From: Lucinisca nassula
Lineage: Eukaryota > Mollusca > Bivalvia > Lucinida > Lucinidae
Assembly: GCA_963580285.1 (NCBI GenBank)
Contig: OY757015.1
Span: 132,564,029-132,628,028 of the forward strand
Length of the DNA stretch: 64,000 bases
Direction of reading: 5' to 3'
The notes under the pieces were generated by a model. The model did not search any database and was not told the DNA's origin. It was given only the letters and a program-made list of their open reading frames with translations. A program made the translations under genes and the position numbers. Of this stretch, positions 1-64,000 are shown piece after piece (the first letter of the stretch is position 1; the number at the start of each line of letters is the position of its first letter).

Positions 1-231
1 TCGTTCTGTCTGCTGTAGAATGTCCCATAATCGTTTTGCTGCATCTCCGAGGCCAGGGTGGTCGTTTAGGCGTCTAACTCATGAACCCCATAGTTCGCTT
101 TGAAAAGGAATCTATAAAACAACAAAATTATTTTTAAGCTTCTTCATCAAAACTAAAATATAAACCCAAGAATGTTCTCCGAGAATAACGCACTATAGTT
201 ATTATCATACTGTAAAAATTAAGGATACGAT

Positions 232-338
232 AAATGCCACATGACGTAAGACTCGGGGATACAATCTCAAGTTTATAAAGCTTGAACTCTTTGCAGAAAG
301 CTGCTACTTGTTATAAGATATCTACATGACTTCTGTCG
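232..338 (+). repeat. Direct repeat copy 1 (about 107 bp)
   Basis: Nearly identical to 1515-1620: both run from AAATGCCACATGACGTAA to GATATCTACATGACTT and then enter T-rich sequence. This is a local duplication or two copies of one dispersed repeat. No coding potential is seen in 1-231. Confidence 0.85.
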
Positions 339-395
339 TATTCTTTTTTTTTTTTTTTCTTTTTTCTTTTTTTCAACATTTTTTTTTTTTTCCTC

Positions 396-642
396 TCTGT
401 GGGTTACATCTACGTGACTGTCTTTTTTTTTTTTATTTTCTCTCTCTGGAATACTACCCGGTACCAATCTCTGGGCAACTACCCAATACATGTTTTTTTT
501 TTTTTTTTTGTTGTTTTTTTTTTCTCTCTCTCTCTCTGTGGGTTACTTCTACCAGACTTGTCTTTTTTTTTTTTCCTCTCTATCTGGGTTACTACCCGGT
601 ACCAATCCCTGGGCTACTACCCAATACATTTTTTTTTTTTTA
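396..642 (+). repeat. T-rich tandem repeat with GGTACC core
   Basis: Two to three diverged units alternate poly-T/TCTC tracts with a conserved core, TACTACCCGGTACCAATC followed by CTGGGC-ACTACCCAATACAT. The open frames here are phenylalanine-rich low-complexity artefacts and were not called. Confidence 0.75.
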
Positions 643-1514
643 ACACCAGGTTGCCATGAAAGAATGCGCACTGAACCAAAAGAAAGCATATATACAGAAA
701 AGCAGTCTACACTTGACCGGTTCAGTGTGGCAGTTCTTTCCCTGGACCACCTGCCATAATGCTTTTCGCCGGATTTGTTCTTTTAATTTTTAATGCAACA
801 CTATCGCCTTTTACTTTGTGTTGCTGCTGTGTTATCGTTCTTGCGTTTGGACTGTAAGTCGCAACCAGCCTGCATATGTTCCTCGCGATGGGAACTGCAG
901 TATGGAAAGAAAGATGAGAAAATATGCGGCAATAAAATGTAGAAAACCAGTACTCGGACAAGGACTAGAGCATACCGTTTTCCACGCACGAGATGTTTGA
1001 AAGAATTATGAATGGATACATGGATGTAAAAGTGTTCGCTTAACGTTAATTTACCGAAAAATTAACTGCATTCTTTCTAGGCAATAGTAAAATAGTGAAA
1101 TTTAACACGAGCTGCTATTATTTGAATTCAATACGACAGCAACGTTGCTGCAATATTGAATCCGCGTTGTTACAGATCTTTAAGAAAATGACAAATAGCT
1201 ACTGGGCGCTGAATCGCAACGTAAATTAAAGGTAAAGTTAACTAGACATTGTAAACACCCCAAACTTGACTCCGTATGGCGAATGTGGGGTCTACGGGGG
1301 TATTCACAGCCTTACCAATTCCAGCCCAAACACAGACCACTGATATCCACTAGAACCGGCTCATTGAAGCAGTTCTAACGAGCACCAATAATCCATATCC
1401 GGACAAAACGTAAGGGAAAAATATCAAACATTTTTACTTGAACGTGCTTATTCTAATGAAGTCTCATAACGTACTCCTCATATAGCCGTTGAAAAGGCGT
1501 TTTCTGGTAAATAA
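643..1514. other. No recognisable gene or repeat
   Basis: Read on both strands. There are only short frames without recognisable protein families and no clear tandem or inverted structure. Confidence 0.5.
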
Positions 1515-1620
1515 AAATGCCACATGACGTAATACTCGGGGATACAATCTCAAGTTAATAAAGCTTGAACTCTTTGCAGAAAGCTGCTACTTGTTATAAG
1601 ATATCTACATGACTTCCGTC
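1515..1620 (+). repeat. Direct repeat copy 2
   Basis: Second copy of the repeat at 232-338, in the same orientation and about 1.28 kb downstream. It is followed by T-rich low complexity at 1749-1804. Confidence 0.85.
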
Positions 1621-2096
1621 TTTTATTCTTTTTATTACGAAAAGTACATGTGTCGATCTCCGCTAGCACCTTGCAGAACAAATATTATGAAACTAATCAG
1701 TAAAGCGCCGGCAATGTCTTTGTTGATGATTTTCTGTCTTTCATTTCTCTTTTTTTTTTTTTTTTTTTTTTCCTTCTCTCTCTTTTTTTTTTTTTTTTTT
1801 TTTCGTAACAAACCACAGACTAGAGTAACCATCTAGCATATAAATAAGAGCCTTACTTACAAAAGACGACATAGCAAATAGGCTCCTGAAATCTGACCAA
1901 AGTATATACAAAGCCACTTCGATAGCGACCCGGTATTAGATCAATGAGTAGGGGCCAAAGATTTGGGAAGTATGGAAACTCCTTGATTTCATACAACGCA
2001 TATAGATCAAGGCTTTCAGAATTAAGAAAAACAAGGGGAACAATCCAGTTTAAATTCCGACTCCAACCATATGCAAAAGCGTTTACTCCGGTTGTG

Positions 2097-2275
2097 CGTG
2101 TGTTCGAGTTTTACGTCCCACGAACATCTAAGGTCATATTGTGACGGGGCCTCTGTTTCAAGACTCCGATGATGCGAAAGTCTGGAGAAGCTCGAGATCG
2201 AACCCATGACCACTTGTTAATGAGGCGAGAAGCATAACTACGCCGCGTAGGGTTCTCAACTCCGGTAGTATCAGT
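2097..2275 (-). mobile_element. tRNA-headed SINE (SINE-D), copy 1 of a tandem pair
   Basis: Read on the minus strand, a tRNA-like head (box-B-like GGGTTCGATCTCGAG) is followed by a body with GGCCCCGTCACAATATGACCTTAG and GTGGGACGTAAAACTCGAAC. The next 180 bp hold a second copy in the same orientation, and both copies end with the same GGTAGTATCAG-TGA flank, so the pair looks like a tandem duplication. Confidence 0.7.
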
Positions 2276-2455
2276 TGAGTGAGTTAGTGTTTGAGTTTTA
2301 CGTCCCACCAACGGCTAAGGTCATACGGAGACGGGACCTCGGTTTAAAGACTCTCCGAAAGTCTTGAGAAGCCCGGGATCGAACCTGCGACCCCTGGTTT
2401 ACAAGGCGAGTAACGTAACCACTACACCACTGAGGCTTCTAGGTAGTATCAGGTG
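2276..2455 (-). mobile_element. tRNA-headed SINE (SINE-D), copy 2
   Basis: On the minus strand the head reads as a fairly good tRNA-like sequence: box-A-like GTGGTGTAGTGG, a TTGTAAA anticodon-like loop, and box-B-like GGTTCGATCCC. A body follows with GAGGTCCCGTCTCCGTATGACC. Related copies lie near 10690-10760 and at 54776-54920. This is a SINE head rather than a functional tRNA gene, because the arms do not pair cleanly and the body is repeated elsewhere. Confidence 0.75.
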
Positions 2456-5320
2456 ACCTATATTTGGAATTTCTGAACTTTAGAATCTTTAAAATCTGCA
2501 AAGTTGTCGAAAGTAAATGGACCCGTTTTCCTCATTAGTCAAATATCTAAAGTCTTTCTTTAGCAACCAACTGCAGCGAATAAACTATGCTACCTATGCT
2601 TACGTACCAATTTTCCAGATACTGATTATCAGTGTAGAGTCTGATCAGTTTGCCATCTCAAATGTAAATCACACGCTCGCTTAAAAATAAGCATTTAACT
2701 CTCTATAGGTACAGCTTTGCTTTTTGTCAAATCACCAATTCTGTATTTTGCGGCCGCATTTCTGGGTTCTTACCAAAACAACAACAACAACGAATGAATT
2801 TGAAATCTCAGTGATCGAATACCAGACTGCTGGGCACAAACACCTGGTCATAATCTGACAAAAGTTACCAAATGCCAATGGCATAGTGATATTTTCCTGC
2901 TACTTTTGCGACTTTCCAGGCGCTCCCTGAAATCTCTTTACTACTCACAAACTTTCTGGCAGGTTAGAGGACCATTCTCTTGTGCGGACCTCAAACGTTT
3001 TAAATAACCTAATTGTAACAGTTCTAAAAGTATACTCAACTTCATTCCGTTTAGCTGGCTCTGACTCTGGTTTCTCAGCACTTGCTCCTGTTTTGTTCCA
3101 GCAACACACTTGCGGATGGTGTAGCCAAATCTTGAAACAAAACTCAAACATCAGTCTCTCTGCCTGTCAAAATCATGATTCATGAACTTTGGTCTAAAGA
3201 CATATCTTCCCTTCTATTCTCTGTAGCGTATAGCGGTCGACTGACGAGAAAACCGTTCAAGGCCTTTTAAATTAACCAATAAACTCACATCACCCAAAAG
3301 GCATCATATAAGACGGAAAAAACGTGAATATAGTATGAACAGTGGTCATTGTACATGTCCTATAAGACAGACCGAAAAGAAGAAGATGTATATAATTCTT
3401 GTGATCCGTGACCATTCAGTCTATACCGGTAAATATAGCAAGCAGGAGTGGTTCGCACGGACCGGTTACGTATAATCATTGTGGGTTATCATTTAAGACA
3501 CGTTTTGCTCGATTTAATCCTGGCTTGCAATACACTGGTGACCGAATTTTTCAAAGCAGTTTGGAGGTCGAGACTACAGACGATGTCATTTAAAAACAAA
3601 ACCAAAATGGATTTTCATACGAGAGAAAACATGTGTGTGTGTTTTTTTTTTGTGGATGAGCGGATATTATAATTTAAAACTGGTCACAGAGCCCAGTTTT
3701 TGGAGTAGTTTTGGCACTGTCAGATTCCCATCGGGCATCTAACGTCAAAACAATGACTGATCAACGTCGCTTCATACTAACGAAACGACGCAGCTCCGGC
3801 ATCATCCCGAGTTTGCACACCAGCCGTTAATAGTGTTCTTGTCAGTCGCCAAGGCTTTTTTAAAGATATGAACACGCGTTTTCAACTACATAGCGGTCAT
3901 TTAGGGTTTAAACGTCGGGTCGACGTCGGTGCAACGCCATAACTCCGCGTTCACTCCGGTCAACAGGACAGAGTATTTGAGACACATTCGTTCCAGGACA
4001 GGCAAACTATATACATAATTCGTTTAACATTTAGTGACATAATGTACACCCCCTGTAATTTGCTAAGCGATAGACACATCACGAAGGCACGCCTATATAA
4101 TTTTAACCCCCTCACCCCCCCCCCCCCCCCAAATAAAGCAAATCTGCAGTTTAAGGGGGGGGGGGGGTGGTAAACATTATATTATCCCTCCGATCACATC
4201 CAAAATCATAGAACCTGAGTACCCGCTCGGACCGCCTCACAGAGGTTCCAACGAACTCCCGCAGTGCATGTCCCGGGCAGAGATGTGTATCTTGAAAGTT
4301 TCATAATTTGTTGGTAAAATTCAAAGTTTCGATATTTTTGGACAGGCGCATTTTGTTCACAATAAGAGACCTTGTATCAAGACACATATGCTCCCCCGCC
4401 AACACCCTTTACAATTTTGAGCAAAGGGCAAGACTGGTTGGGGGAACATGCGTAAAAAGAAGAAAAAAAACTGTTGAGTATTTGTGTTCGCCCCCACCAT
4501 AATGTCCTCACGAAACGAAAATTGAGGGCATCATCAGGGGGAACCAAACACCACCAGCCCAAGGTATTTATTTACTGTTTGGAAGATTTCAAAGTGTGTC
4601 ATGTATAAAAGGAGAGATGCTAGTTTGCAAATTAGGCAACAGTGTTACTTGTTATAATTTTAACAAAATAGCACAGATTAAACAAGGCTTTCGTATTTGA
4701 CGTTGACCAACATTTAATTGGTCACTCACGACAAAAGCCTTCGGCGGAATTCTTGTTGCCCATTTCTGATCTGTGATAATTTTGGAATACTTTTATAACA
4801 ATTAAATGTAACTTCTTTTCTTCTTTTGGGGGAATAAGCTCAATAAATAACAAATTTTACTTTGTCTTTTTTATTACATAAATTTCATTTTCTCTAATCA
4901 ATTATAATAACATAAATTTCGGTTGATGATCTTTATTCATTTCCTAACACCAAACTTCAAACAATTTCCTTCAGAAAACTTAATAAAAGTTAAAGGCATT
5001 TCTTCTTGTAACAGTAGGACACACCGTGTGTTCATAATTGTTTTATTCCCCCTGTGATATGCTGTCTATAGCAGATCAAAGGCGGTCCTTAATAGAGTGA
5101 TTAGTAGCTCTTGTTGAATCCCTTTACTGAGGCACTTAAGGGGAAAATCAATAATGTACACTCTAGTCATTAGTTAGTAAACTATTGATTTTTCGCAAGG
5201 ATGCGCCTTACCTGTTGAAGACAGAGGACTTCTCTTGAGGGCTACATAATATCAAGTAATGAAATGATAGTCCTCAATAATCAAGAATAAATGCCTTTAA
5301 GGATGGTAAAAGACAAAATA
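2456..5320. other. No recognisable gene; low-complexity C/G runs
   Basis: Nothing codes convincingly. A poly-C run near 4106-4130 and a poly-G run near 4156-4167 flank a short AT-rich segment and could pair as a hairpin. The rest is AT-rich unique-looking sequence. Confidence 0.5.
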
Positions 5321-5324
5321 GATA

Positions 5325-5790
5325 TTTACCCTTTTTGTACCAAATGGAATCTTCCTCCTTATATATAGCAGCCTGGATCCATCTCAAAATTTAGGGATGT
5401 CAGGTTGTGTTTTCTTCAAAATTTATTCGGTCCGTGGCCTAGTGGATAAGAGCGCTGACTCTTAAACATTAGGTCTCTCACCGCTGTTGGTTCGAGCATC
5501 GCTCGGGTCACATGTGAGACGCCAAGTTCTGCAACGGAAGGTCAGGTGGTTTTTCTCCGGGTACTCCGGTTTTCGCCCACCTCTGATTAACGATCGGCTC
5601 GATATGAGTGAAATAATCTTGAAAGGGCCGTAAAACCAAAACCAAAAAAAAAAAAAAAAAATATTCGGAAAATGGCTGAACATTTTGCAAACCGTGTAGG
5701 CCCTGATCAGGTGCCGCGTTTTGCGGCGTCTAATCTGGGCTTGCAATGTTTGCCAGGGTACCCGTTTTGGGGTTTCTGGTACTGACTGGG
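5325..5790 (+). mobile_element. M2 MITE split by a SINE
   Basis: Matches the repeat at 13885-14115 (opposite strand), 60180-60410 and 63513-63737: ACCAAATGGAATCTTCCTCC, a TATATA stretch, TCAGGTTGTGTTTTCTTC, GGAAAATGGCTGAACATTTTGC, then a GATCAGGTGCCGCGTTTTGCGGCGTCTGATC-like imperfect palindrome, ending CCGTTTTGGGGTTTCTGGTACT. Interrupted at 5431-5661 by SINE-C. Confidence 0.8.
5431..5661 (+). mobile_element. tRNA-derived SINE (SINE-C) with poly(A) tail and TSD
   Basis: The head has box-A-like TGGCCTAGTGGATAAGAG and box-B-like GGTTCGAGCATC. The body has CTCCGGGTACTCCGGTTTTCGCCCACCTCTGATTAACGATCGGCTCG, which recurs at 50041-50150 and in decayed form at 58218-58402. It ends in about 17 A residues. 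A 7-bp duplication, TATTCGG, lies at 5424-5430 and 5662-5668, so the insertion is precise and relatively young. Confidence 0.9.
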
Positions 5791-5995
5791 TTAGGAGCCT
5801 GTAAATTTAATGTGATATTACAAAGGAGCCCTCTCTTTATATATGGTGTCATGCTTTCAGCTGTCAGTATATTTAAGCATCATTAAGGTTCAAAGAGGTG
5901 ATAATGGACAGATCACAGATAGGAGTCGGAGAACCTGGCTTTAAGAATAATTTCTTAAAGTTAAAATAAAATGGCCCAGAATCTAGAAGATTTAT

Positions 5996-6200
5996 CATCA
6001 CGAAAAAAAGCCTATATAAATTTGACCCCCTCTTGAACCCCTCTTTTATATAGTAAAATTTGAGTTTACAGGGGTAAACCTTATTTTTCTTATTTCTGCT
6101 CTAAAATACAGATTGTGAGCAGAAATAAGAAAAATATCACAATCAATTTTCCATCTTAAATTTTCATTTTTTCCGCGATAACGGTTACTGTGTATTTTTA
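5996..6200 (+). mobile_element. HP-MITE copy lacking its central hairpin
   Basis: Starts ATCACGAAAAAAAGCCTATATAAAT, continues with the TTGACCCCCT/TTGAACCCC block and TTCTTATTTCTGCTCTAAAATA, then jumps to GTGAGCAGAAATAAGAAAAATATCACAAT. The GTGGGTACTCG palindrome present in full copies is missing here. Confidence 0.7.
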
Positions 6201-6426
6201 TCATATGACGTCGCGTCTGAGAGTGTAATAACGCCGTGTAATATTTTCGATAATCCACTAGTGGATTAAATATGCAAATTAGCTAGATACGTCCCGTAAC
6301 GTTACATGTACGACGTCCTTAACGACGTCGCGTTTACTAACGGCGGAATATTGACTTTTTTGTAAACAATCGTGAATAAAATGCGTTTTAAATGTCATAT
6401 GATAAACAGAATCTTGCATTCCTGCT

Positions 6427-6543
6427 CATGTATTATTGAATTTATTAAACTAGTTGAGGAAAATGGATAAAATGCTCGACAAAGCCTCGCATTTTATCCC
6501 TTTTCCTCAGCTCGTTTATTAAATCCAATAATACATGAACACT
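6427..6543. repeat. Long imperfect palindrome
   Basis: The left arm runs CATGTATTATTGAATTTATTAAAC then GAGGAAAATGGATAAAATGC. The right arm is the complement: GCATTTTATCCCTTTTCCTC then GTTTATTAAATCCAATAATACATG. It would fold into a hairpin of about 50 bp and is probably a fold-back MITE. Confidence 0.75.
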
Positions 6544-7644
6544 CATTAAGGTCCTCTATGTATAGGCGTTTTCCTAATGTACGTTTCATGATATGCTACA
6601 GATTAATGATAACTCAAAATAAGTTAAATATTTCTGGAAGGGTAAAGAAACAACAACAAAACAAAACAAACAAACAAAAATTGATGGACATAAATGATAT
6701 TTCAAACTGACTTATTTTTAGTCAATGTCCGTTTTGTTGTCTTATGGACAATTGCTTTGACAATGGATTATACAGGAAAAATAGCATAGACGCGACCAGG
6801 GCCTCTCACATACTGTGTGAGCACTCTACCAACTGTCTAAGCTGTACTGTATCACATGGTCAAGCTTTCACATTTCTCACATTCTCCTAAACTTCTGGGG
6901 ATAATGCATGCTTGTCCAATGACGTTTTGATGCTGATAGCCAAAGCTGTGGACCCACACTGAGCCTCCATAAGTCACCAAATTGCTCAAAATGTTACTGG
7001 ATTTGCAAACTTCCAAAGTTTCAGAACTGAAACTTCATGTCAAAGGTCCCAGTCTGGACTCAAACAAAGGGCTCCTTGCATAATGTGCCAACTGAGTTAT
7101 TGATCCATATAATCCCTCCTGTTACACTCATATAAGATTACACACCTGAATACAAAATATTCATGTGAACTTTTCAAACTGGTCAATTTATCATCTTCTA
7201 GAAGACCTGGACAACAGACAAGACTCAGACCAGTCTACTTATTGTGCACAGTCTCGACAAGGTGTTTGTTTTTCACCATCATGATAGCCCGGAGACCATG
7301 AAAGATTCCTGCAAACAGCAAAGACTCTGATAAGATTGCACTGATGTGTGTGGTGATCTCAGTCTCCTTTGGTGTTGCAGACCTGGTAGTTTTTAACAAG
7401 CTCATTTTCAATGCTCTCCTCTGAACCTACGGGGGTCTGCCATGGTGAATGGCTCTACCTTAAGGGGAGGAAACTCTCTTCATTTTTTTTTGTCTCCCCT
7501 TTCAACAAGAGACTACTCTTAAAGGAAACACTTGCTTCATTAAGAGGGTCTAATTTTAGAATAAATTCATTAAGCCAAACCCATTTCTGACTATCAACAT
7601 TCAAAGTGATATGGTGTATGTTTTCATTCAGATTCGCAAACTCA
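6544..7644. other. No recognisable gene
   Basis: Nothing beyond short non-homologous frames and simple A/C-rich stretches near 6650-6680. Confidence 0.45.
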
Positions 7645-8440
7645 TCACGAAAACACGCCTATATAATTTTGACCCCCTTGAACCCCACTTTTATAAAGTA
7701 AAACTGGGGTTATCAGGGGGAAACCATATTTTCTTATTTCTGCTCTAAAATATAGAGTGTGGGTACCAACAATCTACAGTCGAACTTCGATGGGTCTAAC
7801 CTCTTTAGGACCATGGAAATTTGTTCGAGACAGCGGTAGTTAGAGCCACTGTGGGTTTCTTGAAGGAAACACTTCTTTTCGGTGTTCTGTAACATAAATG
7901 TATGGTGTGTACTCATTAGAATCGCAACACTGAAACGTATGCTGTGTGTACTCATTAGAATCGCCTCAGTGAGGCGATTCTGATGAGTACACACAGCATA
8001 AATTGGCAAGATAAAAGTCGAAATTCTCCTTAATTAACCCGCACTACTTCTTATGCAGAGGAATTCTCTAGGAACATGAAAACGCGTTCGACTCAGCCAT
8101 GGTAAACTAGCCATCGGTGTTCGAGCCATCGAAGTCCTACTGTATATTGTGAGCAGAAATATGAAAAATATCAGGATGTTTATCTGAAAATATAGTAAAA
8201 CTGGGGTATACGGGGGTATACCTTATTCTTATTTCTACTCTGAAATAAAGATTGTGGGTACTCGTTAGAACCGCCTCACTGAGGTGGTTCCAACGAGTAC
8301 CCACAATCTCCGGCTAGAACCGCATGAGGCGGTTCCAACGAGTACCCACAATCGATATTTGAGCAGAAATAAGATAAATATCACAATGTTTCATTTTTCG
8401 GCGATGAAGGTTACAATGTATTTATATTGGCGTGTTTTCA
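7645..8440 (+). mobile_element. HP-MITE cluster with nested transposon
   Basis: An HP-MITE begins ATCACGAAAACACGCCTATATAAT near 7645 and is broken at 7777 by a TA-flanked element. It resumes at 8145 and abuts a second copy that ends TTGGCGTGTTTTCATAATG near 8440. The 8262-8320 segment holds the conserved palindrome GATTGTGGGTACTCGTTAGA with its complementary arm. Confidence 0.75.
7777..8142. mobile_element. pogo/Tc1-like MITE with TA duplication
   Basis: The termini are inverted: CAGTCGAACTTCGATGGGTC on the left and, read from the right, CAGTAGGACTTCGATGGCTCG. TA lies on each side (7775-7776 and 8143-8144), as expected for the Tc1/mariner/pogo superfamily. No transposase is present. The same terminal sequence makes up the minisatellite at 58430-59290. 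Confidence 0.75.
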
Positions 8441-8888
8441 TAATGATTTAGATGACTGTTTATAGAAAAAAAAAATCAAAACTTTTTGTTTGTGTATCAC
8501 ACATTTGATTTACTGACTAGTTTCTGCTTTTGACCCTACAACAGTGTTATAAAGAGGTTGTGTTGACACTGGTGGAAGAGTCTGAAACTGTTTACTTTCA
8601 TGATTTATATCTGCCCAGGGTCTTAAAAGTATGTTAATATGTTCGGTTGACCATGACCTGTTTTAATGCCAGCTATATTGGAGGCCTGGATAGTGCAGGA
8701 GTATGTCAGCCATTTGTCACTGGTGATGAGGTTTCAATACCATGGGGTTTTAATGTTAGTTTGGACTAATCTTTCATATATGTCTCTTATAAAATAAACA
8801 AAAATGCTTCCTTTCTTGTACGTTTGCAAGGATGGGCACTTGTATGTAAACTCTACAGAATTAACTCAGTTTTGTGGTTTCTGTGTTG

Positions 8889-8889
<1 letters not shown>

Positions 8890-8944
<55 letters not shown>
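8890..8944 (+). repeat. (ATT)n microsatellite
   Basis: About 18 uninterrupted TTA/ATT units. Confidence 0.95.
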
Positions 8945-8945
<1 letters not shown>

Positions 8946-8969
8946 TAAATGTCTGTATTGTTTGTTTGT

Positions 8970-9238
8970 AACGTCGCTGTTAACAGTATAACAGTATATA
9001 GGTCAATTTTCTTTTTGGAGACGTTCCCTCCAATTTTGTCGGATGTTTACCCGGCACTGAGATGAAATGACTTCTCAAGTCCTACAGTCCTATAAAACCA
9101 CCAGGGTTTATATGCACGGACCACTAAATTGCCTGGGTAGCTTAGACCTTCTAAGTGGTTTACCAGTACTCATGTGAGGTTTCAGCTCTGCGGGGGAAGC
9201 ACCATACAGCCCAGTCTATTTCTCCAAGCCCCGGTGAT
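8970..9238 (-). mobile_element. SINE-A copy, diverged
   Basis: Contains the family blocks GGAGACGTT-CCTCCAATTTTGT, ATTGAGATGAAATGAC, CTTCTAAGTGGTTTACCAGTAC and CAGCTCTGCG-GGAAGCA. Divergence is higher than in the copies at 29398 and 63088, so this is an old insertion. Confidence 0.75.
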
Positions 9239-9389
9239 CAGTCCTGATCTTGTGATGGATAATTGATTAGTAATCTAGTACAAGCATAATTATTATAGCC
9301 CCGCTTTGAAAACGTGGGACTATTCTGGATTTGCCATGTCCTTTCATGTGACTCCATGAACGCAATTCCGTCATTCCTGGACTGCATAA

Positions 9390-10440
9390 TTAAAATGCAT
9401 TTTGCTTAATAACTTTTATGTTTGTGGTCCTACTTCAATGAAACTTATACTACACTTGGTCTCTAAGGTGAGGAAGGGATAGTAGCAGATAGTGGCCAAG
9501 GGCCCATAACTCTTGGATAGGTTTTCAAACTTTGCCATTCTTGAAAATTTTGTTAGCAGATTTCTTAGGAACTATGGAAGCTAGAAAGCTGAATCTTTGT
9601 ATGAACTTGGGCAATGACTAGACGTATCGTGTATACCGGAATAGGGTTCAAGTGTCTAAAACTCTTTGAGTTATGACCCTTTAGAGATTTTCATTTTTTA
9701 ATGCATTTTGCTTTATAGTTCATGTTATTGGCTCTACTACAATGAAACGTATACTACACATGGTTTCTCGGGTAAGGAAGGTGTAGTAGCAGAAAAGTGA
9801 TCAAAGGCCCATAAATCTTAGAGTTATGTCCCACGGTATGTTTTCAAATTTAGACATTCGTGAAATTTTTCGTAACAGATTTCTCAGAACTCCTAAAGTA
9901 TAAAAGCTAGAAAGCTGAAACTTCTCGTATAAACACGGACAGTGACCGGATGTATCGTGTATACCAGAAAAGGTATCAAGGGTCTATAACTAACTCATTG
10001 GGTTTAACTAACTCCTTGGGTTATGTCTCGTGAAAGGTTTTTAACTTTGAAAGCTGATTGACCAATGGCCCAATATGTCCCTTGGTAGGTTTTCAAATGT
10101 TGCCATTCTTGAAAATTTTGTAACAGATTTCTCAGGAACTATGAAAGCTAGAAAGCTGAAGCTTTGTATAAAGATGCACAATGAATGGATTTATAGTGCG
10201 TACCGGAATAGGGACCAGGGGTGCATAACGTTTTCAGTTACGTCCCTTGACAGGTTTTCAAATTTTTAAATTCATTTTGCATGATAACTTTTAAATTTGT
10301 GGTCCTACTTCAATGAAACGTATTATACAGTTGGTCTCTATGGTAAGGATGAAGTAATAGCAGAATAGTGAGGGCCCATAACTCATGGAGTTACGTCCAT
10401 TAGTAGCTTTAAAAATTTTATAAGCAGGGACTAGTGGAGT
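9390..10440 (+). repeat. Diverged tandem repeat, unit about 300 bp
   Basis: Three to four units share AATGCATTTTGCTT-ATAACTTTT, GGTCCTACTTCAATGAAACGTATACTAC, TCAGGAACTATGAAAGCTAG, AAAGCTGAA and GTATCGTGTATACCGGAATAGGG. Unit starts lie near 9395, 9697 and 10268, with a truncated unit near 10075. Possibly noncoding satellite or the 3' part of a tandemly duplicated element. Confidence 0.75.
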
Positions 10441-11554
10441 TAAATTTCTTGATAAATTTTATATTGCCACGTACCATGCCCTACAGTGTTGTTATCTGGT
10501 GAGCATGAACTCAAAATATTTCCACAATATGGGTCTTTCTCCTCTAATAGTGCTGCAGCGAGGTTATAGTCAGATCTTCTGACAGCTCTTGTTTTATCTT
10601 TCTCGCTTTAATACAGTTACCACGTGTTATACTTTAACATTTATTTTGAGACTGCTGTGTATGTGATTGCTTATTTGGTCACCTGGACACGAGAAGCCTC
10701 CGTCAACCAGAGGTCGCAGGATCGATCCCGGGCTTCTCCAGACTTTCACTCACTCACCTGGACAAGCATTTTACCGTTAAAATGTTCAGTCAATTGCAGT
10801 AAGGTCAGTGGCATTAAAGGTAAGCTGGTAACCTTGGGCAGTACGCCGGAGACACGAAACACCGAAAACCCGCACCGCACCGAAAAACTACATCTATGGA
10901 ACAAAGACAGGTGGAAATGATAGCTCTCCGCTACCAAAATATACACCCCCACTCTGCACCAACATCGTCTGTTCCTGAATCATAAATCAGACTAAACATT
11001 CCAGAAACTTAATCAGAGGCATCAAGGCAACATGAAAATTCAGAATTGCTAAAGGCAATTCTGATAGACAAGATGGTCACCAAGGCACAATGTAATCTAT
11101 GATCAGCCTCATCCAGGTGAGCGATTTCTGGCCCACTTGAGCCTATAGTTCTTATAATTGAACAAGTAAAATTTACTACCCAATGGTATGTCGTGAGTGC
11201 CAAACAGTATAGACCCTGCTTATACGCCGTGTTCTGTCCGAATACAGCCCTTGACAAAACCTACAAGAAGTCTTGAACGACCACCATTGGCGCAGTCTGA
11301 TAAGAGTCTTCGCTGATCGCATGTACCGACTATATATATATGGAAAGAGGCATAAGTAAAAGGTCTTGTCATAATGGATGGGTGCGCAGGTTGATTACAA
11401 TCTCTGCTGGTCGCACCGGTCTTATTGTAGATTTTGTCATGCGCCGGTGCATATAATAAATATGGTATGCCAGAGCAACAACAAGGCTATCACTTAGATC
11501 ACATAGATCACTAAACACGGTTCTGTCCGTATTTAAAAACGCTTAGAAGGAAAC
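10441..11554. other. No recognisable gene; one partial SINE-D head
   Basis: A short SINE-D-like segment with box-B-like GGATCGATCCCGGGCTTCTCCAGACTTTC lies near 10685-10760. The remainder holds no recognisable feature. Confidence 0.5.
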
Positions 11555-12085
11555 TATCATGGAATCTGTAAAAAGATTTAGAATGTGGCCATCATAGAAT
11601 CTGAAAATATATATATGATTGGACCATCATAGAGTCTGAAAGAAATTCAGGATAGCGCATTTATGGAGTTCAAAAAAGGATTTAGAAGGGGGCCATTATA
11701 CAGTCTGAAAGAAATTTAGGATGGTCCATCATCGAGCTAAAAATATTTAGAATGAGGGCCATCATAGTCTAATGACATATTTGGAACAAGGACTTTTTAT
11801 ACCTCTGTCAGTCTAATAAAAGATATAGAATGGGGCCATCATAGAGTCTGAAAAAAGAAAAGATTTAGAATAAGGCACCCTTAGAGTCTGTAAAATATTT
11901 AAAATGGGGCCATAATAGTTTCCTATCATAGAGTCTGGAAAAGATAAAATTTAGACTGAGATCATCATTGAGTCTGACAAAAGGTTTAGGATAGGATCAT
12001 CATTATACTTAAGGGTCTGAAAAAGATTAAGAATGGGACAATCATAGAGTCTGAATAAAAAAGTTAGGATGGAACCACTATAAAT
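11555..12085 (+). repeat. Minisatellite, unit about 40 bp
   Basis: Repeated GGACCATCATAGAGTCTGAA followed by AAAGATTTAGAATG, about 12 diverged units. The array resumes at 12510-12715, and stray units appear at 13466-13500, 13735-13765, 15148-15180 and 18360-18376. Confidence 0.85.
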
Positions 12086-12089
12086 AAAA

Positions 12090-12420
12090 ACAAAAACTGA
12101 AGTAAAGGCAATGATCAGGAATCGATACAATTAACCCACACCTCCCATCAGAGACACAAAAGGGATAGAAGAACACGAAACGCCCAGACCCCAACGGAAA
12201 CACCAACAGCGGAAAGCCAAAAGGACAGTCGCCTTCCCATAAAATGGCATATTGGCTATCCAAAACAAAAATATATAAGCGATACACATCAGAGACGAAC
12301 CATAACAAAAAATATGCGACAGAAAAAACCCACATTGGAACGGTCGGTGAAAAGAATTTCATTGGGGGATGGGGAGGGGGTGGGGTTGGGGGGGGGGGCT
12401 TCAATCAATCTTACGGCGCT
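12090..12420 (-). repeat. Inverted partner of 13140-13475
   Basis: This segment (GGCAATGATCAGGAATCGATACAATTAACCCAC ... GGTGAAAAGAATTTCA then a G run) is the reverse complement of 13140-13475 with modest divergence. Shorter copies are at 12436-12478, 12700-12870 (opposite strand) and 13795-13865. No coding role is visible; the open frames through the G run are glycine-rich artefacts. Confidence 0.85.
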
Positions 12421-12509
12421 ATTATATAATGGAAGTGAAGGCAATGATCAGGAATCGATACAATTAACCCACAACTGCTGGAAACAATAGGATGAAACAG
12501 TCAAAGCGT

Positions 12510-12715
12510 CTGTTAAAAAGTTATGGATAGGACCAACACAGAGTCTGATGAAAACAAAAAGAATGGGACCACCATCCAGTCTGAAAAAAAAAAAAGAGTT
12601 AGGATAGGACACTCACAGAGTCTGGAAAAAAATAAATATGGTATCATCATAGAGTCTGAAAAAAGATTTGGATATGGCCAACATAGAGCCTTCAAAAAAG
12701 GTTAGCCAAATGGCC
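12510..12715 (+). repeat. Minisatellite, second block
   Basis: Same roughly 40-bp unit as 11555-12085 (ACCATC-AGTCTGAAAAAA...GGATAGGACC), separated from the first block by the inverted-repeat partner. Confidence 0.8.
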
Positions 12716-13139
12716 ATTTTGTGGGAAAGTAACTGTCATTTTGGCTTTCTGCTATTGATCTGATTATTACATATTTGTGTTGCTTTCCCTATGGTGTCTC
12801 TGATTGGAGCTGTGGGTTAATTGTGTCGATAACTGATCATTGCCTTCACTTGTATTTTGCATATAAGGGCCGTTTTGTTTGTGTCCTGTGGTGGTTGTAA
12901 AATGTCTCCCCGTACATGCATTTAATGCTTTTATTTTTCCAGCCCTCTGGGGTTACATTTACAATTGCTTTTCACCGTACAGTCGTTTCTTTCTGCCGAG
13001 TCCTCACCGGTGTTTTAAATCTGTGGTTGTTTGACTTTTGTGTTCTCGGTGATGTTGCACTGATGAGTTGGGAGGCCTTCATGCGGACTGAACAAATTAT
13101 TTGTCTAAATCGCGACAGAAGGAAGTACGAGGATTGCGA

Positions 13140-13475
13140 CAGCGTAAAATCGAGATAAGCCCCCCCCCCCCCCCCCCCCCCCCCCCAGTGAAATTCTTTT
13201 CACTGACCGTTCCAAGGCGGTTCTTCTGTCGCGGTTTATTTTTGTTATCATTTGTCTTTGAATGTGTGTATATCGCTTGTATCTTTTTGTTTTGGATAGC
13301 CAAAAGGCCATTTTTGTGGGAAAGTAACTGTCCTTTGGCTTTCCGCTATTGATGTTTCCATCAGGGTCAAGTTATTTCATGTTTGTCTTTCTTTCCCGTT
13401 GGTGTCGCTGATGGTAGCTGTGGATTAATTGTATCGATTCCTGATCATTGCCTTCACTTCTGTTTTAGGATCGGA
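13140..13475 (+). repeat. Inverted partner of 12090-12420 with poly-C tract
   Basis: Contains a poly-C run at 13160-13186, CAGTGAAATTCTTTTCACTGACCG, GATAGCCAAAAGGCCATTTTTG and a terminal TTAATTGTATCGATTCCTGATCATTGCC. It forms a spaced palindrome with 12090-12420. Confidence 0.85.
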
Positions 13476-13487
13476 CCATCAGAGTGT

Positions 13488-13685
13488 CTGATTTACACTC
13501 CTCTAAACCCCACTATATAGATAGAAAAAACTGGGGTTTACGGTGTTAAACATTATTTTCGTTATTCCTGCTCCAAGAACTCGTTAGAACCCCCTCAATG
13601 AGGCGGTTCTAAAGAGCACCCAAAGCCTATGTTTGGAGTATAAAATAAGCAAAATAGCACAACTTTTCATGATAAAAAATACTTT
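13488..13685 (+). mobile_element. HP-MITE copy
   Basis: Shows the AAAAACTGGGGTTTACGG block and CTCGTTAGAACCCCCTCAATGAGGCGGTTCTAAAGAGCACCCA, the conserved central hairpin in slightly decayed form. Confidence 0.7.
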
Positions 13686-13884
13686 TTTTACAGTGTGGAA
13701 GAATGCACTATATCAGAAGGATGTGTTGTCGTAATGAAATCTGAAAAAAATGTTTAGGATTGAACCAAAATTCATAGAAAATAAACGTTATAAGGCGATG
13801 ATCAGGAATAGATACAATTACCTCACACCTCCCATCGATGACTCATAAGGGAAAGAAACACCGACATAAAACAACTTCCCCGTA

Positions 13885-14115
13885 ATTAACCCATTTAGTA
13901 CCAGATACCCCAAAACGGGTAGCCTGGCAAACAGTGCAGGCCCAGATCAGACGCCGCAGAAAGCGGCGTCTGATCAGGGCCTACACTGTTTGCAAAATGT
14001 TCAGCCATTTTCCTAATAAATTTTGAAGAAAACACAACCCGACACCCCTAAATTTTGAACTGGACTCTTGCTATATATAAGGAGGAAGATTCCATTTGGT
14101 ACAAAAAGGGTTACA
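13885..14115 (-). mobile_element. M2 MITE, full copy
   Basis: Reverse orientation copy of the 63513-63737 element. It includes a perfect GATCAGACGCCGC-GAAA-GCGGCGTCTGATC palindrome (about 13951-13980) flanked by the inverted pair GCAAACAGTGCAGGCCC / GGGCCTACACTGTTTGC. Confidence 0.85.
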
Positions 14116-14203
14116 AGATGACGAGCGGAAAAGCAAAAGAACAGGTTTTTTGCCTCAAAATAACCAAAACGGCAAGCCAAACTACAATGATAGCAGTGCA
14201 AAC

Positions 14204-14565
14204 CATCACGAAAACACATCTATATAATTTCGACCCCCTTGAACCCCACTTTTATATAATAAAACTGGGGTTTGCAGGGGTAAACCTTATTTTTTCTTAT
14301 TTCTGCTCTAAAAAATAGATTGTGGGTACTCGTTAGAACCGCCTCGATGAGGCACCGCGTCGATGAGGCGGTTTTATCTTATTTCTGCTTTAAAATATAG
14401 ATTGTGGGTGCTCGTTAAAACCGCCTCGATGAGGCGGCTCTAACGAGTACCTACAATCTATATTTTCTGCAGAAATAAGGAAAATATCACAATTTTTCAT
14501 CTTAAATTCTTGTGTTTTGGGTGTTGAAATTTGCAATGTATTTGTATAGGCGTGTTTTCGTAATG
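14204..14565 (+). mobile_element. HP-MITE subfamily A, near full length
   Basis: Termini ATCACGAAAACACATCTATATAAT and GTATAGGCGTGTTTTCGTAATG are inverted repeats. The interior contains GACCCCCTTGAACCCCACTTTTATATA, then the hairpin GTGGGTGCTCGTTA...CGATGAGG...TAACGAGTACCTACA, duplicated once here. No ORF. Confidence 0.85.
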
Positions 14566-14622
14566 CAATGCAGAGGCAAACAAAGACAATTTTAATAAAC
14601 TACAACAGAAGCACCTGCTTGG

Positions 14623-14904
14623 TATTACGATAACACACCTATAGGACATAGTGCATTTTTTTCACGTCGCCAATATGGTTACTTTTCTGATGAAAATCAG
14701 TGATATTTTTCTTATTTATACTCAAAACATAGGTCGTGGGTGCTCGTTAGAACCGACTCAATGAGGCGGTTCTAACGAGTACCCACAACCTATGTATTGG
14801 AGCAGAAATAAAGAAAATAATGTATACCCCCGTAAACGCCAGTTTTCTCTATATAAAGTGGGGTTTAAGGGGGGTCTTCATTTCATGGACTTGTTAGCGT
14901 GATG
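14623..14904 (+). mobile_element. HP-MITE subfamily B
   Basis: Starts TATTACGATAACACACC, continues with TCACGTCGCCAATATGGTTACTTTTCTGATGAAAATC, has the central hairpin (GTGGGTGCTCGTTAGAACC / GGTTCTAACGAGTACCCAC) and ends GGACTTGTTAGCGTGATG. Its ends differ from subfamily A although the hairpin is shared. Confidence 0.8.
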
Positions 14905-15141
14905 GTATTACGCCAAACGACATAGTGCATTTTTTTCACATCTCCAAAATGGTTACTTTTCTGATGAATATCTGTGATATTGTTCTTATATATACTGCAA
15001 ACATAGATTGTGGGTGCTCGCACAATCTATATTTCGAGCAGAAATTAGAAAAATAAGGTTTACCCCTGTCAACCCCAGTTTTACTATATAAAAGTAGGGT
15101 TCGAGGGTGTCAAAATTGTATAGGCTTGCTCTCGTGATGGC
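14905..15141 (+). mobile_element. HP-MITE, chimeric B/A copy
   Basis: The left half is subfamily B (CGACATAGTGCATTTTTTTCACATCTCC). The right half matches the inverted A end (GGTTTACCCCTGTCAACCCC...TTGTATAGGCTTGCTCTCGTGATGG). The central hairpin has collapsed to a short remnant. Confidence 0.7.
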
Positions 15142-15181
15142 AGGGTCTGAAGAAAAAAAAAAAGATTTAGGATGGGACGAT

Positions 15182-16268
15182 TCTAGTAATGTTTTCCACT
15201 GCAAAAAGGGATGACAACCAACCACATAACATCTATGCTATATCAAGTATTTTTGTATCAATTTCCTGAACAAGTCAGAAAAATCTACCGGTTCCTTGTA
15301 TTCTTTTGAGTTTATGAACTATATCTACAAAACAATTCAGGTTACAACAGTCCTTTTTTAAAGATACAATACCGGGCATATAAATTAAGTTGCAGCGAAG
15401 ATTGGAAAATTTTGAAAAAAAAATAATTAAGCCTGTTTTAGAAATGTTAACTTTCTGCTAAAAACTGTTTTGGACTAACTAACTACAAGGCGAAGATCGC
15501 AAAATGCTGAAAAAAAAATCATAGTTTATTACTGTTAACCCAATTTTATAAGAGTTTTACTTTCTGCTAAAATCTGATGCACTAATTGATTACAAGCTCT
15601 AGTAAAACTGATAAATTGTGGCATATATACCATATAAGGCAAACATTTTTTGTATAAGCAGGACACTTCTATTTTACATTTTTAGTTGAACTTTTAAAAA
15701 TCTTAAGACATTTCAAATAGCGTTATCAAAAACCCAATGATATAATTAGAGCCATATAAGGTAACTTTTTACTTACCACAAATTTGCTGTCCATGATTTA
15801 AGGATTGTAGAGTTGCAACTGAAGATCTTGTTCTCTTCTATAATCGACGACGTTTGACGTCAGATGTCAGTGAATTAATCATTTAAATACATTTGAACCA
15901 TGTCACAAGACCATGGCCATGTCACAAGACAATGGCCCTGTCCTCAAATACACAATTTTGAGATCTTAGACATACGGTACAATTTTTCATGCGTGTCTAT
16001 GGAATAAAAAGCTAAAAGGTTGCCTTTGGAAACAAAGAACACATAAAAGAACGAAGACATATGTCGGCCTGTTTTTTCTGAGCATGTCAAATCAATGTTT
16101 TCCCGAGTTAAACATGTATCAGTGGACACTTATTCAGCAGTATCTGTAGATCAATTCATACTGCCTACGTGTACAAAAAATAAAAAGAGAAACGACCAGG
16201 AACTGATACAATCAGATCCGAAATGTTTTCTGCAATATCGCTTGGGAAAGAAGTGGATACTATAATGC
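15182..16268. other. No recognisable gene
   Basis: AT-rich sequence with short repeated phrases (TTTTAGAAATGTTAACTTTCTGCTAAAA...) but no confident family or gene. Confidence 0.45.
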
Positions 16269-16402
16269 TATTAATCAAATAATTTCGTATTGGCCCAGTT
16301 ACAGGCCCGAGGTCTGCTGTATTGGCACGAGGCCGAAGGCCGAGGCCAATACAGCTGACCGAGGACCTGTAACTTGGCCAATACGAAATTACTTGATTAA
16401 TG
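16269..16402. repeat. Long palindrome (fold-back element)
   Basis: ATTAATCAAATAATTTCGTATTGGCC...ACAGGCCCGAGG on the left is mirrored by CCGAGGACCTGTAA...GGCCAATACGAAATTACTTGATTAAT on the right, with CGAGGCCGAAGGCCGAGG at the tip. The arms are about 60 bp with few mismatches. Confidence 0.9.
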
Positions 16403-16498
16403 ACAATTTTATTAATTGACGCAATTAGAAACATGATTTATGATTTTTGAATATTGGTTTACTTGATGTAATACAGGATAATCAATTAATAAAAAGCG

Positions 16499-16640
16499 TG
16501 ACAACAGTTAACAAAATGGACAACAGGCAAACCGAGTCAGCTGTTCTTTCCCAAACAAGTGGTGAATCAGACTATCCGAACCTAACTGAAAAGGAGCAAT
16601 GTACATAAAATGGGAAAGAATCAGAATCACCAACATGGCA
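16499..16640 (+). repeat. Dispersed repeat, copy 1
   Basis: GACAACAG-TAAC...GGACAACAGGCAAACCGAGTCAGC...AAAGGAGCAATGTACATAA...GGGAAAGAATCAGAATCACCAACA recurs at 17862-18000 in the same orientation, with the AAAGAATCAGAATCA phrase repeated further at 18053-18120. Confidence 0.8.
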
Positions 16641-16912
16641 AACATAAACCCAGGGTTTTCCCTTTGGGTTTCATACCATGAGACATTTGCTAGTGGCATC
16701 AATGTCAGGAGACAGTTGGATCATTTTAGGGGACATTTATTTTGAACATGACGGAAAAATTCCAAGGTTCTGAAGGAGATCTGTGTCTCCCTCAGACAAA
16801 TTTTAGGGCACATTTAAACTTTAATATTAGAGGCCAAATCTCGCTTTTTGAGTGGCAAGGAAAATCCTTGTACAATCTGATACGAGTTTCATCATGCCTA
16901 GCAAGTTCTTAC

Positions 16913-17281
16913 CATTACGATAACACACATAGTGGATTTTGTCACACTCCAAAATGGCTACTTTTCTGATGAAAATCGGTGATATGTTCTTATTTCCGCT
17001 CCAAGATATAGGTTGTGGGTACTCGTTAGAACCGCCTCTATGCTCCAATATATAGGCTGTGGGTACTAGTTAGAACCGCCTCATTGAGGCGGTTCTAATG
17101 ATTACCCACAGGTGCTTTAAGACATAGGTTGTGGGTACTCGTTAGAACCTCTAACGAGTACCCACAACCTATGTTTTGGAGCAGAAATAAGAAATATAAA
17201 GTATACCCCCGTAAACCCAAGTTTTCTCGATATAAAGCGGGGTTTCGGGGATGTTAATTTCACAGACTGGTTCACGTGATG
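16913..17281 (+). mobile_element. HP-MITE subfamily B with duplicated hairpins
   Basis: Starts CATTACGATAACACAC, ends CACAGACTGGTTCACGTGATG. The centre contains three successive hairpin units around GTGGGTACTCGTTAGAACC, showing that the hairpin itself expands. Confidence 0.8.
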
Positions 17282-17613
17282 CCGTGCACAGGCTCATAGA
17301 GAGCCAGTTATATAGACATGATCCTTTACAGCTTGTCTTAACCTTTTTCTTGGCCTTCCTCTCATGACCAGGAAGGCTCTGCTGAGAGGATGAAAGCCTA
17401 AGAACAAATGCTTAGTCTGGGCAGAATCTTTACTGTTAGTATATAATTGCGCTTATCAGAAAATATGGTGTGACGCATCCAGTTAACTCTCACGTGTACA
17501 AATCAATGGCGTTTGCATTGCTCAGGCCATAGAATAGGTGTTAGATTTCATTATTTCTATGTATATGTAAGTAATTACAATGATAGAACTTTCGTGTAGA
17601 TTGATCATGAAAT

Positions 17614-17806
17614 CTTTTCTACGGTCATTCTCTCCCTTCCGCTGATTCAAGAAGGGCAGTTGTCAGTTTCTGGCGAGATAATGTGCACTGTACTGGTTAA
17701 CCGCTTACGTATAAGCCTGCCAAGGAAAAGTGTGGATAGGTAAACTGACCGGCTCAAAAATGACATAAATTTTGGTGACTGGGCAGTTAAACTCAAATAC
17801 AAATCA
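17614..17806 (+). mobile_element. SINE-B, 5' truncated
   Basis: Matches the 3' two thirds of 62706-62988: CTACGGTCATTCTCTCCCTTCCGCTGATTCAAGAAGG, TTAACCGCTTACGTATAAGCCTGCC, ACTGACCGGCTCAAAAATG and GACTGGGCAGTTAAACTCAAATACAAA. The tRNA-like head is lost. Confidence 0.85.
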
Positions 17807-17861
17807 GATTCCAAATTCTTCTCACAAGATCACTATGGAAAGAAGTCGAAGCATGGAGTGA

Positions 17862-18000
17862 CGACAGTAAATAAAAAGGACAACAGGTAAACCGAGTCAG
17901 CAGCTCTTTCTCAAACAGGTGGTGACTTAAAACATTCAAACGTTACTAAAAAAAGGAGCAATGTACATAATGGGGGAAATAATCAGAATCACCAACAAGA
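17862..18000 (+). repeat. Dispersed repeat, copy 2
   Basis: Second copy of the repeat at 16499-16640, lying directly after the SINE-B fragment. Confidence 0.8.
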
Positions 18001-18120
18001 CAAGCATTAAACTGGAAGGACAAACGAAATTAAAAACGAACAACCGAAAAAGGGAAAGAATCAGAATCATCAACCTAATAACATACATGTATATGCTTAG
18101 GGAAAGAATCAGAACCACCA

Positions 18121-19550
18121 ACACAAAACAGGTTTTCTAACTCATCAGTAAATCAACTCGGTAAACAAAGACATCACAATTAAAGCCAAGTTGACACAAG
18201 GATTAGGACTCGACAGTAAAACGCGCTGAGCCAAAGGAACACTGGAGCAAAAGAAAAGCAACAGTTGAACCCCGTTGGACCAAGCAACAGACATAAAAGA
18301 CGTCCCGGGTCCGATCAACTAATAAATAGCTTTACCTCAAAGCCATCTTTAAGCCAAGGCCATCATGGAGTCTGAACCCCGGATTCACCGGCGTGCAATT
18401 AAAGAGGAAAGCATCATGTCTGACCGTGATTGGGTCCAACAAAATGCATGCAGACTGTTGAATAGAATTTATATTATATCCAATGCGTTTATAACGTTTT
18501 ATAATATTCTGAAATTGTTCCGAAAAATTAGGTTTGCGTTAATATTTTCTTACTTTATATACCCTGTCATAAAAAAATTCAGGCTGTGACATACCCTGCA
18601 GCAAACGTCTATTTAATCCAACCTTTAATTTAGAAATTAATTGATAGTGTCGGCGATATTACTTAGAAAATGCTTTCCGAAGTTTATGATATAGATATCC
18701 CTGATGTAGTAGTTTAGCAATTAAACTTTTATTAAGAGTGTTAAAATCAGCGACATGACTTGACACTCTTGCGAAGCGAATAAGCTGCAAAATATTACCT
18801 CAGTAAAATGGCGAACGAGGAACATCACCATCTAAAAATGGGAAGTTAACTATATTAAAATCAAAATCATCGCGCTTATCATTATTTTTGTTAAAACAAA
18901 ATCATTTCAAATGTGCAAATGCAAATCCAAAAAACGGGGCTTCGATATCAGAATTATTGGCTTTGTTTAACTGCAGCTCAGATGGATGAATTTGACTGAC
19001 CATTCCTTCAAAGTTATTTTCCCCAAAACTTTTTCATGGACATATTTGAAGATACTATTCGGAGGATAGTCGTTTAACCCGATGCGGATTATATTTTATA
19101 TTATGTTTTGCTTGAAGGTGTGTTATTTTTAGGCTACTTCATATCTGAGGTCGGTGGCAAAAAGAATAAGAAATATGTGACAAGTGTAATTTTAATGAAG
19201 CTTTATTTTTGTTTATGCAAATTTACTGGTACAGTCTACATTTCCTAACGGCATTTAATTAAAGTTTCGAAATTTCAGAATTTGTCTGAATGAAAAATAA
19301 AATGCCTTTAGGCAAGTTTGAAAATTTATTTGATACTTAGCAGTGAAATCAATGCATATATGAAACCAAATAAAAGTGATCGCGAAAATATTTTAACAGT
19401 GTGAAAAATAGCCCACCATGTTATTTTCACAGTAGCAGACGAGACTACTTTTTTTGGTTTGTTAAAAGGCATTTTACTCTTTTTTTCGATAAATACAAAT
19501 ATTTCCTCGAATGTGTTCAGTTACAGTACATCGCTTAAGTCACGTACAGT
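18121..19550. other. No recognisable gene
   Basis: AT-rich. One stray minisatellite unit (ATCATGGAGTCTGAA) lies at 18362-18376. A frame at 18365-18589 opens on that unit and shows no family resemblance. Confidence 0.45.
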
Positions 19551-19620
19551 CGACTCTCGTTATCTCGAACCTCACGGAACCGAATAAAAAAGTTCGAGTT
19601 ATCCGTAGTACGAGATAACC
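19549..19620 (+). mobile_element. pogo/Tigger-like terminal sequence
   Basis: CAGTCGACTCTCGTTATCTCGAACC is typical of pogo/Tigger-type transposon ends, with an inner inverted ACGAGATAACCG nearby. The opposite terminus was not identified, so this is a solo end or a very short MITE. Confidence 0.5.
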
Positions 19621-19885
19621 GAATTGTGACGTCACATGTATGTCAGAACACATTGTTTGCCGTGATATGCTTGGTATTCTTGGTAATTCTTACATGAACG
19701 GTTTACTGAGTTTTTGAAACTTGTTTATGAAAGTACTGGAGCTCGTCACAGTATAGCGTTTATGAACAAATTAATAAATAAATAAAACTGATATGTTTCT
19801 CACGTCTTTTGTTGTATTTTAAATTCCTACAAATCAGGGTTTCCAAATTCGCTAAATATAGTTAGATACTAAACAGACATGGAAC

Positions 19886-20140
19886 GTGATAGCTCAGTGG
19901 TTAGTGCACTTGCCTCTGATGCTAGAGGTCCCGGGTTCGATCCCCGGCAGCGGCGATAAAATTTCGGTGTCCGAACACGCTTCATTGGCATCATTTGCAG
20001 GGATGAATGTCATAAAGTGCAACGTTCTTCGGATCGGGACGTTAACTGGAGGCCCCCTGTGCAGGGAGAACCATCCCCTGTGCAGGTTAAAGATCCCTAC
20101 CGTAATTACATGATTACTGTGTAGGCTTTCATCCTGCAAA
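19886..20140 (+). mobile_element. tRNA-derived SINE (SINE-E)
   Basis: The head has box A TAGCTCAGTGGTTAGTGC and box B GGTTCGATCCC. The body has TTCTTCGGATCGGGACGTTAACTGGAGGCCCC...GTGTGCAGGTTAAAGATCCC, typical of metazoan SINE central domains. The head is better conserved than the other tRNA-like sequences here but continues directly into the SINE body, so it is not called a tRNA gene. Confidence 0.8.
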
Positions 20141-20398
20141 ACCTGGGCCCAGGATTACAATGCGTACTTAAATTTTAAGTACCTACTTAAACTAAGTATT
20201 TACTTAACTGGCGTATAAAGTGAACTACAAAGAAATTCGTTCGTTTAAGTCGATACTTAACCAACGAAAATACTTAAATATTTAAGGTAACCCAGGTAGG
20301 TACCTTAACTTTTAAGATTTGACCTTGATACCTAGTTGTATATGTCAATAACGGCAAACCTTAGGGCTTTTATTTGTTCGAGATCGTCAGTTATGCTC

Positions 20399-20470
20399 GG
20401 TAGTTCAAACGGTAGAGTGTTTTTTTATTGATATGCGAGAGGTCCTGGGTTCGAGTCCCGTTCGGGCCAT
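20399..20470 (+). repeat. tRNA-like sequence followed by a T run
   Basis: TAGTTCAAACGGTAGAGTG (box A-like) and GGGTTCGAGTCCCGTTCGGGCC (good box B and T arm), followed by T8. The anticodon arm contains a T7 run and does not fold well, so it is more likely a SINE head or tRNA pseudogene than a tRNA. Confidence 0.5.
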
Positions 20471-20774
20471 TTTTTTTCCTCCCTGTGGGACAAGTCTACT
20501 TGCCATATAGGTACTGGGATGTATTTCTCCCTTGATGTGTCAGTGTGCGACGAACAGAGCTGTGTAAAAACTTCCTATTATATAATACTGTTTATCATAT
20601 GACGTTATTGATAAGCAGTGGATAATGTCGTGTAATAAAAATTGTATGACCACACGTGTAATAACAATTTGGCGGGATTACGTAACGTCATGACGACGTC
20701 CATGTCAACCATGCATTTTCTGTGAAGAAAAGTGACACATTTGATGGCGATAAAATTTAATTTTAAGGGGCCAT

Positions 20775-20885
20775 ATGATAACCAGAATCTTACACTCGTG
20801 GTCACTTCATATGAATTTTATGAAACTCGCCAAAGGCTCGTTTAATAAATTTCATATGAAATGACCACTCGTGTAAGACCCTCTA
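20775..20885. repeat. Fold-back palindrome
   Basis: AATCTTACACTCGTGGTCACTTCATATGAA...TTATGAAACTCGCC is mirrored by GGCTCGTTTAATAAATTTCATATGAAATGACCACTCGTGTAAGA. A half copy lies near 22090-22145. Confidence 0.85.
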
Positions 20886-20990
20886 TATAATACTGGTCAC
20901 AGGGCAATAATTAATTGTTTGGTGCGGGAAGGTTATTATACGTGAGAGGGGATCCTAAATGACTTGGTTGTTTTTGTCAGGGTAGGTGTA

Positions 20991-21090
<100 letters not shown>

Positions 21091-21228
21091 GAGGGGGGTG
21101 GAGAATCGTCGCATATCACTTTTGTCTGTTAGTTAAAAACTGATCCTGTGGCACATCGGGTCCATGTTCCTACGCGTATGCCCTGCTAGTTTTACGCATA
21201 CACTGTTCACAACGTTCATATGCCGTCT

Positions 21229-21532
21229 ACGGCCCCCGCCCATCGGGGCTTGAAGAAATAGATGGGCTGCATAATGCTTCCACGCAGAGCTGAAACCGAC
21301 CCGCACACGAGTACTGGTAAACCACTTAGAGGATCTAAGCCTACCCAGGCAAAGCTGTGCAAATCGGACCATCCATGCTTATAAACACTATTGGTTTCAT
21401 TGGGCGGCAGGGCTTGAGCTGTCATTTCATCTCAATGTCGGGAAAAAGTCCCACAAAATTGGAAGCAACGTCTCCAAAATGACCTTTACAGTGTTGACGG
21501 TGACGTTAAACCTCAAATCAAACAAACATATG
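21229..21532 (+). mobile_element. SINE-A, near full length
   Basis: Starts GGCCCCCGCCCATCGGGGCTTGAAGAAAT, contains GAGTACTGGTAAACCACTTAGAGGATCTAAGCC and GGAAGCAACGTCTCCAAAATGACC, and ends GACGTTAAACCTCAAATCAAACAAACA. The (CAAA)n-like tail gives the orientation. A perfect 9-bp duplication around the 29398 copy shows the family is mobile. Confidence 0.9.
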
Positions 21533-22185
21533 CCGTCTTTATATTCATTGTCATGAAATAGTATGACGCCAAGTGCATTTATGAAATGACTTGTTTTTCT
21601 GCTGTTCGTGAAAGTATAAACGAACAGGGTCGCCTGCAAAGTAAATGAACTCTGAAGGGATTCATATAAACTTTGCTAGCGACCCGCTGTCGTTCATACC
21701 TTCATGAACATCGAAAAAAAATATTTCTTATATTTACATTCTTGTTTCCTCATCACTCGGCGAAAAAAAATCTTATAAGGCAACCTGTTAAAGCTGAAAA
21801 ACATTTACACGCTGTTTTTTTTTTTCTACAAAAGCGGAACAGCAGTGTCGTCGTCAACGCCCATTGAGATTATAGAGAACCATGCGACACTTGACGTCAT
21901 TGAAAAACACGTGATTCGATGATGCGTTCATGGAAGGATGAACAGGCGTATAGGTTTATAATAGGTTTTACACTTGAAATGTAAATATTAACTTTTTTGG
22001 CGTGAACAACTCTAACTTATGTCAACGATGTACATTTGTTGGGCAAATGGTCAAGGTAAAGGCAATAAAATCCTATTTAAAATCCAATTCGAAGGCCCGT
22101 TTCGTAACTTTCATATGAAAGGACCATTTTGTGTAAGATTCTCGATATCAAAATTAATGAAATACAAAGAAGTTTTTTTATTGAT

Positions 22186-22400
22186 TGATTGATTGATTGA
22201 TTGATTTGAGATTTAACGTCCTCGCAACACTATTTAGGTTTGATTTTGGAAGTGTTGATTCCAATTTTGTCGGACTGTTACTCGACATTGAGATGAAATT
22301 ACATCTCAAGCCCTGTCGCCCAATGAAACCAACAAGATTTATATGCATCGACGCCCCAACTTGCACCACTTTGCCTTGGCAGGCTTAGACCTTCTAAGCG
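22186..22400 (-). mobile_element. SINE-A, 5' truncated
   Basis: Tail (TTGA)n then TTTGAGATTTAACGTCC, CATTGAGATGAAATTACATCTCAAGCCCTGTCGCCCAATGAAACC and CTTCTAAGCGGTTAC. The 5' third is missing. Confidence 0.85.
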
Positions 22401-22727
22401 GTTACTGGAGGTCGCGTGTGGTCGTTGCATGTGTACTGGTTGGGTGAGGCGAAGGTGACGTGTATCTTGCGTCACTGGGGCGTCCAGCTGATATTGACAA
22501 GGCCTGCTTTCCTAGCAGCAGGTAATGGTAAAGGGGAATGTTGTTATTCCTTCTTTTTATGCACAACCATTCATTTGCCTCTTCTCCCTGCCTGGAAATG
22601 CTCAATAAAAATGAGTTTGAGGCGTTCCACCTCCCTTTGTAAGCTCGTGCATGTGAGTAATTAAGTGTGTTTGTGAGTGAGCGCTTTATGTCTCACCTCA
22701 CTCATAAAAAGACGGGGAAATCCAAGA

Positions 22728-22930
22728 TCGAATGTACAGTGGCGATTTAGTTTTTGTTGTCCACGGAAACGGATGCAAAACTCTTTTCAACGATTTGAAA
22801 ACGCAGCGTTTAGACCACGCTTAAACGATCGTTTACATTTTCAGCCAATCAGATCGTCGTTTCTGAAACGTTTCAAGCGTTTCGTATATCAACCAATCAC
22901 ATTAGCGTTCGGAAAACGCTGTCATGGAAA
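22728..22930 (-). repeat. Repeat related to the Polinton target sequence
   Basis: ATCGAATGTACAGTGGCGAT...GTTTTC-ACGATTTGAAAACG...CCAATCA...GAAACGTTTCAAGCG resembles, on the opposite strand, 51476-51665 just outside the Polinton's right end (GTACAGTGGCGATAACG, CCAATCAGA, AACG-rich runs). Confidence 0.55.
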
Positions 22931-22995
22931 CCGTTTCTGGTTTCATATGTTCTTTTTCGTTCACCAATACAAATCCCGCAGACTCACTTTAATTA

Positions 22996-23080
22996 TAATA
23001 ATAATAATGATAAAAATAATAATGAATAAATATAATAATAATAATATTTATTATTATTATTATTATTATTTATTATTATT
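22996..23080 (+). repeat. AAT/ATT-rich microsatellite
   Basis: Imperfect (ATA)n followed by (ATT)n, so the tract is itself self-complementary. Confidence 0.9.
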
Positions 23081-23212
23081 ATTACTTTGATTATTTTTAT
23101 TATGAAACAGAAAAAAGATAAAAAATAATAGCGAAATGATTTTAAAGTGAAGAGGATCTCCTGCAATAAACATGAAATTGTGTTTGACAGAAATAAAATG
23201 TTTCCGGATTCT

Positions 23213-23280
23213 GTAGCTCAGTCGGATGCGCGTTTAACTGTTGATCCAGATTCGCGGGTCCAATGTTTGCCGGTGAAAAG
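23213..23280 (+). repeat. tRNA-like sequence related to the 26.0-26.7 kb array
   Basis: GGATTCTGTAGCTCAGTCGGATGCGCGT...GATCCAGATTCGCGGGTCC...TTTGCCGG matches the minus-strand unit of the tandem array at 25995-26668. Confidence 0.6.
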
Positions 23281-23540
23281 CAAACTACATAAGAACCTTT
23301 CATACATGGACAAAACATTAACCGAGAAGACTCTGTTTTCTATAGTTTTTGAATGCTTTTTGTGAGGGAATTTATTGTTCTCACCCATTACGTACGGCCG
23401 CTATATTTTAGGAAAAAACCCCCCCAAAAACAAACATATTTATACAATGAATTTGACATTTAACATGATTTTTCAGTATATGTGATCTCAATAATTATCC
23501 GTCATCAAATTAACATTCGATGACAGATATCTTCTTCAAT

Positions 23541-23808
23541 CATCACGAAAACTCGCCTTTATAAATTTTACTCTTTTGTATTGAAAAACTTGGCTTGACA
23601 GGGTTAATTATTTTACATTATTTCTACTCAAATATAGACTGTGGGTAAACTTTAAACCCGCATCGCCAAGGCGGTTCTAACGAGTACCCACAAGCTATGT
23701 TTTGAGTACAAATTTGGACAAAAATATCAGGACTTTTATCCCAAAACTTACAATTTTGTTGTAGAGTAGAAGTTTACAATTTATTTGATTAGGCTTGTTT
23801 TCGTAATG
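23541..23808 (+). mobile_element. HP-MITE subfamily A
   Basis: Ends CATCACGAAAACTCGCC and GGCTTGTTTTCGTAATG are inverted. The hairpin is moderately decayed around GGCGGTTCTAACGAGTACCCACAAGCTATG. Confidence 0.75.
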
Positions 23809-23999
23809 GAACAAAAATAAATTGTATTTGAACTGTCAGAATCAGACACACGTTATTTTTTTTTTCTTTTTTTATATTTCGGCGGTGAAAATATTTCATT
23901 TATAATTTTACTAAGCCGCGAAATCAATTTATATCTGAAACAAATAAAAACCATCGCTTCACCTCAGTACAAAAACACGCACTTTCGTATTTTAAAAAC

Positions 24000-24511
24000 T
24001 TTACCAAAAATCTAAGAAAAGTATTATATTTCTATATTTCTGCTCAAAGCATAGATTGTGAGAACTCGTTAGAGTCGCCTCGGTGAGGCGGTTCAAACTA
24101 GTAACCACCATCTATGTTATAAGCAGAATTAAGAAGAAATATCACAATAACACACCCGTGCGACATAGTTGATTTTTTTTCAGATCTCCAAAATGGCTAC
24201 TTTTCTAATGAAAATTCGTGATATTTTTCATTTATCCTGCAAATACATGCATAGGTTGTGGGTGCTCGTTAGAACCGCCTCAATGCGAAGGTTCTAACGA
24301 GTACCCACAACCTATGTCTTGGAGCAGAAATAAGAAAAAATAATGTATACCCCCGTTCACCCCCAATTTCTCGATATAAAGTGAGGTTTAAGGGGGTGTT
24401 CATTTCACGGACTTTTTTCACGCGATGATTTACACCCATGTAAATTCCAGTTATATTATATAAAGGTTAGGTTTAAGGGCTCAAAATAATATAGGCTTGT
24501 TTTCATGATGT
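24000..24511 (+). mobile_element. HP-MITE cluster (A remnant, full B, A remnant)
   Basis: Three abutting pieces. 24000-24147 has a hairpin with CATAGATTGTGAGAACTCGTTAGAG. 24148-24428 is a full subfamily B copy (AATAACACACCCGTGCGACATAG ... CACGCGATG) with GTGGGTGCTCGTTAGAACCGCC/GGTTCTAACGAGTACCCACAACC. 24429-24511 is a subfamily A end. Confidence 0.7.
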
Positions 24512-24689
24512 CGTGAAAACACGGTATGTTCATATTGTGAACAAGAAATATGATCGCGATATCTTCACAGTGGCAGCCCGGACTACTTTTTCAATATTCT
24601 TTTTTCATAAATGCCAGACACATTTGGTCTAAAACATAAAAATTTTCACGAGTGCGAAGCGTGAGTGAAAATTCTGATTTTTTGATTTT

Positions 24690-24890
24690 ACGCCACCTAA
24701 AACACTATTTTATTTTTGAGGCATTGATTCCAATTTTGAGTGTGTGTGTGTTTTTTATCATACATTGAGATGAAATGATATCTCAAGCCCTGTCGCCCAA
24801 ACAAACAAAAATGGTTTATATGTAGGGACGGCCAGCCTCGAACCACTTTGGCTGTTCAGGCATAGATCCTGTAAGCGGTTTTTCACATTT
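24690..24890 (-). mobile_element. SINE-A, diverged
   Basis: GCATTGATTCCAATTTTG, ACATTGAGATGAAATGATATCTCAAGCCCTGTCGCCCAAAC and CTGTAAGCGGTTTTTC. It lies head to head with the next copy. Confidence 0.75.
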
Positions 24891-24898
24891 CAGTAATG

Positions 24899-25190
24899 GT
24901 CATTGAAGAAATATATGGGCTGCATGATGCTTTCACGCAGGGCTGAATCCGGTCCGCCCGCACACTAGTACCGGTAAACCACTTAGAGGATCTTAGCCTG
25001 TCCAGGAACCACGGTGCGAGGCGCCCATGCTAATAAACCCTATTGGTTTCATTGGGCGACAGGGCTAGAGATGTCATTTCATCTCAATGTCGGGTAAAAG
25101 TCCCACAAAATTGGAAGCAACGTCTCCAAAATGACATTTACAGTTTACAGTGTTGACGGGGACGTTAAACCTCAAATCAAACAAACAAAT
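24899..25190 (+). mobile_element. SINE-A, near full length
   Basis: TTGAAGAAATATATGGGCTGCATGATGC...GGTAAACCACTTAGAGGATCTTAGCC...GGAAGCAACGTCTCC...GGACGTTAAACCTCAAATCAAACAAACAAA. With 24690-24890 it forms a large inverted repeat. Confidence 0.9.
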
Positions 25191-25990
25191 CAGTACTGGT
25201 CACGAACAAACTCAGTAAAACCGAGTCTGCTATTTTCGTTTATTTCGACTCGTATACATATATTGCATTCTGACATGCAGAACTCTAGTTAAATGTGAGA
25301 TTGAGGGGTAGTGATTTTAATTGCCTAGGTGAGGCAAAACCTATTAATATCCACAACATTTTTTTTCGGAGAAATGAAGACGTTTATCCTAAAATGTCAT
25401 CAACTACCTTCTAACCCCCCCCCCCCCCCACCCCCAAACCCCCCCCCCCCCCCCATACACACACACATACTCTCTCTTCACCGTGTATGACATATGATAA
25501 TTCTCGTGCTGTTCATAGAGGCGGATCTAACGTGGAGCCTCAATACGGTTTGTGCGTTGTTTTTGTGGAAATCATGAATTGTGTAAAGTCGATAGCATCA
25601 CCTTAATAACACAGATTATGAGTGCTCCTTAGCATCCTACATCGTTGAGATAAAGGTTGGGGGTTACAGGGATCTACAATATTTTCTTTATTTTTGCTAA
25701 TTTAGAAATTAAAACATAGATTGTGGGTACTCGTTACCGAACACCAAACACAATGTTTGATAAAATATCACGCAAATATCATTGATTTTTAATGTCGGAA
25801 AACTGTTCGTTTTTTTTTTTTTTTTTTTGTTTTTTTGTTTTGTTTTGTTTCATTCACTATGTCACCCGGTCTGATTATGTCCACTAACATTTTTAGGATG
25901 CAAGATTGTCACATTTTCCAGAGATTGCAGGTTCTGGTAAAACTGCATCAGTCAGACGGTTCTAACGAGTGCCCACAATCTATGTTTTGG
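25191..25990. other. No gene; C/A-rich tract and HP-MITE scraps
   Basis: Poly-C with ACACACAC at 25414-25470, a poly-T run near 25810-25828 and scattered hairpin remnants (GATTGTGGGTACTCGTTACC near 25715; CGGTTCTAACGAGTGCCCACAATC near 25960). Confidence 0.6.
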
Positions 25991-25994
25991 GAAA

Positions 25995-26668
25995 AGGAGT
26001 AAGAATGTTGTCCGGCTGGCAGAACTTGCGACCCCTGATCACCAGCTAGACGCGCATCAGACTGAGCTACAGATCCTCGAATTAATGTCGCCCGACCGGC
26101 AGCTACCGAACCCGCGACACCTGATCAACAGTCAGACGTACATCAGACTGTACTACAGGTCCCCGAATTAACGGTGTCCGACCGGCAGCTACCGAACCCG
26201 CGACACCTGATCAACAGTCAGACGTACATCAGACTGTCCTACAGGTCCCCGAATTAAAGTTGTCCGACCGGCAGGTACCAAACCACGACTCCTGATCACC
26301 AGCAAGACGCACACCAGACTGTGCGACAGATCCACGAATTAATGTTGCCCGACCAGCGGGTACCGAACCCGCGACATCTGATCACCAGTCAGTCGCGCAT
26401 CAGACTGTGCTACAGACCCACGAATTAATGTTGCCCGGTCGGCAGGTACCGAACTCGCAACCTGTGATCACCAGTCAGACGCGCATCAGACTGCTACAGA
26501 CCCACGAATTAATGTTGCCCGGCCGGCAGGTACCGAACTCGCAACCCCTGATCACCAGTCAGATGCGCGTCAGACTGCTACAGACCAACGAATTAATGTT
26601 GCCCGGCCGGCAGGTACCGAACTCGCAACCCCTGATCACCAGTCAGATGCGCATCAGACTATGCTTCC
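25995..26668 (-). repeat. Tandem array of about eight tRNA-like units (unit about 85 bp)
   Basis: Each unit, read on the minus strand, carries a box-A-like TGTAGCACAGTCTGATGCGCG and a box-B-like GGGTTCGGTACC, followed by TGCCGGCCGGGCAACATTAATTCG before the next unit. Box-A phrases recur every 84-86 bp (near 26050, 26135, 26222, 26312, 26398, 26481, 26565 and 26651). The last three units are the most alike. Open frames on the plus strand simply reflect the near-multiple-of-three period. Confidence 0.85.
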
Positions 26669-27062
26669 GAGGCCTGCATAAAGCAAGTGTTCCAGTTTGT
26701 TTTAGGGAAAACTAATATCAGATTGCGTATTCCTAGGCTTTCGCATGCTTCGCTGTTACCGTCCAGTCAGCTATATTAAGGTCATATCGAGCCGGCTAGT
26801 CAGTTTCTAAGCCACTTATTGTTTCCTGGACCAACACCATTTGATCAGCACATTACACATTATATCACCAGAAAGTTGCATCTTGCCCTTAGAATCGGTG
26901 GAAGCGAGGGATATTTCAGGATCAATCACCACGAAAGAAGTTTACTGGGCCCATTTGTGATCATCAGACCGGGTCACCGAGACCGACCACATGTGTAACA
27001 AATGATTCCCTAGTAGAATTTGTATATATGTGCGTAGTTTAGGCTTTATCCTCGCTGGTCAC
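26669..27062. other. No recognisable gene
   Basis: Unique-looking sequence between the tRNA-like array and the ATG/ATC microsatellite. Confidence 0.45.
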
Positions 27063-27088
27063 ACATGACGATGACGATGATGATGATG

Positions 27089-27159
<71 letters not shown>

Positions 27160-27221
27160 CATCATGATACGTACGTCATATATGATGATGATGATGATGA
27201 TGATGATGACGGTGGTCACAC

Positions 27222-27264
<43 letters not shown>
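27063..27264 (+). repeat. (GAT)n/(CAT)n palindromic microsatellite
   Basis: GATGATGATG runs into CATCATCATC and back, punctuated by the shared phrase GATACGTACGTCATATATG. The tract is self-complementary over about 100 bp; polyaspartate/polyhistidine frames here are artefacts. Confidence 0.95.
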
Positions 27265-27265
<1 letters not shown>

Positions 27266-27316
27266 ACGTACGTCATATATGTTTACCACTGCGAGTTGCA
27301 TATGCGATAATTTAAC

Positions 27317-27372
27317 ACCCACCCCCCCCCCCCCACCCCCATCCCCACCCCCCCCCCACACACACACACACG
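27317..27372 (+). repeat. C-rich and CA-rich low complexity
   Basis: CACCCCCCCCCC blocks then (AC)n. Confidence 0.95.
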
Positions 27373-28133
27373 TGGGGTGTTGTGTAGTTTAAAAATATTA
27401 TTAAAACATGGTGTATTTTGATTTTATAATACATTATTATTCAACTCAACAACGTTACTATGGTTATTTCCTGCTTATTTTTCCCACAAACGTATTGATG
27501 AGGAACTTGTATATTGAACAAGGCAGCTCTTTGATATCAGATTACACGGGGCGGTATTCAGAAGATGTGCGGTTACCTGCAGGGCATTAGGTTAGCAGCG
27601 GAATGACAGGTACATACTGAGACGCGTCACGGCAATAGAAACCTATCGGGAAATGTCGGTATTTGTGTTGTCCGATTTCGATAAAGTGGTTTTTCCGTTG
27701 CACTAAATGTTTTATTTATTTATTTATTTATATTTATTTATTTGTCGCGGCAAATTTTATTGTCACACGAGTGCTAAAATTCCAACTGTCACATCATTAG
27801 AACGTAGTTTTCAGATGAAAAGTAATGTTTTCATCTCAATCCAAATTTAGAGTGTAGGTGTTCGTTACAACCGCCCCAGTGAGACAGATCTAACGAGTGT
27901 CCACAAACTACATTTACGGGCAGAAAAATGAAAAAATAATGTATATTTCTGTAAATTCCAATTTACTATATAAAGTGCGCGACCGCGTGTGTGTGTTATT
28001 TCCTTACATGTTTTTTTTTTTTCATTATCTTCACGTGTCACTATTTCACCCCTTTATGGTCTGCACTATTTCCATATACATGTACATCCACCCAGCTTTG
28101 GATGATGATGAGTGTCATTATTACTATTGTTAA

Positions 28134-28166
<33 letters not shown>

Positions 28167-28326
28167 TGAATCCGACAGAAAACAAAATCGGGAATGCCAT
28201 ACGTTATGTAGCATATGTCCAGCGTTATATTTTCCAAAAAGTTGATTGAGGGCAAAAATCGAAAATAGCTTAACAGCTTGGACTAGGAGAGTCTTTGAAA
28301 CCGGATTACGTAAGATGTGCATTGTT
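27373..28326. other. No gene; short repeats only
   Basis: (ATTT)n near 27711-27740, a degraded HP-MITE hairpin around 27850-27960 and (TTA)n at 28131-28165. Confidence 0.6.
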
Positions 28327-28601
28327 TGTTTCTTGAGGTTTAACGTCCCCGTCAACACTGTAAATGTCATTTTGGAGACGTTGCTTCCAATTTTGTGGGA
28401 CTTTTACCCGACATTGTGATGAAATGACATCTCAAGCCCTGTCGCCCAATGAAACCAATAGGGTTTATTAGCATGGACGGTCCGCCTCGCACTGCGGTTC
28501 CTGGACAGGCTTAGATCTTCTAAGCGGTTTACCAGTACTAGTATGCGGGCTGGATTCAGCTCTGCGTGGAAGCATCATGCAGCGCATATATTTTTTCAAG
28601 C
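28327..28601 (-). mobile_element. SINE-A
   Basis: GTTTCTTGAGGTTTAACGTCCCC ... GGAGACGTTGCTTCCAATTTTGTGGGAC ... CTTCTAAGCGGTTTACCAGTACTAG ... TTCAGCTCTGCGTGGAAGCATCATGCAG. Little divergence from the 29398 copy. Confidence 0.9.
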
Positions 28602-29397
28602 ATAGAGCGAATTGACATGTACACAGAATGAAGAGTCGAACTACGTACTTTGCCGCGTCACGGTATAACGAACCAACGTCGTTACCTTGATTCTTTCTTC
28701 TATTTCGAAAAACTGAGCGTTTACTTTTTCTGTGGTATTAATTTATTTATGGCTAATTTGGATACACTTACCAAACACACTCGTGGGATGAAATTGCTTC
28801 TTTCATATAATCTGGCCCCTAAGTAATAAAAATGTTTCATGCTCAACTATGCTGAGCATGAAATCGATACTACTCGCAAATATTACAGTAATGGGACCAA
28901 ACATATAATGTCTGTGCTCGTTACAACCATTCAATGGAGGCGGATCTAACGAGTACCCACAATCCACGCTTTTGAGGAGAAATATTATAGCAATGTATAT
29001 AAATGTTAACCCAGAAAATTGTATATATAAAGAGTTTTGTTATTTCCATAAAACGCACTTGTTACTTTATCACCCGGCAGTTGCATCAGAAGCAAATAAA
29101 ATCATTTGTCTTCATCTTTCATTACGATCAAACATCTGTGTGGCATAGGGCATTTTTAGCATGTTTACTGATGAACATCTGTGATTCTATTCTTATGCAT
29201 ATTCTAAAGATAGGCTGATGGTGCTCGTTCGAACCGGTTCATTGAGGCGGTGCTAATGAGTACCCACGACCGATGTCTTTGAACAGAAATAAGAAAAAAC
29301 AATCAATCGATCAATATTCAAACGATATGCTGATGGTGCTCGTCCGAACTGGTTCATTGAGGCGGTGCCAATGTGTACCCACGACCGACGTCTTTGA
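28602..29397. other. HP-MITE remnants, no gene
   Basis: Degraded subfamily B/A pieces at about 28905-29040 and 29130-29397, including two copies of GGTTCATTGAGGCGGTGC-AATG-GTACCCACGACCGA. Confidence 0.6.
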
Positions 29398-29694
29398 TTT
29401 GTTTGTTTGATTTGAGGTTTAAAGTCCCCATCAACACTGTAAAGGTCATTTTGAAGACGTTGCTTCCAATTTTGGGGACTTTTACCCGACATTGAGATGA
29501 AATGACATCTCAAGCCCTGCCGCCCATTGAAACCAATAGGGTTTATAAGCATGGACGGTCCGACACTCACTCCTCTTTGCTTAGATCCTCTTAGCAGTTT
29601 ACCAGTACTCGTGTGTGGGTCGGATTCAGCTCCTCGTGGAAGCATCACGCAGCCCATATATTTCTTCAAGCCCCGATTGTCGGGGCCGTATCGT
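29398..29694 (-). mobile_element. SINE-A with 9-bp target duplication
   Basis: Complete copy from TTTGTTTGTTTGATTTGAGG to CGGGGCCGTAT. CGTCTTTGA occurs at 29389-29397 and again at 29695-29703, restoring the interrupted HP-MITE phrase that continues ACAGAAATAAGAAA. Its only open frame (29253-29726, minus) is not a recognisable protein. Confidence 0.92.
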
Positions 29695-29994
29695 CGTCTT
29701 TGAACAGAAATAAGAAAGATAATCAATCAATCAACCAATCAATCAATCAAATTTTATTCGCTTAAGCTTATGCAGCTCATCATAATCAAACATATATAGA
29801 CAGACAAATAAGTGAAGAATAGCATAAAAGTGAATTACTGGATGGGGCATTGTCTTACACAATACAAGTTCTCAGGCTACATGTTGGCGACATACCTGTT
29901 AGAAGCTACCAAAGCCCAGCAAGTTAACGTCGCACGAGCGTCAAAACAAGATGTTGCATCGACGCCCATGCGACGCCGACTAGACGTCGTTTAT

Positions 29995-30265
29995 TTGTTT
30001 GTTTGATTTGGGGTTTTACGCCCCCGTCAACACTGTGTAGGTCATTTTGGAGACGTTGTTCCGATATTGTGGGACTTATACCTGACATTGAGATATGACT
30101 TCTCAAGCCCTGCCGCCTAATAAATCCAATATGGTTTATATGCATGGACCGTCCAACTCGCACCACTTTTCCTGGGCACGCTTAGTACTCACGTGCGATT
30201 GGTTTCAGCTCTGCGTGGAAGCATCATGCAGCCATCTATTACTTCAAGCCCCAATGGGCGGGGCT
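29995..30265 (-). mobile_element. SINE-A
   Basis: GTTTGATTTGGGGTTTTACGCCCCCGTCAACACTG...GGAGACGTTGTTCCGATATTGTGGGAC...CAGCTCTGCGTGGAAGCATCATGCAG...CCCCAATGGGCGGGGC. The LINE-like tail is at the left. Confidence 0.88.
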
Positions 30266-30365
30266 GGACTAGACGTCGTATGGACGCTAGGTCACCTACG
30301 ATACAGGTATGTGACTTCTGTGGTTGCTAAGATTTTGGAAAAGGTCTGCTGGCATGTCAGCAGAC

Positions 30366-30415
<50 letters not shown>
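30366..30415 (+). repeat. (AAT)n microsatellite
   Basis: About 16 AAT units, running into a HP-MITE subfamily B right end. Confidence 0.97.
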
Positions 30416-30418
<3 letters not shown>

Positions 30419-30784
30419 ATTCCCCCGTCAACCCCAGTTTTTTCTTGATAAAGGGGGGTCTAGTGGGGATCTTCATTTCACGGACTTGTTAACCTGATGG
30501 TTATGTTTCTTTCCTTTTTATCTTCTCATGTATATCATGAGCATGGATATTTTAGTCTGTTATATTACTTCATGCAACAAACACTCACCTAAACCTTCCT
30601 AAAGCGCAAAATTTGGGTTTACAGTCATGAATATCCGCCACCGTTTTTTAAACACACACACACGCACGCGCGCACGCACGCACACACACGCGCGCGCGCA
30701 TGCACACACGCGAACACACAAACGCACACAGGTTAACAGCCGCTATTTGGATAAATCGCCAATGCCAGATTATTTTCTTAAGAT

Positions 30785-31040
30785 CATCATGAAAAGTGTA
30801 TATATAATGTTGACCCCATTGAACCCCATTTTCATAAAGTACAACTGGGGTTAACGGTTTCCTATTTCTGCTCGAAGCGGTTCTAACGAGGACCAGCAAT
30901 CTATGTTTAGGTTCACGTTCGGTGAAGATCAGCAATCCATTTTTAGAGCAGAAAAATGCAAGATATCGGATATTTTGTCAGAAAATTTTCAATTTTTGGT
31001 GACAAAACTTTCAATATATTTGAATGGGCGTGTTTTCGTA
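30785..31040 (+). mobile_element. HP-MITE subfamily A, decayed centre
   Basis: CATCATGAAAAGTGTATATATAAT...GACCCCATTGAACCCCATTTT...GGGCGTGTTTTCGTAA, with only scraps of the central palindrome left. Confidence 0.7.
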
Positions 31041-32160
31041 AAGTACCGTTGAAGATGAAATCGCCAAAATAGTTATTCTTAGTTTCGAGTGAAAACTTAT
31101 CAATTTTATGCTCGGAACATAGATTCAACAAAGCTCGTTATAACCGCCGTGTACTTTGTTTTTCAAAAAAGTTGGGTTGCAGGGGTATTAATTAACAAAT
31201 ACTGATTAACGCGTTCTATTTCATAATTCGCTTTAGGAAAATAGAGGCACGAGACAAGCTGCATTCTTCCATAATATTCAGACGAAAAATAAAAATAATA
31301 AAAAAATAATTATCATTCGCGCTTATATCTGCATCAAACCATTATGATTACGCTCCCGTGCGCTAAATGTCTCTAAAACTAACGTTTCTCAGATGCAAAT
31401 GTTTTTTTTTTAATTCTGCCATATTTATAGATTTATGACTGCTCATTAGAACCACCTTGGTAATACGGTTTTAACGAGTATCCACAATCTATGTTTTAGA
31501 ACAAAAATACAAAAAATAATGAATTCCCCGTAAATCCCATTTTCTCAAAAAAAAAAAAAAAAAAAAAAATGCTCATTAGAACCGCCCTGTCCAGAAAGTT
31601 TTAAGGAGTACCCGTAATCTATGTTTTGGAGCAAAAATAAGGAAAAAAGGAACACCTCGTAAACCCAATGTGCCCTACATACTGTGGGGATTAGAGGGGC
31701 CTTCTATTCACGGACTTGTTATCTTGATGCATGGGCTGTAGGGTGCTTGTTAAAACCGCTTCAACAAATCGGTTCAAACAAAAGCCCACATTCAATGCTC
31801 TTGAGATAATGTGGGATCTAGTTGGACATGTTGGAGTGTTTATTTAACGGACTTTTTGTTGAGGTGATGATGAATAATTTAGAAATTCTGAATTAACATA
31901 TAACAAATATCGATTAATGTATAACAGTTTCCGGAAAGCAGATATTACACACGCGTGTAAACACATTACCTGGCGTTGCATGGCAACGTAAGTGAAGTGT
32001 GGTCAGTGACAAATCTCGCCAATACTATTATATGACCCTAATGTCTTGGGAAATACGGTCATCTGTAATTGCCAGAATATACAGGAAATCTAATAATTTT
32101 AGCCTCAGTGTGGCACAAATATTTCCTTAACATTTAAACAAACAAAGAACATTTCTCAGC
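31041..32160. other. Decayed HP-MITE pieces, no gene
   Basis: Hairpin halves recur at about 31440-31500, 31570-31630 and 31735-31800 with subfamily B right ends (CACGGACTTGTTATCTTGATG). Poly-A at 31549-31569. Confidence 0.6.
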
Positions 32161-32162
32161 TA

Positions 32163-32410
32163 ATGCATTTTCTTAACCCGTATTTGACAAGCCCATTTGA
32201 CAAAGATGGAATCTCCCACCTAGTAAGTTTGGATTGGTCCATTTCCAATTATTGGGCTGCTAGGTTTGTTTTATTAGCGACACATTTTGCAACAATGTTT
32301 GTACTTTCAGCAAACAGTGTAGAACCAGGTCAGACGTCGCGTTTTGTGGCGTCTGATCTGGGTCTGCACTATTTGCCAATGTCCCACAAAAGGGCCGCTA
32401 GGCATATATT
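32163..32410 (+). mobile_element. M2-related MITE, diverged
   Basis: Contains AACAGTGTAGAACCAGGTCAGACGTCGCG...GGCGTCTGATCTGGGTCTGCACTATTTGCCA, the M2 palindrome, but the flanks differ from other M2 copies. Confidence 0.6.
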
Positions 32411-32906
32411 GGTTAAATCTTCGATACACTTATTTGTTTGTTTTTCTTTCTTTATTTATTTATTTATTTATTTATTTTTTTTTTTTTGTTTCTTTTGTTT
32501 TTAGAAAAAAAGTCCATAAAGATTTTTAGGTCTGAAAATTTATCATGCATTAAGCTGAGGTATTATCCATGTCATTCTCGATTGTTCTTTATATATGTAT
32601 AGTTTAGTTAAGATTGTTCTTTGTACTCCGTATTTAAAGTCAATGATCATGTCATTTCTTAAGCAATGGCATACATGTACTTACAGAATATTCATTTTTT
32701 TCTCAAATATAACTTTAATTTTAAATGACGCGATTGTAGTGAATCTATATGTTAAGCTGTTGAAGATAATCGAAAATAAACATGCACAGATATTTAAGTC
32801 AACTAAAGCGATTGCGCATTCGCGCTAAATGCATAAATTCGATTGGCTCAGTCATAAAACGGTTTCAAACGGTCATACTATTGGCCAAAACGGGAAAGCG
32901 TTTTCA
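32411..32906. other. Left flank of the Polinton, no gene
   Basis: AT-rich, with (TTTA)n at 32452-32480. The last 90 bp (ATTGGCTCAG...AAAACGGTTTCAAACGG...CCAAAACGGGAAAGCGTTTTC) resemble in character the AACG-rich right flank at 51476-51600. Confidence 0.5.
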
Positions 32907-32912
32907 ATAGCG
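32907..32912. repeat. Target site duplication, left (ATAGCG)
   Basis: Identical to 51470-51475 directly outside the other end of the Polinton. A 6-bp duplication is the hallmark of Polinton/Maverick integration. Confidence 0.92.
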
Positions 32913-33507
32913 AGTAGTAAGGGCCCCACTTGGGCATCATGGACTGCGCATGCGCAGCATTTGTATAACTTCCGGTGAAACGTAAGCGAAACGATTAGAT
33001 GACGAAACTACCCTAAATATCGGACGTGTGTTCGAATGACGTAACTCGCGGTAATTACGCCGTAAGTATCCTAAATTTTGAGGCGAAAGATGTTCCCGCG
33101 GATTGGCGAAGTTCGCCGTCCCCGATCTGGTCGGGGTGATTGGGGTCTACCCCGTTCGCTCGAGCTCTCCTATCCCAATATTTAGGGAGATACTACCCGG
33201 TATAGTATTGATGAAATTAAGTCTCTCACCCGCAAAACAATTATCGCCTCGAAAACCGGGAAACAATGGAAGGTGTTGGAAGAGCTCGACTCGATGCGAG
33301 AAACTAGTAATGGACCGCGTCCCGGAAAAAAAAAAGTTTGGTTCGTTCGATTTTAGGTTTAACGTCCCCGTCAACGCCGTATAGATCATTTTGGGGACAT
33401 TGCTTCCAGTCGCGCGAGACCTTTACCGGACATATCTACGACATTTGTATCTCGGAGAATCTTTCTCGGCTACGGAATTTATACGGATATCAGGGGGGCG
33501 TAGCCAG
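32913..33507 (+). repeat. Left terminal inverted repeat
   Basis: About 595 bp, matching the reverse complement of 50866-51469 with scattered differences and a few short indels. Ordered landmarks: GGACTGCGCATGCGCAGCAT, CCGGTGAAACGTAAG, TTACGCCGTAAGTATCCTAAATTTTGAGGCGAAAGATG, CCCAATATTTAGGGAGATACTACCCGGTATAGTATTGATG, a SINE-A tail fragment at about 33341-33410, and ATACGGATATCAGGGGGGCGTAG. The open frame 33103-33384 has no recognisable product and its counterpart in the other repeat differs, so it is not called. Confidence 0.93.
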
Positions 33508-33633
33508 AGCAAAAAAAAAAAAAAAGTATTGATCAATACAGAGCGAGTTTGGTCATGTCTAAATTATCTCATCTGATTGGTTGGAGCAATGAGTTAAACC
33601 TTTCTGCGTGCTGGTCAAGACCTCAGTTTCAAA

Positions 33634-33942
33634 ATGAATTCGTGTTGTAAAGTGTCAAACCACGCGATAGAAAAACATCTTTACTCCGAGAGTATGGGAG
33701 CTTCTGTCTTTTCAAATAGACGTGTCATGTTTGATAGTATCAAGAAGTGTTTGGATAAGCCTGACAAAAAGAACGTGTGCGGTAAAAGGCTCGAACTCAT
33801 AAAAACCTTTACTTTTGACATAGGAATTTTGGGATACAGCAGACGAACGAGCAACACCATTAAAGTCGTGTGTACTCAAACCAGGAGAAAAACGCTTGTC
33901 ATAACCGCTTATCCGATAGTGACATTCATCGAACGTGTTTAG
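33634..33942 (+). CDS. Small EndoU/BECR-fold-like nuclease domain protein (tentative)
   Basis: 102 residues, the first gene inside the left terminal repeat. The pattern is a His-containing start (H10, H15), a central helix ending in DKP (about 41-43), a strand IKVVC (76-80) and a terminal ITAYP motif (90-94). This order resembles the EndoU/barnase-RelE-colicin (BECR) ribonuclease domains found at the ends of bacterial polymorphic toxins and in related families. I base the link only on this motif pattern; overall similarity is weak and no full catalytic set can be fixed by eye. An ATTGG box (inverted CCAAT) lies about 60 bp upstream, and no TATA box is evident. If real, it could be an RNase acting on host RNA or a self-limiting factor. 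It is not among the usual Polinton genes. It ends before the promoter of the PC4-like gene. A lineage-specific protein of unknown fold is the alternative. Confidence 0.5.
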   Translation: MNSCCKVSNHAIEKHLYSESMGASVFSNRRVMFDSIKKCLDKPDKKNVCGKRLELIKTFTFDIGILGYSRRTSNTIKVVCTQTRRKTLVITAYPIVTFIERV

Positions 33943-33953
33943 ACACGTTGTAT

Positions 33954-34035
33954 CCAATCAGCGACAGCCGTGAAAGAACCAATCGGATTGTACCGCATAA
34001 GTATATATACCTCGTTCGCGCGGTACTGTGTCATT
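33954..34035 (+). promoter_or_regulatory. TATA/CCAAT promoter of the PC4-like gene
   Basis: CCAAT boxes at 33954-33958 and 33979-33983 and a TATATATA box at 34002-34009, with an initiator-like TCATTCA near 34031-34037 about 25-30 bp downstream. This fits a canonical RNA polymerase II core promoter, with the start codon at 34048. The presence of a strong TATA box is notable because the element also encodes a TBP homologue. Confidence 0.65.
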
Positions 34036-34047
34036 CAATAAGGAAAC

Positions 34048-34539
34048 ATGGCAAACTACAGATGTCGGTTCAGTCTCGGGAATGATCGTTACGTGGAAGT
34101 GCACGAATGGAAGGGCGAGTTACGGGTCGATATCAGGGAGTGGAAAGACGATAAACCGACTAAGAAAGGAATCAGTCTAAACTTGATGCGGTGGAAGAAT
34201 TGGCTCGATCAGTTGGAATACGTGGATAAGGCATTAGAAAAGAAACAGGTCTATAGATGTCATCTCGGAGGGAACGTATTCTGTAAGATCGGCGAAAATA
34301 GTGTCTGCGTAGATATAAGACAATACTGGAAACCACGGGACGAAGTTGTACCAACGAAAACGGGAATATGCTTGAGGCCATCGGAATTCAATCGTTTGAA
34401 AGACTTGTTATCAGAAATAGGAAATACATTGCCCGAACTCAACCCAGTGGTCCCTTGCTTTCTGCAAAGTGACCATTTGAATCAGTTGGGAGCTTTACAG
34501 TGCTCAGAGTGCAATCCGAACGATTACCAAAACTGGTGA
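34048..34539 (+). CDS. Tandem PC4/Sub1-like transcription coactivator
   Basis: 163 residues made of two PC4 (p15/SUB1) domains. Domain 1 (about 3-58) reads YRCRFSLGNDRYVEV, then VDIREW, then KKGISLNLMRWKNW. Domain 2 (about 70-130) has FCKIGENSVCVDIRQYW and KTGICLRPSEFNRLKDLL. Each shows the PC4 plan: a beta sheet ending in a V-D-I-R motif, a K-GI-L turn and one helix. In the family this fold binds single-stranded DNA and acts in polymerase II transcription; cellular PC4 works as a dimer of one-domain subunits, so the duplication may give an intrachain dimer. A C-terminal tail has a CSEC pair. The gene has its own CCAAT/TATA promoter (33954-34035) and lies just inside the left end. With the TBP homologue at 36205 it suggests that the element controls its own transcription. 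The domain call is firm; the role is inferred. Confidence 0.85.
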   Translation: MANYRCRFSLGNDRYVEVHEWKGELRVDIREWKDDKPTKKGISLNLMRWKNWLDQLEYVDKALEKKQVYRCHLGGNVFCKIGENSVCVDIRQYWKPRDEVVPTKTGICLRPSEFNRLKDLLSEIGNTLPELNPVVPCFLQSDHLNQLGALQCSECNPNDYQNW

Positions 34540-34656
34540 AGACAGTGACACGAACGAAAGTAAATTGTCATAAACACGAAACAGACGTATACAACGCGTC
34601 ATAATTATGGAGCATGATTGCGAATACGTGACAGAATATAGAGTGATAGACCCCAA

Positions 34657-34836
34657 ATGACAAATATAAATATGTTTGGTATGGCAATGATGACTTTGGC
34701 GTTGTTGGATGAACTGTTGTTATGGCTGAGGTGTTTTCAATTACGACGGGAAGCCAGGGAGGCTGCGGAGCGCTTTATAGAAGCGTTTGAGAGACACGAT
34801 GACGATGTATCGCACTTATATAGCGTTATATTGTAA
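34657..34836 (+). CDS. Possible small protein, 59 residues
   Basis: An intact short frame in the 460-bp gap between the PC4-like gene and the integrase. The first part is hydrophobic and methionine/leucine-rich (MAMMTLALLDELLLWL). The second is a charged, probably helical stretch rich in R, E and A. Its start overlaps by ATGA the stop of an even shorter frame at 34606-34659, a junction style used by other genes of the element. An AATAAA follows at 34995-35000, immediately before the integrase start. I recognise no family. It may be a small membrane or amphipathic protein, or chance. Confidence 0.3.
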   Translation: MTNINMFGMAMMTLALLDELLLWLRCFQLRREAREAAERFIEAFERHDDDVSHLYSVIL

Positions 34837-34994
34837 ATTACATGCATACTTTTTGAATATTTGTTTCAAACTTTATATATCCATTGTTTCCACGTGACAC
34901 AGTATACACACTTGTTTTCATCGTTTTGTATCCTATAGGTTTAGTATCGTTTTATAGTTTTGTAAGAATATTCGTTTGCCATAGTCTTCGTTAA

Positions 34995-35000
34995 AATAAA
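34995..35000 (+). terminator. AATAAA polyadenylation-type signal before the integrase
   Basis: Exact hexamer two bases ahead of the integrase start codon. It could end transcripts from the PC4-like or small-ORF unit. Evidence is the hexamer only. Confidence 0.35.
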
Positions 35001-35001
35001 G

Positions 35002-36126
35002 ATGACTGACTGGAAGCAATATTTATCTTCCTTGTATTTTAATCCCAAATCCCCAGGCAGTTACCTAGGGCCGGAGAAACTGTACCAGATCGTCAAAACT
35101 CGAGGCCAATTTAAAATTGGCAGGCACCGCATACGCAAATGGCTGCAAGACCAGGAGTCGTATTCCCTGGCTAGAGGCGCCAGACGTAAATATACCCGGT
35201 CTAGGGTAATTGTGGCTGGCATTGACAGTCAGTGGGATATGGATCTGATGGATATGGTTGACATTTCCAAACAGAATGACGACTATCGATACGTACTGGT
35301 CTCCATAGACATTTTCTCTCGTTTTGCTCATTGCCGGCCCGTAAAAAGTAAAAAAGGGGTCGATATTGTCACAGCCCTACAAGTCATTCTTAAAGGACCG
35401 AGAAAACCTAACACGATTAGGACTGACCGAGGTATGGAATTCCGTAGTAAAGAGGTCAATACATATTTAAAAAACAAAAACATCCATCATTTTTACGCCC
35501 TGAATACGGAGACCAAAGCAAATTACAGCGAACGGTTAATCAAGACTTTAAAACATAAGTTGTTTAGGTATATGATGAAAAATAGAACGCAGCGGTATGT
35601 CGACATTCTTCAAGATGTAGTTCACAGCTATAATCAAACCGTACATAGAAGTCTCGGTCAACCCCCGGCTTCCATTTCAAAGGAAAACGAAGGCGAAAGT
35701 AGGTTGCAGCAGTATTTATTGAGACAGGCCGGGGACAAATCGAAAAAAAGAAGCAAACGGAAAACCAAAAAGCAGTACAAATTTAAACTCGGTCAAACGG
35801 TACGCATATCGCACGTGAGAACTTTATTCGATAGAGAATATTCGCAAAAATGGACTGGCGAAATATTTAAAGTCAGCTCGCGTTTTAGAAGAGAGGGTAT
35901 CCCGGTTTATAGGCTCGAATCCTGGGATGACGAAAAAGTGGAAGGTACCTTTTATGAACAGGAACTTCAGAAGATTCGCGTGGACGATTCTACCGAATAT
36001 TACATCCAAGAGATATTAAAAAGACGCGTCCGAAACAAGCGAAAAGAAGTTCTCGTTCGCTGGTTGCACTGGCCCAAGAAATATGACAGCTGGATTCCGG
36101 AAGAAGACGTGAAAGACTACTCGTAG
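35002..36126 (+). CDS. INT: Polinton integrase, DDE family with chromodomain
   Basis: 374 residues, retroviral-type integrase that would insert the element and make the 6-bp target duplication. The N-terminal part (1-60) has the Polinton pattern PGSYLGPEKLYQIVK and KWLQDQESY in place of a clear zinc finger. The rve core runs from about 70 to 225, with the acidic triad apparently at D81 (in WDMDLMDM), D142 (in RTDRGMEF) and E177 (in TKANYSERLIK). A basic linker follows (245-262, KKRSKRKTKKQYK), then an SH3-like region. Residues 331-374 form a chromodomain, with YYIQEIL, the aromatic WLHWP and YDSWIP. The chromodomain may direct integration to methylated-histone chromatin. The frame is uninterrupted and of normal length. 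It lies on the same strand as the capsid genes; the next gene (TBP-like) starts 78 bp downstream. Confidence 0.95.
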   Translation: MTDWKQYLSSLYFNPKSPGSYLGPEKLYQIVKTRGQFKIGRHRIRKWLQDQESYSLARGARRKYTRSRVIVAGIDSQWDMDLMDMVDISKQNDDYRYVLVSIDIFSRFAHCRPVKSKKGVDIVTALQVILKGPRKPNTIRTDRGMEFRSKEVNTYLKNKNIHHFYALNTETKANYSERLIKTLKHKLFRYMMKNRTQRYVDILQDVVHSYNQTVHRSLGQPPASISKENEGESRLQQYLLRQAGDKSKKRSKRKTKKQYKFKLGQTVRISHVRTLFDREYSQKWTGEIFKVSSRFRREGIPVYRLESWDDEKVEGTFYEQELQKIRVDDSTEYYIQEILKRRVRNKRKEVLVRWLHWPKKYDSWIPEEDVKDYS

Positions 36127-36204
36127 TCAGAAATCACGTGAATTTATGTCGGACAAAATAGACATACACACCAATTCGTATTCATTGTTTGACAAGACGC
36201 CAAG

Positions 36205-36732
36205 ATGAAAATTACCAACGTGGTATATAGCGCCCAATTAAATTGTCCGATCGACCTGATAGAATTATGTCAACGTATATGGAACGCTCGATATGACCCG
36301 AGATCTTTTCCAGGTCTTATATGGCAGCATAGAACTATCGGTGGCAACTGTCTCGTGTTTTCCAGCGGCGCTATCAACTGCAATGGAAGAGCCTCAGACG
36401 TAGAAGAGGGACGGAAACGTTTGCGCAGATATGCCAGACAGCTTCAAACACTAGGTTATCCCGCCAGCCTAGGAACGGTTAGGATGTTGACAGCGTCTGC
36501 CAGTCACTCTCTTAGCGCTGAATTGGACTTAAAGGCGTTGGCTGAGGAAAGAAGTGTAGTGTACGAGCCAGAGTTGTTTCCGGCTCTAAATTTCAAAATA
36601 GATGGCGTAAATTTTTGCTGCTTTCATACCGGTAAAGTGGTAATCACGGGTATCAAATTTATGAATCAAATGGATGACGTGGTTTTACCAACACTGATCG
36701 AGCTTGAGCTCTATACTCGTAAGAAGCGGTGA
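36205..36732 (+). CDS. TATA-box-binding protein (TBP) homologue
   Basis: 175 residues spanning a complete TBP saddle of two direct repeats and almost nothing else. Repeat 1 (about 3-88): ITNVVYSAQLNCPIDL, ARYDPRSFPGLIW, LVFSSGAINCNG, RRYARQLQTLGYP. Repeat 2 (about 92-170): YEPELFPALNF and CCFHTGKVVITG. The four phenylalanines that cellular TBP inserts into the minor groove have counterparts at F35, F52, F125 and F140, so DNA bending should be retained. There is no N-terminal extension of the kind found in animal TBP. It lies between integrase and capsid genes in the same orientation, in the same sequence style as its neighbours, so it is part of the element and not a chance host exon. TBP homologues are known in some nucleocytoplasmic large DNA viruses; I do not know of one in the usual Polinton gene set. 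Likely role: recognition of element promoters such as the TATA box at 34002. Confidence 0.93.
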   Translation: MKITNVVYSAQLNCPIDLIELCQRIWNARYDPRSFPGLIWQHRTIGGNCLVFSSGAINCNGRASDVEEGRKRLRRYARQLQTLGYPASLGTVRMLTASASHSLSAELDLKALAEERSVVYEPELFPALNFKIDGVNFCCFHTGKVVITGIKFMNQMDDVVLPTLIELELYTRKKR

Positions 36733-36753
36733 CAAGAAACGCCGACTAAAATC

Positions 36754-37101
36754 ATGGAACATTCCAAAGTTTTCCGTTCCATTCGCTATTTAGCGACCTT
36801 GAGAGATGCCTTACCCGTGGATCGTAGAACCCTGTTACGAAATATTACTCGATTGCAAATGTCATCCATTAGAGAGGTAGCCAAAAGACTGACCAACGGA
36901 ACGATCAATCCTCTAAGAAGGGATGCAAGACTCTTCGAAAGGAGAAGGCTCGCGCTAAGAACGTTAGGGTCGAATAGAGTTAGTTTCCAGAGAAAGAAAG
37001 CATTGGTAAACAGACATTCGTCGTTCATTCCGTCTATGCTGAGAAGCGTTTACCTGATACAAACCATCGTGGACGAGATCCGAACCACCGCAGAAACATG
37101 A
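36754..37101 (+). CDS. Small basic Polinton protein, paralogue A
   Basis: 115 residues, arginine-rich. The centre has RTLLRNITRLQMSSIREVAK, then a linker and ERRRLALRTLG, and near the C terminus FQRKKALVNR and a hydrophobic stretch FIPSMLRSV. The same order (LLR-ITR-Q, then ERRLLHLLG, then KKKAVS, then FIYTLLNIV) occurs in the minus-strand gene 39855-40178, so the two are paralogues. Proteins with this helical, basic plan ending in a lysine cluster and a hydrophobic segment are widespread in Polintons and adintoviruses as I recall; suggested roles are virion core or membrane-active peptides, but none is assigned here. The stop overlaps the start of the penton gene (ATGA at 37098-37101). Confidence 0.75.
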   Translation: MEHSKVFRSIRYLATLRDALPVDRRTLLRNITRLQMSSIREVAKRLTNGTINPLRRDARLFERRRLALRTLGSNRVSFQRKKALVNRHSSFIPSMLRSVYLIQTIVDEIRTTAET

Positions 37102-37544
37102 CAGATTTTTACGCTTATCTCAGTAGCAAAGACTCTTTGGATTTACGTAAGAACAACAACCCTTCCGACTTTTGGATCCAATTTCATAAAACCTATACTC
37201 TGGACGGCCACTGGGTGTGCGCTCTCAAACAGATATCTTTGACGTTAAACTTTACGCCTAGATCGAAAAGAATATATCTCTGTTGCGATATCGTGGAGGA
37301 ATCCTACGTAAGAAACAGAACTATACCGGTGTTGAGAAATATCGAGATCGACAACCGATATAAAAAACTCAAATCTGACAGGTTTGAAGACGCCATCTAT
37401 CTTCCCGTAAACGTGTCAAACTTGACCGCCCTCAGATTATATCTACTAGACGAGGATTTACAACCCGTCACTTTCGATTCGAACGATCTGCATTGCGTGT
37501 TACATTTTAAACAAAATGGGCTCAGTCGAAGTGTACGATATTAA
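37098..37544 (+). CDS. mCP: Penton-like minor capsid protein (single jelly roll)
   Basis: 148 residues. The opening MTDFYAYLSSKDSLDL, followed by NNPSDFWIQFHK, TLDGHWVCALKQISL and then alternating beta strands, is the signature of the Polinton minor capsid protein, a single jelly roll predicted to form pentons at the vertices. Length is somewhat short for the family but the frame is intact. It starts inside the stop of the upstream gene (ATGA overlap) and its last 29 bases overlap the start of the next gene (37516). It lies two genes before the major capsid protein, as expected. Identification is from the N-terminal pattern and gene order. Confidence 0.8.
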   Translation: MTDFYAYLSSKDSLDLRKNNNPSDFWIQFHKTYTLDGHWVCALKQISLTLNFTPRSKRIYLCCDIVEESYVRNRTIPVLRNIEIDNRYKKLKSDRFEDAIYLPVNVSNLTALRLYLLDEDLQPVTFDSNDLHCVLHFKQNGLSRSVRY

Positions 37545-37863
37545 ATCGCAAAAATGGGTCCCCTATATACCAGACTATGACAAATGGTACCAACATTTTA
37601 AAGACTTGAGCGACGGGTACGTTCAACCCGATCACCTCGGTCGTTACGTGGTGGGCGTAGGTGAAAGAAACAGAAAATTGAAGGAAAGTCAAAGACCCGT
37701 GGTAAAATTGGTCAGCCCGGTCGCTCAAGCGGTAGAGATGGCAAAATCCGACATTGAACGTAAGAAAGAAGGTGGTAAGAAGCGTAAGAAGGGAACGGTT
37801 GCCAGAAAAGCATTACCCAAAGAATTTAAACGGTACGCTTACAACCCGGAAGATCAAGTTTAA
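37516..37863 (+). CDS. PY-like basic Polinton protein
   Basis: 115 residues, overlapping the 3' end of the penton gene in another frame. N-terminal half: KWVPYIPDYDKWYQHFKDLS, an aromatic segment. Centre: VVKLVSPVAQAVEMAKSDIE, which I associate with a conserved small protein encoded next to the capsid genes of many Polintons. C-terminal third: lysine/arginine clusters (KKEGGKKRKKG) consistent with nucleic acid binding or nuclear localisation. Possibly a core or capsid-associated protein; biochemical function is not known to me. The major capsid gene begins 8 bp after its stop. Confidence 0.7.
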   Translation: MGSVEVYDIKSQKWVPYIPDYDKWYQHFKDLSDGYVQPDHLGRYVVGVGERNRKLKESQRPVVKLVSPVAQAVEMAKSDIERKKEGGKKRKKGTVARKALPKEFKRYAYNPEDQV

Positions 37864-37871
37864 AGAACGAA

Positions 37872-39128
37872 ATGGACAATTGTCATCAGGAAAATTTATC
37901 GTTATTTTCATTACCACCATCAGATACAGCTTTTCAGTCTAGAGAATGGATCGAATATCGACCTTCAAATCAAGTCACTTCCACCTCAGCGATAGATTTT
38001 AACATTCCTCCTCAGTCATCCGCTTACGTCGATCTCAAACACAGCGTGTTAAACGTGAAACTGCGCTTGACAGATGCTCAAGGTGTTCCGGTAAAAGAGG
38101 ACCGATCTCTCGGACTGATAAACCTTCCATTGCACACGATATTTAGACAGGTAGACGTCACGTTTCAGCAGACATCGCTGTCTCATATCGGAACTAATTA
38201 CGCTTACAAAAGCTATATAGATACAATTCTTAAAACCAATCAAGCCACGCAGGAAAATATACTGTCCAGTCAGCTATTTTATAAAGATACGAGATATAAC
38301 CCAGACGCGGCAAATGCCAGGCTTGGCGGTAACGTGGGACTTTTCGAAAGATACCTCGCAACGAAAGACGGGAAAATTGTGGATCTGGAAGGCCCATTAT
38401 TCCTCGATCTGTTTCAACAGCCAAGACTGTTGGTGAATGGCGTCAGTATTGGGATAAAATTGTGGCCGGGTCAGGACGCTTTCAGACTGATGTCCGACAG
38501 TCCAGATCCCGACGAAAAAGTTCAGATCTTGGATGTTAGATTTAAACTATGCGTACAGCGTTTAAATGGAGGAGTTTTAGTAGCTCACGAAAAACTCTTT
38601 CAAGATCAACCCGCCCTCTACCCGTATCTAAGGTCAGAGATAAAGACTGCCTCCATAGCTCCAGGACAGTACGGATTCAGTGCTGACGACATTTTTCAAG
38701 GCCTCGTTCCGAGCAAACTCGTGGTAGGACTGGTGTCTAGCGCGGCGTACACCGGCGATTACAAGAAAAACCCGCTAAACTTTCAACCGTTTGACTGCAG
38801 TTCGGTCGGGTTGTACGTCGATGGACAGTCATACCCCTCTCAGCCTTTGCAACCCAATTACAGCGCCGATCAGTTTGTGGACTGTTACAGAACTTTGACG
38901 CTCTTCAGAAAAGATATTAACGTGAGTAGAGGCGATTACAAACACGGATACTGTCTCTATGTACTAGACGTAGATCCTTACTATACGTTCAACACTAAAA
39001 GAAAAGGTCATTGTCGGCTGGAACTCAAGTTCGCGACACCCTTGCTGGAAAGCGTCACCCTTATCATGTACGCTACATTTCCGGAAATTCTCCACATAAA
39101 CCAAGCCAGATCCGTGTACTTAAAATGA
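37872..39128 (+). CDS. MCP: Major capsid protein (double jelly roll)
   Basis: 418 residues, close to the usual size for the Polinton hexon-type capsid protein. Family features: an early YRPSNQV...IDFNIPPQSSAYVDLKHS strand region (29-58), INLPLHTIFRQVDVTF (84-99), YAYKSYIDTIL, a second jelly roll in the C-terminal half with LYVDGQSYPSQPLQPNY, and the terminal CRLELKFATPLLESVTLIMY and ARSVYLK. It would form the pseudo-hexameric shell of an icosahedral virion, with the minor capsid protein at the vertices. No stop or frameshift is seen. Its TGA stop overlaps the ATG of the protease gene (ATGA, 39125-39128). The presence of intact capsid, ATPase and protease genes together implies capacity for particle formation. 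Confidence 0.92.
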   Translation: MDNCHQENLSLFSLPPSDTAFQSREWIEYRPSNQVTSTSAIDFNIPPQSSAYVDLKHSVLNVKLRLTDAQGVPVKEDRSLGLINLPLHTIFRQVDVTFQQTSLSHIGTNYAYKSYIDTILKTNQATQENILSSQLFYKDTRYNPDAANARLGGNVGLFERYLATKDGKIVDLEGPLFLDLFQQPRLLVNGVSIGIKLWPGQDAFRLMSDSPDPDEKVQILDVRFKLCVQRLNGGVLVAHEKLFQDQPALYPYLRSEIKTASIAPGQYGFSADDIFQGLVPSKLVVGLVSSAAYTGDYKKNPLNFQPFDCSSVGLYVDGQSYPSQPLQPNYSADQFVDCYRTLTLFRKDINVSRGDYKHGYCLYVLDVDPYYTFNTKRKGHCRLELKFATPLLESVTLIMYATFPEILHINQARSVYLK

Positions 39129-39538
39129 ATAACCTTCAACTACAAAGTATTCTAAGAGGGTACCCCGTCAGAATTTGTTCAGTCGATAATGTTAAAAAGG
39201 AGAGATTCGTGATCGCCAATACGGACAAAAGCGGTGGACCGGGCAAGCATTGGGTTGCATTTTACTTTAATGAAAGTGGACACGACGAATTCTTTGATTC
39301 TCTCGGTAACACAGCGGAGTACTATAATTTTGGACACGTATTACGGAAACCGTATTTAAGGAACAGAAATCGCTTACAAGACTTTGGTTCTGATACGTGT
39401 GGCCAGTACTGTATATATTATGTCGTGTGCCGATATGTCGGAATGTCATTGAAAGATATCGTAAACACGTTTAGCGTGAGAGATTTAGAGATGAATGATA
39501 GATTTGTGAGAACATTTGTAAATACAACGCAACTATAA
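39125..39538 (+). CDS. PRO: Adenain-like cysteine protease
   Basis: 137 residues when started at the ATG that overlaps the capsid stop. The longer frame open from 39011 lies wholly within the capsid gene in another frame and is not used. Motifs of adenovirus-type/Ulp1-type C5/C48 peptidases: GKHWVAFYF with H42, DEFFDSLG with D58, Q85 in LQDFG as the oxyanion residue, and DTCGQYC with C92, directly before glycine, as the likely nucleophile. Spacing H-x15-D and Q-x6-C fits the family. In adenoviruses and by inference in Polintons this enzyme cleaves capsid and core precursors during virion maturation. It is the last plus-strand gene; AATAAA follows at 39563. Confidence 0.9.
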   Translation: MNNLQLQSILRGYPVRICSVDNVKKERFVIANTDKSGGPGKHWVAFYFNESGHDEFFDSLGNTAEYYNFGHVLRKPYLRNRNRLQDFGSDTCGQYCIYYVVCRYVGMSLKDIVNTFSVRDLEMNDRFVRTFVNTTQL

Positions 39539-39554
39539 TGTAGTTTTACATCGC

Positions 39555-39568
39555 TTTATTTCAATAAA
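39555..39568. terminator. Bidirectional polyadenylation signals between converging arms
   Basis: TTTATT at 39555-39560 (AATAAA on the minus strand) and AATAAA at 39563-39568 on the plus strand sit two bases apart in the 59-bp gap between the protease and the first minus-strand stop. This places the 3' ends of both transcription units back to back. Confidence 0.7.
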
Positions 39569-39597
39569 ACTTTTATAACAAAAATATTGTCTTTGTT

Positions 39598-39852
39598 TTA
39601 AAATGATATCCAGTCCACGAATTTATCAGTCTTTGCTTTTTCTGCCTTTTTCTCCCGTTTCCCCGGGGGTGGAGGCGCGAACACGGTTTGGCTCTTTGGC
39701 TCGGTCTTCTTTCTCTTCACCATAGCGGGGGATGGTTTAGTTTCCACCTTTTGCGAGTGAGAAGATGGCGTTTGCCTTTCTACGGAAGGCTCTCCTTTAA
39801 CATTCAACATCCTTCGGTATTTATCGTAGGGGACAAGTACTAGCTTTTCCAT
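39598..39852 (-). CDS. Proline/lysine-rich Polinton protein (PX-like)
   Basis: 84 residues. It starts MEKLVLVPYDKYRRML, a hydrophobic/basic opening I recognise from a small conserved Polinton protein. A low-complexity middle is rich in S, K, P and E, then FAPPPPGKREKKAEKAK, and a C-terminal tryptophan-containing hydrophobic end. The PPPG turn followed by basic residues suggests a membrane- or core-associated processed peptide. It is encoded two bases downstream of the small basic protein B stop and is the last gene of the minus-strand cluster. Function unknown. Confidence 0.65.
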   Translation of the reverse strand: MEKLVLVPYDKYRRMLNVKGEPSVERQTPSSHSQKVETKPSPAMVKRKKTEPKSQTVFAPPPPGKREKKAEKAKTDKFVDWISF

Positions 39853-39854
39853 CT

Positions 39855-40178
39855 CTATTTGAGTACTGCTTCTAAGTAAGGTACGACTATATTCAGAAGG
39901 GTGTAAATAAATCGTTGTTTATCCGAAACGGCCTTTTTCTTGTGATGATAACCAACGGTTCTATCTCCCAACAGGTGTAAAAGGCGTCTCTCGCGTTTAA
40001 GCGCTTTTTTCTGTGCCGAGGTCAACTTTATCTTGCATTTCACGACGTTATGCGCTATCTGACTTATCGCTCTCAGTTGCTGTCTGGTAATCGTTCGCAG
40101 TAGTACCTTGCGTTGACCCGGTGTAGTTTGGGCAAATAAAAGCAAAAAGTGACGTTCTTGTACGAGTAGCTGAACCAT
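39855..40178 (-). CDS. Small basic Polinton protein, paralogue B
   Basis: 107 residues. RKVLLRTITRQQLRAISQIA, LTSAQKKALKRERRLLHLLG, YHHKKKAVSDKQRF and the hydrophobic end IYTLLNIVVPYLEAV. It aligns through its length with 36754-37101 on the other strand. B has the more typical Polinton form, with a KKKAV cluster followed by a hydrophobic segment. Probably a structural or core component; not assigned further. It is flanked by the ATPase gene 29 bp upstream and the PX-like gene 2 bp downstream. Confidence 0.75.
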   Translation of the reverse strand: MVQLLVQERHFLLLFAQTTPGQRKVLLRTITRQQLRAISQIAHNVVKCKIKLTSAQKKALKRERRLLHLLGDRTVGYHHKKKAVSDKQRFIYTLLNIVVPYLEAVLK

Positions 40179-40207
40179 GGTTCCTCTTGTAGGTCTGTTT
40201 CTTGTTC

Positions 40208-40864
40208 TTACGTCAGTCGATAAACCACGGGGTCTTCATCCGGGAATATGCGAGTTCTAAGACGATATCTGTTGTCAGCATGAGGACTCATATCTACCAC
40301 AAAATAGCCGTGTTTTTCGGTGCTGAGAGCATCTTCGTACGCTCGTAAGAATCCTTTCGATTTCCCGGGATGCAGCTGGCGTCCTAGAATTGCGACTTGA
40401 GACGCATCTCGTAGATTTTTCAGAAGCACCATATACCACGTGTTTAAAGCTATCGTTCTGGCGTGTTTACCTCCCGGATATAAGTTTTGATTTATCAGTA
40501 TCACGCTGACGCATTTGTGATGGGTCCCTTGCGTAAATAATAATTCCATGTCTTTGTTGCTCATAACTTGGTGCATTAGATCATCGATGACGATAAGCTT
40601 ATGACGCTTGTCTTTGGTAAACTCGTCAATTTCTTCGGTAGAGGGTAGACCCCGTTTACTATAAAAATTGGGTACCGTCCGTTCCATGTCGTCGAAGAGA
40701 TCTTGGTGTATGCCGTAGCAGTATAATACGTGGGTAGGTGGTTCTCTCGTATACATGTATTGCAAATTATTCAGGAACTTGTACACCCACCTCGTTTTAC
40801 CGCTACCCGTTTGACCACTGATACACATGCTAGAGCAAGGTTCGAAAGGCAGGGTACAGCTCAT
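40208..40864 (-). CDS. ATP: Genome-packaging ATPase (A32/FtsK-HerA type)
   Basis: 218 residues. Walker A GQTGSGKT at 17-24 and Walker B KLIVIDDLM at 89-97 (acidic pair D94-D95), followed by a polar strand SVILINQNLY with the sensor-type asparagine, and an arginine in LKNLRDASQ that may serve as an arginine finger. This layout is that of the poxvirus A32-like packaging ATPases carried by Polintons, which pump DNA into preformed capsids. Intact and of normal length. Its ATG overlaps the stop of the upstream membrane-protein gene (ATGA at 40861-40864), so the two are probably expressed together. Confidence 0.92.
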   Translation of the reverse strand: MSCTLPFEPCSSMCISGQTGSGKTRWVYKFLNNLQYMYTREPPTHVLYCYGIHQDLFDDMERTVPNFYSKRGLPSTEEIDEFTKDKRHKLIVIDDLMHQVMSNKDMELLFTQGTHHKCVSVILINQNLYPGGKHARTIALNTWYMVLLKNLRDASQVAILGRQLHPGKSKGFLRAYEDALSTEKHGYFVVDMSPHADNRYRLRTRIFPDEDPVVYRLT

Positions 40865-41139
40865 TTTTTAAGTTTTGGGCTGGGTAAGGCGTAACCTATG
40901 CAACTACTCAGGAGGCTTATCCAAAGCTCGGTAGATCCGTTTTGTAAAGACAAATTAACTATAGAGGTGATGATGATGACGTATACAATGATCATCTGGC
41001 AAAAGTAGACTATTTCCGCTTTAGGTATACGGGCACCTAACAAGTGCCACCTCTCCGAATTTGATCGATTTTCTTCATCTGATCTGGGTTCATAAATAAA
41101 TGCTTCCCTTTCGGGTTGATGGGGCTCGTTTGTTTCCAT
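40861..41139 (-). CDS. Two-helix membrane protein, Polinton type
   Basis: 92 residues. A charged N-terminal third (about 1-38) is followed by ARIPKAEIVYFCQMIIVYVIIITSIVNL (first membrane helix, about 43-65) and LWISLLSSCIGYALPSP (second hydrophobic segment, about 72-88). The ARIPKAE-IV-FCQ and WISLLSS-IGY-LP motifs are conserved in a small protein next to the ATPase of many Polintons, as I recall. It may be a virion or internal membrane protein; function unknown. It overlaps the ATPase start by 4 bases. The sequence CCTCGTAAGAA lies 2-12 bases before its ATG. Confidence 0.75.
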   Translation of the reverse strand: METNEPHQPEREAFIYEPRSDEENRSNSERWHLLGARIPKAEIVYFCQMIIVYVIIITSIVNLSLQNGSTELWISLLSSCIGYALPSPKLKK

Positions 41140-42421
41140 ATTCTTACGAGGGGAGTGAAATGAAAATGAAGAATGTCTGTTCTTACTAACATTTATTTGT
41201 TAGCAGTTAACTAGTGACGTATATTACAAGGATAGAAATGAAGCATTGGAACGCTTCGATTTATACATTTTTCATAAATACATAGTAAATAAAAAAGTCA
41301 TATGTTAACAATTGTTATATAACTTACTCATGTTTTCATGTAACAAAGATGTAACTGAGTAACAACGAGATATCCATACCATATACGGTAAATATGTTCT
41401 ATACAAAGGTTATCCTTTGAAAGAGAGGACTACACCACAGAACTGAAAAAAACATGGAGTGCACATAACTTCTGGGCAAGACCAGCTAGTTTCGGCCAAT
41501 TTGGCCTCATCAATCCTGTTTTAGTGACCACGTCTATTAAGCAAGCAATCTGTCTTAAGCAAGCAGGCGTTTGTTTTCCAAACGGGGTAAACGCAATAAA
41601 TTTCACCTGTATTAAGCAATCGCCTGTCTTAAGCAAACACATTTCGGTAATCCTTTAAATGTTTGCTTAGTACGGGTTGGACTGTACTGCATACAATGGA
41701 AAAAAAAATCACTTCAACGAAAAACGAAACGGGTTGATGCAAGAAATTGTTACGACCGTGACAAAACATGAAACAGTCTGTTCAAAAATCGAAACGTGTC
41801 CTATGGTAAAACGCGTGTTAAACAACAAAAATACGAACGGTAGTTACAAAAATGTGAACGGTAAATTACAAAAATCAAAACGCCTCTGGTACATTTCCAG
41901 AGTGGCTGTTACCAAATATCAAAATCATTCCAAATAATATAAACACTAATAGTCGTATAACTTATATAACTGAAATATACTTTTAAGAAAAGTGTCAATA
42001 AAACCATTGACGATCGAACGTCATCACCAGTGACAGTAACAGCACATTGTAAATATCGCATTCTGAATGCAACAATACCGAAATATATCGACGAAAAATG
42101 AGAAGCTTAATACAAGATATTGAAACGACAGTAAAAAAAAAAAAAAAACTTCTCTTGTATCGATTGTAAATAATGATGTACAAAAATGAAAACGTGTTCT
42201 ACGGTAAAATAGGTGTAAACGTGCAAAAATAACAACGACTGTGACACAAATATAAACATTAATTACAAAAATCTAAACAGCTCTCACACATTTCCAGCAC
42301 ACCTAACGCAAAAATCAAAACGACCCTTTCTTTTAAAAGCCAAAAGGTACGGTGTCATAGTTTTCCAAACGTCTTCGTTTGGTATAAACCATTTGATAAG
42401 TTTTTTCTTCTTTACGATTTA
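41140..42421. other. Gap between membrane-protein and polymerase genes; degenerate repeats
   Basis: No convincing gene. 41500-41665 repeats the phrase TCTTAAGCAAGC/TATTAAGCAA several times. 41690-41905 and 42095-42290 are two degenerate copies of one block (GAAACG-GT-T-CTACGGTAAAA..., ACAAAAAT...AACGG..., CATTTCCAG). The second copy carries a 34-nt stretch (42144-42177) matching the polymerase coding strand at 46076-46109 with one mismatch. The 86-residue frame at 41677-41937 lies inside the first block and is not called because of its repeated composition. Confidence 0.6.
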
Positions 42422-45400
42422 TCAATATTCTTTTTCGTTTTCCCTGCAAATTTTGTTTGGATTAGACACCGTGATATTCGGACAACTTTGAGGACTGGTT
42501 ACTATTCGTTTGACACTGTCAAAATTTATTAATTGAGAATTAGTGTAATTCAAAGTGAATCCTCTGATTTTACAAATTTCTTTTTTAGTGTTAGTTTTGT
42601 AGGCGTAATTTTTTGGCCCCCCAGACACAAACTCTACAATGTGCTCCCCAGTTTGCAATTCATCCGTGAGTTCGCCCAGGTAGTCTCCCAGGGGAGGGTC
42701 ATACTGACCGGGACGGCTCACGTAAATAACGCTGTCCGTATCGTAATACAGGACCCGTCTGTCTAACTGTTCTAGTACACTGTAAAGTTTGAGTCTGGCC
42801 CAGCACGTCGTAAATGTAGCCAAATAGATGTTTGTCTTGTTGTCTTCTGGCTGACAATCTTTCTTATATAACCATTCGATTTGTATGGTGTCATTGGTCA
42901 AGATGTGAAAATTAAGAGGTTGTTTCATTGGATCGGTGAATAGCTGGAAGAATAAATTTGCTTCCGTTTCGTGGAAAAATTCTGACTGGCGCATATTTAG
43001 CCTCTGTCCAAACTTGCCCCAAAAACTGTTGAGGCATAATTTGGCCAGTTGCCTCAGTCCGGGGTTCTTTACGATGTTTTCCCGATTCAAAGAAACGCCC
43101 TCTTTTTCGAAATACTGCGAAATGTAGCGTTCCATGTCGTTTTCGTTTTGGATCCAGTCAGGGGGACCGCTGGCTTCTTGTTTAAACTTGAGGAATGTGT
43201 TAATATACTGAGCGAACAGTCCCCCTTCTCTGGTTTCAGGGTCGTATTGGGTCGTTTTCTCCCAGTGGTAAACTTCGTATATTTTGGACAGAGTGTACCC
43301 TAGTCTAATAGCCGTTTCAATCTCCGGAGTACACCACGTGCCAGTCAACTCTCTTTCCTGATCCGAACAAGTGCAATGATTTTGGTTTTCGGTATCCGCG
43401 CAGGTCCTACATAAAGGAAATTTCAGCTTGCCATTGGACCTATAAGGTAGCACAGGGTGGTACAACCCTCTAGGAGGGAGTATCTTGACCTTGGCAATGC
43501 CGAAATAGTCCTTTATGTCCCCAAAGTCTTTCGTGATGATAGCGGGGTGACCTACGGGATAGCGACTGTACTTATTTACCCAAGGGTACAGACTGGTGAA
43601 ATCGACATATTTAACGCGTTCGTTTTCGGACGTTTTGTAGTAGAGTTGACTCGCATTGGTGCGACCCCCGAAGAAACTATCTCTAGGATCCAGTCTGTCC
43701 ATTAAATCTAGTTGATTAATGAAATTTTGGAGGTCAGCGTTTTGTTTTTTCATATTTTGAAATTCGTGTTCCCAAATGCAAACGTATCTCATTCCTAACC
43801 GTTCTATATATGCCTTCTTTTTCATGGCCAATGCAAACAATTCTTTAACAGATTGGTTGGTGAGTGGATGGTACGTGTCTTCCCTGTTTTCCGAGAAGCA
43901 TTCAACACAGCCATGAAACAGACACCCTTGATATTCGTAGGCGGTGTTTGTTTCAGCGCAATATCCGTCCAACTTGTATCGGGTGCCTGGTAAGGTTTTT
44001 TCGCCAGTATTCAAAGCGTGTTGAATGCGGACATTGTCGACACGTGACATCCACTCCAACCACTGTATGGACGTTTTACTATATTGATCGTTGTAACCAC
44101 CGGGAGGGATTTTCGCGATAGGCGTGCTTACGAACTCTTTCGCACCCACTCTCTCCCCTTTCAGTTCGGATTCGTGGACCCATTTGTCGCTTCGGAAAAT
44201 GAATAGTTTCCCGTCAGACATTTTGGCGGGAATCCATTCATTTTGCCCTTCTATTTTCACCTTCCACTCCTCTTCAATAAACTTTGTTCTGAAAACGTTC
44301 ATGCATACCGATGCAATTGTAACTGAGTCAAATGGGTCCACGGCCCCGTCCCATTTCTTTTCTAATTTATCTCTATCATTCATGACACCCGTAGCATTCA
44401 TCAACAACTCTCTAAATTTCAAACACGCCTTTCTCAATATATCAACATCGCTACGACAATACTCTAACATTTCTTTTCTAAAATCAAATACGTCATCCTT
44501 TCTATCATTCAACCACTCTAACAATTCCTTTCTCTCTTTCTCACCCATGAAATTGTGTCCGTAATATTTCGCATCCGGGTATGGTCCCACATAATTTTGA
44601 TTCTCTAAAGTATTAAAATAATGTGGGAACCATCCCTTCTTCAACTCTGTCAGTCCAAACGCATCGGGTAATGACGACAATTTCATGGGCAAGAAGTTGA
44701 GACTGTCAATCACCTTGATATGTAAATCCCGCTCCACCGTCATGTACATTATTTTCGAACCGCTATAAATGATTTTATCGGGCCGCATGGATTGGTCTAT
44801 GAGGTACTCTAACAAAAAGTAACCATCATAGCCTTTCATGTTGTGGGCAATGACTTTGAAGTATTTATGATGGTCGGAAAACAACCATTCGCCAAACTTT
44901 TCTGCGGTATCCGCTCCTCGAAAAGTGACCTCCCGAAAACCGCATTTACCGGGACAAGGACCATCGTCTTCGTTGTCATCACATTCCGGGCAACGGGTAC
45001 CGCATTTTTCGCAAACAGATTTCGGGGTCAAAGGATCATTAATACAATTGGGGCATACGGAATGAGCCACGACAAAGTTTGGCCGATGTGTGGCTTTTCC
45101 GCACCACGAGGCGTTACAATGGCGACATTTGGAGCAAGATTTACATAACTGTTCCGATTGACAGTCTTTACAATCATTCTTTTTCAAGGGCTGATAATTC
45201 TCACACTCCGCTCTCTCATCCTGGCTACATTCGAAATCGGCGAAAATATATTTTGGAATGAATTCTTCCTTTGTCGATGTAGATCTTAAATAACATAGAT
45301 GATCGTCCATCACATACTTGTGACAAGAGGAACACAGATGTTCACCGCATTGGTGTTCCTCTGTCTTCCTCTTGTCTTTACGAATAACTTTATAACACGC

Positions 45401-47149
45401 GGGACACTTCCAGTATTTATCGCACTGGGAAGGCCCGCGCGGTTGCCCCTTAGATTTACCTTTTTGATAAACCGGTACTTGTTTATGCTGCTCGTAACAT
45501 GCGTCAGACCGACAGTGCATGTTACAGTCAGGACAAGTGACCGGTTTATCGGTTTTGGGGCAATCGTCTGTCTTACATACTATACAAAACATATCACAAT
45601 GGTGCTTTTCCCTATCATAAAAATGTTTCAAACAGGTCTGACAAAAGTAGACACTGCAAAAGAAACCGGTAATCGAAGTGATTGAATGAAAGTGGTCATC
45701 GTCTACTTGGTAAACGTATACGCAAGGCCGGTCATCGGTGCTGGGACTAGTAATAAACTTATTACCGAGCCTTGCGCTGACCACCATCACCCTCACTCCG
45801 AGTACCGATTCAAATGCCGCTAAATCGTTCAAGCTAGCAGGTCTGTCAAGAGGTACTCCGGCCAGCTGGCTAATGGCTACTGCCAAATCCGTTTGCTCGT
45901 GCCTGTCTTTGGCACGAAGATGTTTGAAGAAGCTTTCGGGCACTTTCCTATAATGCAAAATGAGTTCGCGATTGCTTTTCTTCCCTCGGGTTTTAGAAAT
46001 TTCTGCCCACTCTTCGGGCGTGCATCGGTTTAATTTAGCCCAGCTGACCGAAATGGCTCTTGCCAGACACAACTGATCATTATTTACAATCGATACAATA
46101 GAAGTTTTTATTTTACATGCATTTGTCTCGCCTTTTAGATTTGTGATCCTTTTTCGGGCACCTCCCTTGGGTAGATCGACGGAACCGATTAAGATGTCGA
46201 AACTGTCATCAACGGATAAGTTTTTATTACTGTTGAGGACATTTTCGATGGTTTCCATGACCATGTTCGCGTTGATGTCGTCCCAGGGCTGTAGGGGAAC
46301 TACGATAGGATCGTGCAATCCTTCGTGTTGAATGATCATGCGACCTAAACCGTTTCCCGCTAACGCGCCCCGGGCTTCATTCAACACTTGGTCGAACATC
46401 TCATGCAAACCATCTCTGATGTCCTCCAGTCTTTCTCCGTGATGCTGTTCGTCAATTTTAACCTGGTATCCGCGATCTACCGCTGCATTTTTGGCGTACG
46501 TCCTTCTCGATTTCTCTCTAATTTCGTACTTCAGTCCATTGGCTGGTGGTGGGGTGTCGGGTTTGTGAGATGGTCCCGGCTGAGGCTCATCCCCTCTTCC
46601 TACCTGTAATTATAAAAATAAAAATCGTAATAGTAATAATAATAATAATAACAGTAATAATTATAGCGATAATAATGATAATAATAACAATGACAAAACA
46701 ACAACAACAACGTCTCCTACTTCTACCCCTACTTCTACAGGTACTACTACTACTACTACTACTACCTCTACTACAAATACTACTATTTTCGACTTCTGTT
46801 AATAAAAATAATAACAATAACAAAATATTAAGAATAATGATGGTTACAATAATAGTAATGATAGTAATAATAATAATAACAATGATGATAATAAAACAAC
46901 AACAATGTATACTACTACTATTTCTAGTGCTACTACTACTACTACTACAACTAATACTACTATTTTCGACTACTGTAAATAAAAATAATAACAATAACAA
47001 AATATTAAGAATAATAATGGTTATAAATAATGATTATAATAACAATGCTGATAATAAAACAACGACGTCTACTACTACTATTTCTAGTGCTACTACTAAT
47101 ACTACTACTCCTACTTCTACAGCTACAACTAACACTCCTGCAACTACTT

Positions 47150-47189
<40 letters not shown>

Positions 47190-49240
47190 TACTACTACTA
47201 CTACTACTTCTACAACTACAACTACCACTCCTGCAACTACTACTACTACTACTACTTCTTCAAATACTACTATTTCGACTATTGTAAATAAAAATAATAA
47301 TAACAATAACAAAATATTAAGAATAATAATGGTTATAAATAATAATAATAACAATGATGATAATAAAACAACAACAACGTCTACTACTACTATTACAACT
47401 ACTACTATTACTACTACTGTTAATACATATAATGAAAAAAATATTGATAAAATGATGATTACGATGATAATAAAATAATGAGTATTTACCTGCACTACGG
47501 AGTTTCCATGTGAATCTTCTCGCTCCCCGCTTATTTCTTTTTGTTCCTCAAACTGAAATGATAATAATGATTGTAATGAACTGATATAACGCATGGCTGA
47601 AAATGGATAAAATTATCAGTTTTACAATGGATGCAAGAAAGACATTTTTGAAAACTATGTCTTAACATTAGTGCACATGATTATCGTTAATTAAGATAAA
47701 ATCGTTGGTTTAATACAATTTTGCTCAGACTTCTTTTAGCAGAAATATGTATGACAGTGGTTAATTTATAGAATTGAATATATTTACCTGTGCCATTTGG
47801 CTCAATTCACCGTCTTCAATAACCAACTCCGTAGTGTCCCATTCTTCCATCTGAAAAAATATAACATTTTTACAACAATAACAAAAACGACGACAATTGC
47901 TCATCTTGATTAAAGCCCGCTATAAAGAAACAGTTTGTGCATGTAGTGATTAGATTTTTTTTTTTTTAAACGAAAAGTAAAGAAAAGACCTGATACAATA
48001 TACCATCTAATATTTTTTATCAGGACGAATGTTTGAAAAAAACAACAACAGTAAAGCGATTTATTAAATAAACAGAAATCGATAGAACCGCCATGTCGAA
48101 AGCAGTTCTATCGAGTCCCCACAATCTATGTTTTGAGCAGAAATAAGAAAAATAGCACAATTTTTCATCTTAAAAAATCCATATAAGCAGAAAAAATGTA
48201 TTTGTATAGGCGTGTTTTTTGTAATGGATTAGATTTTAAATACAGAAAGGACAGGACACCATCTAATATATTTTTTTTTTTTTTCAATCAGAACGTGTGT
48301 TGTAAATGAAAAGTAATTTATCAAAAGAACAGAAATTTACCCGTATATCCTGACTTAAATCTCCATCTTCAATCACGAGCACTGTCTCATCCCTTTCTTC
48401 CATCTGTAATAATAATAATAATAACGATAAAAATAATAATGATAATTATAATAGTGATAAAAATAAAAATATTGTGGGGGCTTGGCGAGACCGTCTCGAT
48501 GATGCGGTTCTTTCGAGTACCCACAATCTATGTTTAAGATCCGAAATAAGAACAATAATGTATACCCCTACAAATCCCAGTTTTCCTAAATAAAAGCGGG
48601 GTTTCAAGGGGTCGAAATTTTCAGGCGTGTTTTCGTGAAACAGAGAAAAGTTAATTAAAATTCTTACCTTTCCCCGACCAAGTCTAAGAGACGTGTTTTT
48701 AAATGCATATTAAATACAGTTGAAAGCCATATAGTTTTAACCCTGGAATTTTAACACAATACATTACGAAAACACGCCTATACAATTACACCGCGAATTA
48801 TAACGCCGAAAAAAAAAGAAAAGTAAATTTTAAGATGAAAAAAATATGGAGATTTCTTTATTTTTTGCTAAAACATAGATTGTGGGGGCTTGGTAGGACC
48901 GTTTCGATGAGGCGGTTCTATCGAGTATCCACGATCTATGTTTAAGATCCGAAATAAGAAAAATAATGTATACCCCTGCAAAACCCCAGTTTTAGTAAAT
49001 AAAAGAGGGGGGTTCTAGGGACCGAAATCATTTTGGGCGTGTTTTCGTGATGGAACGTATATGAAACATGGAAAAGATAATTAAAATTCTTACCTGCCCC
49101 GACCATTCGCCATCTTCAACACAGGACTGCGTCAGTGTGTCCATTTCGTCATCAAAACTTAAAGCATTTGATGCTTCGTCCATTTCTATTTGTTCTCTTA
49201 CAAAATCCAGCGCGAGTTCGAAATTAACAACACTTTCCAT
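42422..49240 (-). CDS. POLB: Protein-primed family B DNA polymerase, spliced (five exons)
   Basis: Exons on the minus strand: 49240-49094, 48403-48341, 47850-47788, 47552-47490 and 46603-42422, all phase 0 with GT..AG introns, for about 1505 codons. The large exon is open to its acceptor at 46603, so the frame does not begin at the TTG at 46408. Numbered from 46408: a region KTSIVSIVNND (101-111), cysteine/histidine clusters (256-373), exonuclease motifs D391/E393 (FADFECS), N523-D528 (HNMKGYD) and Y650-D654; more zinc-like clusters (412-490); a GYC-ET-TAYEYQGCLFHGC segment (815-834) typical of Polinton polymerases; motif A DFTSLYP (D936), motif B KLCLNSFWG (1123-1131) and motif C YYDTDS (D1223, D1225). 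All catalytic residues are present. It replicates the element using a terminal protein primer. The N-terminal part encoded by the small exons is acidic. No transcript evidence; splice sites are inferred. Confidence 0.9.
46610..47480 (+). repeat. Long AAT/ACT trinucleotide repeat inside polymerase intron 4
   Basis: Three roughly 200-300 bp blocks, each starting with (AAT)n/(AAC)n, passing through (TAC)n and (ACT)n and ending with CTACTATTTTCGACT-CTGTAAATAAAAATAATAACAATAACAAAATATTAAGAATAAT. It is a higher-order tandem repeat of microsatellites. The threonine/leucine/valine frames across it (up to 310 residues) are artefacts. Confidence 0.95.
48060..48226 (+). mobile_element. HP-MITE in polymerase intron 2
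   Basis: GATAGAACCGCC...GGCAGTTCTATCGAGTCCCCACAATCTATG-TTTGAGCAGAAATAAGAAAAATAGCACAATTTTTCATCTTAAA ... TTGTATAGGCGTGTTTTTTGTAATG: right half of a subfamily A copy. Confidence 0.75.
48473..48640 (+). mobile_element. HP-MITE half in polymerase intron 1, copy 1
   Basis: GTGGGGGCTTGGCGAGACC...GATGCGGTTCTTTCGAGTACCCACAATCTATG, AATAATGTATACCCC and GGCGTGTTTTCGTGA. Part of a tandem duplication with 48884-49053. Confidence 0.75.
48760..49053 (+). mobile_element. HP-MITE in polymerase intron 1, copy 2
   Basis: Near full length, from TTACGAAAACACGCCTATACAAT to GGGCGTGTTTTCGTGATGG with the hairpin GTGGGGGCTTGGTAGGACC...GGCGGTTCTATCGAGTATCCAC. Confidence 0.8.
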
Positions 49241-49613
49241 CTTTATCACTCAACTGCTAAAACGATATTAAAACGTTAGGACGGACGTGCGCGTTCTTAC
49301 GAGGAAGCTGAAATCAAAACGAGGCTATCGTCTCCCATTGGCCGATTTTCGACACATTCGGAATGTTGTTTGGCAACTAGTTTTTGATTATTGATAAACG
49401 CCGCCATTATAATGGTCAAGGCGTTGTTATTATGATGTAACGTGGGAACTAATTAAGATGACTTTCTCTGCGACTGCACCTGTCAGTAGTAATATCCTAA
49501 ATGTTGGGATGGAAGACTGCTGCTGCCGTGCACTGGCACACGCCGCGCGTACAACGTTAAAACGACGTCGTTTCGCTAACACGCGCAACAATTCGCGTTA
49601 ACGACGGACTGTC
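49241..49613. promoter_or_regulatory. Presumed upstream region of the polymerase gene
   Basis: Upstream of the first polymerase exon (minus strand). CCTCGTAAGAA at 49294-49304 is identical to the sequence just before the membrane-protein gene. CCCATTGGCC (inverted CCAAT) is at about 49336-49345. No clear TATA box. Promoter function is inferred from position only. Confidence 0.35.
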
Positions 49614-49815
49614 TGACCGCCCCCGCCTATCGGGGCTTGAAGAAAATGATGGGCTGCGTGATGCTTCCACGCAGAGCTGAGTCCGACCACACACGAGTAC
49701 TGGTAAACCGCTTAGAGGATCTAAGCCTGCCCAGGCAAAGCGGTGCTAGTCGGACCGTCCATGCTTATAAACCCTATTGGTTTCATTGGACGACAGGGCT
49801 CGAGATAATCAGAGG
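49614..49815 (+). mobile_element. SINE-A, 3' truncated, inside the Polinton
   Basis: CCCCCGCCTATCGGGGCTTGAAGAAAATGATGGGCTGCGTGATGC through GGTTTCATTGGACGACAGGGCTCGAGATAATC, then lost. Confidence 0.85.
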
Positions 49816-49895
49816 TACGCTCCGGACAAGCTTTATATTTCACCCCGTCTCCGCTATGCCCCTTAGTCGTTGGTTGGACATAAAACGGACAAGCG

Positions 49896-49898
<3 letters not shown>

Positions 49899-49931
<33 letters not shown>
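49899..49931 (+). repeat. (AC)n microsatellite
   Basis: About 16 CA units inside the right arm of the Polinton. Confidence 0.97.
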
Positions 49932-49933
<2 letters not shown>

Positions 49934-50035
49934 CGTATAAGACGCCGTGGTATACAACGTTGCACCAACGTCGCGTCATCGATTTTTTCCTTTCAGAACC
50001 GACTCATTAAGGCGGTTCTATCGAGTACCCACAAT

Positions 50036-50150
50036 GTATGGGTCACGTGTGTGACGCCGAGTTCAGCAACGGAAGGTCAGGATTTTTTTCTCCGGGGCAC
50101 TCCGGTTTTCGCCCACCTCTGAATAACGATCGACTCGGTATGAGTAAAAA
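50036..50150 (+). mobile_element. SINE-C body fragment inside the Polinton
   Basis: GGTCACGTGTGTGACGCCGAGTTCAGCAACGGAAGGTCAGG and CTCCGGGGCACTCCGGTTTTCGCCCACCTCTGAATAACGATCGACTCG match 5505-5600; the tRNA head is missing. Confidence 0.8.
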
Positions 50151-50246
50151 AGTCCCGTCACGCCGCGCAGACTTTGCGGACGTATTAAATCTATTTCGTT
50201 TGGGTAAAAATATTTCTATGTCGAAAACGGGGCAAAATGATTGATC

Positions 50247-50430
50247 CGCCCCCGCCCATCAGGGGCTTAGAGCTGCGAGTCGGCCCGGCCACGCGTATAA
50301 ACTCTATCGTTTTTATTAGGCGGCAGGGATTGAGATGTCATTTCAGCGCAATGTCGGCTCGGAAGCAACGTCTCCAAAATGATCTATACGGCGTTGACGG
50401 GGACGTTAAACCTCAAATCGAACAAACATG
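50247..50430 (+). mobile_element. SINE-A with internal deletions inside the Polinton
   Basis: CCCCCGCCCATCAGGGGCTTAG, then a jump to GGCGGCAGGGATTGAGATGTCATTTC and GGAAGCAACGTCTCCAAAATGATC...CGTTGACGGGGACGTTAAACCTCAAATCGAACAAACA. The same diagnostic variant GATCTATACGGCGTTGACGG occurs in both terminal repeats. Confidence 0.85.
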
Positions 50431-50830
50431 TTTGATAAAAACTTTTTTCTCAGCTGCAGCCCATTCAGAAGCGAGCGTGTTTAGAAATTTAAACGATAAC
50501 ATCAGCCTTCTAAACGCTATCTTCCAGCGAGTTTCATTGTTTTCTAGTTTAAAGGCGATAAGTGTTTCGCACTGAGTGTCGGAGACAATCGATTTGTCAA
50601 TATCGCAGGACTGCACCGGGTAGTATTACCCTAAATATTGGGACAGAAAAAAACAGTGTAGATCCCGATCACCCTGACCAGGGTCTGCACTGTTTGTCAT
50701 TCCACTATTCCACCAGAACACGTTTGCTGCATCGCTTGAGATCAAACTTTAGGATATTTACGGTGACCTCCCTTCAGGTGCCCCAATTTTTAGGGTAATT
50801 ACAGCTGATCAAAAATCCTATCATCATTTG
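50431..50830 (-). repeat. Diverged subterminal copy of the Polinton terminal repeat
   Basis: Same order as 50960-51370 in the right terminal repeat: a short coding-like segment ending at the SINE-A tail, then CGGGTAGTATTACCCTAAATATTGGGA, a GATC-rich GTAGATCCCGATCACCC stretch, TTTAGGATATTTACGG and TTTTTAGGGTAATTA. Divergence is much greater than between the two terminal repeats, so this is an older duplicate. Confidence 0.65.
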
Positions 50831-50865
50831 CTTCTCATTTTACGCTCCACTCTCATAATGCATAC

Positions 50866-51469
50866 TAGCTACGCCCCCCTGATATCCGTATAAATTCCAT
50901 AGCCAAGAAAGATTCTCCGAGATACAAATGTTGTAGATATGTCCGGTAAAGGTCTCGCCCAACTGGAAGCAACGTCCCCAAAATGATCTATACGGCGTTG
51001 ACGGGGACGTGAAACCTCAAATCGAACAAACAAAACTTTCTTTTCCCGGGACGCAGTCCATTCTTCGTAATCGAAGTTCATCAAATCGCGCTCTTCCAAC
51101 ACCTTCCATTGTTTCCCGGTTTTCGAGGCGATAATTGTTTTGCGGGTGAGAGACTTAATTTGCGCCCCATCAATACTATACCGGGTAGTATCTCCCTAAA
51201 TATTGGGATAGGAGAGCTCGAGCGAACGGGGTAGACCCCGATCACCCCCGACCTGATCGGGGACAGCGAACTTTGCCAATCCGCAGGAACATCTTTCGCC
51301 TCAAAATTTAGGATACTTACGGCGTAATTACGGTAATTTACGTCATTCGAACACTCGTCCGACATTTAGGGTAGTTTCGTCATCTAATCGTTTCACTTAC
51401 GTTTCACCGGAAGTTATACAAATGCTGCGCATGCGCAGTCCATGGCGCCCAAGTGACTCCCTTACTACT
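50866..51469 (-). repeat. Right terminal inverted repeat
   Basis: About 604 bp, reverse complement of 32913-33507, ending AAGTGACTCCCTTACTACT. It includes a SINE-A tail fragment (50968-51030). The open frame 50869-51102 on the minus strand and its neighbours are not conserved in the left repeat and are not called. Confidence 0.93.
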
Positions 51470-51475
51470 ATAGCG
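51470..51475. repeat. Target site duplication, right (ATAGCG)
   Basis: Identical to 32907-32912. Confidence 0.92.
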
Positions 51476-51968
51476 TTTTGATCTTTTCTGAGCGCATGCG
51501 CAAATTTACCGTTTGTCTGAAACGATTCGCCTTGACTTCTGATTGGTCAAAACGATATGAAACGCTCGAACCGTTGTCGAAACGCAAACGTTTTGCAACG
51601 GTTTCAAAACGGACCCTAAACGCAAAATCGGGTAGGTCGAACGTTATCGCCACTGTACAGTGATTTTATATTCATGTTTTTTTTTTGTTTTTTTTTACTA
51701 TGACTGGAGCTACGGTTTTCTCCGTGTTTGTCTGTATGATGTTTGATCGTGTCCTTAATGACTATATCAACTACATATATGTAATGATGACATCCGCAAA
51801 CAATATCGTAGCTGTGGTAAAGTGTCGGAGTCTTCCCTGTTCTTCACCATAGCGCAGAATATATTTATTTTCTTAATTATCGACTCATACCAGATTGTTT
51901 TGAATATTATTCAATACGACTAACGGCATAAGAAGGGTTGAATCATGGACAGACTCCATGAAACCGAT
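51476..51968. other. Right flank of the Polinton, no gene
   Basis: 51476-51665 is AACG-rich and resembles 22728-22930 on the opposite strand (ending GCCACTGTACAGTG). The rest is unremarkable AT-rich sequence. Confidence 0.5.
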
Positions 51969-52525
51969 TCCGCCCCCGCCCCTCGGGGCTTGAAGAAACA
52001 GATTGGGCTGCATGGTGCTTCCATGAAGAGCTGAAACTGACCACACATAACGTAAACACGCCTATACAAATACATTATAAATTTTACCTCCAAAAAAGGA
52101 AATTTTTAAGATGAAAAATTGTGGTATTTTTCTTATTTTTGCTCAAAATATAGGTACACGTTAGGCGGTTCTAACCGGTACCCACATTCTATATTTTAGA
52201 GCGGAAATAAGTAAAAAAAAGGTCGACCCCCCCCCCCCCAAACCCCAGTTTTACAAAATAAAAGTGGGGTTCAAGGGGGTCAGAATTATATAAGCGTATT
52301 TCCCGATGCCCTAGTACTTGTTAACAGCTTTGAAGAACTAAGCCTGCCCAGGCAAAGTGGTATGAGTCACACCGTCCACCGTATATAAGCCTTTTGGTTT
52401 CATTGGGCGACAGGGCTTGAGGTTTCATTTCATCTCAAGAGTCGGTAAACGTCCAACAAAATTGGAAGCAACGTCTCCAAAATTACCTGCATAGTGTTGA
52501 CAAGGACGTTAAACCTCAATTCAAA
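51969..52525 (+). mobile_element. SINE-A split by an HP-MITE
   Basis: The 5' part, 51969-52040 (CCGCCCCCGCCCCTCGGGGCTTGAAGAAACAG...AGCTGAAACTGACC), resumes at 52310 (CTAGTACTTGTTAACAGCTTTG...GCCTGCCCAGGCAAAGTGG...) and ends GACGTTAAACCTCAATTCAAAT. The MITE at 52041-52309 lies between them. Confidence 0.85.
52041..52309 (+). mobile_element. HP-MITE inserted in SINE-A
   Basis: ACGTAAACACGCCTATACAAAT...TACACGTTAGGCGGTTCTAACCGGTACCCAC...CCCCAGTTTTACAAAATAAAAGTGGGGTTCAAGGGGGTCAGAATTATATAAGCG. It shows that the MITE family moved after SINE-A. Confidence 0.8.
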
Positions 52526-53430
52526 TAAGGCTCCATAAAACCGAGCTTTGCATATTCAAATATTGTATGAGTTCTTGTTTCTGAAGAGACCTCAAAGAAA
52601 CAGCGTTTGGAATATGTCGTGGTGCTACTTTGTGACCAATGTTTGCCCGCACAATTTGAGATCGCGTTTGATCCTTCAATTACACAGGTTTTATAGTATA
52701 TAAAACATTTTTCATGGTTAATGCAGTGAAATGGAAACTAAACAATCATATTTTCTATTGTCTCCATCCATTCAAGCCGAAGCAGAGATTTTTGACAGAT
52801 CGCGGGAAAGTTGTGGGCCGCCTACATCAATGTGTAATTGAAACTTATGTGCTAATCTTCGCGAAAATTTCCGTCAAAATTACGACTTCATCCGAAGTTA
52901 AATACTTAGCTAAGTAAATGAAATAGGTGGCTTTCGAATGCACTTTTTAAGGAAATACTTTACTAAGATAAGAATTCCTTCTTAAATCGTTAAGTCGACC
53001 TTAACTTAAGTAACGATTGTAATCCTGGGCCCTGGAGTGTATGTAATATACACCTGCGGTAATGGTCAAATGTGACCGACGCAGTATCGATAGATAGACT
53101 GGTTCCCGCTTGTGAATGCAACGCTTATATTACTTCGGAGAGCAGTACAAGCTATATAAGTCATACAGTAGTTTGACTCATCTCTCCTCTAACTGATTAA
53201 CCGTCACTATGGCAAACAGTTTAGGTCCTGCCGCGAAAGCTCGTTATGAGCCATCCCTTTTGGATCTACACTGTTTGTACATGGATTTGCATCGGTTAAG
53301 AAACAGACGGGTTAACAACGATACACGTGAATTGTTCCGAACAACTGCGTTTTAAACACGCCGAGATTGTGATAATCTCAACTTTTGTCACTTTCTTTGA
53401 CATTTCTGCAAAAAAGACAACGCCGCCTTT
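52526..53430. other. No confident gene; possible TATA-led short frame
   Basis: CTATATAAG at 53153-53161 precedes a 48-codon frame starting at 53209 (opening MANSLGPAAK), which stops at 53353-53355. No family recognised. 52900-53035 ends with TTAACTTAAGTAACGATTGTAATCCTGGGCCC, similar to the start of a repeat at 20145. Confidence 0.4.
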
Positions 53431-53619
53431 AGGGGATGAGTATCATTACATTATGTCCTGTGCCCATTTTAGCAACACAAGACGGCGATATTTAGACCGA
53501 TATTATTATGAAAATCCAAACAGTTTAAAATTCAAACAGTTAATGGAATCGGAAAATTCCACCGAATTACGAAAATTGTGTATGTTTATAAATTTTATAA
53601 ACAATTCGGTAGTTTCTTG

Positions 53620-53620
<1 letters not shown>
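53431..53620 (+). pseudogene. LINE reverse-transcriptase C-terminal relic
   Basis: The frame encodes LGDEYHYIMSCAHFSNTRRR, then YYYENPNSLKFKQLM and LRKLCMFINFI. This is the C-terminal pattern (G-DE-HY---C--F---R, then a tyrosine-rich helix and a short terminal helix) seen after the RT domain of many animal non-LTR retrotransposons. No RT motifs lie upstream, so it is a 5'-truncated insertion, as is usual for LINEs. It ends in TTGA followed by (TTA)n. Confidence 0.75.

Positions 53621-53621
<1 letters not shown>

Positions 53622-53652
<31 letters not shown>
53622..53652 (+). repeat. (ATT)n microsatellite at the LINE 3' end
   Basis: About 10 units directly after the LINE relic, perhaps derived from its tail. 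Confidence 0.9.
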
Positions 53653-53653
<1 letters not shown>

Positions 53654-54775
53654 GTTATACTCTTGAATAACGATTTTCTGGTGCTCGTCCGACCCGGTAC
53701 GAGGAAGTTACTCTTGTTGGCACCCTCTATCAGGGTCGGAGAGTATCGAAAATTCCACTCTGAAAATTGTAAGCTACATTGCCAAGAATCGTTGTAAGTA
53801 CTATAGTTCCCCATATTTGTGTGATTTATTAACTTTGGAACAGTCCATTGCGATAGTTGTATTAGCTCCAGTACGTATGCTATTATCATATTCGTTAAAA
53901 TGCATGTAATAGTCGTTAAAACAAACATTTATAGAAAGCTACAACCTCACTGAATCTACATATTGTACCTCTGTAAAATGTTATTCCTTACGGTAATGCT
54001 TCTCAATCTACCTTCATCGTTTCCACTCCCTATCAACTTTCGTTTCGATGATAGGGGTGAAAACAGGAAGGAATATTCTCTCTCCACCAAGGTTGCACGT
54101 TATAAGTGATGTTTTTGTTTCAACGCCGGATCAGTTCCCTTTGAGATAGGCTATTTTGCCTGTCCTTATTTTCTGCAAAGGGATATCTATCAGTGCATGC
54201 CTTCACGGAGAACCTGGACGGACCATATGCGTGCTAAAAAAAAAGGAAATCTACTTACCAATTTAGATCACAATCACATTTCCACCCTGTAAAACTAGGA
54301 ATTAAGGACCCTCCAGAGCATCAATGCCGTCAAGACATCAATGTTGACGCTTTGGCGACGTTGAGGCAATGTAGGTGTCTACTCCGTATTTGTACGCACA
54401 ATGAATGTAATTTATATGAATGGAGTTTTTCCTTGTTTGGTGTAATCCTCGGTTCAGTGGTTTTCAATAACCGGTTTATCGCTGGCCACTGCACTGGACT
54501 GGGCCAAGCACGTGCGGCAATTAACGGAATATACTGTGTATTTCCCCCGATCGGAGACGGGATTAAATCAGCGCATCAGGCCAGACTGATCTCCGTCTAA
54601 CTTGGAATGAGACTATTAACTGCCATGCTATGCCATGCCACACTACGTCATGCTTTGTAATGTCATCCTGCTCTGATATGTCATGCCATGTACATGCTAG
54701 GCTAAGCTTCAAAATACTACACTCATTACCCTTAACTACACTATGCTACACTACACCACACTACACTTCAGGAAT
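53653..54775. other. No recognisable gene
   Basis: Unique-looking sequence; ATGC/CATG-rich stretch near 54625-54760. Confidence 0.45.
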
Positions 54776-54920
54776 CCCTTGGTATGGTGGTTATGCTATC
54801 CGCCTCATAAACCAGAGGCGCGGTTCCGACCAGACCTTCGGAGGAGCCTTTAAACCGAGATCTCGTCTCCGTGTGACCCTGGGTGTTGCTGTTGGTTGGA
54901 CGTAGGGCTCGAACATATAC
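54776..54920 (+). mobile_element. SINE-D copy
   Basis: GGTATGGTGGTTATGC (box A-like), AGGCGCGGTTCCGACC (box B-like), TTTAAACCGAGATCTCGTCTCCGTGTGACCC and GGTTGGACGTAGGGCTCGAAC. Confidence 0.7.
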
Positions 54921-55139
54921 ACTGCACTTCACTATACTGCACTACACTACACTGTACGGCACAACACTTTCTCCTCTGCTGCCCATACACAGATCAATGG
55001 TATACCTTATGCATGACTACACTATTTGCCATGTTCCTTCTCAAAACTCAATTAAAATACATGTATTATATGCAGAATACTTGTAAACAACCACTATTTC
55101 ACCTAATTGCACTTTTTTTCATTCGTCATTTTTTTTCAT

Positions 55140-55315
55140 ATCTCTGCTCGGGGCATGGGCTGTGGGTGCTCGTTGAAGCCAACTCAATGAGGCTGTTCTA
55201 GCGGGTACCTGCGGTCCGTGTCTTGGGGTGGGGAGAATAATGTATGCCTCTGTAGACCCCATTTTTATCTATGAAAGATGGGATCTGCGGGGTTCTCCAT
55301 TGCACAGACTTGTCA
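55140..55315 (+). mobile_element. HP-MITE subfamily B, decayed
   Basis: GGGCTGTGGGTGCTCGTTGAAGCC...GGCTGTTCTAGCGGGTACC...ATAATGTATGCCTCTGTAGACCCC...CATTGCACAGACTTGTC. Left end lost. Confidence 0.65.
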
Positions 55316-56031
55316 AAAGTATTATAATTATTATTATTACTATTGCTTTGATACTGATGCGCTAGTTGTGTTCCAGTGAGTACAAGAATATAGTCTGACA
55401 CACCACACTTTTCGTTCGCGGCTGCGGACAGCCAATGAACGGTGGAACTGCTCACTTGTTACAGATATGTCCTGCATCTGGGTCGTAGAGTGAGGTACAA
55501 AGAAAACAAAATTTCACGCCAATACAAATACGAAATGTGAAATTCTCACAATGTCTTACTGTTTGTAATATTCATACATGCATGTCCTCTTGTTGTTAAC
55601 TTTGTTAACCTAGAGTAGAAATAAACTTTGAAAAAAATATCACGGAAATCTTGCAAATCATTGACACGAGACGGTGTAAGATTAAAAGTTGAGCACTGTG
55701 TGTCAGTCTTTACTACACGCACATGATTTTCTTAGTAGCCGTAACGGTATTGTGTGTGCTAAATTTAATTGCAAACGTACCTGGACAAATTGGATAATTT
55801 ACAACATTATGAGTATTGATGAATTGTTTTCTAAAGGCCTATTACAAAATTGAAGGACCGGACGCATGTTTTTTTTTTTTTTTTTTTTCGTTACGTCATG
55901 AATCCCGGTTCGAGATACGCAGTAGTAAAAACAGTGAAAAATACATTCAAATAAAAAGAAAAAAATAAAGAATAAAGAAAAAATACTTTTTTTGAGATGA
56001 ATACCAAGAAACACAGGGGCGTTCACATCAC
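55316..56031. other. No recognisable gene
   Basis: AT-rich, with a poly-T run near 55868-55888. Confidence 0.45.
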
Positions 56032-56155
56032 GCAAACACGCCTATATAATCAGTTTGACTCCCTTTAACCCCGCTTTTAAATAGTAAAACTGGGGTTTTA
56101 CAGAGTGAATCTTATTTCTGCTCTAAAATATAGATTGTGGGTATACGTTTGCGAG
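56032..56155 (+). mobile_element. HP-MITE left half
   Basis: ATCACGCAAACACGCCTATATAAT...CCCTTTAACCCCGCTTTTAAATAGTAAAACTGGGG...GATTGTGGGTATACG, then truncated. Confidence 0.75.
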
Positions 56156-56328
56156 AAAGTTGTCAGCGCATCCGCACTTGTCTCGCGTTTGTATCGCGTT
56201 AGATACAGACTCGCAGTTCACGCGTTTCTGTTGCGGAATACATTTTAGGCAATCAATTTCCGTTATGAGAAACGCGATACTGCGCATAAATGGTGGTTGT
56301 AGATCCGACAATCAAATCTACGTGTCGA

Positions 56329-56730
56329 TTACGCAGATACTGCATATTCACAGACACCTCTTCGTTTCAAAAGCAAACAGTCAGCACTGCGCAACTATTT
56401 TACGCTTATTTTTTTTTTCTTCAAATTTTGGTTGTTTCAGATTTTTTTGTTAATTTGAACATATCATATCTGATTATTTTCGAAACAGATACAGAATAAG
56501 GGAAACAGAGAAAATAAAAGTAAATGGATAGTTAACGCAGATACTGCATATTCACAGACACCTCTTCGTTTCAAAAGCAACCAGTCAGACTGCGCAAATA
56601 TTTCGCGCTTATTTTTTTTTCTTCAAATTTTGGTTGTTTCAGATTTTTTGTTAATTTGAACATATAATATCTGATTATTTTCGAAACAGATACAGAATAA
56701 GGGGAACCGAGAAAATAAAAGTAAATGGAC
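56329..56730 (+). repeat. Tandem duplication, unit about 200 bp
   Basis: ACGCAGATACTGCATATTCACAGACACCTCTTCGTTTCAAAAGCAA...GAAACAGATACAGAATAAGGG-AAC-GAGAAAATAAAAGTAAATGGA at 56333-56531 is repeated at 56534-56730 with few changes. Confidence 0.92.
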
Positions 56731-57099
56731 AAGTCGCTTATTTTATTGCAGTGAAACTGTGGAATTTGACCGGGGATAAATGGCAGAATATAGGTACTGC
56801 ATATCGATTGAAATTAAGAGTATGTCTGCCAAAATGCGGGATGTTTATTGATCAACAGTTTTATGACACCCAGGTGCACCTGGGAAATAACACCTTATTA
56901 TCTTTACTTATTCTAGATGTCAGGACCAGAAATAAACCCTTTTCATTCACTCACTCACAGAAGCGGCGCATTATTTATTTATTATTATTATTTTTTTTTT
57001 TTTTTTTTTTTTGTAATTTTCATTCATTTCTTAATTGATTTATTTATTTACTTTTTCATTTATTGTCTTTTTCTTAATTCATTTTCTATGATCAGGTTA

Positions 57100-57425
57100 A
57101 CAAATTCATGAACACACTCTAAACCCCACTTTATATAGAGAAAACTGGGATTTATGGGGGATTCAACATGAAAACATGCAAATATAATTCTGTCCCCTTT
57201 TAACCCCACTTTTATATCGTTAAACTGGGGCTTACAGTGGTATGTATTTTTTTTCCTATTTCTGCTCAAAACATACATTCTGGGTTTTGGTTAAAACCGC
57301 CTCGTCGATTTAATTTTTGTTTTGCGCATAGATATGGAAAATATAAGATTCTTGATCTGAATTTTTTCAGTTTTTGGTGCTAAAAATTTCCGTATATTTG
57401 AATAGGTGTTCTTTCGTGATGCCCG
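57100..57425 (+). mobile_element. HP-MITE composite
   Basis: A subfamily B right-type end (ACACTCTAAACCCCACTTTATATAG) followed by an A-type body (GAAAACATGCAAATATAATTC...AACCCCACTTTTATATCGTTAAACTGGGG) and TGAATAGGTGTTCTTTCGTGATG. Hairpin reduced to half. Confidence 0.65.
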
Positions 57426-57534
57426 TCTATGCACATGGCCCAAATGACACTTGTCGAGGACAGCTATGTAGTCTGATGACAGCACTTTCTGTGATGCCAC
57501 TTTATAGAGAGAAAAGTGAGATAAACGGGGTATT

Positions 57535-58030
57535 CAACACGAAAACGCGCCCATATAATTTTCGCCCCATTCTTACATCGTAAAACTGGTGCTTACAAGG
57601 CTATGTTTTTTTTTTATTTATTTCTGTTCATAAACATAGATTCTTGGTACTGGTTAGAACCGACTCGTCGAAGCGGATCTACCGTATACCCTCAATATTT
57701 GTTTTGAACATAGATATGTAAAACATAAGATACTTGGGCTGAATATTTTCAGTGTTTGGTGCTAAAATAGCTGATCAACTATTACATAATACTTTGAGGA
57801 AAAATTGTTGCAATAAACTACTTTACAGCTAATATATGAATGTAAGACTTTCAAAATAAAAAATAAAGTCATAGCAAAAATGTGTTGTGAGCAAATGTCC
57901 TATTTTCCATTAAGGTTGTGGGCAACTGTCTTGTGAGCAATTGTCTTGTGAGCAACTATCTTGTGGGCAACTTTCTTGTGTGCAATTGTTATGGAATCGA
58001 ATAGGCGTGTTTTCGTGTTGCCCGTCTACG
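57535..58030 (+). mobile_element. HP-MITE remnants
   Basis: ACACGAAAACGCGCCCATATAAT...GGTACTGGTTAGAACCGACTCGTCGAAGCGG at 57535-57770, and an isolated AATAGGCGTGTTTTCGTGTTG end near 58000-58020. 57910-57985 also has a short tandem TTGTGAGCAA(C/T)T repeat. Confidence 0.6.
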
Positions 58031-58217
58031 CGCATGACCAAAAGATGACACTTTTCCAGGCGAGCTATGCAGTCTGATGACAGCCGTTGATGTGATGCAA
58101 GCATATGCGGTTGATTTCTACATTTCTACGGGCTTCTAAACCAAGGTCCCGTCTCCATAAGGCCTCCGTTGTTGGTGGGACGAAAATATATATCTAACAC
58201 ACACCCTAAACAAATTC

Positions 58218-58402
58218 ACTCGGGCCGCATGTGAGACGCCAAGTTTTGCAACAACGAGTTATGTGTTTTATTTGTGTGTGTGTGTGCGTGCATGCGTGCG
58301 TGCGTGCGTGCGTGCATGTGTGTGTGTTTTCTTAGGTACTCCTCTGATTAACTATCGGCTCGAAATAAGAGAAATAATCCTGAAAGTTCATTCCTACCAA
58401 AA
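58218..58402 (+). mobile_element. SINE-C body, disrupted by a (TG/TGCG)n expansion
   Basis: TCACTCGGGCCGCATGTGAGACGCCAAGTTTTGCAACAACG, then (GTGT/GCGTGC)n at 58275-58328, then AGGTACTCCTCTGATTAACTATCGGCTCG and CCTGAAAGTTCATTCCTACCAAAACC. Confidence 0.65.
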
Positions 58403-58429
58403 CCATATTTGGGACCAGAAAGAACAGTA

Positions 58430-59290
58430 CTTTAGTGGCTTGAATACCATTGAGACTAGATAATAGTCAAACTTCAATGGCTTGAACACTCTTGAGAACA
58501 GATAATAAAGTCAAACGTTAGTGGCTTGAACACCTTTGAGAACAGAAAATACAGTAAAATTTCAATGGCTTGAACACCTTTGGGAACAGATAATAAAGTC
58601 AAACTTCGATGGCTTTAACACCTTTGGGACCAGATAAGAGTGAAACTTAAATGGCTTGAAAACCTTTGAAAGCAGATAATGCAATGAACACTTTTGGAAC
58701 TAGATAATGCGACGGTCAGTCCTAAATGCAATTAACACTTTTTGGAAGCAGATAATACAGTCAAACCTAAATGCAATGAACACATTTGAACCCAGACAAT
58801 GAAGTCAAACTTAAAAGCAATGAACACTTATGGAACCTGATAATGAAGACAAACTTAAAAGCAATGGACACTTTTGGGACCTGATAATGAAGACAAACTC
58901 AAAATCAATGAACACGTTTGGAACCTGATAATGAAGACAAACTTAAAAGCCATGAACACGTTTGGAACAAGCGAATGAAGACAAACTTAAAAGCAATGAA
59001 CACGTTTGGAACCTGATAATAAAGACACTTAAAAGCAATGAACACGTTTGGAACCTGACAATGAAAACAAACTTAAAAGCAACGAACACGTTTGGAACCT
59101 GATAATGAAGACAAACTACAAGCAATGAACACGTTTGGAACCAGAAAATTCAGTGAATGTTCAATGGTTTGAACACCTTTAGGACAAGATAATACAGTCA
59201 AATTTGAATGCAATGAACACCCTTGGGACCTGATAATACAGTAAAATTTCCTTGGCCTGAACACATTTGGGACCAGTTAATGCAGTTAAA
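58430..59290 (+). repeat. Minisatellite built from a transposon terminal sequence
   Basis: About 17-18 units of 44-52 bp. Left units read CAGTCAAACTTCAATGGCTTGAACACCTTTGGGACCAGATAATA; later ones drift to GACAAACTTAAAAGCAATGAACACGTTTGGAACCTGATAATGAA. The left-hand consensus matches the terminus of the pogo-like MITE at 7777. Confidence 0.85.
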
Positions 59291-59654
59291 CTGCACTGGC
59301 TTAAAGTGAATGACCACCATTTTTTTCTCAGATGCATCTTACAATAACACCATTGAGGAATGAGAAAATCATATTCTTCTCCTTAACTGTTGCTCTAATT
59401 ACCTATAATGGCTCATTGAAGTTGTTTATAGGGTGTAAGACATTTTTACAGATTATATTTCCTGCAGTGGCCTCACAGAAACTGTTCAGTTCATGCCCTG
59501 ATAGCTAACAAATATTGGTATTTTAGCAGCTAAGGATTTTAGAAGAGAAAGTGAACTTTAAAATAAAAATGCCTTCTTGTAAGACCAAATACTGCACTGT
59601 GATAGTAGGACATGGAATTAGCTGTTTTGCTATCCCTGACCCTAAGAAAATAGT

Positions 59655-59943
59655 CACTACGATAACACACCCGTGCGTCATAATGCTATTTTTAATCTCC
59701 AAAACAGTCAATTTTCTGATGACAATTTGTAATATTATTCTTATATATACTCAAAATTAACATAGATTGTGGGTGCTCGTTAGAACGGCCTCATTGGGGG
59801 GGGGGGGGGGGTTCTAACGAGTACCCACAACCTATGTCTATGAGCAAAAGTACGAAAAATAATGTATACCCCTAGATCCCAGTTTTCTCTAAATAAAGCG
59901 GGGGTGTAAGGGGGTGTTCGTTTCACGGACTTGTTCACGTGAT
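59655..59943 (+). mobile_element. HP-MITE subfamily B, full length
   Basis: ACTACGATAACACACCCGTGCGTCATAAT...GTGGGTGCTCGTTAGAACGGCC, a G run, GGTTCTAACGAGTACCCACAACC...CGTTTCACGGACTTGTTCACGTGATG. Confidence 0.85.
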
Positions 59944-60179
59944 GTATGTGAAAAATTGATTCATAATCTTGGCACAGGGAATCTCAACATCAAGCATAAC
60001 ATGGTTTGTGCTTAATATTTTGAAGATAGCTGTTTTCGGTTTGTTGAATACTAATGTTTCTGTTCTTTTCTTCACTAATTAATGCCTATCAGCATCATTT
60101 AACCAATCATTACCTTAACACACCTTGACAATTTTAGGTAATATTTCATGGCATTTCACATGGTATTTTGTGATATTTT

Positions 60180-60410
60180 TCTTAACCCTTTTTGTAGCAA
60201 ATGGAGTCTTCCTCCTTATATATACCCGGAGTCCATTTCAAACTTTTGGGCTGTCAGGTTGTGTTTTCCTCAAAATATATTAGGAAAATGGCTGAACACT
60301 TTGCAAACAGTGTAAGCCCCTGATCGTCACGCCGTGTTCTGCAGCGTTTGATCTGGGCCTGCACTGTTTGCCAGGGTACCTCTTTTGGGGGTTTCTGGTA
60401 CTAAATGAGT
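60180..60410 (+). mobile_element. M2 MITE
   Basis: CTTAACCCTTTTTGTAGCAAATGGAGTCTTCCTCCTTATATATA ... GCAAACAGTGTAAGCCCCTGATCGTCACGCCGTG...CGTTTGATCTGGGCCTGCACTGTTTGCCAGGGTACC ... TGGTACTAAATGAGTTAA. Confidence 0.85.
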
Positions 60411-60634
60411 TAATTCAGTTTGAAGCATAGATTTTGGGTACTCAATGAGGCGATTCCTTTGAGTACCCATAATTTATGTTTTCATTTTCACATAAAGTCC
60501 TCGATTTTATGCAAAAAGTGTACAGGTGTGAGAGCTGTAAATACAAGGTCTGGAATACAAAGTGATTAACTGTAGATCAGACAAGGATTTCAGAAAACAA
60601 TTGTTTTGTAGGAAATTTAAGGTATATTTGAATT

Positions 60635-60740
60635 GATGTTGAACGTTCCCATCACAAGATGCTGCTTCCAATTTTGTGGGACTTTTACCCGACATTGAGA
60701 TGAATGCCTGAATGCCACCCAATGGAACCGATAGCACCAA
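60635..60740 (-). mobile_element. SINE-A fragment
   Basis: TTGAACGTTCCCATCACAAGATGCTGCTTCCAATTTTGTGGGACTTTTACCCGACATTGAGATG then GCCACCCAATGGAACCGATAG. Confidence 0.75.
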
Positions 60741-61119
60741 ACTCAGGAAAACTGTCTTCAAAGTCTTTATTTTCATCCAAAGACATAATGAAGCCTGTAT
60801 GTAAGATCCTGAACTGACAGACTATTTGAGGATTTTTGAGAATGCAACCTGATTAGAGAGCCTCATTACTTCTCCTTTAGTAGCTACATAGAGAGATGTA
60901 GAGCTTCAATGGGCTCCATGAGGTCAGGATTTTAGCAAACAGCTAGAATGCTGGGATACATTTGGATTACCTTGGGGTAAATATGGCCGCTGCCAGAAGG
61001 CTTCATTGAAACCATTAATTGTGGATTTAATTACCTTAGCAGATTTTAATTGGTAATAAAAGTCAGAGATTAATCATTACAGTAACTTTTTCTGGCAAAT
61101 GAAGTTTTAATATTATAAA
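60741..61119. other. No recognisable gene
   Basis: Nothing beyond short frames. Confidence 0.45.
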
Positions 61120-61139
61120 GGTGGTCATTCACTTTAAAC

Positions 61140-61848
61140 CATTATATACTAGTGGACTCTTCCTTTGCTATATGTTGGATAATCGCATCTGTTATTGTAC
61201 TTGTCTTTGCTAGAAAGTCCAACATAATAATGCCTTGTGGGTCCCAAAATACAGTTGCCATCTCCTTTCCAGCAGACGGCTGGGTTTTGAACTTCTTTTG
61301 ATCCGGAGACCCAAACCCTACCCACTGGCAACTTTGTGGGTTTTTTTCTCTGGCTCATAATAATGGACGCCGGTCTCATCTACAGTCACCAGACGTGAAA
61401 GAAAATCATCTTCCTTTATCCTAAACCGCTTCACCAATGCGCTGTATACTAATACTCTAGTTGCCATTTGCTCATGGGACCCAACGGACTGTTAGCTTGT
61501 GCATACCCAATCGATCATGTAAAATTGTTGAAACGCTACCATATGAAATGTGTACGCATACGCTGTTTCTTCCACCTTAAGTCGCCTAACAGAGTACACC
61601 AGATCCCGTACTTTGTTGCACGTTTCTTCATCGGTGGCATCTGATGGATGCCAGACCGGGCTTCGTCTGCTAAAGACGTTCTACCACGTTTGAATTCCCC
61701 AACCCAGAATTTAACCTGTGCATACGGTGGTCTGCAGACCCATAAACATTGGTCAACTCGCAATGAATTTCCTGACCTGTTTTCCCACCGAAATTACAGC
61801 ACGGTTCTCAACTTTTGACTAAAAGCTTGCTTTTGAATCCCTAGCCAT
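61140..61848 (-). pseudogene. mariner transposase pseudogene
   Basis: Minus-strand relic starting at an ATG at 61848 (opening MARDSKASF, then a stop). Recognisable mariner pieces in different frames: VKFWVGEFKRGRTSLADEARSG (61536-61763 frame), then VDETGVHYYEPE around 61350-61390, containing the first catalytic aspartate, and a C-terminal LER-WQ-YFG-H-ALLCW-type stretch. At least four stops or frameshifts, and the last third with the remaining catalytic residues is missing. Inactive. It abuts the 18-bp inverted sequence at 61120-61137. Confidence 0.85.
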
Positions 61849-61994
61849 GTTTGATGTTCAGTATCTTTTGGGTGAGTTTAATTTTTCCCTCATGCCTAAA
61901 ACATGTATTACACTTTGAACAATTCATGAAAATCTTGGTTGTCTCGAACAATTGGAAATAGGATAGGCTGGTTACTTATTGACTTGCCCTTGTA

Positions 61995-62246
61995 CAAGGC
62001 GGAAGTTTCTATTCAGTACAAAATGCATCACAAGGCGGAAGTTTCTATTCAGTACAAAATGCATCACAAGGCGGAAGTTTCTATTCACTACAAAATGCAT
62101 CACAAGGCGGAAGTTTCTATTCAGTACAAAATGCATCACAAGGCGGAAGTTTCTATTCACTACAAAATGCATCACAAGGCGGAAGTTTCTATTCACTACA
62201 AAATGCATCACAAGGCGGAAGTTTCTATTCAGTACAAAATGCACCA
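61995..62246 (+). repeat. 36-bp minisatellite, seven copies
   Basis: Unit CAAGGCGGAAGTTTCTATTC(A)(G/C)TACAAAATGCATCA, nearly identical across seven copies with a G/C alternation. As 36 is a multiple of three and no stop occurs, frames stay open on both strands; none is called. Confidence 0.95.
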
Positions 62247-62344
62247 GGTTAACAAGTCTGTGTAATGAACACCCCTCTAAACCTTACTTTATATAGAATA
62301 ACTGGGGTTTACAAGGGTATACGTTTTTTATACCTATTTCTGTT

Positions 62345-62596
62345 CCTGGGTCCAGTTGTTCAAAGCATCGTTAGCTTAACGAGCCCGTTAGTGGTCAAAT
62401 TGTTAACTGTTCTAGCAAGTACAATATCGAAATTTTGGTATTTTTTGCTGAAAAAATGTGAGCAGCTTTTGCAAATGCAAAAGCTGCTCACATTTTTTTT
62501 CAGCAAAAATTTTAGCATATTTGCCATATTTAATGATCAAATATTTAACGATACGTTAACTAACGACGTTGTAAGTTTTGAACAACTGGCCCCAGG
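62345..62596. mobile_element. 252-bp MITE with CCTGGGNCCAGTTGTTCAAA ends
   Basis: Left end CCTGGGTCCAGTTGTTCAAAG, right end (complement) CCTGGGGCCAGTTGTTCAAAA. Second-layer inverted stretches TTAACGAGC.../...TTAACGATACGTTAACTAACG lie inside. It contains a near-perfect hairpin at 62442-62511 (TTTTTGCTGAAAAAATGTG AGCAGCTTTTGC, mirrored). Confidence 0.85.
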
Positions 62597-62705
62597 ACAT
62601 ATAGGTAGTGGATGTACATATTAGAACTTCCATGAAGGGCTCTTACAAGTACCCACAACCAATGTTTGGGGTATAGATTAGGAAGATATCACATATCTTC
62701 ATCAG

Positions 62706-62988
62706 AGCCAGCCCCGGTAGCTCATGACTGATGATCATGAGGACACGGATTCGATTCCAGCCATGGTATGCAACATTCTTTCGTGGGGATTGTCTACGGT
62801 CATTCTCTCCTTTCCGCTGATTCAAGAAGGACAAGTGTCAGTTTCTGGCGAAAGAATGTGCACTGTATTGATTAACCGCTTACGTATAAGCCTGCCCAGG
62901 AAAAGTGTGGACAGTTAATTGACCGGCTCAAAAATGGCCTAAATAATGTTGACTGGGCCGTTAAACTCCAATACAAACAAACAAACAC
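62706..62988 (+). mobile_element. SINE-B, full length with 11-bp target duplication
   Basis: The tRNA-like head CCCCGGTAGCTCATGACTGATGATC...GGATTCGATTCCAGCC is followed by a body found also at 17614-17806, ending GACTGGGCCGTTAAACTCCAATACAAACAAACAAAC. ATCTTCATCAG is duplicated at 62695-62705 and 62989-62999. Confidence 0.92.
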
Positions 62989-63087
62989 ATCTTCATCAGA
63001 AAAAAAAATATTTTGGAGATATGAAAGAATACACTACATGTCACACGGATATGTTGTTGTAGTGTATTAAACAATTATTGAGGGTTT

Positions 63088-63384
63088 TTTGTTTGTTTGA
63101 TTCGAGGTTTAACGTCCCCGTCAACACTGTAAAGGTCATTTTGGAGACGTTGCTTCCAATTCTGTGGGACTTTACCCGACATTGAGATGAATTTACACCT
63201 CAAGCCCTGTCGCCCAATAAAACCAATAGGATTTATAAGCATGGACGGTCCGACTCGTGCAAAGACCTGGGCAAGCTTAGATTCTCTAAGTGGTTTACCA
63301 GTACCCCTGTGCGGGCCGGATTCAGCTCTGCATGGAAGCATCATGCAGCCCATATATTTCTTCAAGCCCCGATGGGCGGGGGCC
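63088..63384 (-). mobile_element. SINE-A, full length
   Basis: GTTTGTTTGATTCGAGGTTTAACGTCCCC ... GGAGACGTTGCTTCC ... CTTCAAGCCCCGATGGGCGGGGGCC. Tail at the left. Confidence 0.92.
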
Positions 63385-63512
63385 ATGAGGGTTCGTGGCA
63401 AGACATTTGGCCTAATGCAACAAATTGTATTACACATAACATGTATAATTTTCCACACCAGAACTGGTCCAATGATAATATCCGCATATGAAGAGCTGAT
63501 TGGATATTAAGC

Positions 63513-63737
63513 TGTTTTGTACCAAATGGAATCTTCCTCCTTATATATGGCAGGAGTCCATTTCGAAATTTAGGACTGACAGGTTGTGTTATCTTCAAAA
63601 TTTATTCGGAAAATGGCTGAACTTCTTGCAAAAAGTGTAGGTCCTGATCAGACGCCGTATTCTGCGGTGTCTGATCTGGGCCTACACTGTTTGCCAGGGC
63701 ACCCGTTTTGGGATTTCTGGTACAAAATGGGTCAAGT
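63513..63737 (+). mobile_element. M2 MITE, full copy
   Basis: GTACCAAATGGAATCTTCCTCCTTATATATGGCAGGAG ... GGCTGAACTTCTTGCAAAAAGTGTAGGTCCTGATCAGACGCCG...GTCTGATCTGGGCCTACACTGTTTGCCAGGGCACCCGTTTTGGG. Confidence 0.88.
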
Positions 63738-63799
63738 AGCTTACATAAAGCAATAAGATTGCCATAAATTTTAAATTTATTCATTCAATATTTTCACCC

Positions 63800-64000
63800 A
63801 GCACGGGTAGCTTAGTTGGATGCACATCAGATAATCCCGTGGCGGGTTTAACTAAGTAAGTAAGTAAGTAAGTAAGTGAGTAAATAAGTAAGTAACGACT
63901 TTATTTAAAGAGGGTAATGGGGTAGTGTGGTAATATTCTTTCGTGGAGATAGGGTAGTGTGGTAATAGTCTTTCGTGGAGATTTATCATGAAAGATTTTC
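63800..64000 (+). repeat. tRNA-like start, (GTAA)n tract and local duplication
   Basis: GGTAGCTTAGTTGGATGCACATC...CGGGTTTAAC is weakly tRNA-like. (AGTA)n runs at 63855-63893. AGGGTA-TGGGGTAGTGTGGTAATATTCTTTCGTGGAGAT is then repeated at the window end. Confidence 0.65.

What the first reader, a model, noticed from the sequence alone, without database searches (positions are those of the whole stretch)
36205..36732. A Polinton that carries its own TATA-binding protein
The 175-residue product is a complete two-repeat TBP core with counterparts of all four groove-inserting phenylalanines (F35, F52, F125, F140) and no N-terminal extension. It sits between integrase and capsid genes. I do not know of TBP in the standard Polinton gene set; giant viruses carry distant ones. 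An element-encoded TBP would let it select its own promoters.
Basis: partly seen in the sequence, partly recalled or inferred. Interest (0 to 1): 0.92.

Follow-up and report, generated by a model that had tools for sequence, protein, structure and literature searches.

The report
A Polinton with its own TBP
A virus-like mobile element, repeated many times in what is probably a bivalve genome, carries its own copy of the protein that tells cells where to start reading genes, and that copy seems to have kept the means to work with the host's machinery, which suggests that the element uses it to switch on its own genes.

Summary
Confirmed. 36205-36732 (+) encodes a complete 175-aa two-repeat TBP (PF00352, E 2.1e-29; AlphaFold2 pLDDT 95.8) inside an intact 18.6-kb Polinton (32913-51469, inverted repeats, 6-bp duplication ATAGCG). 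It is neither unique to this copy nor a recent host retrocopy: 33% identical to human TBP; 150 scored matches in the genome, 126 without stops, 27 coding for the identical protein; capsid-type genes downstream in 19 of 20 fetched pieces, integrase upstream in 11; dN/dS between diverged copies 0.06-0.11. I saw 176 database relatives; those named for an animal are bivalves; 46 selected form one clade (100/100). Polinton context outside this genome was not seen directly. The element also encodes a double-PC4 coactivator.

In other viral TBPs the first TFIIB-contact acidic position is kept in about 40% and almost all come with a viral TFIIB (PMC7221094). Here both glutamates are kept (96 and 98 of 104) and no TFIIB was found in 17 ORFs scanned. 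The C-lobe DNA-contact Asn is Thr in 102 of 104. I infer an initiation factor that recruits host TFIIB and Pol II to element promoters; a TATA box lies upstream of PC4 in 10 of 11 copies. Identity near certain; mechanism inferred. No earlier description was found in open-licence papers searched.

The parts
32907..32912 (.). left target-site duplication ATAGCG
   Evidence: identical 6 bp at both ends
32913..33507 (+). left terminal inverted repeat, begins AGTAGTAAGGG
   Evidence: four ungapped blocks, 93-99% complementary to the right arm
33634..33942 (+). ORF0, 102 aa, unknown
   Evidence: open frame; related stretches in 11 of 20 fetched pieces
34002..34009 (+). TATA box TATATATA upstream of the PC4 gene
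   Evidence: TATAWA within 100 bp of PC4 in 10 of 11 copies, 4 of 5 less-similar ones, 0 of 300 shuffles as many
34048..34539 (+). transcription coactivator with two PC4 repeats and a C-H-C-C tail
   Evidence: PF02229 E 1.6e-22, two stretches; PDB 1pcf E 1.7e-8; alignment A4
35002..36126 (+). integrase (rve) with chromodomain
   Evidence: PF00665 E 3.2e-12, PF00385 E 3e-7
36135..36140 (+). E-box CACGTG upstream of the TBP gene
   Evidence: CACGTG within 100 bp upstream in 16 of 20 copies, 4 of 5 less-similar ones, 0 of 300 shuffles as many; place checked
36205..36732 (+). TATA-binding protein, 175 aa, two lobes
36754..37101 (+). small protein P36754, 115 aa
   Evidence: directly downstream of TBP in 18 of 20 pieces; weak PF25212 hit below cut-off
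37098..37544 (+). putative minor capsid (penton) ORF
   Evidence: conserved position; no Pfam hit; named by position only
37516..37863 (+). ORF overlapping the putative penton ORF in another frame
   Evidence: related stretches in fetched pieces
37872..39128 (+). putative major capsid protein, 418 aa
   Evidence: conserved, median dN/dS 0.046 over 11 pairs; no significant Pfam or PDB hit; named by position and recalled resemblance
39125..39538 (+). adenovirus-type cysteine protease
   Evidence: PF00770 E 0.001, below curated cut-off
39855..40178 (-). small protein, weak relative of P36754
   Evidence: about 28-30% identity in several copies
40208..40864 (-). A32-type packaging ATPase
   Evidence: PF04665 E 6.7e-4, below cut-off; PF13401 E 3.3e-5, below cut-off
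42422..46408 (-). DNA polymerase B of the organellar and viral type
   Evidence: PF03175 E 1.3e-48
50865..51469 (-). right terminal inverted repeat
51470..51475 (.). right target-site duplication ATAGCG

Best explanation
SHOWN: an intact Polinton carries a TBP gene that purifying selection has kept among the Polintons of this genome; database relatives, where named for an animal, come from bivalves. The protein keeps the TBP fold (predicted), the DNA-wedging phenylalanines and the two glutamates that contact TFIIB, but several C-lobe DNA-facing positions are changed throughout the family. INFERRED: made in the host cell, it binds TATA-like boxes in Polinton promoters (such as the one upstream of PC4), recruits the host's own TFIIB and RNA polymerase II, and with the element's double-PC4 protein forms an element-specific initiation module. 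This would let element genes fire independently of, or in excess of, host TFIID and TBP. As the first gene of the compact capsid array, under a promoter with an E-box, TBP may itself be switched on by host E-box factors and then amplify element transcription.
For: Family, PDB and model evidence. 150 scored matches in the own genome, 126 without stop (hand count of the rows). Of 20 pieces that I chose to span the identity range, capsid-type genes lie downstream in 19, integrase upstream in 11, PC4 in 10. dN/dS between window-type and diverged copies 0.06-0.11 at dS 1.7-2.7, 33 pairs. E121 in 96 of 104, E123 in 98, R74 in 94, R78 in 100. TATA box upstream of PC4 in 10 of 11 copies. No TFIIB domain among 17 element ORFs scanned with Pfam. 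PMC7221094 (sections and passages): in viral TBPs C.L3.2 is conserved in about 40%, and almost all those viruses have a TFIIB-like protein. Giant virus CpV-BQ1 codes for TBP and two TFIIBs, thought to redirect host RNA polymerase (PMC12085832, passages).
Against: No binding, expression or localisation data. TATAWA is absent within 100 bp of the TBP gene in the window copy and in 14 of 20 copies, and upstream of ORF0 in 8 of 8. The basic N-lobe patch is only partly kept (R231 equivalent is R in 39 of 104). Host TBP could serve the same TATA boxes. Nine of 20 pieces had no recognisable integrase beside TBP. Outside this genome, Polinton context is only indirect. Within the diverged subfamilies some pairs reach dN/dS 0.4-0.67, as expected of decaying copies.
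Confidence: 0.6

Rival explanations
1. Competitor of host transcription: the element TBP titrates host TFIIB or host promoters and shuts down or reshapes host gene expression (including antiviral genes) rather than driving element promoters.
For: TFIIB-contact glutamates kept; the E191 equivalent is R in 95 of 104, at a position that I recall as a TFIIA contact (no paper found), so it could make TFIIA-deficient, non-productive complexes.
Against: The TATA box upstream of PC4 is kept across diverged copies, and a PC4 coactivator gene lies two genes upstream in 10 of 20 pieces, which fits activation better.
Confidence: 0.15
2. Replication or integration accessory: the DNA-bending TBP acts at the terminal repeats, or guides integration through TFIIB-like Brf1 towards certain promoters, as TFIIIB does for yeast Ty elements (recalled).
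For: The gene lies next to the integrase; Brf1 and Brf2 have the Arg that can contact the same glutamate (PMC7221094, section read).
Against: No tRNA gene in the 64-kb window (one insertion only, and the program ran with the bacterial code). Nine of 20 pieces have TBP without an adjacent recognisable integrase.
Confidence: 0.1
3. Giant-virus-like orthogonal system: the TBP works only with a divergent TFIIB-like partner, encoded elsewhere in the element or by a helper virus, not with host TFIIB.
For: Long stem (2.09 changes per column) and many fixed changes; most viral TBPs are thought to behave so (PMC7221094, sections read).
Against: TFIIB-contact glutamates kept in 96 and 98 of 104, unlike many of those viruses; no TFIIB domain in 17 scanned ORFs.
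Confidence: 0.12

Closest known systems
Polinton/Maverick elements and adintoviruses
   Same: inverted repeats, 6-bp target duplication, polymerase B, rve-chromodomain integrase, A32-type ATPase, adenovirus-type protease, genes in two blocks of opposite strand
Cellular TBP, TBPL1 and other TBP-related factors
   Same: two-lobe fold, DNA-wedging phenylalanines, TFIIB glutamates
   Different: 33% identical to human TBP (54 of 166); separate clade with a long stem; N257 to Thr in 102 of 104, E191 to Arg in 95 of 104; N.L5.1 is Phe in 104 of 104, where TBPL1 has Trp (PMC7221094, passage)
TBPs of giant viruses and mirusviruses
   Same: virus-encoded full TBP; TBP in 59% of mirusvirus genomes (PMC10132985, passages); CpV-BQ1 has TBP and two TFIIBs (PMC12085832, passages)
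   Different: in the viruses surveyed in PMC7221094 the C.L3.2 position is conserved in about 40% and almost all have a TFIIB; this element is 18.6 kb, of an animal genome, keeps both glutamates and shows no TFIIB. I compared no viral TBP sequence directly
KSHV ORF24, herpesvirus TBP mimic for late genes
   Same: viral protein that replaces TBP at viral promoters while using host Pol II (PMC12529657, passages)
   Different: ORF24 is a large multidomain protein that lacks the TFIIB glutamates; here the protein is a bare TBP core with them

Membership tests
Polinton/Maverick | terminal inverted repeats and 6-bp target-site duplication | tested here: met
Polinton/Maverick | viral-type (protein-primed) DNA polymerase B | tested here: met
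   PF03175 E 1.3e-48; protein priming itself not tested
Polinton/Maverick | retrovirus-like integrase with chromodomain | tested here: met
   PF00665 and PF00385
Polinton/Maverick | A32-type ATPase and adenovirus-type protease | tested here: inconclusive
   right families, but E 6.7e-4 and 1e-3, below curated cut-offs
Polinton/Maverick | double jelly-roll major capsid protein | tested here: inconclusive
   no significant Pfam or PDB sequence hit; structure job not accepted
TBP family | two PF00352 repeats with saddle topology | tested here: met
   (topology from secondary structure of the model; no fold comparison)
TBP family | minor-groove phenylalanines in both lobes | tested here: met
   102, 104, 104 and 83 of 104
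TBP family | binds and bends TATA DNA | not testable with these tools
   needs biochemistry
cellular-type TBP (host TFIIB user) | acidic C.L3.2 and C.L3.4 residues | tested here: met
   E in 96 and 98 of 104, D in 3 more at each position
cellular-type TBP (host TFIIB user) | basic patch on N-lobe helix 2 | tested here: inconclusive
   R235 and R239 equivalents kept in 94 and 100 of 104; R231 equivalent R in 39 of 104; N.L2.3 not assigned
orthogonal viral TBP-TFIIB system | own TFIIB gene | tested here: not met
   no TFIIB domain in 17 element ORFs; not every ORF of 60 aa or more was scanned

The most novel reading that the evidence does not exclude
A whole lineage of animal Polintons encodes a minimal initiation module (a TBP with a rewired C-lobe DNA surface and intact TFIIB docking, plus a double PC4) that nucleates preinitiation complexes at element promoters without TFIID or TFIIA, using host TFIIB and Pol II. 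It would be a natural, self-contained promoter-selecting TBP that departs both from host TBP and from the viral TBPs that work with their own TFIIB or without any.
Probability: 0.35. Interest if true: 0.9.

Novelty: new variant of a known kind. Interest (0 to 1): 0.82.

Why it matters
Polintons are thought to lie near the ancestry of most eukaryotic double-stranded DNA viruses (abstract of PMC7805220, seen in a search listing), yet how they are transcribed is, as far as I know, little studied. An element-encoded TBP that has kept its TFIIB docking gives a directly testable answer, would mark a further route by which virus-like elements take over Pol II initiation, and supplies many diverged natural TBPs for the study of DNA specificity. 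It also warns that gene models called TBP, TBP-like 1 or TBP 2-like in bivalve genomes can be element genes.

Tried and rejected
Relatives were sought in viral contigs and genome contigs: none found. PHROGs gave nothing better than E 0.22 for TBP. A chance or processed-pseudogene origin was rejected. Origin from archaeal TBP is not favoured: the family falls with the eukaryotic rows, away from three archaeal rows (100/99), but the join with TBPL1 is probably long-branch attraction, as the program itself warned, and only 6 reference rows were used, none viral. Linkage of TBP and PC4 outside this genome rests on shared longest-contig lengths in the two hit lists: two long ones (9321 and 2449102 bp), plus three under 1 kb that I take as chance. 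A paper for E191 as a TFIIA contact was not found. A search of the own genome for PF00352, to bring in the host's own TBP, did not complete (19 tries), so the host TBP is missing from tree and comparison. Fold comparison and a second structure job were not accepted. only waited.

Full report
OBSERVATION. The ORF 36205-36732 (+) is present as described and codes for 175 residues. Pfam assigns it to TBP (PF00352, E 2.1e-29, two stretches). A single-sequence search of the PDB gives human TBP at 2.4e-21 and a profile of 120 rows gives plant TBP at 6.4e-30. AlphaFold2 with these 120 rows gives mean pLDDT 95.8 and pTM 0.85, with two successive sets of strand, helix, three strands, helix, which is the TBP topology. 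Fold comparison could not be run.

THE ELEMENT. The gene lies in a complete Polinton. The inverted repeats run inward from 32913 and 51469, begin AGTAGTAAGGG, and are flanked by ATAGCG on both sides. On the plus strand: ORF0, a protein with two PC4 repeats (PF02229, E 1.6e-22; PDB human PC4 E 1.7e-8), the rve-chromodomain integrase, TBP, a small protein, two overlapping ORFs in the usual minor-capsid place, a putative major capsid protein and an adenovirus-type protease. On the minus strand: a second small protein, an A32-type ATPase and polymerase B. The capsid names rest on position and recalled resemblance; no significant sequence hit supports them.

COPIES IN THE SAME GENOME. Of 229 candidates, 150 were scored, and all 150 are listed as matches: 27 identical to the window's protein (the window copy included), others down to 57% identity; 24 rows contain stops and 126 do not; some of the 126 are fragments (hand counts of the rows). 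I chose 20 pieces of 8.2 kb to span the identity range. Capsid-type genes follow TBP in 19 of 20 (in L020 after a gap of 2.7 kb), integrase precedes it in 11, PC4 in 10; L016 showed only ORF0 and TBP; several of these neighbours are broken by frameshifts. I listed ORFs in 4 of the 9 pieces without adjacent integrase (L009, L014, L019, L025): none showed an integrase upstream, and in L014 a frame that resembles, by eye, the start of the polymerase lies there. This may be a rearranged lineage or decay; I did not follow it.

SELECTION. With intact ungapped copies only (15 of the 20 pieces for TBP, plus the window), NG86 dN/dS between the window's type and the more diverged copies is 0.06-0.11 at dS 1.7-2.7 (33 pairs). 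Over all 89 pairs with dS between 0.05 and 3 the median is 0.19 and the range 0-0.67; pairs outside that dS range were dropped. Medians of other genes: PC4 0.082 (18 pairs), integrase 0.207 (4 pairs), small protein 0.191 (68), putative penton 0.109 (61), putative capsid protein 0.046 (11). NG86 is rough at such dS.

RELATIVES ELSEWHERE. P0001 found 171 proteins at E 1e-3 or better (120 listed). A profile of 15 distant members found 353 (120 listed). Together I saw 176 relatives besides P0001 (177 ids held); the unlisted rest may include ordinary TBPs. Organism names of listed TBP hits: Mercenaria mercenaria, Pinctada imbricata, Crassostrea virginica ('TATA-box-binding protein 2-like'), Mytilus edulis ('TBP'), and MAGs of Sedimenticola and Candidatus Thiodiazotropha, which I take to be contamination from lucinid clam hosts (recalled biology). 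PC4 found 192 (120 listed), named ones in Ruditapes, Mactra and Mercenaria. Tree: 46 selected rows are one side of a branch at 100/100 with stem length 2.09; they and three eukaryotic rows are separated from three archaeal rows at 100/99.

WHAT THE RESIDUES SAY. Over 104 rows of at least 160 aa (of the 120, the window's included; 16 shorter ones dropped), the counts that keep the residue of human TBP are F197 102, F214 104, F288 104, F305 83 (His in 17), N167 98 of 100, E284 96, E286 98, R235 94, R239 100, R231 only 39. Of 166 comparable positions 26 keep the human residue in at least 90% of rows. Fixed differences include N257 to T (102), V259 to S (98), E191 to R (95) and L302 to F (102); that N257 and V259 face DNA is recalled. 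Ravarani et al. (PMC7221094; outline, Results parts 1-2 of 4, section 12 and passages) report that viral TBPs keep the L5.1 Phe in 90%, vary at the two TFIIB-contact acidic positions (C.L3.2 conserved in about 40%; some keep the charge), that almost all such viruses have a TFIIB-like protein, and that the eukaryotic N-lobe signature is not kept. The Polinton family differs in the two TFIIB points and partly in the last. That E191 contacts TFIIA is recalled; the search found no paper.

PROMOTERS. Upstream of PC4, TATAWA occurs within 100 bp in 10 of 11 copies; among five less-similar copies four have it, 46-61 bp before the ATG, and no shuffle of 300 gave as many. Upstream of the integrase (140 bp) it is 11 of 12 (6 of 7 less-similar, 0 of 300), but 86-130 bp away. 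Upstream of ORF0 it is 0 of 8. Upstream of TBP it is 6 of 20 (3 of 5; 6 of 300 shuffles as many), one of them a TA microsatellite, while CACGTG is there in 16 of 20 (4 of 5; 0 of 300) (sequences). The less-similar sets were picked by ungapped comparison, so shifted relatives of one subfamily remain in them and the tests are not fully independent. TATA use is therefore not shown for all element genes, and no binding was tested.

LITERATURE. In the open-licence PMC full texts, three papers hold 'Polinton' with 'TATA-binding protein' and three hold 'Polinton' with 'TBP' (one paper is in both). I saw passages of all five: they concern mirusviruses and mirusvirus-like elements, giant-virus TBPs, or host TBP in a review, none a Polinton TBP. 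Looser searches listed none either, but 10, 74, 75 and 80 matched 132, 2869, 3020 and 36 papers of which I saw 20, 30, 20 and 15 in the listing. Main texts of PMC10294476, PMC10120064, PMC11071308, PMC11071296, PMC10328495 and PMC8097293 hold no 'TATA' or 'TBP' (term counts). Subscription papers and most preprints were not searched, so prior mention is possible. The herpesvirus TBP mimic ORF24 (PMC12529657, passages) is the closest functional precedent.

VERDICT. The observation and the core of the interpretation hold. The gene is a stable, selected part of the Polintons of this genome, and probably of a wider bivalve lineage. That it drives element promoters through host TFIIB is the best reading, not yet shown.

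Noticed in passing
window 34048-34539: Double-PC4 protein with a conserved C-x5-H-x8-C-x2-C tail, part of the same element; 192 relatives found.
   Followed up: partly
window 37098-37863: Two overlapping ORFs in different frames at the minor-capsid place, also in many copies; a preprint (PMC11071296, passage) suggests frameshifting near the end of some adintovirus penton ORFs.
   Followed up: no
window 36754-37101 and 39855-40178: The small proteins on the two strands are about 28-30% identical, an apparent duplication.
   Followed up: no
L009, L011, L014, L016, L017, L019, L020, L024, L025: Pieces with TBP but no recognisable integrase or PC4 just upstream; in L014 a polymerase-like start lies there.
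   Followed up: partly
G000, 27 places: 27 copies encode an identical TBP, pointing to a very recent burst of the element.
   Followed up: no
L021: Tandem duplication of the block from TBP to the start of the capsid-type gene.
   Followed up: no
L018, upstream of TBP: Long TA microsatellite just upstream of the TBP start.
   Followed up: no
window 46597-47463: Long trinucleotide-repeat tract inside the element beyond the polymerase gene.
   Followed up: no
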